A stretch of 64,000 nt of DNA, taken from NCBI GenBank assembly GCA_029834535.1, contig JAQMWT010000490.1, positions 1 to 64,000 of the forward strand, given 5' to 3'. Shown one piece after another: positions 1-64,000 of this stretch; within the stretch, counting starts at the first letter, position 1; every line of letters begins with the position of its first letter. Below the pieces are notes generated by a model. It was not told where the DNA came from, made no database searches, and worked only from the letters and a program-made list of their open reading frames with translations. The position numbers and the translations under genes were made by a program. Source of the DNA: Chrysophaeum taylorii (Eukaryota; Sar; Pelagophyceae; Pelagomonadales; Pelagomonadaceae).

Positions 1-3000
1 GATTTAGGGTAAGGATCAGGTAGGCCCGCGAGCCAGACAGTGATCCTCCAAGCCGTCTACGGCGACCTCGCAGACTATTTCCACGACCCGCGGCGGCTCT
101 TTCAGCGCGCCATTCTCACGCCCCGTCGAAACGATGTTGTCGATGCTGACAACGCGCGCATGACCGCGGCCTTTTTTTCCCGGAGACGAGGCGTCGGAGT
201 TCTTTTCGGCCGACTAGGTTGGGTCGGAAGACGACGCCTCGCTCTTTACAGTCGAGTTTTCAACTCCCTGACAACCAACGGCATGCTGACTTTGATCGCG
301 AGCTTAAAGTCTTCGCAACCTCGACCCGTCGCACGGCCACTGCAACGGTACCAGATACATGATCGATCGTGTCGTTGTCACCGAGGCTCCTCCAACCTGT
401 ATCCCGTAAGGCCCGCCGACGCCAAACGATCAACAAGAGCCAGGGCCAGACGCCCCGCGAGGTCGGCGTCCTCTTGCCCAAGCCCGTCTTCTGTCACGTC
501 CAGCTCTACGTGGCTCTCTGTCGATCGGCAACCCCGAGGATATGCTCTTCTGAGTCGACGACTCCACCCTACCCCACACGTGCTGCGCAATACCGATAAG
601 CCCCCTCCCGGCGTCTACACGCGCACTGTAGGTGAACTTACTGGGACCAGGTGAACTTACTGGGGTTTGGGATTGGGACTAGGTGAACTGAGTGACCAGG
701 TGAACTTACTGGGACCAGGTGAGCTTACTGGAGTTTTTTGACAACTAAACTCGAAGGGTGGCGGCGGTGCGGATCAAAGCAGCTTAGATTGGCGGAGGTT
801 AGAGCGACGAGCTCAAAGGAGAGTGGGGTGAGTGGGTGTGAGCACGAGTGGGTTTACGCCGGGATAGAGATTGGGACTAAGTGAACTAACTGACCAGGTG
901 AACTTACTGGGACCAGACCTGAACTTACTAGGGTTGGAGATTGGGACTAGGTGAACTTACTGGCCTGCACTTGTGTTTGTCTGTTTGTTTGTTTGTCTGT
1001 CCCTCGATTTAGGGTAAGGATCATGTAGGCGCGAGAGCCAGACAGTGATTCTCCAAGCCGTCTACGGCGACCTCGCAGACTATTTCCACGACCCGCGGCG
1101 GCTCTTTCAGCGCGCCATTCTCACGCCCCGTCGAAACGATGTTGTCGATGCTGACAACGCGCGCATGACCGCGGCCTTTTTTTCCCGGAGACGAGGCGTC
1201 GGAGTTCTTTTCGGCTGACTAGGCTGGGTCGGAAGACGACGCCTCGCTCTTTACAGTAGAGTTTTCAACTCCCTGACAACCAACGGCACGCTGACTTTGA
1301 TCGCGAGCTTAAAGTCTTCGCAACCTCGACCCGTCGCACGGCCACTGCAACGGTACCAGATACATGATCGATCGTGTCGTTGTCACCGAGGCTCCTCCAA
1401 CCTGTATCGCTTAAGGCCCGCCTACGCCAAACGATCAACAAGAGCCAGGGCCAGACGCCCCGCGAGGTCGGCGTCCTCTTTCCCAAGCCCGTCTTCTGCC
1501 ACGTCCAGCTCTACGTGGCTCTCTGTCGATCGGCCACCCCGAGGATATGCTCTTCTGAGTCGACGACTCTACCCTACCCCACACGTGCTGCGCAATACCG
1601 ATAAGCCCCCTCCCGGCGTCTACACGCGCACTGTAAGTGAACTCACTGGGACCACGTGAACTTACTGGGGTTTGAGATTGGGACTAGGTGAACTGAGTGA
1701 CCAGGTGAAACTGGGACCAGGTGAACATACTGGGGTTTTTAGAGTAAAGGGTTTTTAGAGTAAACTCAAAGGTTGGCGGCGCGTGCGGATCAAAGCAGCT
1801 TAGATTGGCGGAGGCGAGAGCGACGAGCTCAAAGGAGTTGGTGTGAGCTAGGTGAACTTACTGACCAGGTGAACTTATATGAAACTTACTGGGGCCAGGT
1901 GAACTTACTTGGGGTTGGAGATTGGGACTAGGTGAACTTTCTGGGGTTAGAGATTGGGACTAGGTGAACTTACTGGCCTGCACTTGTCCTAACTACTAAT
2001 CGACAGATGTTTGTTTGTTTGTATGTCTGTCTGTTTGTCTTTTTGTCGACTGTAGTGTGTGTGTGTCTGTTTGTCCCTCGATTTAGGGTAAGGATCAGGT
2101 AGGCGTGAGAGTAAGGATCAGGTAGGCGCGAGAGCCAGATAGTGATCCTCCAAGCCGTCTACGGCGACCTCGCAGACTATTTCCACGACCCGCGGCGGCT
2201 CTTTCAGCGCGCCATTCTCACGCCCCGTCGAAACGATGTTGTCGATGCTGACAACGCGCGCATGACCGCGGCCTTTTTTTCCCGGAGACGAGGCGTCGGA
2301 GTTCTTTTCGGCTGACTAGGCTGGGTCGGAAGACGACGCCTCGCTCTTTACAGTCGAGTTTTCAACTCCCTGACAACCAACGGCATGCTGACTTTGATCG
2401 CGAGCTTAAAGTCTTCGCAACCTCGACCCGTCGCACGGCCACTGCAACGGTACCAGATACATGATCGATCGTGTCGTTGTCACCGAGGCTCCTCCAACCT
2501 GTATCCCTTAAGGCCCGCCTACGCCAAACGATCAACAAGAGCCAGGGCCAGACGCCCCGCGAGGTCGGCGTCCTCTTTCCCAAGCCCGTCTTCTGCCACG
2601 TCCAGCTCTACGTGGCTCTCTGTCGATCGGCAACCCCGAGGATATCTCTTCTGAGTCGACGACTCCACCCTACCCCACACGTGCTGCGCAATACCGATAA
2701 GCCCCCTCCCGGCGTCTACACGCGCACTGTAGGTGAACTTACTGGGACCACGTGAAACTTACTGGGGTTTGAGATTGGGACTAGGTGAACTGAGTGACCA
2801 GGTGAACATACTGGGGTTTTTAGAGTAAAGGGTTTTTAGAGTAAACTCAAAGGTTGGCGGCGCGTGCGGATCAAAGCAGCTTAGATTGGCGGAGGCGAGA
2901 GCGACGAGCTCAAGGAGTTGGTGTGAGCTAGGTGAACTTACTGACCAGGTGAACTTATATGAAACTTACTGGGGCCAGGGAACTTACTTGGGTTAGAGAT

Positions 3001-4139
3001 TGGGACTAGGTGAACTTCTGGGGTTAGAGATTGGGACTAGGTGAACTTACTGGCCTGCACTGTCCTAACTACTAATCGACAGATGTTTGTTTGTTGTATG
3101 TCTCTTCTGTCTGTTTTGTCTTTAAATGTCGATGTAAGAGGGGGGTTGTGTGTGTCTGTTTGTCCCTCGATTTAGGGTAAGGATCAGGTAGGCGCGAGAG
3201 TAAGGATCAGGTAGGCGCGAGAGCCAGATAGTGATCCTCCAAGCCGTCTACGGCGACCTCGCAGACTATTTCCACGACCCGCGGCGGCTCTTTCAGCGCG
3301 CCATTCTCACGCCCCGTCGAAACGATGTTGTCGATGCTGACAACGCGCGCATGACCGCGGCCTTTTTTTCCCGGAGACGAGGCGTCGGAGTTCTTTTCGG
3401 CCGACTAGGTTGGGTCGGAAGACGACGCCTCGCTCTTTACAGTCGAGTTTTCAACTCCCTGACAACCAACGGCATGCTGACTTTGATCGCGAGCTTAAAG
3501 TCTTCGCAACCTCGACCCGTCGCACGGCCACTGCAACGGTACCAGATACATGATCGATCGTGTCGTTGTCACCGAGGCTCCTCCAACCTGTATCCCTTAA
3601 GGCCCGCCTACGCCAAACGATCAACAAGAGCCAGGGCCAGACGCCCCGCGAGGTCGGCGTCCTCTTTCCCAAGCCCGTCTTCTGCCACGTCCAGCTCTAC
3701 GTGGCTCTCTGTCGATCGGCCACCCCGAGGATATGCTCTTCTGAGTCGACGACTCTACCCTACCCCACACGTGCTGCGCAATACCGATAAGCCCCCTCCC
3801 GGCGTCTACACGCGCACTGTAAGTGAACTTACTGGGACCAGGTAAACTTACTGGGGTTTGAGATTGGGACTAGGTGAATATAGTGACCAGGTGAACTTAC
3901 TGAGACCAGGTGAACTTACTGGGGTTTTTAGAGTAAAGGGTTTTTAGAGTAAACTCAAAGGTTGGCGGCGCGTGCGGATCAAAGCAGCTTAGATTGGCGG
4001 AGGCGAGAGCGACGAGCTCAAAGGAGTTGGTGTGAGCTAGGTGAACTTACTGACCAGGTGAACTTATACGAAACTGGGACCAGGTGAACTTACTGGGGTT
4101 AGAGATTGGGACTAGGTGAACTTACTGGCCTGCACTTGT
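1..4139 (+). repeat. Rep1 array, four direct ~1-kb units (first cut by window edge)
   Basis: Four head-to-tail units start near positions 1, 1004, 2085 and 3170. Each opens with a GATTTAGGGTAAGGATCAGG-like motif, has a conserved ~600-bp core, then a run of degenerate GTGAACTTACTGGGACCAG minisatellite copies, and ends with CCTAACTACTAATCGACAG followed by TTTG/TCTG runs. Units differ by scattered substitutions and small indels, mostly in the minisatellite. The core is open in several frames on both strands, including about 204 codons in unit 1, but no frame matches a family I know. The function is unknown and it may be a satellite or a decayed mobile element. Confidence 0.85.
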
Positions 4140-4221
4140 CGACATTTAAAGACAGGCAGACAAACAGACAATCATGCTCCCCACACACACCCCCCTCTTA
4201 GCACTCGACATTTAAAGACAG
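4140..4221. other. Spacer at the centre of the Rep1 inverted repeat
   Basis: Eighty-two bases separate the last direct Rep1 unit, ending in CCTGCACTTGT, from the first inverted one, starting ACAAGTGCAGG. The spacer holds two copies of CGACATTTAAAGACAG around a C-rich CACACACACCCCCC tract, which is the terminal sequence seen at the outer end of other Rep1 units. The large palindrome therefore appears to meet at Rep1 termini. Confidence 0.7.
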
Positions 4222-7200
4222 ACAAGTGCAGGCCAGTAAGTTCACCTAGTCCCAATCTCTAACCCCAAGTAAGTTCACCTGGTCCCAGTTTCGTATAAGT
4301 TCACCTGGTCAGTAAGTTCACCTAGCTCACACCAACTCCTTTGAGCTCGTCGCTCTCGCCTCCGCCAATCTAAGCTGCTTTGATCCGCACGCGCCGCCAA
4401 CCTTTGAGTTTACTCTAAAAACCCTTTACTCTAAAAACCCCAGTAAGTTCACCTGGTCTCAGTAAGTTCACCTGGTCACTATATTCACCTAGTCCCAATC
4501 TCAAACCCCAGTAAGTTTACCTGGTCCCAGTAAGTTCACTTACAGTGCGCGTGTAGACGCCGGGAGGGGGCTTATCGGTATTGCGCAGCACGTGTGGGGT
4601 AGGGTAGAGTCGTCGACTCAGAAGAGCATATCCTCGGGGTGGCCGATCGACAGAGAGCCACGTAGAGCTGGACGTGGCAGAAGACGGGCTTGGGAAAGAG
4701 GACGCCGACCTCGCGGGGCGTCTGGCCCTGGCTCTTGTTGATCGTTTGGCGTAGGCGGGCCTTACGGGATACGGGTTGGAGGAGCCTCGGTGACAACGAC
4801 ACGATCAATCATGTATCTGGTACCGTTGCAGTGGCCGTGCGACGGGTCGAGGTTGCGAAGACTTTAAGCTCGCGATCAAAGTCAGCGTGCCGTTGGTTGT
4901 CAGGGAGTTGAAAACTCTACTGTAAAGAGCGAGGCGTCGTCTTCCGACCCAGCCTAGTCAGCCGAAAAGAACTCCGACGCCTCGCCTCCGGGAAAAAAAG
5001 GCCGCGGTCATGCGCGCGTTGTCAGCATCGACAACATCGTTTCGACGGGGCGTGAGAATGGCGCGCTGAAAGAGCCGCCGCGGGTCGTGGAAATAGTCTG
5101 CGAGGTCGCCGTAGACGGCTTGGAGGATCACTATCTGGCTCTCGCGCCTACCTGATCCTTACTCTCACGCCTACCTGATCCTTACCCTAAATCAAGGGAC
5201 AAACAGACACTCCCCACACACACCCCCCTCTTACCAGTCGACATTTAAAGACAAACAGACAGACAGACATACAAACAAACAAACATCTGTCGATTAGTAG
5301 TTAGGACAAGTGCAGGCCAGTAAGTTCACCTAGTCCCAATCTCTAACCCCAGAAAGTTCACCTAGTCCCAATCTCCAACCCCAAGTAAGTTCACCTGGCC
5401 CCAGTAAGTTTCATATAAGTTCACCTGGTCAGTAAGTAAGTTCACCTAGCTCACACCAACTCCTTTGAGCTCGTCGCTCTCGCCTCCGCCAATCTAAGCT
5501 GCTTTGATCCGCACGCGCCGCCAACCTTTGAGTTTACTCTAAAAACCCTTTACTCTAAAAACCCCAGTATGTTCACCTGGTCCCAGTTTCACCTGGTCAC
5601 TCAGTTCACCTAGTCCCAATCTCAAACCCCAGTAAGTTCACGTGGTCCCAGTAAGTTCACTTACAGTGCGCGTGTAGACGCCGGGAGGGGGCTTATCGGT
5701 ATTGCGCAGCACGTGTGGGGTAGGGTAGAGTCGTCGACTCAGAAGAGCATATCCTCGGGGTGGCCGATCGACAGAGAGCCACGTAGAGCTGGACGTGGCA
5801 GAAGACGGGCTTGGGAAAGAGGACGCCGACCTCGCGGGGCGTCTGGCCCTGGCTCTTGTTGATCGTTTGGCGTAGGCGGGCCTTAAGCGATACAGGTTGG
5901 AGGAGCCTCGGTGACAACGACACGATCGATCATGTATCTGGTACCGTTGCAGTGGCCGTGCGACGGGTCGAGGTTGCGAAGACTTTAAGCTCGCGATCAA
6001 AGTCAGCATGCCGTTGGTTGTCAGGGAGTTGAAAACTCGACTGTAAAGAGCGAGGCGTCGTCTTCCGACCCAGCCTAGTCAGCCGAAAAGAACTCCGACG
6101 CCTCGTCTCCGGGAAAAAAAGGCCGCGGTCATGCGCGCGTTGTCAGCATCGACAACATCGTTTCGACGGGGCGTGAGAATGGCGCGCTGAAAGAGCCGCC
6201 GCGGGTCGTGGAAATAGTCTGCGAGGTCGCCGTAGACGGCTTGGAGGATCACTGTCTGGCTCTCGCGCCTACCTGATCCTTACTCTCACGCCTACCTGAT
6301 CCTTACCCTAAATCGAGGGACAAACAGACACTCCCCACACACACCCCCCTCTTACCAGTCGACATTTAAAGACAAACAGACAGACAGACATACAAACAAA
6401 CAAACATCTGTCGATTAGTAGTTAGGACAAGTGCAGGCCAGTAAGTTCACCTAGTCCCAATCTCCAACCCCAAGTAAGTTCACCTGGCCCCAGTAAGTTT
6501 CATATAAATTCACCTGGTCAGTAAGTTCACCTAGCTCACACCAACTCCTTTGAGCTCGTCGCTCTCGCCTCCGCCAATCTAAGCTGCTTTGATCCGCACG
6601 CGCCGCCAACCTTTGAGTTTACTCTAAAAACCCTTTACTCTAAAAACCCCAGTATGTTCACCTGGTCCCAGTTTCACCTGGTCACTCAGCTCACCTAGTC
6701 CCAATCTCCAACCCCAGTAAGTTCACCTGGCCCCAGTAAGTTCACCTACAGTGCGCGTGTAGACGCCGTGAGGGGGCTTATCGGTATTGCTCAGCACGTG
6801 TGGGGTAGGGTGGAGTCGTCGACCCAGATGAGTATATCCTCGGGGATGCCGATCGACAGAGAGCCACGTAGAGCTGGACGTGGCAGAAGACGGGCTTGGG
6901 AAAGAGGACGCCGACCTCGCGGGGCGTCTGGCCCTGGCTCTTGTTGATCGTTTGGCGTAGGCGGGCCTTAAGCGATACAGGTTGGAGGAGCCTCGGTGAC
7001 AACGACACGATCGATCATGTATCTGGTACCGTCGCAGTGGCCGTGCGACGGGTCGAGGTTGCGAAGACTTTAAGCTCGCGATCAAAGTCAGCATGCCGTT
7101 GGTTGTCAAAAAACTATACTGTAAAGAGCGAGGCGTCGTCTTCCGACCCAGCCTAGTCAGCCGAAAAGAACTCCGACGCCTCGTCTCCAGGAAAAAAAGG

Positions 7201-7490
7201 CCGCGGTCATGCGCGCGTTGTCAGCATCGACAACATCGTTTCGACGGGGCGTGAGAATGGCGCGCTGAAAGAGCCGCCGCGGGTCGTGGAAATAGTCTGC
7301 GAGGTCGCCGTAGACGGCTTGGAGGATCACTGTCTGGCTCGCGCGCCTACCTGATCCTTACTCTCGCGCCTACCTGATCCTTACCCTAAATCGAGGGACA
7401 GACACACACCCCCCCCTCTTAGCAGTCGACATTTAAAGACAGACAAACAAACAGACAAACATCTGTCGATTAGTAGTTAAGATAGGTGTC
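4222..7490 (-). repeat. Rep1 array, three inverted units
   Basis: These are reverse-complement copies of the units in 1-4139, at about 4222-5196, 5307-6320 and 6427-7400. They are separated by ACAAACAGACAG-type runs and CATCTGTCGATTAGTAGTTAGG. The outer end at 7407-7485 (C-tract, CATTTAAAGACAGACAAACA, CATCTGTCGATTAGTAGTTA) is an uninterrupted example of the sequence into which element A inserted further right. With the left array this forms a palindrome of more than 7 kb. Confidence 0.85.
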
Positions 7491-7594
7491 CATTTGACAT
7501 GCGAGACTTTGTCGGCACCCAGCCGACCCTTGAAGCCCCTCTTCGGCCAATTTACTAATGGTGAAGCTGGCATGAAGAACGGGAGTTCACCCAG

Positions 7595-8818
7595 ATGCGC
7601 GACACCCTGACGCGACTGGTTGATTTGAACTCTCGGACTTCCACTCTTATTGCAGAATGCATTGTTAAACATATGTCGAAGACATGTTCTCACACAAAGT
7701 TCATTTCCGAGTTGCACTCTTGGGTACAGAAGGCCCGTACTGATTTGCTCGCATTAATTTCACTGATTCATTGGCGGCGTGTAACATGTTTGCTCCCTCC
7801 CAGCTGCGTGAACCGTGTCAAAGCAGTGGCACTTGGAACTCAAGTGTACAGGTTTATCCAAAGAACACACGAGTTGCAGGAATGGTCCTTCCTTGTTCAG
7901 GTGTATCAGTACTCGCAGTGCGAGTGGCAGTTAGACACAAACAATGCGTGGCAGCGCTCAGATGCACACTACGTGTTTGAGATGCCCAATGACTACACAC
8001 GTCCTCAATGTGCCAACCCTAACTGTGCCGAACACCAGAATTTGGTCTTGGCGGGGAAGACAAGTCGTTACTTGTACTGGAGTGATTGTAAGCTAGCACT
8101 TCGTTCTCGTATTTTATTGGTTCTTCCGCGTTTGTTCTCACGAATTAGCGTGGGAGCTAGTCACCGCGTCTACGACGGACCACACTCTTTAGTGACAGTG
8201 TTTTCAGCGTTCAAATTCCGCGCAATAATGTCCGCATCGAGCTGCCCTGGCCTCCTGTGTTGGCATGTACTTGTTTTAAACGTATTCTTTCCTCGCGTGA
8301 AGGAAAACAACCAGCACATGGTACCTCAGTTTTCCTCAGCAGGCACATTGGTGGTTACTGCTACAATTGAACCTTGTCCTAACGTAGCATTCAACTTCTG
8401 CAGTGTCTGCTTGAAGGTAGCCCAGAACAAGGCCATGGATTATTTCATGCAAATGCTGAAGACTGTGGAATGTAAAATGGTGCCAAATGTGTTTGGTACG
8501 TTGCACTACACTATTTCAGCGACTGAACCATGTCTCAAGTTGAAAATCTGGAGCTCGTGTAGATTGTCGCGACAGGAGTCAAGTGGCCAACTCGATGTGT
8601 TCATTCATCGCCGTCAACGCAACTCGAAACATGGCTTCTTGGAGGCTGTAGCTCGACTATGCACACCTCGACATCACTTCACTCATGGACTACCTCGCCC
8701 CTGGATAAAATTTGAACTTTCTAGAGTTCTCGTGACAGGTGTGCCTGATGTGTTGCTTGTGGAGTGTGCGTGCGTTGTAATGATTCTATTACAGGTGAAT
8801 TGGACACATTCCTTGTAG
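7595..8818 (+). CDS. Hypothetical protein, 407 codons, unknown family
   Basis: An ATG-initiated frame of 407 codons lies in sequence of moderate GC with no strong strand bias, where so long a frame is unlikely by chance. I do not recognise the family. The product is Cys-rich, with clusters such as CANPNC near residue 140 and CSVC near residue 265 that could bind zinc, and shows no obvious transmembrane or signal segment. The frame closes at 8818 while an overlapping frame opens at 8764, so one indel or an intron may join the two. It lies just outside the Rep1 palindrome and may be host sequence or part of an unrecognised mobile element. Confidence 0.4.
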   Translation: MRDTLTRLVDLNSRTSTLIAECIVKHMSKTCSHTKFISELHSWVQKARTDLLALISLIHWRRVTCLLPPSCVNRVKAVALGTQVYRFIQRTHELQEWSFLVQVYQYSQCEWQLDTNNAWQRSDAHYVFEMPNDYTRPQCANPNCAEHQNLVLAGKTSRYLYWSDCKLALRSRILLVLPRLFSRISVGASHRVYDGPHSLVTVFSAFKFRAIMSASSCPGLLCWHVLVLNVFFPRVKENNQHMVPQFSSAGTLVVTATIEPCPNVAFNFCSVCLKVAQNKAMDYFMQMLKTVECKMVPNVFGTLHYTISATEPCLKLKIWSSCRLSRQESSGQLDVFIHRRQRNSKHGFLEAVARLCTPRHHFTHGLPRPWIKFELSRVLVTGVPDVLLVECACVVMILLQVNWTHSL

Positions 8819-9246
8819 AACTTGCGTGTAGAGCGATGGCGGTGGCGGAGTCTTATTTTCGCTTTTTATGGTTGAGATGTGAGGTTAATTGCTGTCGCCG
8901 TTTTGCTCTTGAAAGAACTTGTGCAGAAAATAAGCATAATGCAAAATCAAAGCCTATACGCCATTGGACCCGGACTCTTCATGCACACGAGGTGTGCACA
9001 GTCCTAGATGATGCACTTATTCCTGAGGCAACCACCTCGTGCTCGCGGGATTATGTCGATTACGACTTGAAACATGATGAGCTCAAACAAGTTAACATCA
9101 ACATGTTGGCATTTCTGTGCCACAGCAATTATTTCACTGGTTTTCCGCACGAAGTGCGAGTAGTCGACTCGCTCAAGTATCTGAACTCATTTTCGCTGAA
9201 TGTGGTGAGTATTGTACTTAATTATTACGACAAATACCTGACCTAA
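8764..9246 (+). CDS. Hypothetical protein, possible continuation of the upstream ORF
   Basis: A 160-codon frame overlaps the end of the 407-codon frame in another phase. Cys content and base composition resemble the upstream ORF, which suggests one gene split by a frameshift or intron. A GTGAGT at about 9205, and an AG before GTCCAC at about 9318, could mark an intron leading to the next open frame. No domain is recognised. I am unsure that it is expressed as a protein. Confidence 0.25.
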   Translation: MCVRCNDSITGELDTFLVELACRAMAVAESYFRFLWLRCEVNCCRRFALERTCAENKHNAKSKPIRHWTRTLHAHEVCTVLDDALIPEATTSCSRDYVDYDLKHDELKQVNINMLAFLCHSNYFTGFPHEVRVVDSLKYLNSFSLNVVSIVLNYYDKYLT

Positions 9247-9308
9247 CCATTAAATATGAAACACCCTGACAGTTTCTCCTGTCATCCATTGCGTATTCAC
9301 ACGCCGTA

Positions 9309-9725
9309 ATGACACAGGTCCACAGGCACTTGGAACCTGTGCATTGTTCTGAATCTCGCGTTGAGCTGGCCTTTGTTCCTTCTTACCGTGACGTGCTGCT
9401 GCCTAAGATCATGGTTAAATGTTTGCCGAGCACTGTGCCCTCGATAGCTCAGGACCCGGCGTACGAATTGGCTTTCTTTGTCCCTAATTCCAAAATGGCG
9501 TGCCTTGCATTGACTGCTTCAGCTCGTACTGACAGTTCAATTTTCACTGCTATGCCCAATATCAATGGGAGTGCATGTAAAACACTGCTGTTACCGACAA
9601 GTGGGTCAACTGATTCAGCATGCAGCAAATACAGGATGGGGTTAAAAGTTCTGTGTCCTTGCCCTGACCTCATCCAGAAAGATAGGTCATCAACCCAGCG
9701 AGAGGACGAGCCACCTGCGGCTTAA
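9309..9725 (+). CDS. Hypothetical protein fragment, 138 codons
   Basis: This ATG-initiated frame sits about 60 bases downstream of the previous one. A TGACACAG just after its start looks like a splice acceptor, so the true exon could begin at about 9319. The predicted peptide has no family I recognise. It may be the third piece of a gene covering 7595-9725. Confidence 0.2.
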   Translation: MTQVHRHLEPVHCSESRVELAFVPSYRDVLLPKIMVKCLPSTVPSIAQDPAYELAFFVPNSKMACLALTASARTDSSIFTAMPNINGSACKTLLLPTSGSTDSACSKYRMGLKVLCPCPDLIQKDRSSTQREDEPPAA

Positions 9726-10157
9726 CTTGTGGCATCGTAACTGTGCTGTTCGCAGTTAGCTTCTCGAGAAGGGACTTTTCATTCACGCAGTGTGCGGTTT
9801 GGTAGTGCAGAGGTAGGAGACACCATGTACTTCTTTGCGCTTCCCGCCTGTTTCAGCTTCGTTGAACGCGCCGTCTCTCCTTTACCCCTCGTCCTTCTCT
9901 ATCCCTTTTCTCCTAGGCTCTTTCCGCCGATGGCTCTTTCACTGCCGACATGACATAGCGCGCTCCCAACAGGTACGTATAGCAGCTACGTTATGCACAA
10001 GACCTTTTCTATGTAACCCTCTGTCGCTGTTGCAGCTAGCAGGCATGTACGTATGGAGTCGCCTGTGGAAGTAACTCTGCCAAAGTACCTATTGAGGTGG
10101 GATTGTCTTTCTTTCCCGGAGGGGTGGGCGATGTAACTAGAAAAAACAGTTAGGGAA
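9726..10157. other. No feature recognised
   Basis: This is mixed-composition sequence with pyrimidine-rich stretches at 9860-9930. I see no convincing frame, RNA gene or repeat here. Confidence 0.4.
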
Positions 10158-10350
10158 ATGCCGGAATTGGGGGGGCGACAACGTTGGATTCTAAATGTAT
10201 TAGGGGGGGCGACCTTAGAAACAGGTGGTTTTGGGAAGGGGGGGGCGTTAAAAAAGTGGTGATTTTGGGGGGGCGACCAAATAAACATGTTGTTTTTTGG
10301 GGGGGTTCGACCGCACAAAAGTGGTGGTTTTGGAGGGGCGACGCCGTCCT
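10158..10350 (+). repeat. G-tract minisatellite, left copy
   Basis: Degenerate 34-37-bp units consist of a run of seven or more G, then CGACC, then an A-rich spacer, then GTGGTGATTTT or similar. A homologous block, starting with the same GGAATTGGGGGGG and ACGTTGGATT segments, occurs at 19728-19985 on the other side of element E. The G runs could form G-quadruplexes on the plus strand. Confidence 0.75.
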
Positions 10351-10619
10351 AAGAGCCGTTCGCTACAGGCGCCAAATCATCAAAGTTGCTAACTAACTAA
10401 CTAACTAACTTGCTAAGTTCGATTTTGTCAGCTTTGATTTCCAGGCCCTTATTTTCGAGCCCTAGCGAGGCACCCCTCAAAGTCGATCGAAGTTGTTTCA
10501 AACGCCAAGAACGCCAAGTTGATGGCTCGAGGGTTGTCGGAAGAGCAGAAGCGGTCGGCGTTGCGGTCGATCGCGCCCGGGTGGGCCCCCATGACCAAGC
10601 AGGCCTGGTATCCGCGTGG
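10351..10619 (+). other. Short (CTAA)n run and a 38-codon reading frame cut by the LTR
   Basis: A short (CTAA)n run lies at 10388-10410, without the SINE body seen elsewhere. An ATG at 10522 opens a frame beginning MARGLSEEQKRSALRS that runs into the left LTR and stops at 10638. It may be a fragment of the disrupted target locus. No family is recognised. Confidence 0.25.
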
Positions 10620-10932
10620 TCCGGCAGGAAAGGATTAAGCGCACTGACTTCTTACCCTGCTTCGACTGTGCCCTCGACGTCTCGAGGGTGCCGAGCGGGC
10701 TGAGGAGCGCTTCCTTCCTCTGTCGATCAACCTTCAAACTGCCCACGAGCTTCAATCCGAAGACTCGTGAAATGATTTGTGGTTGAAATGAGTCGATTTG
10801 AAAGGAGCAAACGCCTGGTGGCGATACAAATACGTACATCAGGGGATGAAGTAGAGTCCAGTAAACAGGAAGTGGGGTAGAGAGCTCGATAGAACTAGGG
10901 GTAAGGATGGCGGTGTATGGGTTACCGCCACA
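10620..10932 (-). repeat. 3' LTR of element E
   Basis: This matches 19363-19673 along its length with scattered mismatches and small indels. Landmarks in both copies are CGGCAGGAAAGGATTA, CAATCCGAAGACTCGTGAAA, GTCCAGTAAACAGGAAGTGG and GGTTACCGCCACA. Divergence between the copies indicates an insertion that is not recent. No convincing polypurine tract lies beside it; the nearest candidate is AGCAGGGGTG on the minus strand. Confidence 0.8.
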
Positions 10933-11068
10933 GGACACCCCTGCTTTGATAAGAGCTGTCCTCAGCGACGGCGGTGGTGCGACCGACGCGAGTTTCGGCG
11001 CGGTCCAACGGTGGACGGGACTTGAGCGCGCGTCTGATGAGCGCGTTGTTGAGCTTTGAGTTGTTCTT

Positions 11069-11527
11069 TTACTTGGCGCGCGCGATGCGCGAGAATATCT
11101 TTGACGCGCTGGACGATCGGAGGAGGAACTGATTTCCCCTGAAGCTTGAACCGGGAACCAGGACGTCGATATCGTCCGGGGTGAAGTCGGTAACGCAAGG
11201 GGTACACTGAGGTGTTAATTTCTCGGTGCGGGTGAAGCTGCGACCGAGTGCCGTCTTGAATTCCGGGCTCAGCGTACGACCTTCGAGCGGTGAGGTCGGG
11301 TCGAAATACGATGGGTCGTCGCGCGGGCCCAGATCGGAGTAAAAGCGGAGGGCGACTCGGTCCTGAACATCATCATAATCCTCGAAAACCTCGGCTACGT
11401 AGTGCTTCTTGCGCCAATCAGAGTCTCGGGCCGACGGGATGCGGAAGATGACGAACTTGCCGCGCTCGTACTCGTCGCGGAATCCGGGGCTCGGGCGACG
11501 GATCCTGGCAACGAGCGTGGGAGGCAT
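11069..11527 (-). CDS. Element E: C-terminal ORF after integrase, unknown function
   Basis: This ATG-initiated frame of about 152 codons lies in the same phase as the pol frame, behind two consecutive stops at about 11543-11548. The start lies 18 bases after the pol stop. Residues 20-60 (FVIFR...HYVAEVFEDY...LRFYSD) recall small beta-barrel reader modules found at the C-termini of some gypsy integrases, but I cannot confirm a chromo- or tudor-type domain by eye. It could be the detached tail of the polyprotein. Confidence 0.4.
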   Translation of the reverse strand: MPPTLVARIRRPSPGFRDEYERGKFVIFRIPSARDSDWRKKHYVAEVFEDYDDVQDRVALRFYSDLGPRDDPSYFDPTSPLEGRTLSPEFKTALGRSFTRTEKLTPQCTPCVTDFTPDDIDVLVPGSSFRGNQFLLRSSSASKIFSRIARAK

Positions 11528-11545
11528 CGACACTGGGGTGATCTA

Positions 11546-13057
11546 TTAGACTGACAGGATTCGCTCTTCGGCGGCTCCGTAAACCGATCGGATCTTGTAC
11601 GAAGCGGGTGACAGACGCTCGGTAATGAGGAAGGGGCCTAGCCACTCCGGTCGCAACTTGTTTTGAGACTGCGGAATGTACAGTAACACGTGCGAATTGA
11701 CATTGTATTCGACATCAACATGCTCGGCGTCGTAAGCGAGTTTCTGCGTCTTCTTGGCATGATCGTGTGCTTCGGCGACTACTTTCGAGTAATACTGGAA
11801 GTTCTGCTTGACTTCCAGCAACGCGTCGGATCGGGGTCGCGGCAGAACGGGGTCAGGCTGAACCAACAAGGCGTAGTCCATGGGCAACATCGGCTGCCGG
11901 TTCAGGCGCAACATGAATGGGGAGATTCGCGTGCCGGAGATGAACTTTCGGTTGTAGCAAAACGACACGTACCGGACGAAGGCCGGCCAGTAGGTGATGC
12001 TGCGACTCTCGAGGCAGGCCCGGAGGAACGCTTTGAGGAGTCGATTGACTTTCTCCGCGGGGTTCGCTTGGGCGTGGTATGGTATCAGTGTACTGTACTT
12101 TCGGCCGGCCCGTAACGCTATGGCGTCCTCTTGCTGCGTGTTCGGCCAGCTGTCTTCAACCAACTGGTCGTTGAGCGGACGTAAGTCGACGGCCACGCGG
12201 AAAGCGTTAGATGTCCCGAGCTCTGCACCTTTCTTCGGAAGCATCAAGACCGGGAACCCCCAAGGGGAGTTTGCGACTCTATCTCGGCGCCATTCGGAAA
12301 TCTGCTGGCGAAGACATTCGATCTTGGCTGGAGTGAGGCGGTACGGCGACATCTTGATGGGTGTTGGGTCCGCGTCTTTAAATCGGAGGGACACCGGTCG
12401 AGAGTCCACGGGCCTCATGATGGGATCGAAGAAGGCCCAAGAGTATCGAACGCAGTGCGATAACATGAGTTTGGCATCCTCGTCCAAGTGTGAGTTGTTC
12501 GGGATGCCTAGCTCGTCTACTGCCCTGTCCACTTCTTCCTTCGTGGGGTTCTTGACGATCATGGCCTCGTTCCCTTTCAGATGGTTGGGCTGTTGCGGTA
12601 ACGGCGCGCCGTCTTTGTCCCCAGGTGCGTTTTTCCATGGTACGTCGAACCGTTCCTTATACTTGAACCGGACGGGCCCTTTGGTCTTGTCGCCCGTTGG
12701 TTTCTTGGTTGGTTTTTCGTCCCTCCTTGGTTCGCCTTTCGAGATCGCGTCGTTTTCGCTCGCGCGGGTACCCCATTGGGAAGGTGAGTGCATCGTCCCC
12801 GATGCAGCGGGCTTCGGAGGGGTCAAAGGAAGATCCGGCGGTTGCCATTTCGCTTTGTCCTGGAGGTCGCGGTTGGGCACCCACTGGATTGCGCGAGTCG
12901 AAGCATTCACGAGGGCGCTCCGAGGCTCGGGTGCGGTGACTCCGGTGCGGGTGTGGTCGGAGGGGGCGCGCTCGATGAAGTATGTTTCGGAAGGTTCGTC
13001 GGTTGGTGTGACTACGTTCGGGCGAGCGACTCCGATATTACGGAGCGTGGGCGGCAA
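11546..13057 (-). pseudogene. Element E pol: reverse transcriptase N-part fused to integrase C-part
   Basis: The frame encodes the typical start of a gypsy reverse transcriptase: a KMSPYRLTPAKIECLRQQI-like stretch, NSPWGFPVLMLPKKG, VDLRPLND, then EDAIALRAGRKYSTL. It then passes directly to the end of an integrase: IPYHAQANPAEKVNRLLK, then CYNRKFISGTRISPFMLRLNR. The junction is near 12083-12088. The RT catalytic core with its YxDD, RNase H, the integrase zinc finger and the first two integrase acidic residues are missing, yet the frame stays open. The start is not defined because the frame is open upstream. The preceding gag-protease frame lies in another phase, so at least one frameshift separates them. 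Confidence 0.8.
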
Positions 13058-13191
13058 CCGTTGTGGGCGTCGAGGGCTATGTACGCCATGGCGGACGGGG
13101 GTATCACGGCTGCTAGATGCTTCATTCGGTCCGTGATTGTGAGTTTACCCCATGCGAGATCGCGCGGCATCGTGAGAGCCTCCGCGAGCAT

Positions 13192-16100
13192 CTATAGTTT
13201 GACCGCTGTGGTGTCCGAAGGCGCAGGTCCTGCTCGCACCCTGTTCCGCGTGATGGTGTATATCGGTGCCGTGGCATTTCGCGTGCATCCAAAGTTGTTG
13301 CGCTGGATGAGAGGCTGCGAAGGGTCGAATCCGAGTTTGGCGGCGAAGGTATCCTGAATAGTGCCGCACGTTTTGGGACGTCGGATGAGCTGAAGAGGCC
13401 AACTCGTGATGATCATGCGCCGACGGGTACTCATGAGGTCCGGCGTCGTCGTCCATAGATCGAAGACGGTTATGAAACCTTGCCGCAGCGTGATTTTCGA
13501 GCGGATGGAAGGTTCCTGCTCGATGATCCAGCGTCCGACTCCCATCCCGCCGAAGAACATCACGGCGGGAGTCACATTCTGAGGGATCCAGGACAATGCC
13601 TGGTGCTTGTCGAGGATCGCTTGTTCGGCGGCCCGTGCTTTCAGCGGCTGTTGCGACTGCGCCTTCGGGGCTAGCAGACACGGCTCGATCGAAGACGTTC
13701 GAAATGCTTGGCCGTCTGGCTCTCCGGGAGCTGGAGTTGGGTAACTGGTGACCGAGACCGTGAAGGATGCCGTGCCTTCGGGCTCGTTCTCGTGCGCGTT
13801 TCCAGGGTCGGCGCTTGGCAATGGGGTTGTCACCTGAACTTCTTCCTGGCAGTTGACGATTTCCCCCCGTGCGAGCTCTTGATCTGGGATGATCGACATC
13901 GGCGTGTCACCCATCGACGACACGGCCACTGCGGCCGCGGTCGGGTTGGAGTGGTCTCACGTCGAGCAGGCTCCGGCTACGATGCCGAGGTGCTCCACGC
14001 TTGGCGCCGTGGCGACGAAGGCTTCTCCGGGCTTCAACGCTTGACTCAGCTTGACTGGGATGTTGTGGGTTCGACCGGGGTCGATGCGCTGGGAGCCGGT
14101 TGCGAACGCTCGGATCTCGGGCGCGGACGTTTTCGGGTCGTTGCTCGGCATAGACGGGTCCTCGGCCAAGGTTACGGCGGCCGAAGCTCGCTGAGGGGGC
14201 GGCGAGAGGAGATCCTTTTCAGTGAGCAGTGGTGGCAGAGCTCTCTTGCCACCTTGACTCCGACTCTGCGTCATCGCTTGCCCTCGAAAACCGTAAATCG
14301 GCGCTACGACAGGGTGTCTTTCGTATGCTGCCCGATAAAGAATGGCGGGTGACCGAACGATTTCCCCAGCGTATGGGAGCTTCATCATCTGGAAGACTGT
14401 TTGGGTTCGCGAGAAGGAAATTCGGTATCGGGGATAATCCACGACCGCGCCCAAGGCTCGAAAGTCGCTGGCTCCCTGCATAAACTGTTTGTTGGTGTCT
14501 GCCACGATTGCAACTACCGGTACGGCCATTTCGTCCGAAACGGATACTCGCAGGGCGATCCACTCCGAAATCGAGGTCGTGTTCTTTCCCGATCCGAAGA
14601 GCGTTCGCTCGAAAGGCAGCTCGCCGCTATCCAGCAACATCCCTCGCTTTCTCATAAGGCGTGCGAGATCGCGACAGATGTAGGTGACGTCGGCCATTCC
14701 GTCCACACCGATCACCGTGGCATACGATGAGTCGCCCGGCTTATTGAATACATGGATGGGCATGAACGTCAGGCTGCCGGCTTCCAGGCAGTTAAGGACG
14801 CGCAGGTCTCTGTCGGTCGTTTCGGCGTTGATGGAGGCGAAAGAGGAGTGCGTGCACATGGCTTCATCCTCCGTCCCTGCCATCGGCATCGATACGTTCG
14901 CGCGTCCCGCGAAGAATCGGCGAGCTCTCGACCGCCAGCTCTGTCGGCTCGTTCGCGGATCGGCGGGTGGCTCTTGGATTCTCCGCTGCAACTGACGGCC
15001 TCTTTCTTCGCGCTCTCGCGCCGGGAATTCGGGGAACCTTCGTTCCTCGTCTTTCCGATGCTCATTTCGTTCTTCGGGTGGCTCGGGCTCCTTGTCGATT
15101 GCCTTCTCATCTTTCTGGGGAGGGATGCCCCTGCCACCGTCTGGGGTCTTGTTTCGGTTTCGTGCTGGGGGGTCGATTCGCCCGGGGCTCTTTTTGTTCC
15201 AGAGCCGCTTGACTCTCGTCCACATCCCCAACACTCGGCGCGGAGGTCTTAATCTGGCGCTTCTTAACTGCGTGCGGGACGCTTTCGATCCGCGAACTTC
15301 CTCGAGGCTTCTCTCTTCCCGAGCTTCGCGCGGGGGTTCCCTGTCGGTTTCTTCGTTTTGTTCCGATCCTTCCGGTTCCGGCGTGTTCGGTTCCTGGGCG
15401 GGTTCCTCGACTGGCGGCGACTCGCTGGTATCGCTGCCAACATCGCGGCCGAGTCCGCGGCGGGTACCCCCTTGGGGAGAGTGCGGCGTCGCCCTCGACG
15501 TTGAATCGGGGTTGATATCGTTCTCGGACGTGCTGCCGTGGGCGTCATGGCCGTTTCGGTCGGGCGCATCGTCGTCCGTATCCGTGCGGTTTTGTCGGCG
15601 CGGATCCGCGAACGCTTGGAAGAGGACTCCTGCGATTGCTGTGGCGGTTTCGGGTCCGCGCGGATGACTGAATAGGGCGTCGAACAATTCTCCCGGTTGA
15701 CTTTCGCGTTCGTCCGAACTGCCGCTATCCGAATCGTTGTCATCGTCGATGAGGTCGGGGAGTTCGTCATCGGCGTCATGCGGATTTGCCTCCGGTAATC
15801 CCGTTCGGTTAGCGTCGGGGTCGGAATCGTCGTCGCTGTCATCGTCGCTGTCGGAGTCAGACGGGTGCTCATCGGTCGCTTCCGTTCCCGAGTCGGAGTC
15901 GTCGTCACTATCGGACGCATCATCGATGAGGTCGGGGACGTCTGTGTCCGAGTCGTGAGGGACCTCCGTGTTTGCGTTACGGGGGCACCTGACCGCGTCG
16001 GGGTCGTGATCCGACTCGGTATCGGACGCATCATCGATGAGGTCGGGGACGTCCGTGTCCGAGTCGGGAGGGACCTCCGTGTTTGCGTTACGGATGTGAC

Positions 16101-18883
16101 GGGCCGCGTCGGAGTCGTGATCCGACTCGGTATCGGACGCATCATCGATGAGATCGGGGACGTCGAGGTCTTCCGTCCCCGATTCGGAGTCGTCATCACT
16201 GTCGGACGTGTCCTCGATGAGGTCGGGGACGTCGGCGTCCGAGTCGTGCGGGACCTCCGCGGTTGCGCCGCTGATGCGACTGGCAACATCTTCCTCCTGA
16301 GCGCGCGAACTCGAGTCTTCGGCGTCGTCGCTGACGTCCGAGGGTGTCGCGTCCGACTCGTGCGGTCCCCACTGGATGTCCTCGATGTTTCGGAGTCCTG
16401 GCTTAGCCAGAAGCGATAGCGCGTTCTCCTCTTGACCGGGCCGACCGGTATCAGGCGCCTGGGCGGTGAGTGATCGCGGGTCGACCACCGGCTCGGAATC
16501 GACGTCGGTCTCGGGGAGCCCGGCGTTCTCTTCGTTCAGGAGCGGGACTCCTAGCAAGGTGAGCTTTGCCTGTGCGATAGCGATCTCCGCTTGCATTTTG
16601 TCCAGCTCGTCCTCAGGGACCACGTCGAGAGCCGTCGTGGAGTCGAACGTCGGGGCGGCCATTGCGCACGGTTTCGGCGGCGGTTCGCTCGATGGTGTCG
16701 CCGGGGGCACGGAGGACGGCCGCAAGGCTCCGAAAAACTCGCCGTCGGTGCTGCTGGCCGATCCGAGGAGCGTGGCGTCGGTGATGGAACATCCGGATGC
16801 GCCGTCTCTCGATTGAGGCCCAAGGAAAGACCCCGCGTAATCCATCGAGGATTGCGTACTCGAGCTCGAGGAGTTTCGAGCTGCGAGCACGCGCTCAACG
16901 ATCGCTTCAATCTGGTTGGCCTGCACGGCGCCAGCAGTCGATGACGCTGTGGCGTTCGCATTCGCCGGCGGTCGTCGGTCGCCGTTGGCTCGTGCGGCTA
17001 TTTGTTCTTTCTTCCAGGCTCCGTAAGGGATGGGTTCTTGTCCCTGCCGTCGTCGTGCTTTCATCGCCTGCTTATAAGCGTTCGGGCGAGGGCATCGGAG
17101 GAAACCATCCGCGTTTCGCGTATGGTCGACCTTGAAATTTCCGCAGTCGCACATCTTCCGCATCCAGGCGTCCTTCTCTCGCATGCTGGGTCTCGGATCC
17201 GCTTCCACCTCGGGCTCTTCCTGCTGCGTCGCGTATGCGCCGGGTTTCCTGCGGTCGCGCGGGTCGCGCGGCGGTGGGTTGGTGGGCTTGCCGGGGTGCG
17301 CCTTCTGCCACGCGTCGAACTGGATCTCGTACCGGAGGATCATGCTTTGTACCTCAGAGAAGGTGTTGTACTGGTTGGGCTGATCGCATCGCGCCATATG
17401 AGTCTTTTGCTGCAACCTCGTCGATGCCAGTCCGGCGATCATTTGGTGAATCATATCGATGCTATCCATCGACGTTCCCGTCAGCGCGGTATAGGCCGTA
17501 GTCTCCTTCTGCAGCGACTTGAGGTAGGTCAGGACCCAAGATTCGCCCTCCTTCTTCGGCGTGGTGGCTTGCGTGATGTTCCGGACCTTGTGGAACGCTT
17601 CCTCGGGTCGAGGCGCGGGTCGGCAGGCTTGGCGGAGCTGTTGGAGAATCCGCTTGACGTGGGAAAGGCTCAGGTCGCGCAGCTGCTGGATCTGTTCCTT
17701 GTACGGCGTGTCGCTTTCGGCGCGGAATTGCAGATAAAACGACTCGGGGTGGCCGAGAGAAGTACACGACACCTCTGTCGCCATTCGCCCTTCTTCCAAC
17801 GTCGGTAGCACGGCCTGGCGCACGTCGTCCGCGAGGCCGAACGAAGGCGAGTTGATGGAATAGTGGTCCTTCGACAACTCCCCGACGATGAGGGCGGCCT
17901 CGTGATCGAACTGCCGCTGGTCCTTGCCCTCGATGTCCAGCTTGATCATCTCCAACTTGAGGCGTCGGTGCCTCGGGGCGGCCGCGTCCTCGTATCTTCG
18001 GGAAGCCAGGGCGGTGGATGGCCCTTGACCCGTTGCGGCCCTTACCAGCGCGGCGACGATCTTGTCGGCCTCCGTGGGCTCCTTCTCTTCCTCTTGGGCT
18101 CGCGGGCGATCCGCCTGCTCCGTGCGTCGGACCGGCGGTTCGCTGCTCGGCGGTTCGGAGTCGGATTCTTCGCGATCCGATTCGCGGGGCGATTCGGGTC
18201 GCGGTGGTTGCGCTCGCTGCTCTCGACGCGCCTTTAGCGAGCGCAACTCCTCCCGGAGATCTTGGATCTAGGTCGCTGCGGCTTCGCGAGCGTGCTCCGC
18301 GTCCTCGCGAGCGCGTCGAAGCTCGTTCTGAAGGGCTTCCTTCTCCTCGCGGGTGACGGTTTCGAGTCGAGCCTCGCCGCCTCCTCGATCAGCGCCGCGA
18401 TTTCTTGGGCAATCAAGGTGCGCTCTTCCTCGCGCTCTTGCGCCTGCTTCTGTATCTCTCGGGCAAACCGATCGCGCTCCTCCTCGCGCTCTTGCCCTTG
18501 CTTCGACTCTCCTCATCTTGCATTCGGATCCGCTCTTGCAGCAGGCTTGGCACTTCTCCATCTTGCCGGGTGCGCTGCTGCCGCTGGTCTTGGAGCAACG
18601 ATACCATCTCCTGCGGCTCGCGAACGGCTCGGGAGCTTTCGGCGGCGCGCTCGTCGGCGGGTTCGGTTCGAGTCGTAGTCGGGGCGCTTGGCTGCTCGCC
18701 CGTCGACTCTTCATCTTTTCTCTCTTCGGCTTCTACCGGTCTTTCAGTTTCTCGGCCTTGCTCGTGTTCGGCGGCCGGCGCCGGCGGGTGTGGCTGCGTC
18801 GGCGGGGTCTCTTTTTCTTCCGCCCCTTCTCTCCCGGCGTCGGGGGGGACGTCCTCGTCTCGTATAATGCGTCGCTTCGGCAT
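13192..18883 (-). pseudogene. Element E gag and protease region, frameshifted
   Basis: The first ATG (18883) opens a charged N-terminus followed by a Glu/Arg/Ala-rich coiled coil. To follow the coil the phase must change near 18500 and again near 18365, and a TAG at 18268-18270 interrupts it. One phase then stays open for about 1,430 codons to a TGA at 13957-13959, and resumes to 13192. It contains a gag-like helical region (about 17400-18000), a Cys/His cluster (CDCG...H...C, about 17085-17150), an acidic tandem repeat (about 15720-16260) and a retropepsin-like segment (about 14050-14750) with VDGMAD where VDTGA is usual. Confidence 0.65.
15720..16260 (-). repeat. Acidic tandem repeat within element E gag-pol
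   Basis: About five copies of a roughly 35-residue Asp/Ser-rich repeat carry the core DVPDLIDDASD. On the plus strand this appears as recurring ATCGATGAGGTCGGGGACGTC-like blocks at about 15737, 15925, 16033, 16141 and 16213. Such acidic linkers are unusual in length for a gypsy polyprotein. They could contact basic chromatin proteins or be slippage expansions. Confidence 0.7.
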
Positions 18884-19340
18884 TGTTGCTGACGCTGTCT
18901 CTTTCAGTGCCTCTGTTTGGCTTGGCCCGTCTTCTTGGACTCCGCTCACTCTATTCCGGTGATCGGCTATTTTGTTGTCCTCGGGTTCTTCGGGCGAGTA
19001 GATGCTCGTCTCCGGATCGCGCGCAAAGATACGTCTTCACACGTATGCCGCGCTCGACGCTCCGCTCAGGACCACGTCGGGAAGCTTCTTTGCCACTCAG
19101 CTCCCAAACTGGTGGTGATGCCGAGAGATGTTGTCTCGGCCGGGTACCCTTCTTGTTGTTGTGCGAGTCTTCACGCGGGCGTACGATCTCGTCGACGACC
19201 GTACGGAGCACGTTACGTGTGCTAGAGCGCCTTGAAGAGCTTCGGGAGTGATCAATCCCCGCGGCAACTACCGGCGGTGCTTGTGCTGTTCCCAACGCTT
19301 GGCTTGCGGTTGCAGGCTCGGAGATCTCGCCGATGTAGCA

Positions 19341-19359
19341 AGATCTCGTATCCTCCACC
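19341..19359 (-). other. Candidate primer-binding site of element E
   Basis: Immediately inside the 5' LTR, the minus strand reads GG then TGGTGGAGGATACGAGATC. It begins with TGG, as expected for pairing with a tRNA CCA end. The complementary tRNA 3' end could form a plausible T-arm and acceptor strand, but I cannot name the tRNA. Confidence 0.35.
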
Positions 19360-19362
19360 ACC

Positions 19363-19673
19363 TGCGGCAGGAAAGGATTATGCGCACTGACTTCTTACCC
19401 TGCTTCGACTGTGCCCTCGACGTCTCGAGGGCGCCGAGCGGGTTGAGGGGCGCTTCCTTCCTGTCGATCAACCTTAAAACCGCCCACGAGCTTCAATCCG
19501 AAGACTCGTGAAATGATTTAAGGTTGAGGTTAGTCGATTTGAAAGGAGTAGACGCCTGGCGGCGTTACAAATACGTGCTTCAGGGGTTGAAGTAGAGTCC
19601 AGTAAACAGGAAGTGGGGTAGAGAACTCGATAGAACTAGGGGTAAGGATGGCGGTGTAAGGGTTACCGCCACA
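19363..19673 (-). repeat. 5' LTR of element E
   Basis: Right-hand copy of the ~312-bp terminal repeat. It starts TGCGGCAGG on the plus strand and ends CCGCCACA. Since the element reads leftward, this copy should hold the promoter, but no TATA-type motif stood out. Confidence 0.8.
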
Positions 19674-19727
19674 CCTATTAGTGCCGGTGCGGCAGGGCTT
19701 TGGTTGGGGGGGGGGAGGGGGAAGCAG

Positions 19728-19985
19728 GAATTGGGGGGGAGACCACGTTGGATTTTGCATGTATTGGGGGGGCGACCTTAATAATATGGTGTTATTGGGG
19801 GGGGCGACCCATTAAAAAAGTGGTGATTTTGAGGGGGGGACCTTATAAACATTTCGTTTTTGGGGGGCGACTGTAAAAAAAGTGGTGGTTTTGGGGGGGG
19901 CGACCTTAAAACCATGCGTCGAAATTGGGGGGACGACCGCAAAAAAAGTGGTGGTTCTGGGGGGGCGACGCTGTCTTGCTGCATA
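19728..19985 (+). repeat. G-tract minisatellite, right copy
   Basis: This has the same 34-37-bp G-run/CGACC units as at 10158-10350 and lies about 55 bp beyond the right LTR of element E. A roughly 30-bp motif like CCGGCGCGGCAGGGCCATTG occurs both before it (about 19684) and after it (about 20053). Confidence 0.75.
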
Positions 19986-20383
19986 CTAGAACCCTAATCA
20001 AGACTCATACTGTAATCTTGAGTATGTCTCACCAAGGGGATACAAATTAGGGCCGGCGCGGCAGGGCCATTGGTTGAAATTTTAGAAACTATATAAGACA
20101 ACAGCGTTCAAGTCAGAACTATATAACACAGCGTTCAAGTGAGGAAGCGCTTCGAGGTCAAGGTTCGGCTGCGCGGGCGATGGCGACGCCTTCGTCGTGT
20201 CGGAGCGCAAGCGGGACGGCGAGGCGCGGGTTCGGGTGGGCGATGGGCGGCGAGTGGTCTCACGCCTCGCCGAGCGCCGAACGGTTTGTCTCGTCATCCC
20301 GGGCCGCGCGGCGGTCCGCCGTCGCTCTCCACGAAGGGGCGAACCACGACGCGGTTTACCGCGAGAAAACCGGAAGACGTCCT

Positions 20384-20507
20384 AAGCAGTCTTGCGTCCT
20401 ATAGGTAATTTCTCTTTTTAGCAAGTTAGTTACGGCTTATCTTTTTTCTTTATCTTTATCTTGGAAGCAGTCTTGCGTCCTATAGGTAATTTCTCTTTCT
20501 AGCACGT
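20384..20507 (+). repeat. 43-bp direct repeat pair
   Basis: AAGCAGTCTTGCGTCCTATA plus 23 further bases occurs at 20384-20426 and again at 20465-20507 with two mismatches. The 38 bases between them are T-rich. The preceding 20060-20383 holds GC-rich sequence with open frames in several phases and no recognised product. Confidence 0.8.
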
Positions 20508-20533
20508 AAAAAGAAAATACGGGAGACTGACAG

Positions 20534-20702
<169 letters not shown>

Positions 20703-20735
20703 ACCCCCCGCTCTTAGCAGTCGACCTTTAAAGAC

Positions 20736-20921
20736 TAGAGAACAGTAAAAATCACTGTGCCTCTGGTAGAGAATGGTGGCAGTGGTAGTGCTGCCTTTCG
20801 TCCTGTCCTCTAACGACACAAAGAGCAGCACGGTGTTCGACACAGCGATTTTGGGGTTGTTTAGTGTGAGTGTGAGGTCAAGGGGGGGGGTCCTAACCCT
20901 AAATGGAATTTTCTATCTCTA
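20736..20921 (-). repeat. 3' LTR of element A
   Basis: This 186-bp repeat matches the LTR at 28789-29008 except for about seven substitutions and the latter's internal duplication. It starts TAGAGAACAGTAAAAATC and ends TTTTCTATCTCTA on the plus strand. On its internal side the minus strand reads CTGCGAGGGCG, a weak purine-rich candidate for the plus-strand primer. Confidence 0.9.
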
Positions 20922-21417
20922 CGCCCTCGCAGATTGAACTCGGTGATGAGCGAAATCTGGGACAAACAAAACAAATGTCTGGCCAAAGACAAATAGATGT
21001 TGAGTCGTGAGGAGGCGTGAAGGAAAGTGTGCGAAGTGCATGAAAGAGATAGAGGAGAGCGGAAGAGCAGGGGAGTGTGAGTGAGAAAGGAGAAAGAGCG
21101 CGAAGTGGAGTGTTGAATAGGCTGAGAGGGGAAGCAAAAAGGAGAGGATATTGCAAGAAGAGGTGGATGATCAACGAAATGAAAAAGCATCGATCGTGAG
21201 TAAGAAGAAAAGCGGTGGGAGATGCTAAGAGAATGCGTGGAGGAAAATGCTAGGTAGGCTAACGATGAAGTATGGCGAATGCTGTTCGAGAGACCAGATC
21301 GTCATCTTGTTCCGTGGCTAGTGAGATAGGGGACGGTGCGTGCCGGTGGATAAATCCTAAGTGGCGGGGGAATCATCTGAGTAGAGCGGGTGGTCTAACG
21401 AATGATAACAGGAGGGA

Positions 21418-22947
21418 TCATGGGTCAGGCAGTCGGGAATTGTGTAGCAGACCAATGGTTGATCGAAAGGCGAATAGTGAAAGTGGCCGTAGGGATGAGA
21501 TTCTATTGTGACTAAGTTTGCTAGTAAAGGTTTGACGATGTGACGGAGCGCCAGCATGATCCCATGAAGAGATATGACCATTTAACCAAATCGGTTTCGA
21601 CATGGTAAGGTAATCGCCGTAATCAGAGCGAGCAAGGTGGAACTGTTCCTGGAAGATGAGAGAACCAGAATTGCCTGTCACATACGTGTCGAAGCCGTCG
21701 TCCTGAGTGTAGCGTGGGACAGCTGAAGCTAGGCTATGAGCGTGCAAAGTAATATACGGATAATCGTAGTGCGATGACGATATCGTGACAAAGTTGTCTG
21801 GGGTTGGCCATAAATTTGAAAACTCTAAATTTGTTGTAGACTTTTGTTCGTAGTCTCGTGTAAGTCGCCAGTGGCTATTATCGAAAGATGATTGGGCGGA
21901 GACTGAGGTTTGCGAGTGTGTCGCGTATGATGGTGGATACAGGCGTGTGTCTTCTGCTGAAGAGTCGGTGCCCTGTGCAGAAAATGTAGAAGAGCCGGAC
22001 AACAGAAGAAAATGCCTGAGGGCGATGGACTGCTCGAAGATAGTGTCCGTGCCAGGGGGAGAGTTGACTTCGAAGGTATGGTCAAAGTCGCATCTTTCGT
22101 TTTCTATTCGATAAAGTAATCCTGAACTGTGACGATCGACTGATCCAGTGTGTATTTTATGTCCGGAGTCGTTTTCATCAGAATCAAACGAAGCGTTTTC
22201 ACCAGAATCAAACTTCCCTTGATGTACAAGCGCGAGGGAGCGTAGTGCATCCCTGGTGAATCGTGCAGTGACTGAAAGGGGTGACATTCGACAGAAGGGT
22301 GTTGTCGATATGCGAGAGCTGTACAGTATACAACGTGTAGGGAGCGTATGTTTCAAGAGAGGATTAGTCTGTGGACGGGGGATGTCCGAAGAATGAACAT
22401 GATGTGAGGTCCTGTCCATAATACGAGAACTGTCCGGCAATGAGTCATGCGAGACTGGGGCTAGTAGCGAGTGTGTGGGAAAGAAGAAGTAGATAGGCAT
22501 GGCAGTTAACTTCCCTTGATTCGTAACACAACTGGGTGGGGCTAGCGGTGTGCGGCAGTGAGATTTGGTGGAATGCTGAGAGCAGAGCGCGTGTCCAACC
22601 TGTGGAGATTGGGAGTCATCCTCGCGGGTGTTACGGAAAGCGTCGACTGGGTGCGAATTGGCAGCTGTTGGGCTCAGAGTTCTGCAAGATGGAACCTGCA
22701 GTGCGAACGGAGAGGAGCGAACCGAGTGCGTCATAAGAGCGCAATACGCTAGTGCAGTCTGAGCTGTGTCCGAAGCATGATTCTGATAACAATGTCGACA
22801 GATGCGAGATATGATCAGAACTGGACGAGGATTTCGCGTGAAGTTGTGTTGTAACCGAACCATAGTGGTGCAGAGCTTCAACGTCAAGCATGGTGCTGGG
22901 AGGGACGTGAAAAGAGGTGTGCAAAGGACTCTGCGTGCGGCTATCAT
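21418..22947 (-). CDS. Element A: hypothetical protein, 509 codons
   Basis: An ATG-initiated open frame closest to the 3' LTR. The product is rich in Ser, Thr, His and Pro. Short stretches such as FDSGENASFDSDENDSGH suggest a disordered acidic segment. No enzymatic motif or membrane segment is evident. It overlaps the preceding 424-codon frame by about 300 bases in another phase, which suggests a frameshift within one longer protein. G-poverty of the strand weakens the case for coding. Confidence 0.4.
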   Translation of the reverse strand: MIAARRVLCTPLFTSLPAPCLTLKLCTTMVRLQHNFTRNPRPVLIISRICRHCYQNHASDTAQTALAYCALMTHSVRSSPFALQVPSCRTLSPTAANSHPVDAFRNTREDDSQSPQVGHALCSQHSTKSHCRTPLAPPSCVTNQGKLTAMPIYFFFPTHSLLAPVSHDSLPDSSRIMDRTSHHVHSSDIPRPQTNPLLKHTLPTRCILYSSRISTTPFCRMSPLSVTARFTRDALRSLALVHQGKFDSGENASFDSDENDSGHKIHTGSVDRHSSGLLYRIENERCDFDHTFEVNSPPGTDTIFEQSIALRHFLLLSGSSTFSAQGTDSSAEDTRLYPPSYATHSQTSVSAQSSFDNSHWRLTRDYEQKSTTNLEFSNLWPTPDNFVTISSSHYDYPYITLHAHSLASAVPRYTQDDGFDTYVTGNSGSLIFQEQFHLARSDYGDYLTMSKPIWLNGHISSWDHAGAPSHRQTFTSKLSHNRISSLRPLSLFAFRSTIGLLHNSRLPDP

Positions 22948-23905
22948 TTGGTGGCGGGCATTTATTGCGTGAGACTAGCGATAACTGCGACGTGTGGCTG
23001 TGGCGTGACAGAACTTCATTTGCATATGACAGCATGCAGGATAAAATCGAGCGAGGGTGGGATGCTGAAACTTGAGAGGTGTGACCTGCGAGAGACTGAC
23101 GGAGGAGCGTGGGAGGCTCTGAATTGCATTGATGACGGAACTTAGTGTCATCACAAATCGTCGGGGATTTGGTCGTCGGGAGTCGCGTTGAAGCGGGGAG
23201 GAACGACGAATACTCATCAGGTCTTGGCGTGTGACAGAGGTCCTTAGAAAGAGGGACTTCGGTACGTGCCTTGAATTGAGTTCCGATGTAGCCAGAGTAG
23301 CCATAGGAGGCATAACTGATACGAATCGAAACGAATCTTGTCGTCGGTGGAAAACTAATGCGCCCTCGTAATTCGAACTGGGTGAAATCTTCGAATTGCC
23401 GGTGAGACGGAGAGACCATGATCGCGAAACGAGTGCAGAGCCGGGCGGCGGTCGGAGGAGGCGCTTCAGCGGTGGCTGCGACGACAGTATTCTGTGTATC
23501 TTGAATCAAAAGGTGCTCGGGCATCGTACTGTGCGACAAGCGAGCGTGCGTCTCAGTTGACTGTGAGTGTACCATTGGTATGGCGCAATGTTCGTAGTCT
23601 AAACGGAGAGGGGCGGTGAGCGTGCCGTCGCGAGTGCATTGTAGCCTGTGCGGTGTCTGGGCTTTAATCGGAATATGACATATGACGTCATACAAAGCGA
23701 TGGGAGCTGAATCAGACGTGATGGGACTGGCTAGTAGTGCCGGGAGCAGCATGTCGGGGGTTGCGCTCAGAGATGAGGGTGGAACGCAGTCCACTTCTAT
23801 CTTGGTTGCCGTGTGTCGCGGTACTATGGGTGTAAACAACTGGCATGAAGTAAATGCTTGTGTCTCAAACGAGAATGCGGTTATAGTCGCATGGGAAGGT
23901 TGCAT
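22631..23905 (-). CDS. Element A: hypothetical protein, 424 codons
   Basis: The ATG at 23905 overlaps the end of the upstream 650-codon frame by about 25 bases in another phase, an arrangement compatible with a frameshift. The sequence is Ser/Thr/Pro/His-rich with no recognised domain. The ELRGRISF segment resembles short segments in the neighbouring ORFs (ALRGRISI, ELRGRTFN), reflecting a short DNA repeat (CGAGGGCG core) scattered through the element. Confidence 0.4.
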   Translation of the reverse strand: MQPSHATITAFSFETQAFTSCQLFTPIVPRHTATKIEVDCVPPSSLSATPDMLLPALLASPITSDSAPIALYDVICHIPIKAQTPHRLQCTRDGTLTAPLRLDYEHCAIPMVHSQSTETHARLSHSTMPEHLLIQDTQNTVVAATAEAPPPTAARLCTRFAIMVSPSHRQFEDFTQFELRGRISFPPTTRFVSIRISYASYGYSGYIGTQFKARTEVPLSKDLCHTPRPDEYSSFLPASTRLPTTKSPTICDDTKFRHQCNSEPPTLLRQSLAGHTSQVSASHPRSILSCMLSYANEVLSRHSHTSQLSLVSRNKCPPPNDSRTQSPLHTSFHVPPSTMLDVEALHHYGSVTTQLHAKSSSSSDHISHLSTLLSESCFGHSSDCTSVLRSYDALGSLLSVRTAGSILQNSEPNSCQFAPSRRFP

Positions 23906-25833
23906 TTTGTCTCTGCTGCAGTCAAATGCTTTGGAGGTTGCATTTTGTCTGTGCTGCAGTCAAATGCTTTGGAGGAAACCAATGGAGAAACCACGAGCAC
24001 ATGGGTGGCGTCTGGTGGCCAAAGTTCCTGTGGGAGTGGTTGAGGTGACTCCGAAGTAGGATTCCTTCTTGGGTATGACTCAAGCGTTGCAATGAGTTCA
24101 TGCTCGAGATCATAGTCGTCCATTAGATGACTTGAGGTGGTCGCGAATGAGCGATGCGTCGACCTGGTGTCAGGGGAGACCGAGATGGTGCAGTGACCTG
24201 ACTGGCTGAGGTAGCCGTGCTGGTAAGATTCCAGCGGGTGCGCATAACTCTGCAGAGTCGTGCAGGGAGGCGATATCGTCTGTGCTAATGCGGATTGCAG
24301 CGACAGGGAAGGGTCAGGTGCCTGGGAGGCTGAAAGGCGGCCTTTGTCTTCCAGAGGCGAAGGGAACAAGCAAAGCTGTAGCTTCGTCTCGTCGTGATCG
24401 GATAGGCGCAATGAGCTTGTGCGCATGATCGTGGTGCGCTTACCTGTGTCTTCATGATGTACCTTTGTGTCCTGTGGTGGTGCTTCTGCGAGCGGGACAT
24501 TTCTTTGGGATTGGTCCATCGGATGGGGGGCATCAGCTATGAATGAGACAGGAGCCAGTAGCAGTGCAATGTCAGGTGACAGAACGTGTGCGTGGTCGAG
24601 TAATTGAGCGTTGGACCTGAGCATCGTCGGCATAGTCTGGAACCGTGCTGTGCAGTTGGTTTGCTTTGTCTCGTCTGCTACATCAATGAGCTGGCTGGTG
24701 TAGCTTGCCGTTGTGGTCTTATCTTTCGTCTTGTCGTCCAATAGAGACTGCGAGATAGTACTCGTTGCTATGTGCGAGACTTTAAGTAGCTGTTGAGCAG
24801 CTGTTGAGAGCTGAGTGCTTTCTTGTCTGGCAGTTTCTGTGGCTTTGGAGTTCCAGAGACATGATTGCGCAGCTTCAGACGTCTTGGCATTGGGGATTGC
24901 CATAAAGTAACTCGTAAGTTCAAAGTCGGACGTCGGAAAATGCATCGAAAGACCTGTGAGGTCACCAATTGAAATACGCCCTCGTAAGGCGTGCGCGACG
25001 TGGTGCGGGGGGGAGCGACTTATGTTGGTGATCTGAAGGTCGTGAGATACGTTGCGGCGCGGAGCGTCGGTGGAAATGACGAGTGTCGTGGTGTTAGAGG
25101 CGGTGACGCGGAGAGCATCGAAAAGCGTGTCATGCTCCAAGAGCAAAAGCGCGTGATGCGGGTGGTCCGAAGTCAGTGCCAAAAGGAGTGTGGCTCGCGG
25201 CTGACCTGTCTGCAAGGTAGGGCAGATGGGCGCGTGAGCTGAGATCCCGTGGTGGAGAGTATCCGGCCTGAAATGCTTGGGGTCCAGTGCGGGAATTCGA
25301 AAAGAGGGGTCGCCGAAGGAGAGTACAGTAGAACCAAAGGCGATGAAAGGGTCAGTCCTGCTGGGTGCATCCTCAATAGCGGAGATGCTGGGACCAGAGC
25401 AGAGAGTGCCGTAGTGACCAGGGTTGCCCTTAGGCGTGTAGAGCATTCGAAGGTGCGGGCATGTGACATGCGTCCTCAAATGAGGAGTGACGTGCTGAGC
25501 GGTAAGACGCTTTTGAGGGAGGCATCGTACGTGACTTGGGTGCATGTTTGTGGTGGAGCCGGCAGCTGACGTGGAACGTTTGTCGTGCATTCCAGTGATG
25601 CGAAAATGCTTACAGAAGTGGTTCAGTTGGAGCGAGTCTGTGTATAGTGCGCGGAGAATGTTTCCTGAGAGCGCAACGTTGATTTTCCGGAGGCAGCGCA
25701 AGTGTGTGGCGTCCAGAAGAGAGCTATGCAAGGGGACATAAAGGGCCGAAGTGGTCGCGATGGAATCGTGCATAGTTAGCGGCTGATCGGGTCGTTCAGA
25801 ACTCTCGAAATCTGTGTCTGTTACTGCGGCCAT
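23881..25833 (-). CDS. Element A: hypothetical protein, 650 codons
   Basis: This is the longest single ATG-initiated frame in element A. Composition is Ser, Thr, His, Leu and Pro-rich, mostly low complexity. There are no retropepsin, integrase, RT or methyltransferase motifs. Near its end a segment of about 27 bp is imperfectly duplicated (plus-strand TTGCATTTTGTCT...TGCTGCAGTCAAATG at 23899-23962). The role is unknown. It sits where pol would be in an autonomous element. Confidence 0.45.
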   Translation of the reverse strand: MAAVTDTDFESSERPDQPLTMHDSIATTSALYVPLHSSLLDATHLRCLRKINVALSGNILRALYTDSLQLNHFCKHFRITGMHDKRSTSAAGSTTNMHPSHVRCLPQKRLTAQHVTPHLRTHVTCPHLRMLYTPKGNPGHYGTLCSGPSISAIEDAPSRTDPFIAFGSTVLSFGDPSFRIPALDPKHFRPDTLHHGISAHAPICPTLQTGQPRATLLLALTSDHPHHALLLLEHDTLFDALRVTASNTTTLVISTDAPRRNVSHDLQITNISRSPPHHVAHALRGRISIGDLTGLSMHFPTSDFELTSYFMAIPNAKTSEAAQSCLWNSKATETARQESTQLSTAAQQLLKVSHIATSTISQSLLDDKTKDKTTTASYTSQLIDVADETKQTNCTARFQTMPTMLRSNAQLLDHAHVLSPDIALLLAPVSFIADAPHPMDQSQRNVPLAEAPPQDTKVHHEDTGKRTTIMRTSSLRLSDHDETKLQLCLFPSPLEDKGRLSASQAPDPSLSLQSALAQTISPPCTTLQSYAHPLESYQHGYLSQSGHCTISVSPDTRSTHRSFATTSSHLMDDYDLEHELIATLESYPRRNPTSESPQPLPQELWPPDATHVLVVSPLVSSKAFDCSTDKMQPPKHLTAAETKCNLPMRL

Positions 25834-26830
25834 GGGGAAAGCTTTCCAGAAGCTTGGTCGCGGGAGACATGAGGATCGGCAGCCGAAAGGATTGCGTCCT
25901 CTGACTGAAAGTTGTGGAGCGGGTGATCAGGTGCTGCGACTGGTGCTCGTGCGAGGACACATGGTGGTCGCAGATGGGTCCATGCAACCTGGTGGGCAAT
26001 GTCATCCAGTGCATCCGGCCGGGAAGGTGGATGGTGGGTGCAGCAGCGAGCGCCGGTGAGCGGCAGTGCGCGCCTGTCTTCGAGGAGGGGGGGCGGCGAG
26101 GCGGAACCAGCTTCGAAGTGATCGGAAGCTGCTGATCGAGAGATATCGAATAAGGCGGGAATGCCCTGTGAATCTGAGCTGATACCTGCAGGTGCGGTGA
26201 GTGCCTGCGAGTATGGTGACCGTGGGATCGCTGACAGCGTGTCTTGTCCTTGTGGATACGGCATTGCGGGGTCATTGGTGCTGCTTGGATCAGGCGGCTG
26301 ATCTGGAATGGTCGAGGAGACCATCTTCGAGACTAGTGAAGTGTCTCTTGCTTCTTCGCTGTATGCATCATACCAGGGGGCTGAATCGGAGGGGATGTTG
26401 TCAGTGGCCTGCGGCTCTTGTGCCTGGGGCATAGAATACGGCGGAGCCTTAGGTTATTGGGTGTGGTTGCCATAGTCGATGTAGGCATAATACTCGGGAG
26501 CATCTCGAGGTGTCTTGTTCTTTGACTTGTCGAAAGTGGGATCGAGGTGGCTTGGTGTTTCTTCGACAAGACTGCTTCCTGGGTCGTGGTGCCCGAAGAG
26601 AGAAGAAGCCCTTGTCTTGGCAGCATGATGGTGAGCATGACCATCAGGGAAAGGGCTGTCTTTTGATAATTCGGAACTTGTCGACTCTTGATGTTGGTGG
26701 TCTTGTTTCTTGGTGGGACTTTGCACGTGGTGATCGTCGCTGGTGGTAGGGGTACGGTCGCCGGTGTTGAATGTACGCCCTCGCAACTCGGACGCGGGGA
26801 TGTGGTCGAGTTGGAATGAACCAGGTGGCT
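25821..26830 (-). pseudogene. Element A: acidic/Pro-rich segment with one in-frame stop
   Basis: One phase is open from about 26830 to 25821 except for a TAA at 26454-26456 just upstream of an ATG at 26432. The peptide is rich in Ser, Pro, Asp and His (EYYAYIDYGNH, then SAPWYDAYSEEARD). It follows the coiled-coil frame upstream after an apparent phase change near 26830. It may be the C-terminal part of the gag-like protein. Confidence 0.35.
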
Positions 26831-28569
26831 GATAAGGCGAGCGGGTGCAAAGGAGATGCCAGAGAGGCGAAGAGTGATTTGGTAGAGGAGGAGGGGCCAG
26901 AGATGGCGGGGGGTTGAGAACAGAGAGACGGAGTGGGTGGTGAACCAGGAGAACCGGGTCCAGGGCATCCGTGGAGGTGGTGATGATACTCGGGGAGAAT
27001 CGGGGGAGAGGCATTGGAGGTTGGTTCGGAAGGGGATGAAGGTTGGTTGTGGATGGGGAAAGGAGGTAAAAGATGCGATGCAGCATCTTGGGTGGGGTGG
27101 GTGGCATCCAAGGAGGTGAGAATGGTTTGGAGGACGGCGTTGGTTTCAAGGTGGGAGTTGCGGATGTCAGCGTGGGCAGTTTCGAGTGCCTTGAGCTGGG
27201 TGTGGGTGAGATGGAGTTCAGCGTGGGTGGAGACCAGTTCGTCGGCTTGGATGGCGAGCTGGGCAGTGGCGAAAGCCAGGGCGGCGTCGGTGATGGTGAG
27301 TGTGGCGGCTGCGGAGGACAAAGCGTCATCCTTGCGAATGAGCATGGCCTTGGTTGCGGCCAATTCAGCGGTTTGGGAGCGGAACGCAGCCTTGGTGGCG
27401 GCCAACTCGCGTTGGAGCGCAGACGGAGGTGCATTGGAACTTTGAGAAAGGAGGTGGAGTGTTGCTTGGGTGGAGACGGAGGAATGGTCGTAGTCGTGGA
27501 GTGCGTAGTCACGCGGGTGGTGCAAATCGGGGGAACAGCGACTGTCGAAAGGTGATGAAGGTCTGTCAGGAGGGTCCGATGGTTGGGCTGCAGTAGCTTG
27601 AGCCGCGGAAGGAGCTGGGGTAGGGATGGAAGTGCCGGGGCCGTCGTGGCCGTAGGTGGCATGGTCTTGTGGATGGAGAGGAAAGTCTCGAGGAGAATGA
27701 CTTGCGGATGATGATGGATATCGAACAAGGGAATCCGACAGTGGGGCGGCAGGAGCCTGAGCCGCGGTGGGGGCTTGGTCAGGGATGACGGTGCCGGGGC
27801 CGTCATGGCCGTAGGTGGCATGATCATCAAGGAGCTGAGTGGTGCGGCGAGGGGGTTGACGAGGATGTTGGGGAATTCGTATAGATGGTGTAGCGGGAGT
27901 CGCCGATAATGGGGGGTTAGGCTCCAGTGAAGGAGGTGGAGGCTCCGGTGGGGTTGGTGGAGTGAAGGGAGTAATGTTTAGTGGTGGTGGAGTGTGCAAC
28001 ATTGCTGGTGCGATATTCGAACAAGGTGGAGTGTCCTCGTGAATGTGGGGTGTGCCACGTTGTGGAGTAACCTTGGCTATGCCTGGGTCCGGAGGGAAGG
28101 CAGTGGGGTCTGAGACTTTGCCGTGGGGTGTTTGACATCCGGTGGGGTTGTCTGCGGGAGGTGGGTTCTGTTCATGTTATAGAACGTTTTGAACAGTAGG
28201 AGGGGGGGTGACCATCGAGATGATCGGGTCTTGGGTCGCGACTTCGTGAGAAGTTTGCTTGTGCTTGAGGGGAGTTGCCGGAAGAACAGCTGGTTGGGGA
28301 GCTTGTTCAAGTTGCTCGTCTTGATCGAGTTGCACGTCTTGATCAAGTTGCTCGTCTCGAGCTGCGATTGCGGCAGCGAATTTTTCGGCGAGCGCAGCTT
28401 TTTCGGCAGCGTGTTTGGCTCTTAAGGCAGCGTTATCGGCGGCGATTCTGGCTAAGAAATTAGCTTTGAGCCGCTGGCAATCGGCGGCGAACTGATGCAT
28501 GAGAGCTTGTTGTGTAGCGAATCGCGTCGCTACTTCCAGACTCGGGACTTGTGGGTCGTGAGTCGCCAT
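26644..28569 (-). pseudogene. Element A: gag-like coiled-coil protein with one TAA
   Basis: The ATG at 28569 lies 220 bases inside the 5' LTR. The first 130 codons encode an Ala/Glu/Lys/Gln-rich coiled coil (LRAKHAAEKAALAEKFAAA) and the repeat LDQDVQLDQDEQLEQ. A TAA at 28177-28179 interrupts the frame, which stays open to 26644. This second part has Pro-rich sequence, two HATYGHDGPGT repeats (about 27640-27840) and a long Ala/Thr/Leu heptad-like region (about 27130-27430). The position and coiled-coil start resemble the gag of element B, so I infer a gag-like structural protein, without sequence proof. Confidence 0.5.
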
Positions 28570-28788
28570 CGTTTTCGGGTTGCGTTTTGCGCGTGTTGTT
28601 TGCCTTTCACACTTTGTTCACACTTTTTCACCAGTAGCAAGCGATGAGACTTGACTACGGTCTTAAAGTTTCAGGAACTTCAGGAGACTGCTCTTGCCTG
28701 GAAATCCTGAGTCTTTGTCCGAGACGTCGATCGAGATCGATGTCTTTCGGAGAACGTTTCTCTACCAGTACCGGACTGGGTCCAAACC

Positions 28789-29008
28789 TAGAGAACAGTA
28801 AAAATCACTGTGCCTCTGGTAGAGAATGGTGGCAGTGGTAGTGCTGCCTTTCGACCTGTCTTCTACCGACACAAAGAGCAGCACGGTGTTCGACGCAGCG
28901 ATTTTGGGGTTGTTTAGTGTGAGAGTGAGGTCGAGGGGGGGGGTCCTAATTTAGTGTGAGGGTCGAGGGGGGAGGGGTCCTAACCCTAAATAGAATTTTC
29001 TATCTCTA
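28789..29008 (-). repeat. 5' LTR of element A
   Basis: This is the 220-bp copy. It exceeds its partner because a block around TTTAGTGTGAG...GGTCCTAA (about 28912-28949) is tandemly duplicated at about 28949-28982. Just inside it the minus strand reads GGTTTGGACCCAGTCCGGTA, matching the position and much of the sequence that follows the LTR of element B. This is the candidate primer-binding region. Confidence 0.88.
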
Positions 29009-29013
29009 AAGAC

Positions 29014-30895
29014 AGACAGACAAACAGACAAACATCTGTCGATTAGTAGTAAGGAAGTAAGGCCAAGTCGGGTTTTTTCCGGCCCTTTTCTCGGGGGGCA
29101 AGCCCCCCGAAACCCCCGAGAATTGGGGGGCTCTGCCCCCCAAACCCCTCGCCGGGGGATGTCCCCCGAGGAGGTAGACAGGGATGAGGCGGCGGAGAAT
29201 GGAGCGCGCACCGTTTTGGAGTTGAGTGGGCGTGCGTTTCGAGGGAGCACGACGGAGATGTATCCGTGTGGTCGATGGTGGCCGATGGTGTAGACGTAGA
29301 TACCGGACGCGCCGTCGCGGTCGACGGTCGAAAGGTTCTCGCAGCGAGGACGGCCGCTGCGGGAAGAGCGAGGCGTGGCCGTGGAAGCGGGCTTCGCCGT
29401 AGACGCGAGCGGGGAGGTCTTCGTCTCCGTCGGCGATGGCCAGAGCGCGGCCACGGGCGGTCGTCGTGGACGCGCGCGGGCGCACAGCCGGTCGTCGGCG
29501 CGCGGCGCGCTCGTCGCGGTCGTCGCCGCGTTGTTCCTGGTCTTCGATCCGTAGGCGCTCCAGCTGTAGGTCGCGAGGTTTGCGATGGCCAGAGCGCGGC
29601 CAGTCCCAGGACGTGGCGCGACCACCGTCGACCAAGGCGAAATCGCGGTCGCAGACGCGTCGAGCTCGACGACGCCTCGACGAAGGCCGCGACTTTACGG
29701 CGAGCCGTTGTCGCCCGCGGGGGAGAGTCCGAGGCCGCGGTCGCGACGGCGGTGGCCGCTCGCAGCGGCGACGAAGATGCCGGCACGCATCGTATCGAAG
29801 CCCTGGCGGACGCGTCGAGCTCGACGATCGGCGGCGCGCCGCGAAGTTTTTTTTCGGGTTGGTCGACTGGACGTCAACCCGCGGGCGAGTCCGAGTCCGC
29901 GGTCGCGACGGCGCTGGCCGCTCGCAGCGGCGACGAAGCCGCCGGCACGCATCGTATCGAAGGTCAAACGGTCTTGGATCCACCGAGTCGACGGTCGAGT
30001 CTCGTTCGGTCGCGCGCGTTCTCGAGGACGTCCCGTCGGAAGAGCGAGTCGTGGCCGTGGAAGCGGGCTTTGACCGCAGACGCGCGCGCGGCAAGCCCTT
30101 GTCGATTTCGGTGGCCGGTCTCGCAGCGGCGACGAAGACGCCGGGACGCATCGCGCGCGTACCGAAGAGTTCGCGCGTAAAAAAGGCGAAATCGCGTCGC
30201 ATTTTTGCGCGCGCCAGAACCCGGAAAGAACCCCGAAAGGAAAACGCCGGCATGCCATGCCGGCGTCGAGGCTCGCGTCCCTGGCTCGAGCGTGTCGTCC
30301 CGTTTGCCGGGCGAAGGCTCCATCGCCGTCGCACCCGCCAACCTTACTTCAAAAAAGATCGGCCGAGGGTTTGCATAGCAAAAAAAGAGGAAGAAGGGTA
30401 AGGGTTTTCTTTTAAAAATACTAAGGGTTTTCTTCTTCGATATACTCTCGATGTTTACGACTACCAGCGTCCAATTTACTACGGGATTCGAACTCCAAAC
30501 CAGGGACCTAGGCGCACCACGTACCCGAAAATCGTCTTCACCCACACTCCCCAGGCTACACAGCATACAAATCGACCACCAGGATCCGAAATCGAGACGT
30601 ACGTACCGCACCCCTCCCCTGATTCTCGCTCAAACCTCTTCGCTCTCTCCGATACTACAACGCTCTCACCTGATGCCATGAAGAAAACATTTTATAAATA
30701 GCAACGCTTGGGGCACATACATTAGCAAAAGAACAGAAAGTAGGTCGCGGGTGAAGCGTTTTGAAATAAATCGGCTTTACAAAACGCAGATTTTGTCGGC
30801 CCGTTTCGAGCATACATGCTGGTTTGAACAGAAAGTATAGGTCCGGTAATCTCGAGTGACTCACTGACACACGTTTCCCAATTAATTATTGTGGA
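29014..30895 (+). repeat. GC-rich composite repeat, modules M1-M3-M4
   Basis: After 30 bp of Rep1 terminus comes the hairpin head M1 (about 29060-29165), in which GGGGGGC pairs with GCCCCCC. M3 (about 29165-30370) is CpG-rich and built from internal repeats. M4 (about 30371-30895) carries CTAAGGGTTTTCTTCTTCGA, GATCCGAA...GAGACGTACG, AACATTTTATAAATAGCA and CCCAATTAATTATTGTGGAC. Frames up to about 440 codons are open in M3 on both strands, a consequence of high GC. I do not call a gene. Confidence 0.8.
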
Positions 30896-32640
30896 CTAGT
30901 AAGGCCAAGTCGGGTTTTTCCCGGCCTTTTCTCGGGGGGCAAGCCCCCCGAACCCCCCGAGAATTGGGGGGCTCTGCCCCCCAAAACCCCCCGCCGGGGG
31001 ACACCCCCGGACCCCCCAGCCCCCCCCGGGCCTCTGCGGGCGCGCACCGACTCGGGTGCGGACCAAAAACGCCGTCGCACGCCGTGGAAACGCTTTTTTT
31101 TTCGTCATTTTCGCTTCTTGAACATGTTCAGATCCGTTATGAGGGTTTCTGGTAGAGCGTGTGGCTTCTGGCGTTAAGGGTTATGCGTGTGTTATTTTCG
31201 GCTTTGCGTGCCGCGACGCGGTGGACGTGGCCTCCGACCACACGCCCGGTTTATTCTCTTTCTGTTTCGTGGGATTTCGTGGGAGGAGACAACAGGTTCA
31301 GGGTGGAGGAGGCGGACTCCTCATTGGGGAGTGTAAAGCTGAGGGAATATAGGGTGTAGTAGTCTTTTATTAATATCCATGGTGCGAGTTCGAGGAGGTA
31401 GACAGGGATGAGGCGGCGGAGAATGGAGCGCGCACCGTTTTGGAGTTGAGAGGGCGTGCGTTTCGAGGGAGCACGACGGAGATTTATCCGTGTGGTCGAT
31501 GGTGGCCGATGGTGTAGACGTAGATAGCGGACGCGCCGTCGCGGTCGACGGTCGAGAGGTTCTCGCGGCGAGGACGGCCGCTGCGGGAAGAGCGAGGCGT
31601 GGCCGTGGAAGCGGGCTTCGCCGTAGACGCGAGCGGGGAGGTCTTCGTCTCCGTCGGCGATGGCCAGAGCGCGGCCACGGGCCGTCGTCGTGGACGCGCG
31701 CAGGCGCGCGGCCGGTCGTCGGCGCGCTGGCGCGCGGCGCGGTCGTCGCCGCGTTATTCCTGGTCTTCGATCCGTAGGCGCTCCAGCAGTAGGTCGCGAG
31801 GTTTGCGATTGCCAGAGCGCGGCCAGTCCCAGGACGTGGCGCGACCACCGTCGACCAAGGCGAAATCGCGGTCGCAGACGCGTCGAGCTCGACGACGCCT
31901 CGACGAAGGCCGCGACTTTACGGCGAGCCGTTGTCGCCCGCGGGGGAGAGTCCGAGGCCGCGGTCGCGACGGCGGTGGCCGCTCGCAGCGGCGACGAAGA
32001 CGCCGGCACGCATCGTATCGAAGCGCTGGCGGACGCGTCGAGCTCGACGATCGGCGGCGCGCCGCGCCGCGGAGTTTTTTTTCGGGTTGGTCGACTGGAC
32101 GTCAACCCGCGGGCGAGTCCGAGTCCGCGGTCGCGACGGCGGTGGCCGCTCGCAGCGGCGACGAAGCCGCCGGCACGCATCGTATCGAAGGTCAAACGGT
32201 GCTCGATCCACCGAGTCGACGGTCGAGTCTCGTTCGGTCGCGCGCGTTCTCGAGGACGTCCCGTCGGAAGAGCGAGTCGTGGCCGTGGAAGCGGGCTTTG
32301 ACCGTAGACGCGAGCGCGGCAAGCCCTTGTCGATTTCGGTGGCCGGTCGCAGCGGCGACGAAGACGCCGCCACGCATCGCGCGGTACCGAAGAGTTCGCG
32401 CGTAATAAAGGCGAAATCGCGTCGCATTTTTGCGCGCGCCAGAACCCCGAAAGAACATCGAAAGAAAAACCCCGGCATGCCATGCCGGCGTCGAGGCTCG
32501 CGTCCCTGGCTCGAGCGTGTCGTCCCGTTTGCCGGGCGAAGGCTCCATCGCCGTCGCGCGCGTCAACCTTACTTCAAAAAAGATCGGCCGAGGGTTTGCA
32601 TAGCAAAAAAATTTGAAGTAGGGTAAGGGTTTTCTTTTTA
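30896..32640 (+). repeat. GC-rich composite repeat, M1 and M3
   Basis: M1 hairpins lie at about 30930-31010, followed by a variant segment (31100-31380) not seen in the other copies, then a full M3 (about 31385-32600) ending at GGCCGAGGGTTTGCATAGC. M4 is replaced by an inverted Rep1 unit. The near-palindrome CCGGCATGCCATGCCGG lies at 32472-32488. Confidence 0.8.
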
Positions 32641-32648
32641 TTAGAAAC

Positions 32649-33958
32649 AAGTGCAGGCCAGTAAGTTCACCTAGTCCCAATCTCTAACCCCAGTAAGTTC
32701 ACCTGGTCCCAGTAAGTTCACCTGGTCAGTAAGTTCACCTAGTCCCAATCTCTAACCCCAGTAAGTTCACCTGGTCCCAGTAAGTTCACCTGGTCAGTAA
32801 GTTCGCCTAATCCCAATCTCTAACCCCAGTAAGTTCACCTGTTCGCAGTAAGTTCACCTGGTCAGTAAGTTCACCTAGTCCAAATCTCTAGCCCCAGTAA
32901 GTTCGGCGTAAACCCACTCGTGCTCACACCACTCCTTCGAGCTCGTCGCTCTCGCCTCCGCCAATCTAAGCTGCTTTGATCCGCTCACGCCGCTAATCTT
33001 TGAGTTTACTCTAAAACCCCCAGTAACTTCACCTGGTCCCAGTAAGTTCACCTGGTCACTATATTCACCTAGTCCCAATCTCAAACCCCAGTAAGTTCAC
33101 CTGGTCCCAGTAAGTTCACCTACAGTGCGCGTGTAGACGCCGGGAGGGGGCTTATCGGTATTGCGGAGCGCGTGTGGGGTAGGGTGGAGTCGTCGACTCA
33201 GAAGAGCATATTCTCGTGTCGTCGACTCAGAAGAGCATATTCTCGTGGTTGCCGATCGACAGAGAGCCACGTAGAGCTGGACGTGACAGAAGACGGGCTT
33301 GTGGGCAAGAGGACGCGGAACTCGCGGGGCGTCTGGCCCTGGCTCTTGGTGATCGTTTGGCGTCGGCGGGCCTTAAGGGATACAGGTTGGAGGAGCCTCG
33401 GTGACAACGATACGATCGATCATGTATCTGGTACCGTTGCAGTGGCCGTGCGACGGGTCGAGGTTGCGAAGACTTTAAGCTCGCGATCAAAGTCAGCATG
33501 CCGTTGGTTGGGGTTTTCAGGGAGTTGAAAACTCGACTCTTGAGAGCGAGGCGTCGTCTTCCTAACTACTAATCGACAGATGTTTGTCTGTTCAAAGTCA
33601 GCATGCCGTTGGTTGGGGTTTTCAGGGAGTTGAAAACTCGACTCTTGAGAGCGAGGCGTCGTCTTCCGACCCAACCTAGTCGGCCGAAAAGAACTCCGAC
33701 GCCTCGTCTCCGGGAAAAAAAGGCTGCGGTCATGCGCGCGTTGTCAGCATCGACAACATCGTTTCAACGGGGCGTGAGAATGGCGCGCTGGCTAAAAGAG
33801 CCGCCGCGGGTCGTGGAAATAGTCTGCGAGGTCGCCGTAGACGGCTTCGAGAATCAATGGCTGGCTCGCGGGCCTACATAATCCTTACCCTAAATCGAGG
33901 GACAAACAAACAAACAAACAGACAAACAGACAAACATCTGTCGATTAGTAGTTAGGAT
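32649..33958 (-). repeat. Rep1 unit, inverted, rearranged
   Basis: One Rep1 copy in minus orientation with an expanded minisatellite (32655-32900). It has two local duplications. GTCGTCGACTCAGAAGAGCA plus flanking bases is doubled at about 33188-33246. A ~70-bp core segment (about 33493-33561 and 33594-33667) is doubled around a fragment of Rep1 terminus (ACTACTAATCGACAGATG). The insert between the duplicated copies looks like template switching between Rep1 units. Confidence 0.8.
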
Positions 33959-33960
33959 AC

Positions 33961-34855
33961 TAAGGGTTTTCTTCTTCGAAATACTCTCGATTTTTACGAC
34001 TACCAGTGTCCAATCTACTACGGGGTTCGAACTCGAAACCAGGGACCTAGTAACTAACTAACTAACTAACTTCAGACCTCTCCCGAGCATGGGAGCCAGG
34101 CCGGACCGGCAGGAGCCGGTACGGAATCACAGAGGAAAATCACGCAGTTGGGGCAGAGGCGAGGGACGAGGACGGACTCGTTGATGGTGGACCGTCACTG
34201 CGCGCGGTCTTGTGCGAGGTCGTGCAAAAGCGTCGCAGGCCGCGGACGTGTTGGTCCACGAACAATCGACCTGTCCGTCGCGTTCTGCCCAACCGAGCGA
34301 ACCCCATCCCAGCGCGGACTTTCCGGGTGCTAACCGGCCAGCCCGGGAGGCGAGCAGGCACCGTCTCACTCCGGGACGGCCGGGGCCGCCGCAGGGAGTA
34401 AACGTGTTAGGCGCCGTCCTCCATCGCAACCAACGGTTAGCGATCGCAGGGTTAGGAAGTGGACCTAGGCGCACCACATACCCGAAAATCGTCTTCACCC
34501 ACACTCCCCAGGCTACACTCAGCATACAAATCGACCAACAGGATCCGAACTCGAGACGTACGTACCGCAACCACCCCAGATTCTCGCTCAAACTTCTTCG
34601 CTCTCTCCCATACTACAACGCTCTCACAGATGCCAAGAAGAAAACATTTTATAAATAGCAGCGCTTTTGGCGCATAAACTAGCGAAAGAACAGAAAGTAG
34701 GCCGCGGGTGAAGCGTTTTGAAATAAATCGGCTTCACAAAACGCAGATTTTGTCGGGCCGTTTCGAACATACATAGGGATTTGAACAGAAAGTATAGGTC
34801 CGGTAATGTGCTGTCACACACAGACTGACGTTTCCCAATTAATTATTGTGGACTA
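33961..34855 (+). repeat. M4 module interrupted by a SINE-like element
   Basis: M4 sequence runs from CTAAGGGTTTTCTTCTTCGA to CCCAATTAATTATTGTGGAC and is split at GGACCTAG by a 410-bp insertion (34051-34460) flanked by that 8-mer on both sides. Confidence 0.8.
34051..34460 (-). mobile_element. SINE-like element, divergent long copy
   Basis: GGACCTAG at 34043-34050 is repeated at 34461-34468 as a target duplication. The sense strand is minus: the insert ends in a (GTTA)n tail, seen on the plus strand as TAACTAACTAACTAAC, preceded by GGCTCCCATGCTCGGGAGAG. The middle differs strongly from the other copies, so it represents a subfamily. I see no clear tRNA-type box A and B pair, so the head is of unknown origin. 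Confidence 0.8.
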
Positions 34856-37006
34856 GTAAAGCCAAGTCGGGTTTTTTCCGGCCTTTTTCTCGGGGGGTTA
34901 GGGTTTTTTTTCTTCGAATTACTCTCGATTTATTAAGACGACCACCAGGATCCGAACTCGAGACGTACGCAACGCAACCTCCCCAGATTCTCGCTCAAAG
35001 TTCGTCGGTCTCTCCCAGAACACAACACTCTCACGCACTCCAAGAAGAAAACATTTTATAAACAGCAGCGCTTTTGGCACATACATTAGCAAAAGAACAG
35101 AAAGTAGGTCGCGGGTGAAGCGTTTTGAAATAAATCGGCTTCACAAAACGCAGATTTTGTCGGGCCGTTTCGAACATACATGCTCGAAAGAACAGAATGT
35201 ATAGTTCCGTTAATGTGGTGTGACACACACACACACGTTTCCCAATTAATTATTGTGGACTAGTAATTAATTATTGTGGACTAGTAAAGCCAAGTCGGGT
35301 TTTTCCCGGCCTTTTTCACGGGGGGCAAGCCCCCCGAACCCCCCGGGAATTCGGGAATTGGGGGGCTCTGCCCCCCAAACCCCCCGTCGGGGGACACCCC
35401 CGGACCCCCCACCGCCTCGACGGCCGCCGCGTCTCGGGAGCCGACCAAAAACGCCGTCCCACGCCGTGGAAATTCTGTCTTTTCGGTTCTTGAAGATTTC
35501 TGCGTAATTTTTCGTTCTTGGGTTAGGGTGTGTACCATTTTCCTTGCTTTCCGTTGCGCGAAGCGTTCTGGGGGTTAGTGTTATGCCTGTTTTTTTTTTT
35601 TTTCGGCTTTGCGTTTTTTGCGGATGGAATATGAGATGGCGGATGGCCGCTTTGTTTAATGGAGTATTTCCTTATACACAATAGACGCCGGGGTGGCGGC
35701 GGGCGTAGTGAGGAGGAGGGCGTGGCGCATAATCCATAGATAGCGGACGCGCCGTCGCGGTCGACGGTCCAGAGGTTCTCGTTCTCGCGGCGAGGACGGC
35801 CGCAGCGGGAAGAGCGAGGCGTGGCCGTGGAAGCGGGCTTCGCCGTAGACGCGAGCGGGGAGGTCTTCGTGTCCGTCGGCGATGGCCAGACCGTGGCAAC
35901 GGGCGGTCGTCGGGGACGCGCGCGGCCGCTCGTCGGCGCGTTGGCGCGCGGCGCGCTCGTCGCGGTCGTCGCCGCATTGTTCCTGGGCGTGGGTTGTGGG
36001 CCGGGCGTCGCGGTCCCCACGTTCGACGGCGCGCTGGCGCGATTCGCGGTGGTCCGCGGCATGGGTCGCGAAGCGAGCGTCGCGGTCCCCTCGCGGAAGT
36101 CCGCGGGCGCTCGCGTTCGTCGTCGGTCTTTCCGCGTTCGCGTGTTGCGGCGGCGGGGCGTCTGTCGTAGAAGCCGATGCGGAAGTCATCGGGGCGGCCA
36201 CTCGGACGACGGGGCGCGAGCAGCGGCGAAGAAGCCGAAATCGCGCTGGCAGACGCGTCGAGCTCGGTGATCGGCGGCGCGCCGCCGTCCCGTCGGAAGA
36301 GCGAGTCGTGGCCGTGGAAGCGGGCTTTGACCGCAGACGCGAGCGCGGCAAGCCCTTCTCGATTTCGGTGGCTGGTCGCAGCGGCGACGAAGACGCCGGC
36401 ACGCATCGCGCGCGTACCGAAGAGTTCACGCGCAAAAAAAGGCGAAATCGCGTCGCATTTTTGCGCGCGCCAGAACCCCGAAAGAACCCCGAAAGAAAAG
36501 AGACAACGCATGCCATGCCGGCGTCGAGGCTCGCGTCCCTGGGTCGAGCGTGTGGTCCCGTTTGCCGGGCGACGGCTCCATCGGCGTCGCACGCGTCAAG
36601 CTTAGTTTGAAGAACCTTACTTTGAAAAAGATCGGCCGAGGGTTTGTATAGCAAATAGCAAAAAAAAGGAATAAGGGTAAGGGTTGTTTCTTCGAATTAG
36701 TCTCGATTTTGTAAGACGACCATCAGGATCCGAACACGAGACGTACGTAGCGCAACCTCCCCAGATTCTCGCTCAAACTTCGTCGGTCTCTCCCATACAA
36801 GAAGGAACAAGGCACTCACAGATGGCAAGAAGAAACATTTTATAAACAGCAATGCTTTATTGGCACATACATTAGCAAAAGAACAGAAAGTAGGTCGCGG
36901 GTGAAGCGTTTTGAAATAAATCGGCTTTACAAAACGCAGATTTTCTCGGCCCATTTCGAACATACATGCTCGAAAGAACAGAATGTATAGTTCCGTTAAT
37001 GTGCTA
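34856..37006 (+). repeat. GC-rich composite repeat, M1/M4 then M1-M2-M3-M4
   Basis: A truncated M1 (34856-34905) abuts an M4 piece (34905-35275), followed by M1 (35281-35475), M2 (35475-35715), a divergent M3 (35716-36650) and M4 (36660-37006). M2 carries TTCTTGGGTTAGGGTGTGTA and GCGTTATGCCTG. The middle of this M3 has unique GC-rich sequence (about 35985-36270) absent from other copies. Confidence 0.75.
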
Positions 37007-39050
37007 GTAAAGCCAAGTCGGGTTTTTTCCGGCCTTTTTCTCGGGGGGCAAGCCCCCCGAACCCCCCGACAATTGGGGGGCCCTGCCCCCCAAACCCCCC
37101 GCCGGGGGACATCCCCGGACCCCCCACCCCCTCGACGGCCGCCGCGTCTCGGGGGGTCTCGCGCGTTCTCGAGGACGTCCCGTCGGAAGAGCGAGTCGTG
37201 GCCGTGGAAGCGGGCTTTGACCGCAGACGCGAGCGCGGCAAGCCCTTCTCGATTTCGGTAGCCGGTCGCAGCGGCGACGAAGACGCCGGGACGCATCGCG
37301 CGCGTACCGAAGAGTTCGCGCGTAAAAAAGGCGAAATCGCGTCGCTTTTTTGCGCGCGCCAGAACCCCGAAAGAACATCGAAAGAAAAACCCCGGCATGC
37401 CATGCCGGCGCCGAGGCTCGCGTAGCGTCCCTGGACGTGGCGCGACCACCGTCGACCAAAGCGAAATCGCGGTCGCGGACGCGTCGAGGTCGACGACGCC
37501 TCGACGAAGGCCGCGACTTTACGGCGAGCCGTTGTCGCCCGCGGGGGAGAGTCCGAGGCCGCGGTCGGGACGGCGGTGGCCGCTCGCAGCGGCGACGAAG
37601 ATGCCGGCACGCATCGTATCGAAGCGCTGGCGGACGCGTCGAGCGCGCCGCCCGGCGGCGCGCCGCGCCGCGGAGTTTTTTTTCGGGTTGGTCGACTGGA
37701 CGTCAACCCGCGGCCGAGTCCGAGTCCGCGGTCGCGACGGCGGTGGCCGCTCGCAGCGGCGACGAAGCCGGCGGTACGCATCGTATCGAAGGTGAAACGA
37801 TGTTCGATCCACCGAGTCGACTGTCGAGTCTCGTTCGCTCTCGCGCGTTCTCGAGGACGTCCCGTCACACCGCAGACGCGAGCGCGGCAAGCCCTTCTCG
37901 ATTTCGGTGGCCGGTCGCAGCGGCGACGAAGACGCCGGCACGCATCGCGCGCGTACCGAAGAGTTCGCGCGTAAAAAAGGCGAAATCGCGTCGCATTTTT
38001 GCGCGCGCCAGAACCCCGAAAGAACATCGAAAGAAACACCCCGGCATGCCATGCCGGCGTCGAGGCTCGCGTCCCTGGCTCGAGCGCGTCGTCTCGTTTG
38101 CCGGGCGAAGGCTCCATCGCCGTCGCACGCGTCAACCTTACTGCAAAAAAGATCGGCCGAGGGTTTGCATAGCAAAAAAAGAGGAAGAAGGGTAAGGGTT
38201 TTCTTTTAAAAATACTAAGGGTTTTCTTCTTCGATATACTCTCGATGTTTGCGACTACCAGCGTCCAATTTACTACGGGATTCGAACTCCAAACCAGAGA
38301 CCTAGGCGCACCACATACCAGAAAATCGTCGTCACCCACACTCCCCAGGCTACACTCAGCATACAAACCGACCAACAGGATCCGAACTCGAGACGTACGT
38401 ACAGGAACCACCCCAGATTCTCGCTCAAACTTCTTCGCTCTCTGTCATACTACAAGGCTCTCAGAGATGCCAAGAAGAAAACATTTTATAAATAGCAACG
38501 CTTTTGGCGCATACATTTGGCAAAGAACAGAAAGTAGGTCGCGGGTGAAGCTAACTAACTAACTTCAGACCTCTCCCGAGCATGGGAGCCAGGCCGGACC
38601 GACAGGAGCCCGTCCGGAATCACGGGCCTGTAGACGAGGGGCGCCGAAAGGTGGGTCGGCGGAGAGTGATCATCAAGCTTGTCGCCATGCGACGAGGAGA
38701 CCGCGATGTGACTGACAACCAACTCGTCGATAACCTTCCGTCTGCGCCCCCCCGGCCATACCCCGTCCCACTGCGAACGTTCCGGCTGCCAACCGGCCCG
38801 CCCGAGAGGCGAATAGGTGCCAACCTACGCCGGGAGGGCGGATGCCCTCGCAAGGCTCAGGATTTATGAGGCACCGTCCTCCATCGCAACCATGCGGTCG
38901 GCGATGAAGCGTTTTGAAATAAATCGGCTCTACAAAACGCAGATTTTGTCGGCCCGTTTCGAGCATACATGCTCGTTCGAACAGAAAGTATAGTTCCGTT
39001 GATGTGCTGTCACGGACAGACTCACGTTTCCCAATTAATTATTGTGGACT
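37007..39050 (+). repeat. GC-rich composite repeat, M1-M3-M4 with SINE
   Basis: M1 at 37007-37160 joins directly into the end of an M3 (37160-37430), then a nearly complete M3 (37430-38170) and M4 (38175-39050) split by a SINE at 38552-38904. From about 37440 on, the sequence recurs about 2.39 kb to the right. Confidence 0.8.
38552..38904 (-). mobile_element. SINE-like element, full copy 1
   Basis: This 353-bp insert is flanked by TGAAGC (38546-38551 and 38905-38910), splitting the M4 sequence GGGTGAAGCGTTTTG. The sense strand is minus, with a (GTTA)n tail at the left on the plus strand. The tail is preceded by a conserved AGGTCTGAA and the hairpin-like CTCCCATGCTCGGGAG. No open frame of note, so it must rely on a partner for reverse transcription. 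Confidence 0.9.
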
Positions 39051-41440
39051 AGTAAGGCCAAGTCGGGTTTTCCCGGCCTTTTTCTCGGGGGGCAAGCCCC
39101 CCGAACCCCCGGGAATTGGGGGGGGGTCTGCCCCAAACCCCCGCCGGGGACACCCCCGGACCCCCCACCGCCTCGACGGCCGCCGCGTCTCGGGAGCCGA
39201 CCAAAAACGCCGTCGCACGCCCTGGAAATTCTGTCTTTTCGGTTCTTGAAGATTTCTGCGCAATTTTCGTTCTTGGGTTAGGGTGTGTACCGTTTTCCTT
39301 CCTTTCCGTTGCGCGAAGCGTTCTGGGGGTTAGCGTTATGCCTGTTTATTTTCGGCTTTGCGTTTTTGCGGATGGACTATGAGATGGCGGATGGCCGCTT
39401 TCTTTATTGGAGTATTTCCCTATAGACAATATTTTGGTGTAGGCGCCGGGGTGGCGGCGGGCGTAGTGAGAAGGAGGGCGTGGCGCATAATCCATAGATA
39501 GCGGACGCGCCGTCGCGGTCGACGGTCCAGAGGTTCTCGCGGCGAGGACGGCCGCTGCGGGAAGAGCGAGGCGTGGCCGCGGAAGCGGACTTCGCCGTAG
39601 ACGCGAGCGGGAGGTCTTCGTCTCCGTCGGCGATGGCCAGAGCGCGGCCACGGGCGGTCGTCGTGGACGCGCGCGAGCGCGGCCGGTCGTCGGCGCGTCG
39701 GCGCGCGGCGCGCTCGTCGCGGTCGTCGCCGCGTTGTTCCTGGTCTTCGATCCGTAGGCGCTCCAGCAGTAGGTCGCGAGGTTTGCGATGGCCAGAACGC
39801 GGCCAGTCCCAGGACGTGGCGCGACCACCGTCGACCAAAGCGAAATCGCGGTCGCAGACGCGTCGAGGTCGACGACGCCTCGACGAAGGCCGCGACTTTA
39901 CGGCGAGCCGTTGTCGCCCGCGGGGAGAGTCCGAGGCCGCGGTCGGGACGGCGGTGGCCGCTCGCAGCGGCGACGAAGACGCCGGCACGCATCGTATCGA
40001 AGCGCTGGCAGACGCGTCGAGCGCGCCGCCGAGTTTTTTTTCGGGTTGGTCGACTGGACGTCAACCCGCGGGCGAGTCCGAGTCCGCGGTCGCGACGGCG
40101 GTGGCCGCTCGCAGCGGCGACGAAGCCGCCGGCACGCATCGTATCGAAGGTCAAACGGTGTTCGATCCACCGAGTCGACGGTCGAGTCTCGTTCGGTCGC
40201 GCGCGTTCTCGAGGACGTCCCGTCGGAAGAGCGAGTCGTGGCCGTGGAAGCGGGCTTTGACCGCAGACGCGAGCGCGGCAAGCCGTTCTCGATTTCGGTG
40301 GCCGGTCGCAGCGGCGACGAAGACGCCGGCACGCATCGCGCGGTACCGAAGAGTTCGCGCGGAATAAAGGCGAAATCGCGTCGCATTTTTGCGCGCGCCA
40401 GAACCCCGAAAGAACATCGAAAGAAACACCCCGGCATGCCATGCCGGCGTCGAGGCTCGCGTCCCTGGCTCGAGCGCGTCGTCCCGTTTGCCGGGCGAAG
40501 GCTCCATCGCCGTCGCACGCGTCAACCTTACTTCAAAGATCGGCCGAGGGTTTGCATAGCAAAAAAAGAGGAAGAAGGGTAAGGGTTTTCTTTTAAAAAT
40601 ACTAAGGGTTTTCTTCTTCGATATACTCTCGATGTTTGCGACTACCAGCGTCCAATTTACTACGGGATTCGAACTCCAAACCAGAGACCTAGGCGCACCA
40701 CATACCAGAAAATCGTCGTCACCCACACTCCCCAGGCTACACTCAGCATACAAACCGACCAACAGGATCCGAACTCGAGACGTACGTACAGGAACCACCC
40801 CAGATTCTCGCTCAAACTTCTTCGCTCTCTGTCATACTACAAGGCTCTCAGAGATGCCAAGAAGAAAACATTTTATAAATAGCAACGCTTTTGGCGCATA
40901 CATTTGGCAAAGAACAGAAAGTAGGTCGCGGGTGAAGCTAACTAACTAACTTCAGACCTCTCCCGAGCATGGGAGCCAGGCCGGACCGACAGGAGCCCGT
41001 CCGGAATCACGGGCCTGTAGACGAGGGGCGCCGAAAGGTGGGTCGGCGGAGAGTGATCATCAAGCTTGTCGCCATGCGACGAGGAGACCGCGATGTGACT
41101 GACAACCAACTCGTCGATAACCTTCCGTCTGCGCCCCCCCGGCCATACCCCGTCCCACTGCGAACGTTCCGGCTGCCAACCGGCCCGCCCGAGAGGCGAA
41201 TAGGTGCCAACCTACGCCGGGAGGGCGGATGCCCTCGCAAGGCTCAGGATTCATGAGGCACCGTCCTCCATCGCAACCATGCGGTCGGCGATGAAGCGTT
41301 TTGAAATAAATCGGCTTTACAAAACGCAGATTTTGTCGGCCCGTTTCGAGCATACATGCTCGTTCGAACAGAAAGTATAGTTCCGTTGATGTGCTGTCAC
41401 GGACAGACTCACGTTTCCCAATTAATTATTGTGGACTAGT
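39051..41440 (+). repeat. GC-rich composite repeat, M1-M2-M3-M4 with SINE
   Basis: A complete order of modules: M1 39051-39230, M2 39230-39480, M3 39480-40560, M4 40560-41440, with SINE copy 2 in M4. It is nearly identical to the flanking unit to its left at a spacing of about 2.39 kb, which marks a recent tandem duplication. Confidence 0.85.
40939..41291 (-). mobile_element. SINE-like element, full copy 2 (duplicated with its flanks)
   Basis: Same insertion site, same TGAAGC duplication (40933-40938 and 41292-41297) and almost the same sequence as the copy at 38552-38904. The only difference I saw is T versus C near the 5' end (38873 against 41252 or nearby). It arose by duplication of the host segment and not by a second transposition. 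Confidence 0.9.
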
Positions 41441-43485
41441 AAAGCCAAGTCGGGTTTTTTCCGGCCTTTTCTCGGGGGGCAAGCCCCCCGAACCCCCCGG
41501 GAATTCGGGAATTGGGGGGCTCTGCCCCCCAAACCCCCCGCCGGGGGACACCCCCGGACCCCCCACCGCCTCGACGGCCGCCGCGTCTCGGGAGCCGACC
41601 AAAAACGCCGTCGCACGCCCTGGAAATTCTGTCTTTTCGGTTCTTGAAGATTTCTGCGCAATTTTTCGTTCTTGGGTTAGGGTGTGTACCGTTTTCCTTC
41701 CTTTCCGTTGCGCGAAGCGTTCTGGGGTTAGCGTTATGCCTGTTTATTTTCGGCTTTGCGTTTTTTGCGGATGGACTATGAGATGGCGGATGGCCGCTTT
41801 CTTTATTGGAGTATTTCCCTATAGACAATATTTTTGGTGTAGGCGCCGGGGTGGCGGCGGGCGTAGTGAGAAGGAGGGCGTGGCGCATAATCCATAGATA
41901 GCGGACGCGCCGTCGCGGTCGACGGTCCAGAGGTTCTCGCGGCGAGGACGGCCGCTGCGGGAAGAGCGAGGCGTGGCCGCGGAAGCGGACTTCGCCGTAG
42001 ACGCGAGCGGGAGGTCTTCGTCTCCGTCGGCGATGGCCAGAGCGCGGCCACGGGCGGTCGTCGTGGACGCGCGCGAGCGCGCGGCCGGTCGTCGGCGCGT
42101 CGGCGCGCGGCGCGCTCGTCGCGGTCGTCGCCGCGTTTTTCCTGGTCTTCGATCCGTAGGCGCTCCAGCAGTAGGTCGCGAGGTTTGCGATGGCCAGAAC
42201 GCGGCCAGTCCCAGGACGTGGCGCGACCACCGTCGACCAAAGCGAAATCGCGGTCGCAGACGCGTCGAGGTCGACGACGCCTCGACGAAGGCCGCGACTT
42301 TACGGCGAGCCGTTGTCGCCCGCGGGGGAGAGTCCGAGGCCGCGGTCGGGACGGCGGTGGCCGCTCGCAGCGGCGACGAAGACGCCGGCACGCATCGTAT
42401 CGAAGCGCTGGCAGACGCGTCGAGCGCGCCGCCGAGTTTTTTCTCGGGTTGGTCGACTGGACGTCAACCCGCGGGCGAGTCCGAGTCCGCGGTCGTGACG
42501 GTGCTGGCCGCTCGCAGCGGCGACGAAGCCGCCGGCACGCATGGTATCGAAGGTCAAACGGTCTTCGATCCACCGAGTCGACGGTCGAGTCTCGTTCGGT
42601 CGCGCGCGTTCTCGAGGACGTCCCGTCGGAAGAGCGAGTCGTGGCCGTGGAAGCGGGCTTTGACCGCAGACGCGAGCGCGGCAAGCCGTTCTCGATTTCC
42701 GTGGCCGGTCGCAGCGGCGACGAAGACGCCGGCACGCATCGCGCGGTACCGAAGAGTTCGCGCGGAATAAAGGCGAAATCGCGTCGCATTTTTGCGCGCG
42801 CCAGAACCCCGAAAGAACATCGAAAGAAAAACCCCGGCATGCGATGCCGGCGTCGAGGCTCGCGTCCCTGGCTCGAGCGCGTCGTCCCGTTTGCCGGGCG
42901 AAGGCTCCATCGCCGTCGCGCGCGCCAACCTTACTTCAAAAAAGATCGGCCGAGGGTTTGCATAGCAAAAAAAGAGGAAGAAGGGTAAGGATTTTCTTTT
43001 TAGAAACACTAAGGGTTTTCTTCTTCGAAATACTCTCGATTTTTACGACTACCAGTGTCCAATTTACTGCGGGATTCGAACTCGAAACCACGGACCTAGG
43101 CGCACCACATACCCGAAAATCGTCTTGACCCGCAATCCCCAGGCTACTCACAGCATACAAATCGACCACCAGGATCCGAACTCGAGACGTACGTACCACA
43201 ACCACCCCAGATTCTCGCTCAAACTTCTTCGCTCTCTCCCATACTACAAGGCTCTCACAGATGCCAAGAAGAAAACATTTTATAAATAGCAGCGCTTTTG
43301 GCGCATACATTAGCGAAAGAACAGAAAGTAGGCCGCGGGTGAAGCGTTTTGAAATAAATCGGCTTTACAAAACGCAGATTTTCTCGGGCCGTTTCGAACA
43401 TACATGCTCGAAAGAACAGAAAGTATAGGTCCGGTAATGTTTCCTCACACACAGACACACGTTTCCCAATTAATTATTGTGGACT
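41441..43485 (+). repeat. GC-rich composite repeat, M1-M2-M3-M4 without SINE
   Basis: M1 41443-41625, M2 41625-41880, M3 41880-42965, M4 42965-43485. M1 to M3 match the preceding unit closely. M4 is an uninterrupted version showing the empty SINE site GCGGGTGAAGCGTTTTG at about 43337. The near-palindrome of M3 has one substitution here. Confidence 0.85.
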
Positions 43486-45550
43486 AGTAAAGCCAAGTCG
43501 GGTTTTTTCCGGCCTTTTTCTCGGGGGGCAAGCCCCCCGAACCCCCCGCCGGGGGACATCCCCGGACCCCCCACCGCCTCGACGGCCGCCGCGTCTCGGG
43601 AGCCGACCAAAAACGCCGTCGCACGCCGTGGAAATTCAGTCTTTTCGGTTCTTGAAGATTTCTGCGCAACTTTTCGTCCTTGGGTTAGGGTGTGTACCGT
43701 TTTCCTTGCTTTACGTTGCGCGAAGCGTTCTGGGGGTTAGCGTTATGCCTGTTTATTTTCGGCTTTGCGTTTTTTACGGATGGACTATGTGATGGCGGAT
43801 GGCCGCTTTGTTTGGAGTATTTCCTTATAGACAATATTTTTGGTGTAGGCGCCGGGGTGGCGGCGGGCGTAGTGAGAAGGAGGGCGTAAAAAAGGCGAAA
43901 TCGCGTCGCATTTTTGCGCGCGCCAGAACCCCGAAAGGACCCCGAAAGATAAGATGGAGCCCCGATGCCGGCGTCGAGGCTCGCGTCCCTGGCTCGAGCG
44001 CGTCGTCCCGTTTGCCGGGCGAAGGCTCCATCGCCGTCGTCAACCTTCAACCTTCAAAAAGATCGGCCGAGGGTTTGTATAGCAAATAGCAAAAAAGAAT
44101 GAATAAGGGTAAGGGTTTTTTTCTTCGAATTACTCTCGAAAATATAACCACCAGGATCCGAACTCGAGACGCACGTAGCGCAACCTCCCCAGATTCTCGC
44201 TCGAAGTTCGTCGGTCTCTCCCACAACACAACACTCTCCTGCACTCCAAGATGAAAACATTTTATAAACAGCACCGCTTTTGGCGCATACATTGGCTAAA
44301 GAACAGAAAGTAGGTCGCGGGTGAAGCGTTTTGAAATAAATCGGCTTCACAAAACGCAGATTTTCTCGGGCCGTTTCGAACATACATGCTCGAAAGAACA
44401 GAATGTAGAGAACCGTTGATCTCGAGTGACTGACGGACTGACGTTTCCCAATTAATTATTGTGGACTAGTAAGGCCAAGTCGGTTTTTTTCCGGCCTTTT
44501 TCGGCCTTTTTCTCGGGGGGCAAGCCCCCCGAACCCCCCGAGAATTGGGGGGCTCTGCCCCCCAAACCCCCCGCCGGGGGACACCCCCGGACCCCCAGGG
44601 TCTCGACGGCCGCCGCGTCTCGGGAGCCGACCAAAAACGCCGTCGCACGCCGTGGTTCGGTTCGGCCGTGGCGGGAAGAGCGAGGCGTGGCCGTGGAAGC
44701 GGGCTTCGCCGTAGACGCGAGCGGGGAGGTCTTCGTCTCCGTGGGCGATGGCCAGAGCGCGGCCACGGGCGGTCGTCGCGGACGCGCGCGGGCGCGCGGC
44801 CGGTCGTCGGCGCGTGGGCGCGCGGCGCGCTCGTCGCGGTCGTCGCCGCGTTGTTCCTGGTCTTCGATCCGTAGGCGCTCCAGTAGTAGGTCGCGAGGTT
44901 TGCGATGGCCAGAGCCCGGCCAGTCCCAGGACGTGGCGCGACCACCGTCGACGAAAGCGAAATCGCAGTCGCAGACGCGTCGAGCTCGACGACGCCTCGA
45001 CGAAGGCCGCGACTTTACGGCGAGCCGTTGTCGCCCTAGTAAAGCCAAGTCGGTTTTTTTCCGGCCTTTTTCTCGGGGGGCAAGCCCCCCGAACCCCCCG
45101 GGAATTCGGGAATTGGGGGCTCTGCCCCCCAAACCCCCCGCCGGGGGACACCCCCTGACCCCCCACCGCCTCGAGGGCCGTCGCGTCTCGGGAGCCGACC
45201 AAAAACGCCGTCGCACGCCGTGGAAATTGAGTCTTTTCGGTTCTTGAAGATTCTGCGCAATTTTTCGTTCTTGGGTTAGGGTGTGTACTGTTTGCGCGAA
45301 GCGTTCTGGGGGTTAGCGTTATGAACCCCCTGAGAATTGGGGGGCTCTGCCCCCCAAACCCCCCGCCGGGGGACACCCCCGGACCCCCCACCGCCTCGAC
45401 GGCCGCCGCGTCTCGGGAGCCGACCAAAAACGCCGTCGCACGTCGTGGTTCGGTTCTTGAAGATTTCTGCGCAATTTTTCGTTCTTGGGTTAGGGTGTGT
45501 ACCGTTTTCGTTCCTTTCCGTTGCGCGAAGCGTTCTGGGGGTTAGCGTTA
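43486..45550 (+). repeat. GC-rich composite repeats, truncated modules
   Basis: A series of shortened units: M1 43487-43630, M2 43630-43885, last part of M3 43885-44085, M4 44085-44468, M1 44469-44650, middle of M3 44655-45037, M1 45038-45230, M2 fragment 45230-45325, M1 fragment 45325-45450, M2 fragment 45450-45550. Junctions lack target duplications, which suggests deletion and recombination between modules. Confidence 0.75.
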
Positions 45551-46488
45551 TCCTAACTACTAATCGACAGATGTTTGTCTGTTTGTCTGTTTGTCTGTTT
45601 GCTTGTCTGTCCCCCGATTTAGGGTAAGGATCAGGTAGGCCCGCGAGCCAGCCATTGATCCTCGAAGCCGTCTACGGCGACCTCGCAGACTATTTCCACG
45701 ACCCGCGGCGGCTCTTTCAGCGCGCCATTCTCACGCCCCGTCGAAACGATGTTGTCGATGCTGACAACGCGCGCATGACCGCGGCATTTTTTTCCCGAAG
45801 ACGAGGCGTCGGAGTTCTTTCGGCTGACTAGGTTGGGTCGGAAGCCGACGCCTCGCTCTTAACAGTCGAGTTTTCAACTCCCTGACAACCAACGACATGC
45901 TGACTTTGATCGTGAGCTTATAGTCTTCGCAACCTCGACCCGTCGCACGGCCACTGCAACGGTACCAGATACATGATCGATCGTGTCGTGTCACCGAGGC
46001 TCCTCCAACCTGCATCCCTCAAGCCCCACCGACGCCAAACGATCAACAAGAGCCAGAGGCAGACGCCCCGCAAAGTCGGCGTCCTCTTGCCCAAGCCCGT
46101 CTTCTGCCACGTCCAGCACTACGTGGCTCTCTGTCGATCGGCAACCCCGAGGATATGCTCTTCTGAGTCGACGACTCCACCCTACCCCACACGTGCTGCG
46201 CAATACCTATAAGCCCCCTCCCGGCGTCTACACGCGCACTGTAGGTGAGCTTACTGGGCCAGGTGAACTTGCTGGGGTTTGAGATTGGGACTCGGTGAAC
46301 TAAGTGACCAGGTGAACTTACTGAGACCAGGTGAACTTACGGAGGGTTTTAGAGTAAACTCAAAGGTTAGCGGCGTGTGCGGATCAAAGCGCCGTGGATT
46401 GGCGGAGGCGAGAGCGACGAGCTCAAAGGAGAGTGGGGTAAGTGGGTGTGAGCACGAGTGGGTTTACGATGGGATAGAGATTGGGACT
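45551..46488 (+). repeat. Rep1 unit, direct
   Basis: Starts CCTAACTACTAATCGACAG plus TTTG/TCTG runs and GATTTAGGGTAAGGATCAGG, then the Rep1 core and minisatellite. It ends at TTGGGACTAC, where it meets an inverted unit with no spacer. Confidence 0.85.
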
Positions 46489-47582
46489 ACAAGTGCAGGC
46501 CAGTAAGTTCACCTAGTCCCAATCTCTAACCCCAGTAAGTTCACCTGGTCCCAGTAAGTTTCATATAAGTTCACCTGGTCAGTAAGTTCACCTAGCTCTA
46601 ACCAACTCCTTTGAGCTCGTCGCTCTCGCCTCCGCCAATCTAAGCTGCTTTGATCCGCACGCGCCGCCAACCTTTGAGTTTACTCTAAAAACCCTTTACT
46701 CTGAAAACCCCAGTATGTTCACCTGGTCCCAGTTTCACCTGGTCACTCAGTCCACCTAGTCCCAATCTCAAACCCCAGTAAGTTCACGTGGTCCCAGTAA
46801 GTTCACCTATAGTGCGCGTGTAGACGCCGGGAGGGGGCTTATCGGTATTGCGCAGCACGTGTGGGGTAGGGTGGAGTCGTCGACCCAGATGAGTATATCC
46901 TCGGGGATGCCGATCGACAGAGAGCCACGTAGAGCTGGACGTGGCAGAAGACGGGCTTGGGAAAGAGGACGCCGACCTCGCGGGGCGTCTGGCCCTGGCT
47001 CTTGTTGATCGTTTGGCGTAGGCGGGCCTTAAGGGATACAGGTTGGAGGAGCCTCGGTGACACGACGCGATCGATCATGTATCCGGTGCCGTTGCAGAGG
47101 CCGTGCGACGGGTCGAGGTTGCGAAGACTTTAACCTCGCGATCAAAGTCAGCATGCCGTTGGTTGTCAGGGAGTTGAAAACTCGACTATAAAGAGCGAGG
47201 CGTCGTCTTCCGACCCAGCCTAGTCAGCGGAAAAGAACTCCGACGCCTCGTCTCCGGGAAAAAAAGGCCGCGGTCATGCGCGCGTTGTCAGCATCGACAA
47301 CATCGTTTCGACGGGGCGTGAGAATGGCGCGCTGAAAGAGCCGCCGCGGCTCGTGGAAATAGTCTGCGAGGTCGCCGTATACGGCTTGGAGGATCACTGT
47401 CTGGCTCTCGCGCCTACCTGATCCTTACTCTCGCGCCTACCTGATCCTTACCCTAAATCGAGGGACAGACAAACAGTCGACATTTAAAGACAGACAAACA
47501 GACTCTTAGCAGTCGACATTTAAAGACAGACAGACAAACAGACAAACAAACAGACAGACAAACATCTGTCGATTAGTAGTTA
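46489..47582 (-). repeat. Rep1 unit, inverted
   Basis: Reverse-complement Rep1 copy beginning AAGTGCAGGCCAGTAAG and ending with ACAAACAGACAG runs and TCTGTCGATTAGTAGTTAGG. With the unit to its left it forms a second inverted pair in the window. Confidence 0.85.
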
Positions 47583-47690
47583 GGAAGTGAACTAACTGAC
47601 CAGGTGAACTTACTGGGACCATACCTGAACTTACTAGGGTTAGAGATTGGGACTAGGTGAACTTACTGGCCTGCACTTGTGCCTGTTTAT
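47583..47690 (+). repeat. Rep1 minisatellite fragment
   Basis: A short direct-orientation piece of the GTGAACTTACTGGGACC minisatellite ending CCTGCACTTGT, joined directly to M2 sequence starting GCCTGTTTATTTTCGG. Confidence 0.75.
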
Positions 47691-48953
47691 TTTCGGCTTT
47701 GCGTTTTTTGCGGATGGACTATGTGATGGCGGATGGCCGCTTTCTTTATTGGAGTATTTCCTTATAGACAATTTTTTCGTGTAGGCGCCGGGGTGGCGGC
47801 GGGCGTACTGAGCAGGAGGGCGTGGCGCATAATCCATAGATAGCGGACGCGCCGTCGCGGTCGACGGTCCAGAGGTTCTCGCGGCGAGGACGGCCGCAGC
47901 GGGAAGAGCGAGGCGTGGCCCTGGAAGCGGGCTTCGCCGTAGACGCGAGCGGGGAGGTCTTCGTCTCCGTGGGCGATGGCCAGAGCGCGGCCACGGGCGG
48001 TCGTCGCGGACGCGCGCGGGCGCGCGGCCGGTCGTCGGCGCGTCGGCGCGCGGCGCGCTCGTCGCGGTCGTCGCCGCGTTGTTCCTGGTCTTCGATCCGT
48101 AGGCGCTCCAGTAGTAGGTCGCGAGGTTTGCGATGGCCAGAGCCCGGCCAGTCCCAGGACGTGGCGCGACCACCGTCGACGAAAGCGAAATCGCGGTCGC
48201 AGACGCGTCGAGCTCGACGACGCCTCGACGAAGGCCGCGACTTTACGGCGAGCCGTTGTCGCCCGCGGGGGAGAGTCCGAGGCCGCGGTCGGGACGGCGG
48301 TGGCCGCTCGCAGCGGCGACGAAGACGCCGGCACGCATCGTATCGAAGCGCTGGCAGACGCGTCGAGCGCGCCGCGGAGTTTTTTTTCGGGTTGGTCGAC
48401 TGGACGTCAACCCGCGGGCGAGTCCGAGTCCGCGGTCGCGACGGCGCTGGCCGCTCGCAGCGGCGACGAAGCCGGCGGCATCGTATCGAAGGTCAAACGG
48501 TGTTCGATCCACCGAGTCGACGGTCGAGTCTCGTTCGCTCTCGCGCGTTCTCGAGGACGTCCCGTCGGAAGAGCGAGTCGTGGCCGTGGAAGCGGGCTTT
48601 GACCGTAGACGCGAGCGCGGCAAGCCCTTCTCGATTTCGGTGGCCGGTCGCAGCGGCGACGAAGACGCCGGGCACAGCATCGCGCGCGTACCGAAGAGTT
48701 CGCGCGGAATAAAGGCGAAATCGCGTCGCATTTTTGCGCGCGCCAGAACCCCGAAAGAACATCGAAAGAAAAACCCCGGCATGCCATGCCGGCGTCGAGG
48801 CTCGCGTCCCTGGCTCGAGCGTGTCGTCCCGTTTGCCGGGCGAAGGCTCCATCGCCGTCGCACGCGTCAACCTTACTTCAAAAAAGATCGGCCGAGGATT
48901 TGCATAGCAAAAAAAGAGGAAGCAGCGTAAGGGTTTTCTTTTTATTAGAAATA
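47686..48953 (+). repeat. GC-rich composite repeat, M2 end and M3
   Basis: The second half of M2 (47686-47825) followed by a full M3 (47825-48905) with the near-palindrome CCGGCATGCCATGCCGG at 48776-48792, then 50 bp of M4 start. The right side is cut by an inverted Rep1 unit. Confidence 0.8.
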
Positions 48954-49735
48954 CAAGTGCAGGCCAGTAAGTTCACCTAGTCCCAATCTCTAACCCCAGT
49001 AAGTTCACCTAATCCCAGTAAGTCCACCTGGTCAGTAAGTTCACCTAATCCCAGTAAGTCCACCTGGTCAGTAAGTTCACCTAGTCCCAATCTCTAACCC
49101 CAGTAAGTTCGGCGTAAACCCACTCGTGCTCACACCCACTCACCCCACTCTCCTTCGAGCTTGTCGCTCTCACCTCCGCCAATCTAAGCCGCTTTTATCC
49201 GTACACGCCGCTAGCCTTTGCGTTCACTCTAAAAACCCCTGTAAGTTCACTTGGTCCCAGTAAGTTCACCTGGTCACTTAGTTCACCGGAGGAGCCTCGG
49301 TGACAACGACACGATCGATCATGTATCTGGTACCGTTGCAGTGGCCGTGCGACGGGTCGAGTTTGCGAAGACTTTAAGCTCGCGATCAAAGTCAGCATGC
49401 CGTTGGTTGTCAGGGAGTTCAAAACTCGACTGTAAAGAGCGAGGCGTCGGCTTCCGACCCAACCTAGTCGGCCGAAAAGAACTCCGACGCCTCGTCTTCG
49501 GGAAAAAAAGGCCGCGGTCATGCGCGCGTTGTCAGCATCGACAACATCGTTTCGACGGGGCGTGAGAATGGCGCGCTGAAAGAGCCGCCGCGGGTCGTGG
49601 AAACAGTCTGCGAGGGCGCCGTAGACGGCTTGGAGGATCACTGCCTGGCTCGCGCGCCTACCTGATCCTTACCCTAAATCGAGGGACAGACAGACAGACA
49701 AACAAACAAACATCTGTCGATTAGTAGTTAAGACT
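48954..49735 (-). repeat. Rep1 unit, inverted, internally deleted
   Basis: Minisatellite (48957-49285) joined to the second half of the Rep1 core (from GGAGGAGCCTCGGTGACAAC). The first ~170 bp of the core in this orientation, including the sequence that gives the GAGGATATGCTCTTC block, is missing. Confidence 0.8.
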
Positions 49736-50361
49736 AAGGGTTTTCTTCTTCGAAATACTCGATTTTTACGGCTACCGGTGTCCAATCTACTACGGGGTTT
49801 GAACTCGAGACCAGGGACCTAGGCGCACCACATACCCGAAAATCGTCTTGACCCACACTCCCCAGGCTACACTCAGCATACATATCGACCAACAGGATCC
49901 GAAATCGAGACGTACGTACCGCAACCACCCCAGATTCTCGCTCAAACTTCTTCGCTCTCTCCCATACTATAACGCTCTCACAGATGCGGAGAAGAAAACA
50001 TGTTATAAATAGCAGCGCTTTTGGCGCATACATTAGCGAAAGAACAGAAAGTAGGTCGCGGGTGAAGCGCTTTGAAATAAATCGACTTTACAAAACGCGC
50101 CCAAAGTTCTTCGGTCTCTCCCATACAACAACGCTCTCAAAGCCAAGAAGAAAACATTTTATAAACAAAAGTGCTTTTGGCGCATACATTAGCAAAAGAA
50201 CAGAAAGTAGGTCGCGGGTGAAGCGTTTTGAAATAAATCGACTTTACAAAACGCAGATTTTCTCGGGCCGTTTCGAACATACATGCTCGAAAGAACAGAA
50301 AGTATAGGCCCGGTAATGTTTCCTCACAGACACACTGACGTTTCCCAATTAATTATTGTGG
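49736..50361 (+). repeat. M4 module, two partial copies
   Basis: M4 from CTAAGGGTTTTCTTCTTCGA to the AAACGC motif at about 50098, then a second partial M4 (about 50100-50361) ending CCCAATTAATTATTGTGGA. There it joins element D instead of the usual CTAGTAA and M1. Confidence 0.75.
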
Positions 50362-50415
50362 ATAAGAGGGGAGTAGGGAGGGTAAAGGGTAAGGGTCGAG
50401 GTTGATATCACTGAA
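50362..50415 (-). repeat. Left 54-bp direct repeat of unit D
   Basis: Matches 53748-53801 except for A versus G at one position. It directly follows the M4 motif AATTAATTATTGTGG. Confidence 0.85.
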
Positions 50416-50921
50416 CACCACCTCGAACGACACTTCGGTGCTCCGGGTAAGCATGACGGTCGTTCGTACGTACGTGTCATGACTCGGTCAAGACGGACGA
50501 TGGGAGACGTAAAGGTGAGGGGCGGTGGAATCGTTCCACGAGACAGAGATGCATGTGAACTGAGCTGTGAGCGCGGTTCACGTTGATTTCCTTGACTACT
50601 AAGCAGGAGGCACGGTAACATCCGGTGATCTTGTTGTTGTTGACGTGCCATGAAGTGACGAACAATGATCGAGGGTGCTGGTTTGTCCAGATCAACCAGT
50701 GCAGTGGCCTGGGAGGCCCACTGTGAAGTGGTGGGTTGGTAGTGTCCCTATGACCTTGCTTGGGACTTGCAGGTGGTCTTGGAGTGATGCAAGTAGTCCA
50801 GAGTCTTTAGCGCGGGAATGCAATTTGCATGCTTCAGCGTCGGACTTAAAATGTTCACAGGCGTAACGACAGCAGCTGATGTTTGACGCGATGCACGTGC
50901 TTCGTGAGATCATCGTATTGT

Positions 50922-53426
50922 TCAAGGCAGATAGCATGTGTATCTCACATCCCTGGTGTGCGGTTTGCATTGCACCTGATTCTTGAGGTGAGCTGTATGC
51001 GTGTCGTGTACAGGGACAAGGTAGTCGTGTTTCAATTCGACTGTGTAATCGCTTGTAGACTCGTTGTAGGTGAACATGGTTGTGAGAATGTCACGCGTTA
51101 CCATATCTGTGTGCAGGGTGGGTAAGGCGTTCATCCTGGCTTCATCGTCTGTAGAGCCAGTGACTGTAGTTGTACGCTGACAAGTGTCCTCATAGGTCAA
51201 GTGGTCATGCTGCTGAAAGTCTGTGGGTTCCAGTTGTCCGCGTATGAAGTTTGTTTGCTGCGCCTGTGTGTATGCAGGGACGACAGGTGTCAAAGTTTGT
51301 GTTGACATCCAGATCTCGTTGACGGTGAGGTCTAGCTTGAAGAGCTGTTTCTCACGGGTGTTGCACAGGTCAGCTGTTGTGCCTTCAAGTGGCAAGAACT
51401 CGGACATGCTTGGAGTAGGCGGATGCGCGTGGGGCTGCGGCGCGGCTTTGGCGTAGGCAGCGTCTGCGCGATCATTGAAGGAATCGGCGGTACACGTAGC
51501 GCGAAGATCATTGGAGGAATCGGCGGTACTGGTAGCGACAAGTGAGTCTTGTGAATTACTTGTGTGTGACGGTGATGCAGGCTTTACCCCCTCGAGTTGA
51601 ATCTCTTGGGAGAGGGGCGACTCGCACGTGGTGGCGACAGCAGAGGTGATGCTGGTGTCTGGCCACACGGGTGTGGAGACCGGATGAGCGGGGTCAGGAT
51701 GGCTGGCGATGTCCGGCGTGTTGGTTTCACCAGGGGCTGGTTCATCGAGAGCTGGACCGTCGGCTTCGTCGGGAGGAAGAAGACCGGTCGAGTCATACGG
51801 TCGTTTCTCAGCAAGAAGAGGCGACTGCGGAGGTTGCGAGGCTTGCGGGATCAACGTATTGCGCGGCAGTGCAGTGGTGCTGGGTTGACAATCACTGTGG
51901 GGTGCCGTTTGGGTGTACGAGTCGGACGGGTCGTGGTCGTGGACGTGGCCGTCGGACTGAATGCATGGGTCGAGACTTGGATAGTCTACGGTGGACCGAG
52001 TGCGGGGTGACGGTTGATACGCGTGGAGACGATGGGCGTCCGTGACGGGCGGAGCACGAGCCGGTGCTGGGCATGTACGGGTGGTGGGTTCCGAGTCGGA
52101 TCGGACGCGCGTGTCGCGGGTATCGATGTCCTCGTCGGGTCGAGTACGCGGATCTATGTGCTTGGGGAGTTCGAGGCAGTTCGGGCGTTGAACTTCCTTG
52201 GCGAGTCGGGTGCGCGGGTCGATGTTCGCGTGGAGGTTGAGGCTGTGAACTTCCTCGTCTTCCTGGTCTGACCGATGACACGGGTAAAGGATCGGAGGGA
52301 CTTCTTCGTCGGACCGAGTACGTGAGTCGAGGGTCGAGGTGATTGGGGCGAGATGTATGACTTCCCCGTCGGACCGAGTACGTGTGGCGAGGGTCGGAGG
52401 ATCGGGAGAAAGACGTATTGCTTCCCCGTCGAACCGATCACGGGAGTCGGTCGGGTCGAGTCCGTGCGCTTTGTCGGGGCGCGAGTGACGGTGGTACCGG
52501 GTGGCGCGGGGTTGCGTGCGCGAACGTACCGAGGTGGCGCGCATTGCGGTGTCGCTTTGAGAGCGTTCAAGCGAAGCAGTGACACGTTGGGCTAGGAGAT
52601 TTTCAAGCGGAGGGCGCGAGGCAACGTCGAGTTCGCCTGGGGCGCGGGGATCCGCAGCGGGGTCGGCGTGGGCACCACGGAGGGCGTGGGGCGCGTCGTT
52701 GGCCGGAACTTTGGCATCGACAGCGTCGAGATCGCGGTGAGCTTTGGTGGCATCAACGTCAGCGTGGTGGACTTCAACTACTGCGTATTCTTGTGTGAGG
52801 GTCCGGGTCGGGTGAGAGGCGGCGACGGGAGCGCCGGAAGCATCGGAAGAGGCGGCGTCGAGGGCACGGCGGGCGAGGTCGGCCGTGACAGAGGCGTTGA
52901 CGGAGTCAGCCACTTTGGCTGCAGCGGATGCGTCACGGGCGTCGCGACGAGTGGCGCGGGCGATGGCTCGTTTGGCCCGTCTGGCCGCAACTGACGCTTT
53001 GCGGGCGTCACGAAGAGCACGGTCGGTCGATGCAGAGGCGTTGCGGACGTCGCGGCAAGCGGCGCGGAGAAGAGCACGTTTGGCGCGGAGAGCCGCATCA
53101 GAAGCGCTATTGGCGTCACGGAGAGCACACTTGGCACGGTCAGCCGCACGCGAGGCTAAGAGAGCGTCGTGGTCGTCGAGAGCGCGCTTCGCATTTTGGG
53201 CCGCAACAAATTCGTCGTGGGCGTCGCGGGCGTCGAGAGCACGCTTCGCGCGGTGAGCCGCAAGGGCGGCGTCGTAGACATCATCGTGGGGCGCGTCTGA
53301 CTTGGAGTCGAGCTTGGAGGACAGGTGGACCTTGGCACGCGAGAAAGGCCTCGTTGTGGGCATCGAAGATGGCATCGAACGTGTCGTAGGTGACCATGGA
53401 CGCGAGCTTGGCATCGAGCTTGGCAT
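50922..53426 (-). CDS. Unit D: repetitive hypothetical protein, 834 codons
   Basis: An ATG-initiated frame. Residues 50-200 form an Ala/Arg/Lys/Asp-rich helical repeat (AKRALDARDAHDEF, AKRALDDHDALLAS, and so on), encoded by a degenerate tandem repeat at about 52830-53270. Residues 330-450 hold several DPRTRSDEEV-like repeats, followed by Pro/Thr/Asp-rich low complexity. No enzymatic motif is seen. Just upstream a different phase encodes coiled-coil sequence (EDLKSIKENMVTNDALDAKL), so the original start was probably further upstream. The architecture resembles the gag-like protein of element A without evident sequence homology. Confidence 0.45.
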   Translation of the reverse strand: MPSSMPSSRPWSPTTRSMPSSMPTTRPFSRAKVHLSSKLDSKSDAPHDDVYDAALAAHRAKRALDARDAHDEFVAAQNAKRALDDHDALLASRAADRAKCALRDANSASDAALRAKRALLRAACRDVRNASASTDRALRDARKASVAARRAKRAIARATRRDARDASAAAKVADSVNASVTADLARRALDAASSDASGAPVAASHPTRTLTQEYAVVEVHHADVDATKAHRDLDAVDAKVPANDAPHALRGAHADPAADPRAPGELDVASRPPLENLLAQRVTASLERSQSDTAMRATSVRSRTQPRATRYHRHSRPDKAHGLDPTDSRDRFDGEAIRLSPDPPTLATRTRSDGEVIHLAPITSTLDSRTRSDEEVPPILYPCHRSDQEDEEVHSLNLHANIDPRTRLAKEVQRPNCLELPKHIDPRTRPDEDIDTRDTRVRSDSEPTTRTCPAPARAPPVTDAHRLHAYQPSPRTRSTVDYPSLDPCIQSDGHVHDHDPSDSYTQTAPHSDCQPSTTALPRNTLIPQASQPPQSPLLAEKRPYDSTGLLPPDEADGPALDEPAPGETNTPDIASHPDPAHPVSTPVWPDTSITSAVATTCESPLSQEIQLEGVKPASPSHTSNSQDSLVATSTADSSNDLRATCTADSFNDRADAAYAKAAPQPHAHPPTPSMSEFLPLEGTTADLCNTREKQLFKLDLTVNEIWMSTQTLTPVVPAYTQAQQTNFIRGQLEPTDFQQHDHLTYEDTCQRTTTVTGSTDDEARMNALPTLHTDMVTRDILTTMFTYNESTSDYTVELKHDYLVPVHDTHTAHLKNQVQCKPHTRDVRYTCYLP

Positions 53427-53484
53427 CGAGTGCGTCGTTGGTGACCATGTTCTCCTTGATGGACTTAAGGTCTTCTTGGGTAGA

Positions 53485-53718
53485 CTACTTGATGGACGTC
53501 AGATCGTCTTCTTGACTTGCGTAAGGATTCGACCGGTTGACTCCGGAAAACCTTTTGCCGGATTTTGTGCGTCGGCCTGAGAGCGCAGGTGTCGATCGTC
53601 CTCCCACTTCATGGTGAGGGTCCCCAGGGCTAGCCCAGGTGCCCATAACCTCCAAGGAAGTGGAATCATCCACTTGTTGATGTGGCTGATCTGGCTGGGG
53701 TGGAGCGGTTGCTTCCAT
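53485..53718 (-). CDS. Unit D: short upstream ORF, likely N-terminus of the 834-codon protein
   Basis: A 77-codon ATG-initiated frame with Pro/Ser-rich sequence ending DDLTSIK at a TAG. Past the stop the same phase continues with STQEDLKSIKENMVTNDA and further coiled-coil residues to about 53300, where the 834-codon frame takes over. I infer one gene broken by a stop and a frameshift. Confidence 0.35.
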   Translation of the reverse strand: MEATAPPQPDQPHQQVDDSTSLEVMGTWASPGDPHHEVGGRSTPALSGRRTKSGKRFSGVNRSNPYASQEDDLTSIK

Positions 53719-53747
53719 TTGGTTTCATATGATGGCGTTAGTCGAGA

Positions 53748-53801
53748 ATAAGAGGGGAGTAGGGAGGGTAAAGGGTGAGGGTCGAGGTTGATATCACTGA
53801 A
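53748..53801 (-). repeat. Right 54-bp direct repeat of unit D
   Basis: Second copy of the repeat at 50362-50415. Immediately flanked by GTCGAG on both sides (53741-53746 and 53802-53807). Confidence 0.85.
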
Positions 53802-54466
53802 GTCGAGGAAGCCAGAATTCAGTTTTCTGACTTTTCTGACGGACCGGGTCGCTCATGGGAGCATGGTGTACGTACCCAGGGAACATAAATTTTGGGTACC
53901 TCTATGGCATCATAAAAAGTCCAAAGTTGGGATCAAGTGTATAACGGCTGCTACGTGGCTGCAACCCTGCCCTGACTCGCTTGAAGCCGCTCTAAAAAGA
54001 GGGACGCGCACAGAGGTGGCGGTGCGTGTGGGTGCTTGTAGGTTTTGGTGTGGTGTGTGGGCACGCGCTCAGAGGTGGTGTGGGGTGGGGTGGGGTGGGA
54101 TGGGATGGGGTGGGGTGGCAGCCGAGCCTGGAATGGCAGCGCGCTTAGTTGCGGCCGCGGCCGCGGCCGCGGCCGCGATGTCGAGCAGGCTTCGCGCTCA
54201 GCGTGGTGGTCAGACCGGAAGTAGTAGGAGAACGGGAGCCAAAAGCCCGCGGAGGGAAAACAGGCCCGCGTGCACTTTGCGACGAGATCCCGGGGGTGAA
54301 AAACCCAAGGCGGAAGGCCGGGCCGCGCAACATACCTCAGCATCGAGGTGACCCCGGGGCTCACGCTCTCGAGGCGGCGGTGGGTCGTCCGGCCAGCCGC
54401 GTAACGCACGAAGTGGGTCTTGCGCACCCCCCCACACAAACACCGTGACCCCGCGCTTTACCGGAC
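53802..54466. other. Unassigned sequence with GGGGT and GGCCGC runs
   Basis: No gene is recognised. A GGGGT/GGGAT-rich run lies at about 54076-54118 and a GCGGCC run at 54151-54177. The remainder is GC-rich with frames open on both strands. Confidence 0.5.
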
Positions 54467-54662
54467 TAGAGATAGAAATTTTGAATTAGGTTTAGTACCC
54501 CCCTATCCTAGGGTTAGCTCTCTTACTTTTAGCACCTTTTGATTTAAGAAAACGCTGTGTTATTCACGCCGGCTGTCCTCGTTACAGGAGACAGATACGA
54601 GGGCCGACTACCACTGCTCTCACTCTGCTGAAGGGTAACACAGTCAAAATTACTGTTCTCTA
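54467..54662 (+). repeat. 5' LTR of element B
   Basis: This 196-bp LTR starts TAGAGATAGAAATTTTG and ends TTACTGTTCTCTA. It aligns, with many differences, to the LTRs of elements A and C read in their sense: shared blocks include the start, a C-run, CGCTGTGT, ACTACCACTGC, CACAGT and the end. No target duplication can be tested because the right end is lost. Confidence 0.75.
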
Positions 54663-54695
54663 GGTATTGGGCACCAGTCCCGGTATCAGCAGAGT
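54663..54695 (+). other. Candidate primer-binding region of element B
   Basis: Directly after the LTR: GGTATTGGGCACCAGTCCCG followed by GTATCAGCAGAG. The first 20 bases resemble the equivalent site of element A. GGTATCAGCAGAG is close to the GGTATCAGAGC used by many plant elements with initiator tRNA-Met. I cannot decide which part primes. Confidence 0.4.
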
Positions 54696-54747
54696 CCCAG
54701 GATTTCCAGAAGAGTTCCGCCCCCTGACGTTCCTGAACCAAAACAAG

Positions 54748-56262
54748 ATGCCAACCAACCAAGAACTCCAGGAGGAGATAAAAGACCAAGAAGCTCGCAT
54801 AGAGGCAAAGCACACGATGGAGATGCAAGCACAACATCAAATGATGCGAGCTCGAGCGCTACAAGCACTCCAAGCACAACTCAATGCCATGCAGACACTA
54901 CCTGCCGTCGCTGCTGCGACTGCTCCCCCCACTCCAGCTCAACAAGACCCCAAGCACAAGGCTAACACCTTTAGTGACCCACCTAGCGCCGTCCTCAGGT
55001 CAATGGACTCCGCTCAAGTCAGACCCCAAATGCTTTCATTTCGCGTTATGCAGTTGTTCGTCGAACATCTGATGCCTGAAACAGGCATAGCGCAATACTT
55101 ATAGCAGGGCCTCTACGCGTGGGAATCCGTCTTACGTGGATGTAATGATCTAGCTGACGCTCTTCTCAGCCACTGTATCAAGGAATATGACAAGGACCCC
55201 GACAACCACGCTACCGCCGGGAACACGCGAGATTTCCAAGGCCGTTACGTCTACTACAAGGGCGTTTACCGCAAGTTCGGCAAACACTTCCTGGAGAACG
55301 TCTACGAGCCTAAGCTCCAAGAACTTAAAGACCAAGACAAGGACACGACCGATAAGACCGAAGGAAAGTTGTATCCGACCACACAACCTCACCTCCAAGG
55401 AAAAGAAGCCGACTTCATCGTGTACCTCCGCGAGACCGTGCACCCCGTTTTTCGCCGTTTCCTGCTCGCCGGTAACGACTCCGTCAAGCACCCAGCATAC
55501 GACGAAATCGATGCACTCGGATCCTCCCATCCGATAGGACTCGAATTTGAGCTCAAAGTCCGCCTCGCACTTGACAAGCACACGGGCCAGAACCACGTCC
55601 ACCATGCGCATTATGTTTATAATGCCTTCCTGGACACGCCGTTCAACCCGGAGATCCACGAGCCTGCGCGTTATATCGATAATATGCGCCACGTTCAGCA
55701 ACAACTTCGCCAAATTACAGACGATGCCTCTCTCCAACTTCCCGACGACAAGATCCTCACGGAAATCCACCAGATGCTCCGGTCCAAGTACCCTCCAAGC
55801 TTGCTTGACTCCCGCGCCCCAACCCATATCAAGGGCTTCGCGCGTCTTGCCAACTGTCTGCGCACCCCCAACGACTCACTGTTACTCGACGAAGACAAAG
55901 AAGCGATAAATCATCTTCCCAAGTTGATCGCCCGCATCACGGTTATCTCCACGTTCGAGCGCAACTTTTGGGCTCACCTCAAGCCTCATCCAACTCTGAA
56001 CTTCAAGCCGTTGCGATTCGTCACTGACTTTGGTCGTCTGCCGACTAAAGACAAAGATAATCCACGTTTTCGCTCCCGCCGTCACGGTCACCACTTCACC
56101 GAAGATGATGATGACACCTCACCCTCTGAAGATGAAATCCCACCGGATCCCGATGAAGCACCCCCTGAAGACACCGACCCTGTTGCCGTTTTTCTCACGG
56201 AAGCCAACCTCGATCCAGATAACGACAAAACTCTCATCCAACATCTTCACGCCTATCAATAA
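54748..56262 (+). pseudogene. Element B gag, one in-frame TAG
   Basis: The first ATG after the LTR opens a coiled-coil N-terminus (EELKDQEARIEAKH-like; Gln/Ala-rich to residue 50). A TAG at 55102-55104 interrupts an otherwise continuous frame to the TAA at 56260-56262, about 505 codons in all. The middle, rich in His/Tyr/Leu helices, resembles a capsid region. The last 60 residues are strongly acidic (HFTEDDDDTSPSEDEIPPDP). No CCHC zinc knuckle is seen. Coding continues in another phase after the stop (about 56260-56590), a possible frameshift site or a decay product. Confidence 0.7.
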
Positions 56263-57823
56263 GCAACTCGCACGCCACCCCAAGAAACCTCCACCCAAAA
56301 AGCCTCCAACTCCTCGCTCCCCGTCGCACTACGACATCAATGACAGCACTAAGCCCAAGGTCACCCCTGTCACCCCAACCAATAACAAACACAATCCCCG
56401 TGCTTCTCCTGTCACCCCCGACAAACGCGAGCACCCGCACCTTCGCAAGGTCACTTTTCCCACTCAACCGCATCCCCCAACGCCATCTACTCCTGACCAA
56501 CGCTTCAATGTCCCTCTTCGTGATGTTCGTCGCAAGCTCCAGGCCGTACGGAACCTGAGTCAAGCCGGTCGTCAACACACGTCCAACTCATAGCGCATGA
56601 CCAGCTCATCAACCTCAGCACCACTATCTCCGATGAGATACTTCTCTCCGAGGCCGAATCGGATGCCGCCGAGTTTCTTCAGGTGCTATCGTCCGATCCT
56701 CAGGATGATCCACCCGACGAGGGCGAAGCCGACGAAAAAGATGACCAAGGCCACCTCGGTTTCTATGATGACCACGGACAGCTAGGCCTCTACGACGACA
56801 TCATCCCCGAAATAGATGATGAAGACGACTCCGCCGAGATTACGCACAACGTCACAGCGACTACATGCGTGCTCTACACCAGAGTCAGCTTTTTCGCTGA
56901 TGGTTGCCGACGACGCCTGTGCCGCCAACCACACATTATCGAATCAGGCCCTACGCCTCGCGATGAAGAATTTCCCGACCTCATCCACCCTCTCCCTCAG
57001 AGTCGCAAATTTTCTTTGTGCCACTTACACTCCAGGAAAGTCCCCCACAAAGACTAACTCGCTACACGGATGCAATGGACCCGGCACTGAAATTTCGCTA
57101 ATTGACGGTGGCGCATCATTTCACTTTTCATTTTGCTTCACTCGCACAAACCAACATTTTGTTCCCGAGTCCATACGCGGGATTCCCGAATACACCATTC
57201 GAATGGGCAGAGGCACCTTAACCAGCCACTTCATCGGTGTCAAACCGTTGTATTTGCAGGCCGCAGGTCTCTCCTACAAGGATATCAAAGACTCCACAGG
57301 TTACGTCTTATACCTCGTCTTTCTGGTCGTCCCGCAATTCAGAAAAGGTCTACAGGTTATAGCGACATCTCAGCTCAAAGCTCTGAACGTCCAAGCAACA
57401 GACCCGCCACTGCCACACGAACCATACTTATATGAGCTTATGAACACGTCGACCGCAGATCCCCACGATTATAAGACGCTTCTAGGCAAAACCGCAGTAG
57501 TTCTCGCCAATCGCCAAACTAATGGTCTATTGTCCCTGCCATCCCATCCAAAGCAAACATTCCGCGCTGTGCTTAGTTTTCACACCGGAACGAGAATGTC
57601 ACTCAAGGATGAGCTCGCACACATCACGCAGAACGTCGCGAAGACACGCTCGCAATCTCATATGTTAGATTTCGCAAAATTACAGCATCATTCTATATTT
57701 TTGACGGAGCTTATCAGCCTCCCGCGTACTGTCGTCCAATATGCATTCACTGGCTCAGCGGACCTCTCTGTGCAAGCACAACCCCCTCCGCTAAACACAG
57801 CCATTATTACAGGTGGACTCCAC
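56263..57823 (+). pseudogene. Element B gag-pol linker and aspartic protease
   Basis: A basic Pro/Lys-rich stretch (56263-56590) is followed by acidic sequence in another phase (about 56600-56880). A frame then opens to 57823. It contains the retropepsin-like segment GTEISLIDGGASFHF (active Asp codon 57104-57106), where DSGA or DTGA is usual; the Gly in the second position is atypical and may be disabling. The frame ends at a TAA that lies inside motif I of the following methyltransferase. Confidence 0.6.
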
Positions 57824-59060
57824 TAAGAAGGCTTTGACTCTTTTCGCAAACGCTTCGACAAACGCATTACTGTCGTGGTCGCCTGTGAAACTAACCCTAA
57901 TATGCGCGCCCGCGCGCAACAACTCTTCCCGCACGCTCAGCATTATGCGGATCTAAGAAAGCTCACTGCCGCTCTGCAAACCGGCAAAATACGACTACCT
58001 CAACTCGACTTGGCAGTCTTCACCTTGCCGTGTCAACATCTGAGTGTAATGAAAGAATATGACGGCTATGCCACTCCGGTGACCGCCGACCTTTTCGTCA
58101 AAGAACAAATCCGCTTTGTTCGTTGCACGCTCCCGACATACACCATTGTCGAGAATGTACCCCCCAACCCCCGAAATCATCACGAGTACACTGAACTCGC
58201 CAACTGCTATCAGCGCATCGGTTATTTCAGACACTCCGGTGTCTACAATGCCTCCGCTTTGGCGACGTCACAAGCAAGACCGCAGCCGGAACGTTCGCTG
58301 TGGGACGGGGTACGGCCGGGGGGCGCAGACGGAAGGTTATCGACGAGTTGGTTGTCAGTCACATCGCGGTTTCCTCGTCGCATGGCGACAAGCTTGATGA
58401 TCACTCTCCGCCGACCCACCTTTCGGCGCCCCTCGTCTACAGGCCCGTGATTCCGGACTGGCTCCTGTCGGTCCGGCCTGGCTCCCATGCTCGGGAGAGG
58501 TCTGAAGTTAGTTAGTTATAAGCAAGACCCGCCACCTCGCTGCCTATGTCCGACACCCGCTCACTGGCTACAACCTCGAGAAAACCGCTTCTCCTTGGTT
58601 AATATCTCCTCCGAGCATGGTTCCCCTCCTGGACCCCAGTCACACTATCCCCGACGATCTCTGGATCGCCAACCCCGCCCTTCGTGGCACAGTGACCCGC
58701 TCCACATTCGACTATTGCCACAACAAGGCCACCTTCTCATACAAACCCGCCAACGCCTCCAAACTCTCGATTTCCGAGAATGCACGCATCTGCCAAATGC
58801 TCACACGCTCGAAGAAGCCCTTTACGGATTTAGGACGCGACGCCGACGGCACCCCCTATGCCTCGATGACCAATATCTCCCATCTCCTGGCATTCACATT
58901 GCTGCACAATCACTTGTCGCAACATCCTACTCTCGCCGCTTGGAACACCCTCCGCTGTTTTCATGCCTCAGAGTCACAATGTGCTTACCATTTGGATGGA
59001 GCCATCACCGGCACTGTCGCTACTGCCGTCGCATGTGGCTACTTCCCGCGCGCCTCCCTC
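57797..59060 (+). pseudogene. C5 cytosine-DNA methyltransferase domain in element B, disrupted
   Basis: Successive C5-MTase motifs are visible. They are motif I-like ITGGLH-stop-EGF (57803-57835), motif II VVVACETNP (57872-57898), motif IV LPCQHLS with catalytic Cys at 58031-58033, motif VI ENV at 58151-58159, and motif VIII-like FGDVTSKTRH (58258-58281, resuming at 58521). Motif IX-like LSISENARICQM is at 58764-58799 and motif X-like AITGTVATAVACG at 59001-59039. Without the SINE the span is about 1.0 kb, or 330 residues, normal for a bare catalytic domain. It is in the protease phase, so it was part of the polyprotein. TAA at 57824, a phase change at about 58250 and the SINE inactivate it. 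Confidence 0.75.
58282..58519 (+). mobile_element. SINE-like element, 5'-truncated, inside the methyltransferase
   Basis: AAGCAAGACC (58272-58281) is repeated at 58520-58529. The insert begins at GCAGCCGGAACGTTCG, internal to the longer copies at 38552 and 40939, and ends in GTTAGTTAGTTAT. A truncated 5' end with an intact tail and a target duplication is the signature of target-primed reverse transcription. Its sense strand is plus. Confidence 0.92.
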
Positions 59061-59153
59061 ACCCTCCATTCCAGGCCCCCTCAGATATTGGACTGTTCCC
59101 ACCAACCCGCAGTCTTCTCCCCAACGCACACCTTTTCCATGGATGTCCCCAAT

Positions 59154-59202
59154 GGCACCGCCTTTCTGGTCGTAGCAGGGCACCGCCTTTTCTGGTCGTA
59201 GC
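59154..59202 (+). repeat. 24-bp tandem duplication in element B
   Basis: GGCACCGCCTTTCTGGTCGT and four more bases occur at 59154-59177 and again at 59179-59202 with one extra T. The duplication changes the phase between the methyltransferase end and the integrase frame. Confidence 0.85.
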
Positions 59203-61156
59203 CTATACCAGTTCTTTGGCCGCCGCTCACAGCTGCTCGCGCCCCTCCACGTGGGTCCACTACATGAATCGCTCGCATCCCGGCGTTGCCACGATCGATT
59301 CACAAGGGCGAATCACACTCGATGACCCCACGGGACTCGTAATGTCCAAAGCACGTCCCACTTACGCGGACTATGTCGGCCACATCGGAGACACGCTTCA
59401 GAAAAGCACCAAGTGCTACTCGGTCACTGGCTCGTACCCAACCAACACGAGCTACTCCAACGCACTACTGCTGATCTCTCCCGACCACATCCGCTATGCG
59501 ACTCTCAATGAAATCGCAAAGTTCGGACCCCACTCGGACCCGGAACTGCTCCGCCTGTTCCAACAGCACCCGCCGTACTTCGCGTCCAAGGCACTGGCCA
59601 ACGCCGTCCCGCACAACATGCTGCAGGCCAAGTACAGCGCTGTCCTCGCACTCCACGAATCGCGCCATGTGAACCTTCACATCGAATGGGCAACCATACG
59701 CAATGGCATTCCCAGCCCCGGTGACATCAACCAGGTTGCAGAATTCTTCCTGAACATCTCCAGCCGTCTCTTAGCAGAGGAGGACCTCAACCTCACCTCC
59801 CTCCTCAGTGCCGTAGCAGATGCTCACCATGATGCGATCCGCAAGCCGAGCAAATCGAAAAACCTCGAGACGCTTCTCGCCGAGGCCACAGTTGGTAAAG
59901 TCCTAGTTGACAAGCGACCCAACCCCCCTAGCGCTTCGACTGCCGCTCTGCCCCCCTTGCACAAGCCCGGCACCATTCAGCACGCGGGAAGAGTGCTTTT
60001 GGTCACTCGCTGGCAGCGCATCCACCACCAACAAACAGAGAATCTTCGCCGCACGATTGCCGCCAATGTAACGAATCTCCGCCCACGTGATGATCGGTAT
60101 CTGCAAGACTGCAGCGAATGCAAGCGCTGTCAATCGCATGTCAGCTTCCGTCACAAGAACACTTCCTGGTCACAGGATGAACTAGCCTACGCTCCTGGCC
60201 AACATCTCCATATGGATGTCTCATACCCGAGCATCAGCAATTGCTATGGTGGCTTTCGTTACATCATGCATTTTCGTGTGATTATTTCGGCACACAAATG
60301 GGTATACTTCCTGAGGAAACTAGACGCGCAGGACGTTCTGGTTGGCATCCTCTATGTGGTCAATGTGATTAAGGTCGAATTCGATGTAAGTGTGAAAATC
60401 ATCTCATCTGAGACCTTTTCCACTTTCCGCTCCGAAGTTTTCCACCCGCTCAAGGTGCAGCTCGGTATCCAGCTTCAAATCATTGGTCGCCACCTACACC
60501 AGCGAAAATTCGCGGAAAACATCATTAAGGAAAACGCACGAGGCACTGTACTCCGCCTCCTCAACCTTCGCAGTGTCCGCATCGAAGGAAGGCCTATCGC
60601 CGCCGAGTATTATCACCCGTTTGCTCTGCGGCATAAGATCCAAGCCGACAATCAGCGCTCTCATGGACTGCCCTCGCGCACTACCATGACCTGCACCGTC
60701 CCCCGGCGCATCATGTCACCCATGGCACCGCTCCTGAAGCTCCTTCCCTTTGGCGAACCTGTCACCTTTGTCTATCCTCAAAGTCACAAACTGGAAACCT
60801 TCAGCGTCTCCGCCTATTATCTTCATAGCAACAATTACCTCCCGAACCTCCCCGGCACAGACCGATTTATCCGTGATGTTCATAGCTCTATCCTGCTTGT
60901 ACATCGGGGGCGATATGGGAAAATCGTCACCTCTAACGACTCCCACGTTGATGCTGACATGCCAGTCAACCGCAACAAGGAGATCGAACGGATCAAAGCA
61001 CACACGCAGATCCCAACAGAGGCACGGCAAGAGGACCCGCTTCCAGCTATAAGCCAACAACAAATGCCGGAAATCAGACAGGAATCGAAAAACGAGGGCG
61101 AGACTCATGATGACGACCAGGATGATAAACCCGACGATGACGACGAGCACAAATAA
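59203..61156 (+). pseudogene. Element B integrase region
   Basis: An uninterrupted frame of about 650 codons. After a spacer domain of unknown role (59203-59980) comes a His/Cys zinc-finger region (HH...CSECKRC, about 60030-60140), then the integrase core: PGQHLHMDVSYP with the first Asp at 60215-60217, YGGFRYIMHF, HKWVYFLRKL. The second catalytic position is degraded (SSETFSTF where SDNGGEF is typical). The Glu equivalent, in KFAENIIKENAR, is at 60515-60517. An acidic tail (DDDQDDKPDDDDEH) ends at TAA 61154-61156. The loss of the second Asp suggests inactivity. Confidence 0.75.
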
Positions 61157-62172
61157 CCGGATCCAAACTCCGCTGCTGATCCAAGTCCCGTCAGCGACGA
61201 GACAGCTGAACATGATTTTTCGTTCCTCAACCGGCCACCTCCGCCGAATGGTAGCATTCCGATGCCCAAACGAAAGGATCGCTAATAGGTTGTTCTCGAC
61301 GATGCAGGTTTTACTCCAGTTCTCGTGCATCGCAACCAGAGTGACAAACTCAAGGCAGATCTCAAAGACGAGCGCGGATTCCGCACTCGCAAGGATCAAC
61401 TCTATATCGTGAAACGTGTCGACGATGGAAAACTTTTCACCAGACGCATTATCGCTTCAGAGTATGGTCGCAACTGGAAATACGAGCAGGAGCAATCCAC
61501 GGCCCGCGCCACAGCCAACATGTCCAGCACATTGATGTTCCTCGTCAGTGTCAGCGCTCTGCACCAGGGCCATGTCGTCAGCATCGCATCTGATCTCAAC
61601 ATTAGAAGGGATGCTCAGCCGCCCGATGATGTCCCGAAAGGATGTCTCCAAGCAAATACCACGCAAGACTATGGTATCGCGGGCGGCACTGCACTGGATC
61701 TGCAGAGAGAACCGACGCAGAACTCTTGTACGTTGACTTCCCAAGGAGGCCGTACCACTCATCTGTATTGGTCGACCACCTGGACAACGACAATTCAGAT
61801 CTCGAGAACTATGTGTGCCACGACGAACTGTCACCAGCAGAGTACTGTGCGCGTCAATGGAACCAAGAATTCTGTTGTATGAGCTCCTCTCTCTTATGGG
61901 ACATTGCAGCGCATCAGCACTACCACTTAGCTTCTCGTCACAGACATGCCTTCATGCATGATTCTGGCGAACTCGGACACCTCTTTCTAAGTCAAGGTGA
62001 TCCGAACCTAGACATTTTTCAAGAAGTCATGGACTATGACTTGCAGCACATCGACCATGTCGTGTTACAACTCGTGACTGCTGAAGACATTGTCTATGAA
62101 CCTGAGAAGATTGTCGAACTCAAAGGACTCCGCGAAGGAGATAAGCTCAAGCATATCGCTTCGATTCGCTAA
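61157..62172 (+). pseudogene. Element B integrase-RT linker, several frames
   Basis: Coding-like sequence continues in the integrase phase past stops at 61156 and about 61283 (PKRKDR, then GFTPVLVHRNQSDKLKADL), then in a second phase from about 61640 to a TAA at 62170-62172. No domain is recognised. In copia elements this interval holds the variable integrase tail. Confidence 0.5.
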
Positions 62173-63490
62173 GAAATTGAAGGCTTGTGCTCCAACGGCG
62201 TCTTTAAGCTTGAGCCTTTACCGCCAGACCGTTTGTCTATCTCGACGAAACTCGTGCTGAAGATCAAGTATTTTGCTGACGGCACCCCACACCGCTATAA
62301 AGCTCGTCTAGTTGCCCGAGGTTTCTTGGCACGTGTCGGCATTGACTTTTATGCCACATCTCCACCGAACGCGATGCTCGCCACCAACCGGTTATTGCTC
62401 GCCATCGCTGTGAAGCACAGGCTCCCGGTCGCGCACGCAGACATTCCCCTGGCATTCATCCAATCGGCACTCGATCGCCCGGTATGGATAGACTTACCTC
62501 GAGGAATACGTGTCTCACACAATCTTATCCAACAGATACAGAAAAACCACCCAGAGTCCAAGTTAACTCTCCGACTCGTCAAGTCTAGCCTCTTTATGGT
62601 TTCAAACAGTCAGCTTTGTTGTGGAACATTAAGCTCGACTCGTTTCTTCGACAACATGAGTTCGAAAGCTCACAAGTCGTTACTTGCCTCTATATCAGTT
62701 GGGATCGATCTATCAACAGATGGGTTCTCCTATCCGTCTCTGTCGATGACCTATTGATCACTGGTACCAACACTGCCAAATTCACGTCTCTTCGCACCGC
62801 ACTGGAGAAGGAATATGGCAAAGGTACATGGCATGATAACATCCGATCCTTCCTTGGTATCGATGTACACTACAACGTCTCCGCTGGTCATCTCACTATG
62901 AATGTAGCCGCGAAGATAAACAAGATGCTCGCCGAGCATAAACTCAACCTCCATACTACTGACGTCCCCTACTCGGACATTCCCACTCAAAAACCTTCTG
63001 CTGAGCTTCTCTCCGACTTGGCTCCCACTTTAGAAATTTACGCAAGCATTTTCCTCACTACCGTGGCACTAGTATTTACTTGTCTGTCACAAGTCGCCCA
63101 GATATCTCCACTCTGTGCAACAAATGCCGCAAGGGTATGCACAACCCTGAGCAGACCCATCTTCTGCACTTGTATGTTTTACTTCGCTATTTGAAGGGTA
63201 CTCCGAATGATTCTCTCGACTATTCATCCGACAGCCCCTATATTACGCCCTTTCTCCAGCATCTGATCGGAAACTACCCAGAATTGCATCACCTTCGTTC
63301 GCCCATTATTTGTTTTACTGACGCCAGTTTCCGCTGACCGTTCTGACCATCGCTTAAGATCTCATTCTGGTGCATGTATTTTCGTATTTGGCAGAGTCGT
63401 ATTCTGGTCTAGCAAACGCCAAACTCTTACTGCCAAAAGCACCATGGAAGCCGAACTCATCGCCGCTAGCGCTGCCGCTGATGAATGTTA
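62173..63490 (+). pseudogene. Element B reverse transcriptase and RNase H
   Basis: RVT_2-type sequence: EIEGLCSNGVFKLEP, HRYKARLVARGF, motif A HADIPLAF (Asp at 62440-62442), YGFKQSALLWN (about 62594-62625), and motif C SVDDLL at 62739-62753 in place of YVDDLL. RNase H follows with FTDAS (Asp 63320-63322) and STMEAELIAAS (63441-63473). At least three phase changes occur, near 62595, 63070 and 63340. Catalytic acidic residues are kept, so the decay is by indels more than by loss of active-site codons. Confidence 0.8.
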
Positions 63491-63493
63491 ATG

Positions 63494-63679
63494 TAGGGAA
63501 CAGTAAAAATCACTGTGCCCCTGGGCGAGAATGGTGGCAGGGTAGTGCCATTCTACTTGTCCTGTTCTCTTACGACGCAAAGAGCAGCACGGTGTTCGAC
63601 ACAGCGATTTTGGGTGTTTAGGTGTGAGTGTGAGACTAGGGGGGAGGGGTCCTAACCCTGCATGGAGTTTTCTATCTCA
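63494..63679 (-). repeat. LTR of element C
   Basis: This 186-bp copy is more diverged from the two LTRs of A than they are from each other, with terminal changes (TAGGGA for TAGAGA, TCTCA for TCTCTA). Confidence 0.85.
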
Positions 63680-63937
63680 ACGCCCTCGCAGATTGAACTC
63701 GGTGATGAGCGAAATCTGGAACAAACAAAACAAATGTCTGGCCAGAGACAATTAATTGGACGTTGAGTTGTGAGGAGGCGTTGAATGAGAAGTGTGTGAA
63801 GTGCATGAGACAGATAGAGTAGAGCGGAATAGCAGGTGAGTGTGAGTGAGAAAGGAGAAAGAGCGCGAAGTTGAACGGGGAATAGGTTGAGAGGGGAAGC
63901 AGAATGAAAAGGATATTGCAAGAAGAGGTGAATGATC
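63494..63937 (-). mobile_element. Element C: 3' end of an inverted relative of A (LTR plus internal flank)
   Basis: 63494-63679 is an LTR of the A family (TAGGGAACAGTAAAAATC to TTTTCTATCTCA on the plus strand). 63680-63937 matches the internal sequence of A next to its 3' LTR (20922-21165), including GCCCTCGCAGATTGAACTCG and AGAGCGCGAAGT. It breaks at 63937 where a SINE begins. It therefore reads leftward and abuts the end of RNase H of element B. Confidence 0.85.
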
Positions 63938-64000
63938 TAACTAACTAACTAACTTCAGACCTCTCCCGAGCATGGGAGCCAGGCCGGACCGGCAGGAGCC
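63938..64000 (-). mobile_element. SINE-like element, cut by the window end
   Basis: TAACTAACTAACTAACTTCA followed by GACCTCTCCCGAGCATGGGA matches the tail side of the other SINE-like copies in minus orientation. The body lies beyond the window. Confidence 0.85.

Follow-up and report, generated by a model that had tools for sequence, protein, structure and literature searches.

A family of LTR retrotransposons of the Ty1/Copia kind carries a C5 cytosine DNA methyltransferase (DNMT) inside Pol, between the protease and the integrase. The family has ~100 or more copies across the genome, many of them fragments. One broken copy (54467-63488, plus strand) lies in the window, the whole 64,000-nucleotide stretch of DNA that was analyzed, and a preliminary description of that sequence had proposed a DNMT at this position in a Copia element. 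The proposal is upheld, with corrections to the extent and motifs of the domain, and neither of the two findings that the description named as fatal to it was made. ORF 57827-58450 matches the Pfam DNMT profile PF00145 over profile positions 22-153 of 324 (E 2e-9; 37.8 bits against a cut-off of 22), the flanking regions follow Copia order, and the integrase of the element lies downstream of the DNMT on the same strand at 87 of 109 DNMT places in the genome (upstream at none, on the opposite strand at one). Because the DNMT is joined to the element's integrase at so many places, it is not a fragment of a host gene, and because other copies carry it too, the fusion is real.

The regions of the window copy are arranged as gag-like, protease-like, DNMT, integrase, and reverse transcriptase (RT), all on the plus strand. 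The 196-bp 5' LTR (54467-54662) starts with TAGAGA and ends with TCTCTA, and directly 3' of it is a primer-binding-site-like stretch, GGTATTGGGCACCAGTCCCGGTATCAGCAGAG, identified by eye. The first ORF of copy L009, used as a tblastn query, located the gag-like region (55169-56897), which has no Pfam match. The protease-like region (57083-57769), also without a Pfam match, contains LIDGGA, read by eye as the active-site motif. The DNMT (57773-59722) is followed by the integrase (60023-61042), in which HHCC-like residues and then D, D, and E were recognized by eye, and by the Copia RT (RVT_2; 62182-62999), which a frameshift splits into two ORFs (E 3.8e-17 and 5.5e-17). The RT ends within the last part, 63000-63488, which also covers a putative portion of the RNase H region, with TDASF seen by eye at ~63.3 kb; the ORF there has no Pfam match to RNase H. 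Homology to other copies stops at 63488, and a search extending up to 2 kb past the window end did not find a 3' LTR.

The copy in the window is fragmentary and dead. Its DNMT has a stop in motif I, a 238-bp SINE-like insert (58282-58519, plus strand) that interrupts the stretch of motifs I-VIII, and a short duplication with a frameshift near 59180. The gag, the RT, and the stretch before the RT are damaged by further stops and frameshifts. The insert occupies the exact position given in the preliminary description and is flanked by a 10-bp target duplication, one copy at 58272-58281 and the other at 58520-58529. Two further full copies of the SINE-like sequence are present in the window, and others occur at other Copia-holding loci.

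The DNMT domain consists of motifs I-VIII (57773-58619, interrupted by the SINE), a long target-recognition-like region between motifs VIII and IX (58620-59485), and a stretch read as motifs IX-X by eye and by alignment to open copies (59486-59722). It therefore reaches ~59722 and not the end at 59060 first assigned to it. Motifs I, II, IV, VI, VIII, IX, and X had been described as standing in the right order and spacing. LPCQ (from 58028) and VENV (from 58148) are indeed present, but motif I is degenerate and motifs IX and X are readings by eye, the putative motif IX RYATLNEIAKF starting at 59492 and the putative motif X ALANAV occupying 59591-59608. Pfam and NCBIfam matches end after motif VIII, and the stretch read as motifs IX-X, unscored by Pfam, is conserved in its Glu (30 of 31 loci) and Asn (30 of 34). 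The canonical motif I of C5 DNMTs is FxGxG, and motif IV usually includes GGP. In 13 of 14 aligned open copies (the 13 having the stretch), motif I is instead AGGLHQEGF-like, and in the window copy its Gln codon is a TAA stop (57824-57826); motif IV is without GGP. For these two reasons, catalytic activity is not assured. The alignment of the 14 copies contains short frameshifted stretches in L047 (motif VI), L024 and L037 (end), and L010 (middle). An ORF elsewhere in the window (23.3-23.8 kb) matched the middle region of the DNMT at 22% identity and was judged a chance match.

The genome holds intact relatives of the broken copy. PF00145 matches 12 of the 14 open copies at E <= 1 (best 1.3e-8), and the NCBIfam profile TIGR00675 likewise matches 12 of 14. 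One open copy encodes DNMT, integrase (rve), and RT (RVT_2) in a single ORF of 1952 aa, and a second encodes DNMT and RVT_2 in one of 1868 aa. ORF2 of L009 has a protease-like region (by eye), followed by DNMT at residues 349-475, rve at 1016-1110, and RVT_2 at 1686-1933 (1.6e-38). The DNMT domain as a whole takes up about residues 300-870 of ORF2. The rve match in this intact copy, at E 0.006, is under the Pfam cut-off. Four other copies have both LTRs, and the 5' one aligns to its 3' counterpart over 194-208 bp (89-96% identity). Both ends were retrieved for five copies; four were read for a target duplication, and all four have one of 5 bp. The LTR termini of the family are TAGAGA...TCTCTA, not TG...CA. 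The domain order of protease, integrase, and RT, the RVT_2-type RT, and LTRs with a short target duplication together place the family in Ty1/Copia.

The DNMT domain is preserved by strong selection and co-inherited with the integrase. Among stop-free copies, a choice that favors low values somewhat, dN/dS was 0.17 over motifs I-VIII of the DNMT (29 open copies, 395 pairs), compared to 1.37 and 1.61 in the wrong frames, and 0.12 in the integrase (17 copies). Distances in the DNMT and in the integrase correlate (r 0.91; 16 copies). At loci that are mostly best matches to one copy, the catalytic Cys of motif IV is kept in all 35, the Glu of motif VI in 33, and the Arg of motif VIII in 34. The Asp of the protease-like region is kept in all 23 loci that cover it.

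Where did the Copia DNMT come from? No relative emerged from a word-based protein search, whether the query was the polyprotein region (E <= 0.01) or a 14-copy profile (E <= 0.1); each run scored 8000 candidates. Contigs from viral and prokaryote genomes had 48 and 104 stretches that fit a pattern, and no relative was confirmed among them. A profile search against PDB placed HhaI-type enzymes best, not significantly (E 0.09 and above), and no chain named DNMT3 was among the seven matches to E 10. The host DNMTs of the genome, L002 and L001, are full PF00145 matches with canonical motifs, and from motifs and matches we take them to be DNMT5-like and DNMT2-like, respectively. They share the C5 DNMT fold and motifs with the Copia domain but, unlike it, have no retrotransposon domain seen with them. 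The DNMT5-type profile and the Copia DNMT align collinearly across motifs II-VI (P 0.012), though with an hhalign probability of only 3.5%. The likeness is too weak to name either host gene as the donor.

The same genome contains a Gypsy-like family (L062) with a DNMT module of its own. This module matches PF00145 above the cut-off, has a canonical motif I (FSGAGG), and resembles DNMT2 most among the DNMTs compared. Its ordered motif pattern, framed after seeing the sequences, recurred in 7 of 100000 shuffles. A Gypsy-like remnant at ~11.5-18.3 kb of the window holds a stretch like motifs VI-VIII of this module. The stretch (13060-13542, minus strand) shares 43% identity with L062 across 161 aa and contains one stop. 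ORF 11546-13144 of the remnant has weak matches to integrase C-terminal domains, under the Pfam cut-off. A second Copia family likely carries a DNMT module related to that of the first, a reading based on motifs by eye, the ordered pattern (15 of 100000 shuffles, again framed after seeing the sequences), and a shuffle test against the first family (1 of 2000 for the stretch read as IX-X; 43 of 2000 for I-VIII). The second module has no DNMT match in Pfam, NCBIfam, or PDB. In hhalign comparisons, the Copia DNMT showed no significant likeness to the second Copia family (P 0.17 and 0.36) or to the Gypsy module (P 0.15), and a DNMT5 comparison with these two gave nothing. In the shuffle test, the Gypsy module was not alike to either Copia module (296 and 231 of 2000). 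We lean slightly toward the view that DNMT capture is the rule among the LTR retrotransposons of this red-plastid alga. On this view, the polyproteins of no fewer than three families would include a DNMT module: two Copia families, probably sharing a single capture, and a Gypsy-like one, probably derived from a separate capture. Such elements would number in the hundreds or more, and cytosine methylation would have become part of their replication cycle or of a truce with the host.

How might the element use a DNMT? Given the fusion and the selection, we consider it probable that a captured C5 DNMT in Copia Pol methylates the element's own nucleic acid before integration. The enzyme would be made as part of Gag-Pol and packed into the virus-like particle, and would methylate cytosines most likely of the new cDNA, possibly of RNA. 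As an outcome, the new copy might be read as self and be protected or suitably silenced. The CpG footprint does not add to this proposal. CpG depletion was looked for in ten copies or loci and not found (observed/expected ~1.0), and C/T differences occur at CpG at just 1.19 times their frequency at other sites. These values leave no mark of lasting CpG methylation; heavy, lasting CpG methylation of the element is thus not supported, and self-methylation of cDNA gains no support from them.

Two other readings are plausible to a much smaller and equal degree. In one, the domain descends from a methyltransferase but has become a non-catalytic module for nucleic-acid binding or targeting, e.g., for the integrase or the tRNA primer. 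The degenerate motif I, the GGP-less motif IV, the absent CpG signature, and the long extra region separating motifs VIII and IX would fit such a module, but the almost unvarying active-site Cys, Glu, and Arg would be needless for binding alone. In the other, the enzyme acts as DNMT2 does, on RNA and not on DNA, the substrate being either the genomic RNA of the element or the tRNA primer. The lack of CpG depletion and the DNMT2 likeness of the Gypsy-type module agree with this reading; however, the Copia domain has no special likeness to DNMT2, and its best, though not significant, PDB matches are HhaI-type DNA enzymes. That a retrotransposon linker resembles DNMT motifs by chance is highly improbable: although motifs II-VIII alone score, at 1e-7 to 2e-9 and not 1e-50, and the PDB matches are not significant, two independent profile libraries recover the domain and the motifs stand in order around nearly invariant catalytic residues. 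Least credible of all is a host DNMT pseudogene that landed by chance in one Copia copy, an idea that the stops, SINE, and frameshifts of the window copy might suggest but that is refuted by linked open copies: the same fusion recurs at ~100 places, other copies have it in frame, selection acts on it, and the two host DNMTs found are quite different.

Cytosine methylation is a common host means of silencing retrotransposons. Here, the element itself encodes an enzyme of the type with which hosts silence such parasites. A large Copia family with a maintained DNMT, together with a Gypsy-like family with a different one, suggests that capture was repeated and advantageous. The genome has open DNMT copies as well as some from which the domain has been lost, such as the one at C490:68300-72800, and a comparison of the two sets can test what use the element makes of the enzyme. 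The preliminary description had added that a host outside the dinoflagellates and charophytes would make this a new acquisition. As far as this can be tested, the lineage appears to be another one: an rbcL of red-plastid kind adjoins an rbcS-like ORF, a pairing that we take to argue against a charophyte and a typical peridinin dinoflagellate. The host lineage thus seems to stand apart from the two reported for DNMT retrotransposons.

The precedent that the description gave for those two groups holds for the hosts but not for the type of element. Passages of a 2018 paper (PMC5890265) describe DNMT elements in Symbiodinium and Klebsormidium that are LINE, DIRS, and Gypsy, not Copia, and state that Symbiodinium Copia elements are without any DNMT. 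With retrotransposon DNMTs known in LINE, DIRS, and Gypsy elements, the Copia carrier would be a new one. One sentence of PMC12344493, citing the 2018 paper, places DNMT3 members within 'LTR Copia and DIRS' elements. The cited paper itself says Gypsy, so this wording may be an error or may reflect a reclassification; if it is right, a Copia-DNMT element is already known in streptophytes.

According to the same passages of the 2018 paper (PMC5890265), SymbioLINE-Dnmt and SymbioDIRS-Dnmt3 are LINE and DIRS elements of Symbiodinium with an orphan and a Dnmt3-type DNMT. They share with the present family a C5 DNMT in a retrotransposon ORF, purifying selection, kept catalytic residues, and many intronless copies. 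Isolated catalytic domains of the known retrotransposon DNMTs have been expressed in budding yeast or E. coli. They differ in the carrier, which here is a Copia element with the DNMT between protease and integrase, and CpG depletion is reported for SymbioLINE whereas the Copia family has none. KnitGypsy-Dnmt3, a Gypsy element of Klebsormidium nitens (PMC5890265), is like the present family of LTR type with the DNMT in the Pol polyprotein, and its Ka/Ks, below 0.2, compares with the dN/dS of the Copia DNMT. As described there, it has a Gypsy domain composition, DIRS-like repeats, and a Dnmt3, whereas the present family has Copia order, plain LTRs, and a DNMT of no recognized family. The Gypsy-like family L062 is nearer to KnitGypsy-Dnmt3 in its carrier, yet its module is most like DNMT2.

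The fusion of a C5 cytosine DNA methyltransferase (DNMT) with a Copia polyprotein is real and present in multiple copies in the C. taylorii genome. In the window, an ORF at 57827-58450 (+) matches PF00145 with an E-value of 2e-9 (37.8 bits against a cut-off of 22), which bears out the preliminary description of a Copia element with a DNMT between its protease and integrase. Two further window ORFs, 62173-62757 (3.8e-17) and 62589-63194 (5.5e-17), match RVT_2, the Copia reverse transcriptase (RT). A search of the genome (70.8 Mb, 697 contigs, with the window at 1-64000 of C490) found 57 PF00145 matches, and the domain of L009, an open reference copy on contig C96, used as a genome query listed 100 matches (92 of 733 candidates scored). 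L009 carries DNMT (1.1e-7), rve (0.006, below the cut-off), and RVT_2 (1.6e-38) in one 1952-aa open frame, after a protease-like stretch. Another copy, L010, holds DNMT (5e-7) and RVT_2 in a 1868-aa frame.

Further evidence comes from linkage between 109 DNMT places (merged pieces plus 17 PF00145 places picked by eye) and 131 integrase places merged from 136 matches (131 of 777 candidates scored). Among the matches listed, a same-strand integrase lay within 5 kb downstream of 87 of the 109 DNMT places, upstream of none, and on the opposite strand at one; the commonest distance was 720-725 bp. Forty-four of the 131 integrase places had no upstream DNMT among the matches listed. Three of these were inspected: one had a 5'-truncated DNMT, one had lost motifs I-VIII by internal deletion, and one was integrase only. 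A natural DNMT-minus form, L053 (C490:68300-72800), lies 4-9 kb past the window end, with motifs I-VIII deleted internally and the integrase kept. Matches at almost identical coordinates on the contig pairs C10/C297 and C25/C521 suggest duplicated or haplotypic contigs, and copy counts may therefore include a few doubles.

The window copy, mapped with L009 as query, consists of a 5' LTR (54467-54662), gag-like (55169-56897) and protease-like (57083-57769) regions, the DNMT (57773-59722), a linker up to 60022, the integrase (60023-61042), a region preceding the RT (61043-62181), and the RT (62182-62999), all on the plus strand. The domain end previously set at 59060 is too early: the stretch read as motif IX begins at 59492, and motif X occupies 59591-59608. 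The SINE reported at 58282-58519 is genuine, being 238 bp long and flanked by 10-bp target duplications. The window copy is dead because of a stop in motif I, the SINE, a frameshift where a short sequence is duplicated near 59180, and more stops and frameshifts. Its homology to other copies ends at 63488, and no partner for its 5' end was found in the last kilobase of the window or within 2 kb further along the contig. At 63646-63732, 64-87 bp match the 3' ends of other copies in inverted orientation.

Other repeats are present in the window. The SINE-like element has two more full copies (38552-38789 and 40939-41176; 98% identity) and partial ones (34059-34130 and 63942-64000), terminates in TTAGTTAGTT-like repeats, and is present too in several other loci holding DNMT-Copia copies. 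The region 29167-49089 contains GC-rich segments of 1.1-3.1 kb that recur several times with 93-97% identity (e.g., 37869-40938 and 40260-43345); both strands carry arginine-rich open frames there. Units of ~1.0-2.3 kb are repeated in both orientations at 1011-7461 (95-97%), with relatives at 46489-47589.

DNMT-Copia has LTRs and integrates in the ordinary manner. The 3' ends of five copies were fetched, and the LTR pairs of four align over 194-208 bp with 89-96% identity; in the fifth (C314), the match is split into shorter segments of 89 and 60 bp. The LTRs begin with TAGAGA and end with TCTCTA. When the four copies were examined for target duplications, each displayed one of 5 bp: CTCAC, GGAGA, GTCAT, and TATCC, the last if a single substitution is accepted at the start of the 5' LTR. 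L009 has an exact 217-bp tandem duplication (L009:1457-1890) in the interval from 5' LTR to gag.

The Pfam and NCBIfam scores on the Copia DNMT cover motifs II-VIII only, and motifs IX and X are our reading of the aligned copies. Motif I is degenerate (AGGLHQEGF) in all 13 of the 14 aligned copies having that stretch. Across 35 independent loci, mostly best matches to L009 and fewer where a position was uncovered, the motif IV Cys is kept in 35/35, the motif VI Glu in 33/35, the motif VIII Arg in 34/35, and the motif X Asn in 30/34; the integrase D, D, and E are kept in 27/28, 28/29, and 26/26. Among open copies, motifs I-VIII had a median pairwise dN/dS of 0.17 (29 copies, 395 pairs), the middle region 0.21 (23 copies), and IX-X 0.26 (26), compared with 0.18 for the protease (19), 0.12 for the integrase (17), and 0.12 for the RT (only 3), values somewhat favoured towards the low side because copies with stops or <85% coverage were left out. 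When these sequences were read out of frame, motifs I-VIII gave 1.37 and 1.61, and IX-X gave 0.68 and 1.07, so the contrast is less marked for IX-X. Over 16 copies, DNMT and integrase distances correlated with r of 0.91, a value that none of 5000 permutations reached. At the level of sequence, Pol of DNMT-Copia holds an in-frame, selected, and catalytically plausible DNMT.

Such an enzyme would be packaged in the element's particle and may methylate cDNA or RNA ahead of integration. The CpG values speak against heavy CpG methylation. For the window copy and nine loci (including flanks), CpG observed/expected was 0.99-1.08; this is lower than in the host-gene loci L001 (1.26) and L002 (1.46) and the Gypsy stretch of the window (1.31), yet similar to two other window stretches (0.98 and 0.99). 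In 45 pooled pairs, C/T differences were 1.19x commoner at CpG (5553/38552) than elsewhere (13293/109974), with a range by pair of 0.97-1.76. Over sixteen contexts they ranged from 0.073 to 0.204, ACG being highest.

Two PF00145 matches are host genes. L001 is full-length and carries SPPCQPHTRQ, which we take as the DNMT2 signature, making it DNMT2-like. L002 is read as DNMT5-like because its matches include fungal proteins with an SNF2 domain and Tribonema and Phaeothamnion proteins. The Copia domain profile paired with a DNMT5-type alignment over motifs II-VI in order (P 0.012, probability 3.5%), a likeness that is suggestive only. Word searches of 5.8 billion proteins (8000 candidates scored in each) found no protein match with the polyprotein stretch including the domain (E <= 0.01) or with a 14-copy domain profile (E <= 0.1). 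The L002 matches, together with rbcL and a light-harvesting protein antisense in L001 (by eye), make an ochrophyte or other alga with a red-derived plastid the likely host. The rbcL (488 aa) on C697 adjoins an ORF read by eye as rbcS; its best solved relatives score 996 bits and the first plant-type ones ~600. The leading entries belong to diatoms and red algae, and this rbcL is read as form ID; peridinin dinoflagellates use another rbcL form.

A distinct Copia family was read in pieces on contig C483, and the integrases of the two families share 25% identity (E 2e-15). In the slot before the integrase, this family holds 'LLCSGMSTPA ... TSPC ... MEM ... QARERW' (piece L061) and, further along, 'RHYSTRELARANNF ... 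IIANAIPAG' (piece L060), which are read as putative DNMT motifs I, IV, VI, VIII, IX, and X. Another copy, encountered incidentally in L051, has the same motifs with small changes in an open 611 aa from I to X. Pfam, NCBIfam, PDB, and alignment to the first family's profile gave no profile support for the DNMT reading of this module. In tblastn against L009, a single alignment ran from before motif IX into the integrase (23% over 552 aa), its E-value of 3e-17 presumably owed mostly to the integrase. When the two families were compared in a shuffle test, the IX-X stretch was beaten by 1 of 2000 shuffles and motifs I-VIII by 43 of 2000. Because of the one-piece alignment and the shuffle scores, the two Copia families probably share one captured domain. 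The second-family stretch recurs at 137 places or more (137 of 1039 candidates were scored), with RVT_2 (65 places taken from 150 matches listed) downstream of 24, upstream of none, and on the opposite strand at two.

A third, Gypsy-like family was traced through 110 TIGR00675 matches to motifs I-II (E 0.006-0.055), 55 of which fall within the 100 places of its module. One member, L062 (C22), displays FSGAGG, SPPC, IEQE, and CRVR in order, and its PF00145 match (1.2e-5, 25.4 bits, above the cut-off) covers motifs I-II only. The module resembles DNMT2 in sequence: E was 1e-4 against the host DNMT2 (a single comparison) and 0.06, not significant, against PDB DNMT2 chains. It recurs at 100 places or more (100 of 1266 candidates were scored) in frames of up to 3067 aa, and a shuffle test found no measurable likeness to either Copia module. 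RVT_1 (69 places compared, RT from the best 150 of 611 candidates) was downstream of 7 of 155 module places, upstream of none, and opposite none. A window relative at 13060-13542 (-), 43% identical, adjoins two weak matches to integrase C-terminal domains (0.0011 and 0.0049), neither reaching the Pfam cut-off; in this relative the motif I-IV part of the module finds no match. We infer a Gypsy-type carrier because RVT_1, among the places compared, occurs downstream and not upstream or opposite, and the window relative lies beside these integrase matches. This DNMT-like stretch belongs to a Gypsy-like remnant at 11546-18267 (-), in which one frame is open for 1436 aa. Its LTRs may be represented by a direct repeat of 311 bp (10622-10932 and 19365-19673, 93%); the region is rearranged because a second repeat pair is in the wrong order. 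With modules, one of them putative, in at least three families, the balance tips slightly towards DNMT capture being the rule among this alga's LTR retrotransposons, a reading rated likelier because of the shuffle-test likeness of the two Copia families.

No other Copia-DNMT is evident in the literature from titles or abstract openings, a coverage with subscription journals mostly outside it, and the accessible portions of PMC9998398 and PMC6338049 do not mention one. One sentence of PMC12344493 places DNMT3 in LTR Copia and DIRS elements, citing PMC5890265. The available text of PMC12477816 describes a brown-alga DNA transposon whose DNMT domain is of a different type (N4-cytosine or N6-adenine). 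PMC5890265, as far as its available text goes, cites Iyer 2011 for DNMTs linked to reverse transcriptase and reports DNMT in LINE and DIRS elements of Symbiodinium and Gypsy of Klebsormidium. The Symbiodinium Copia in that text is without DNMT, whereas the Copia described here carries one.
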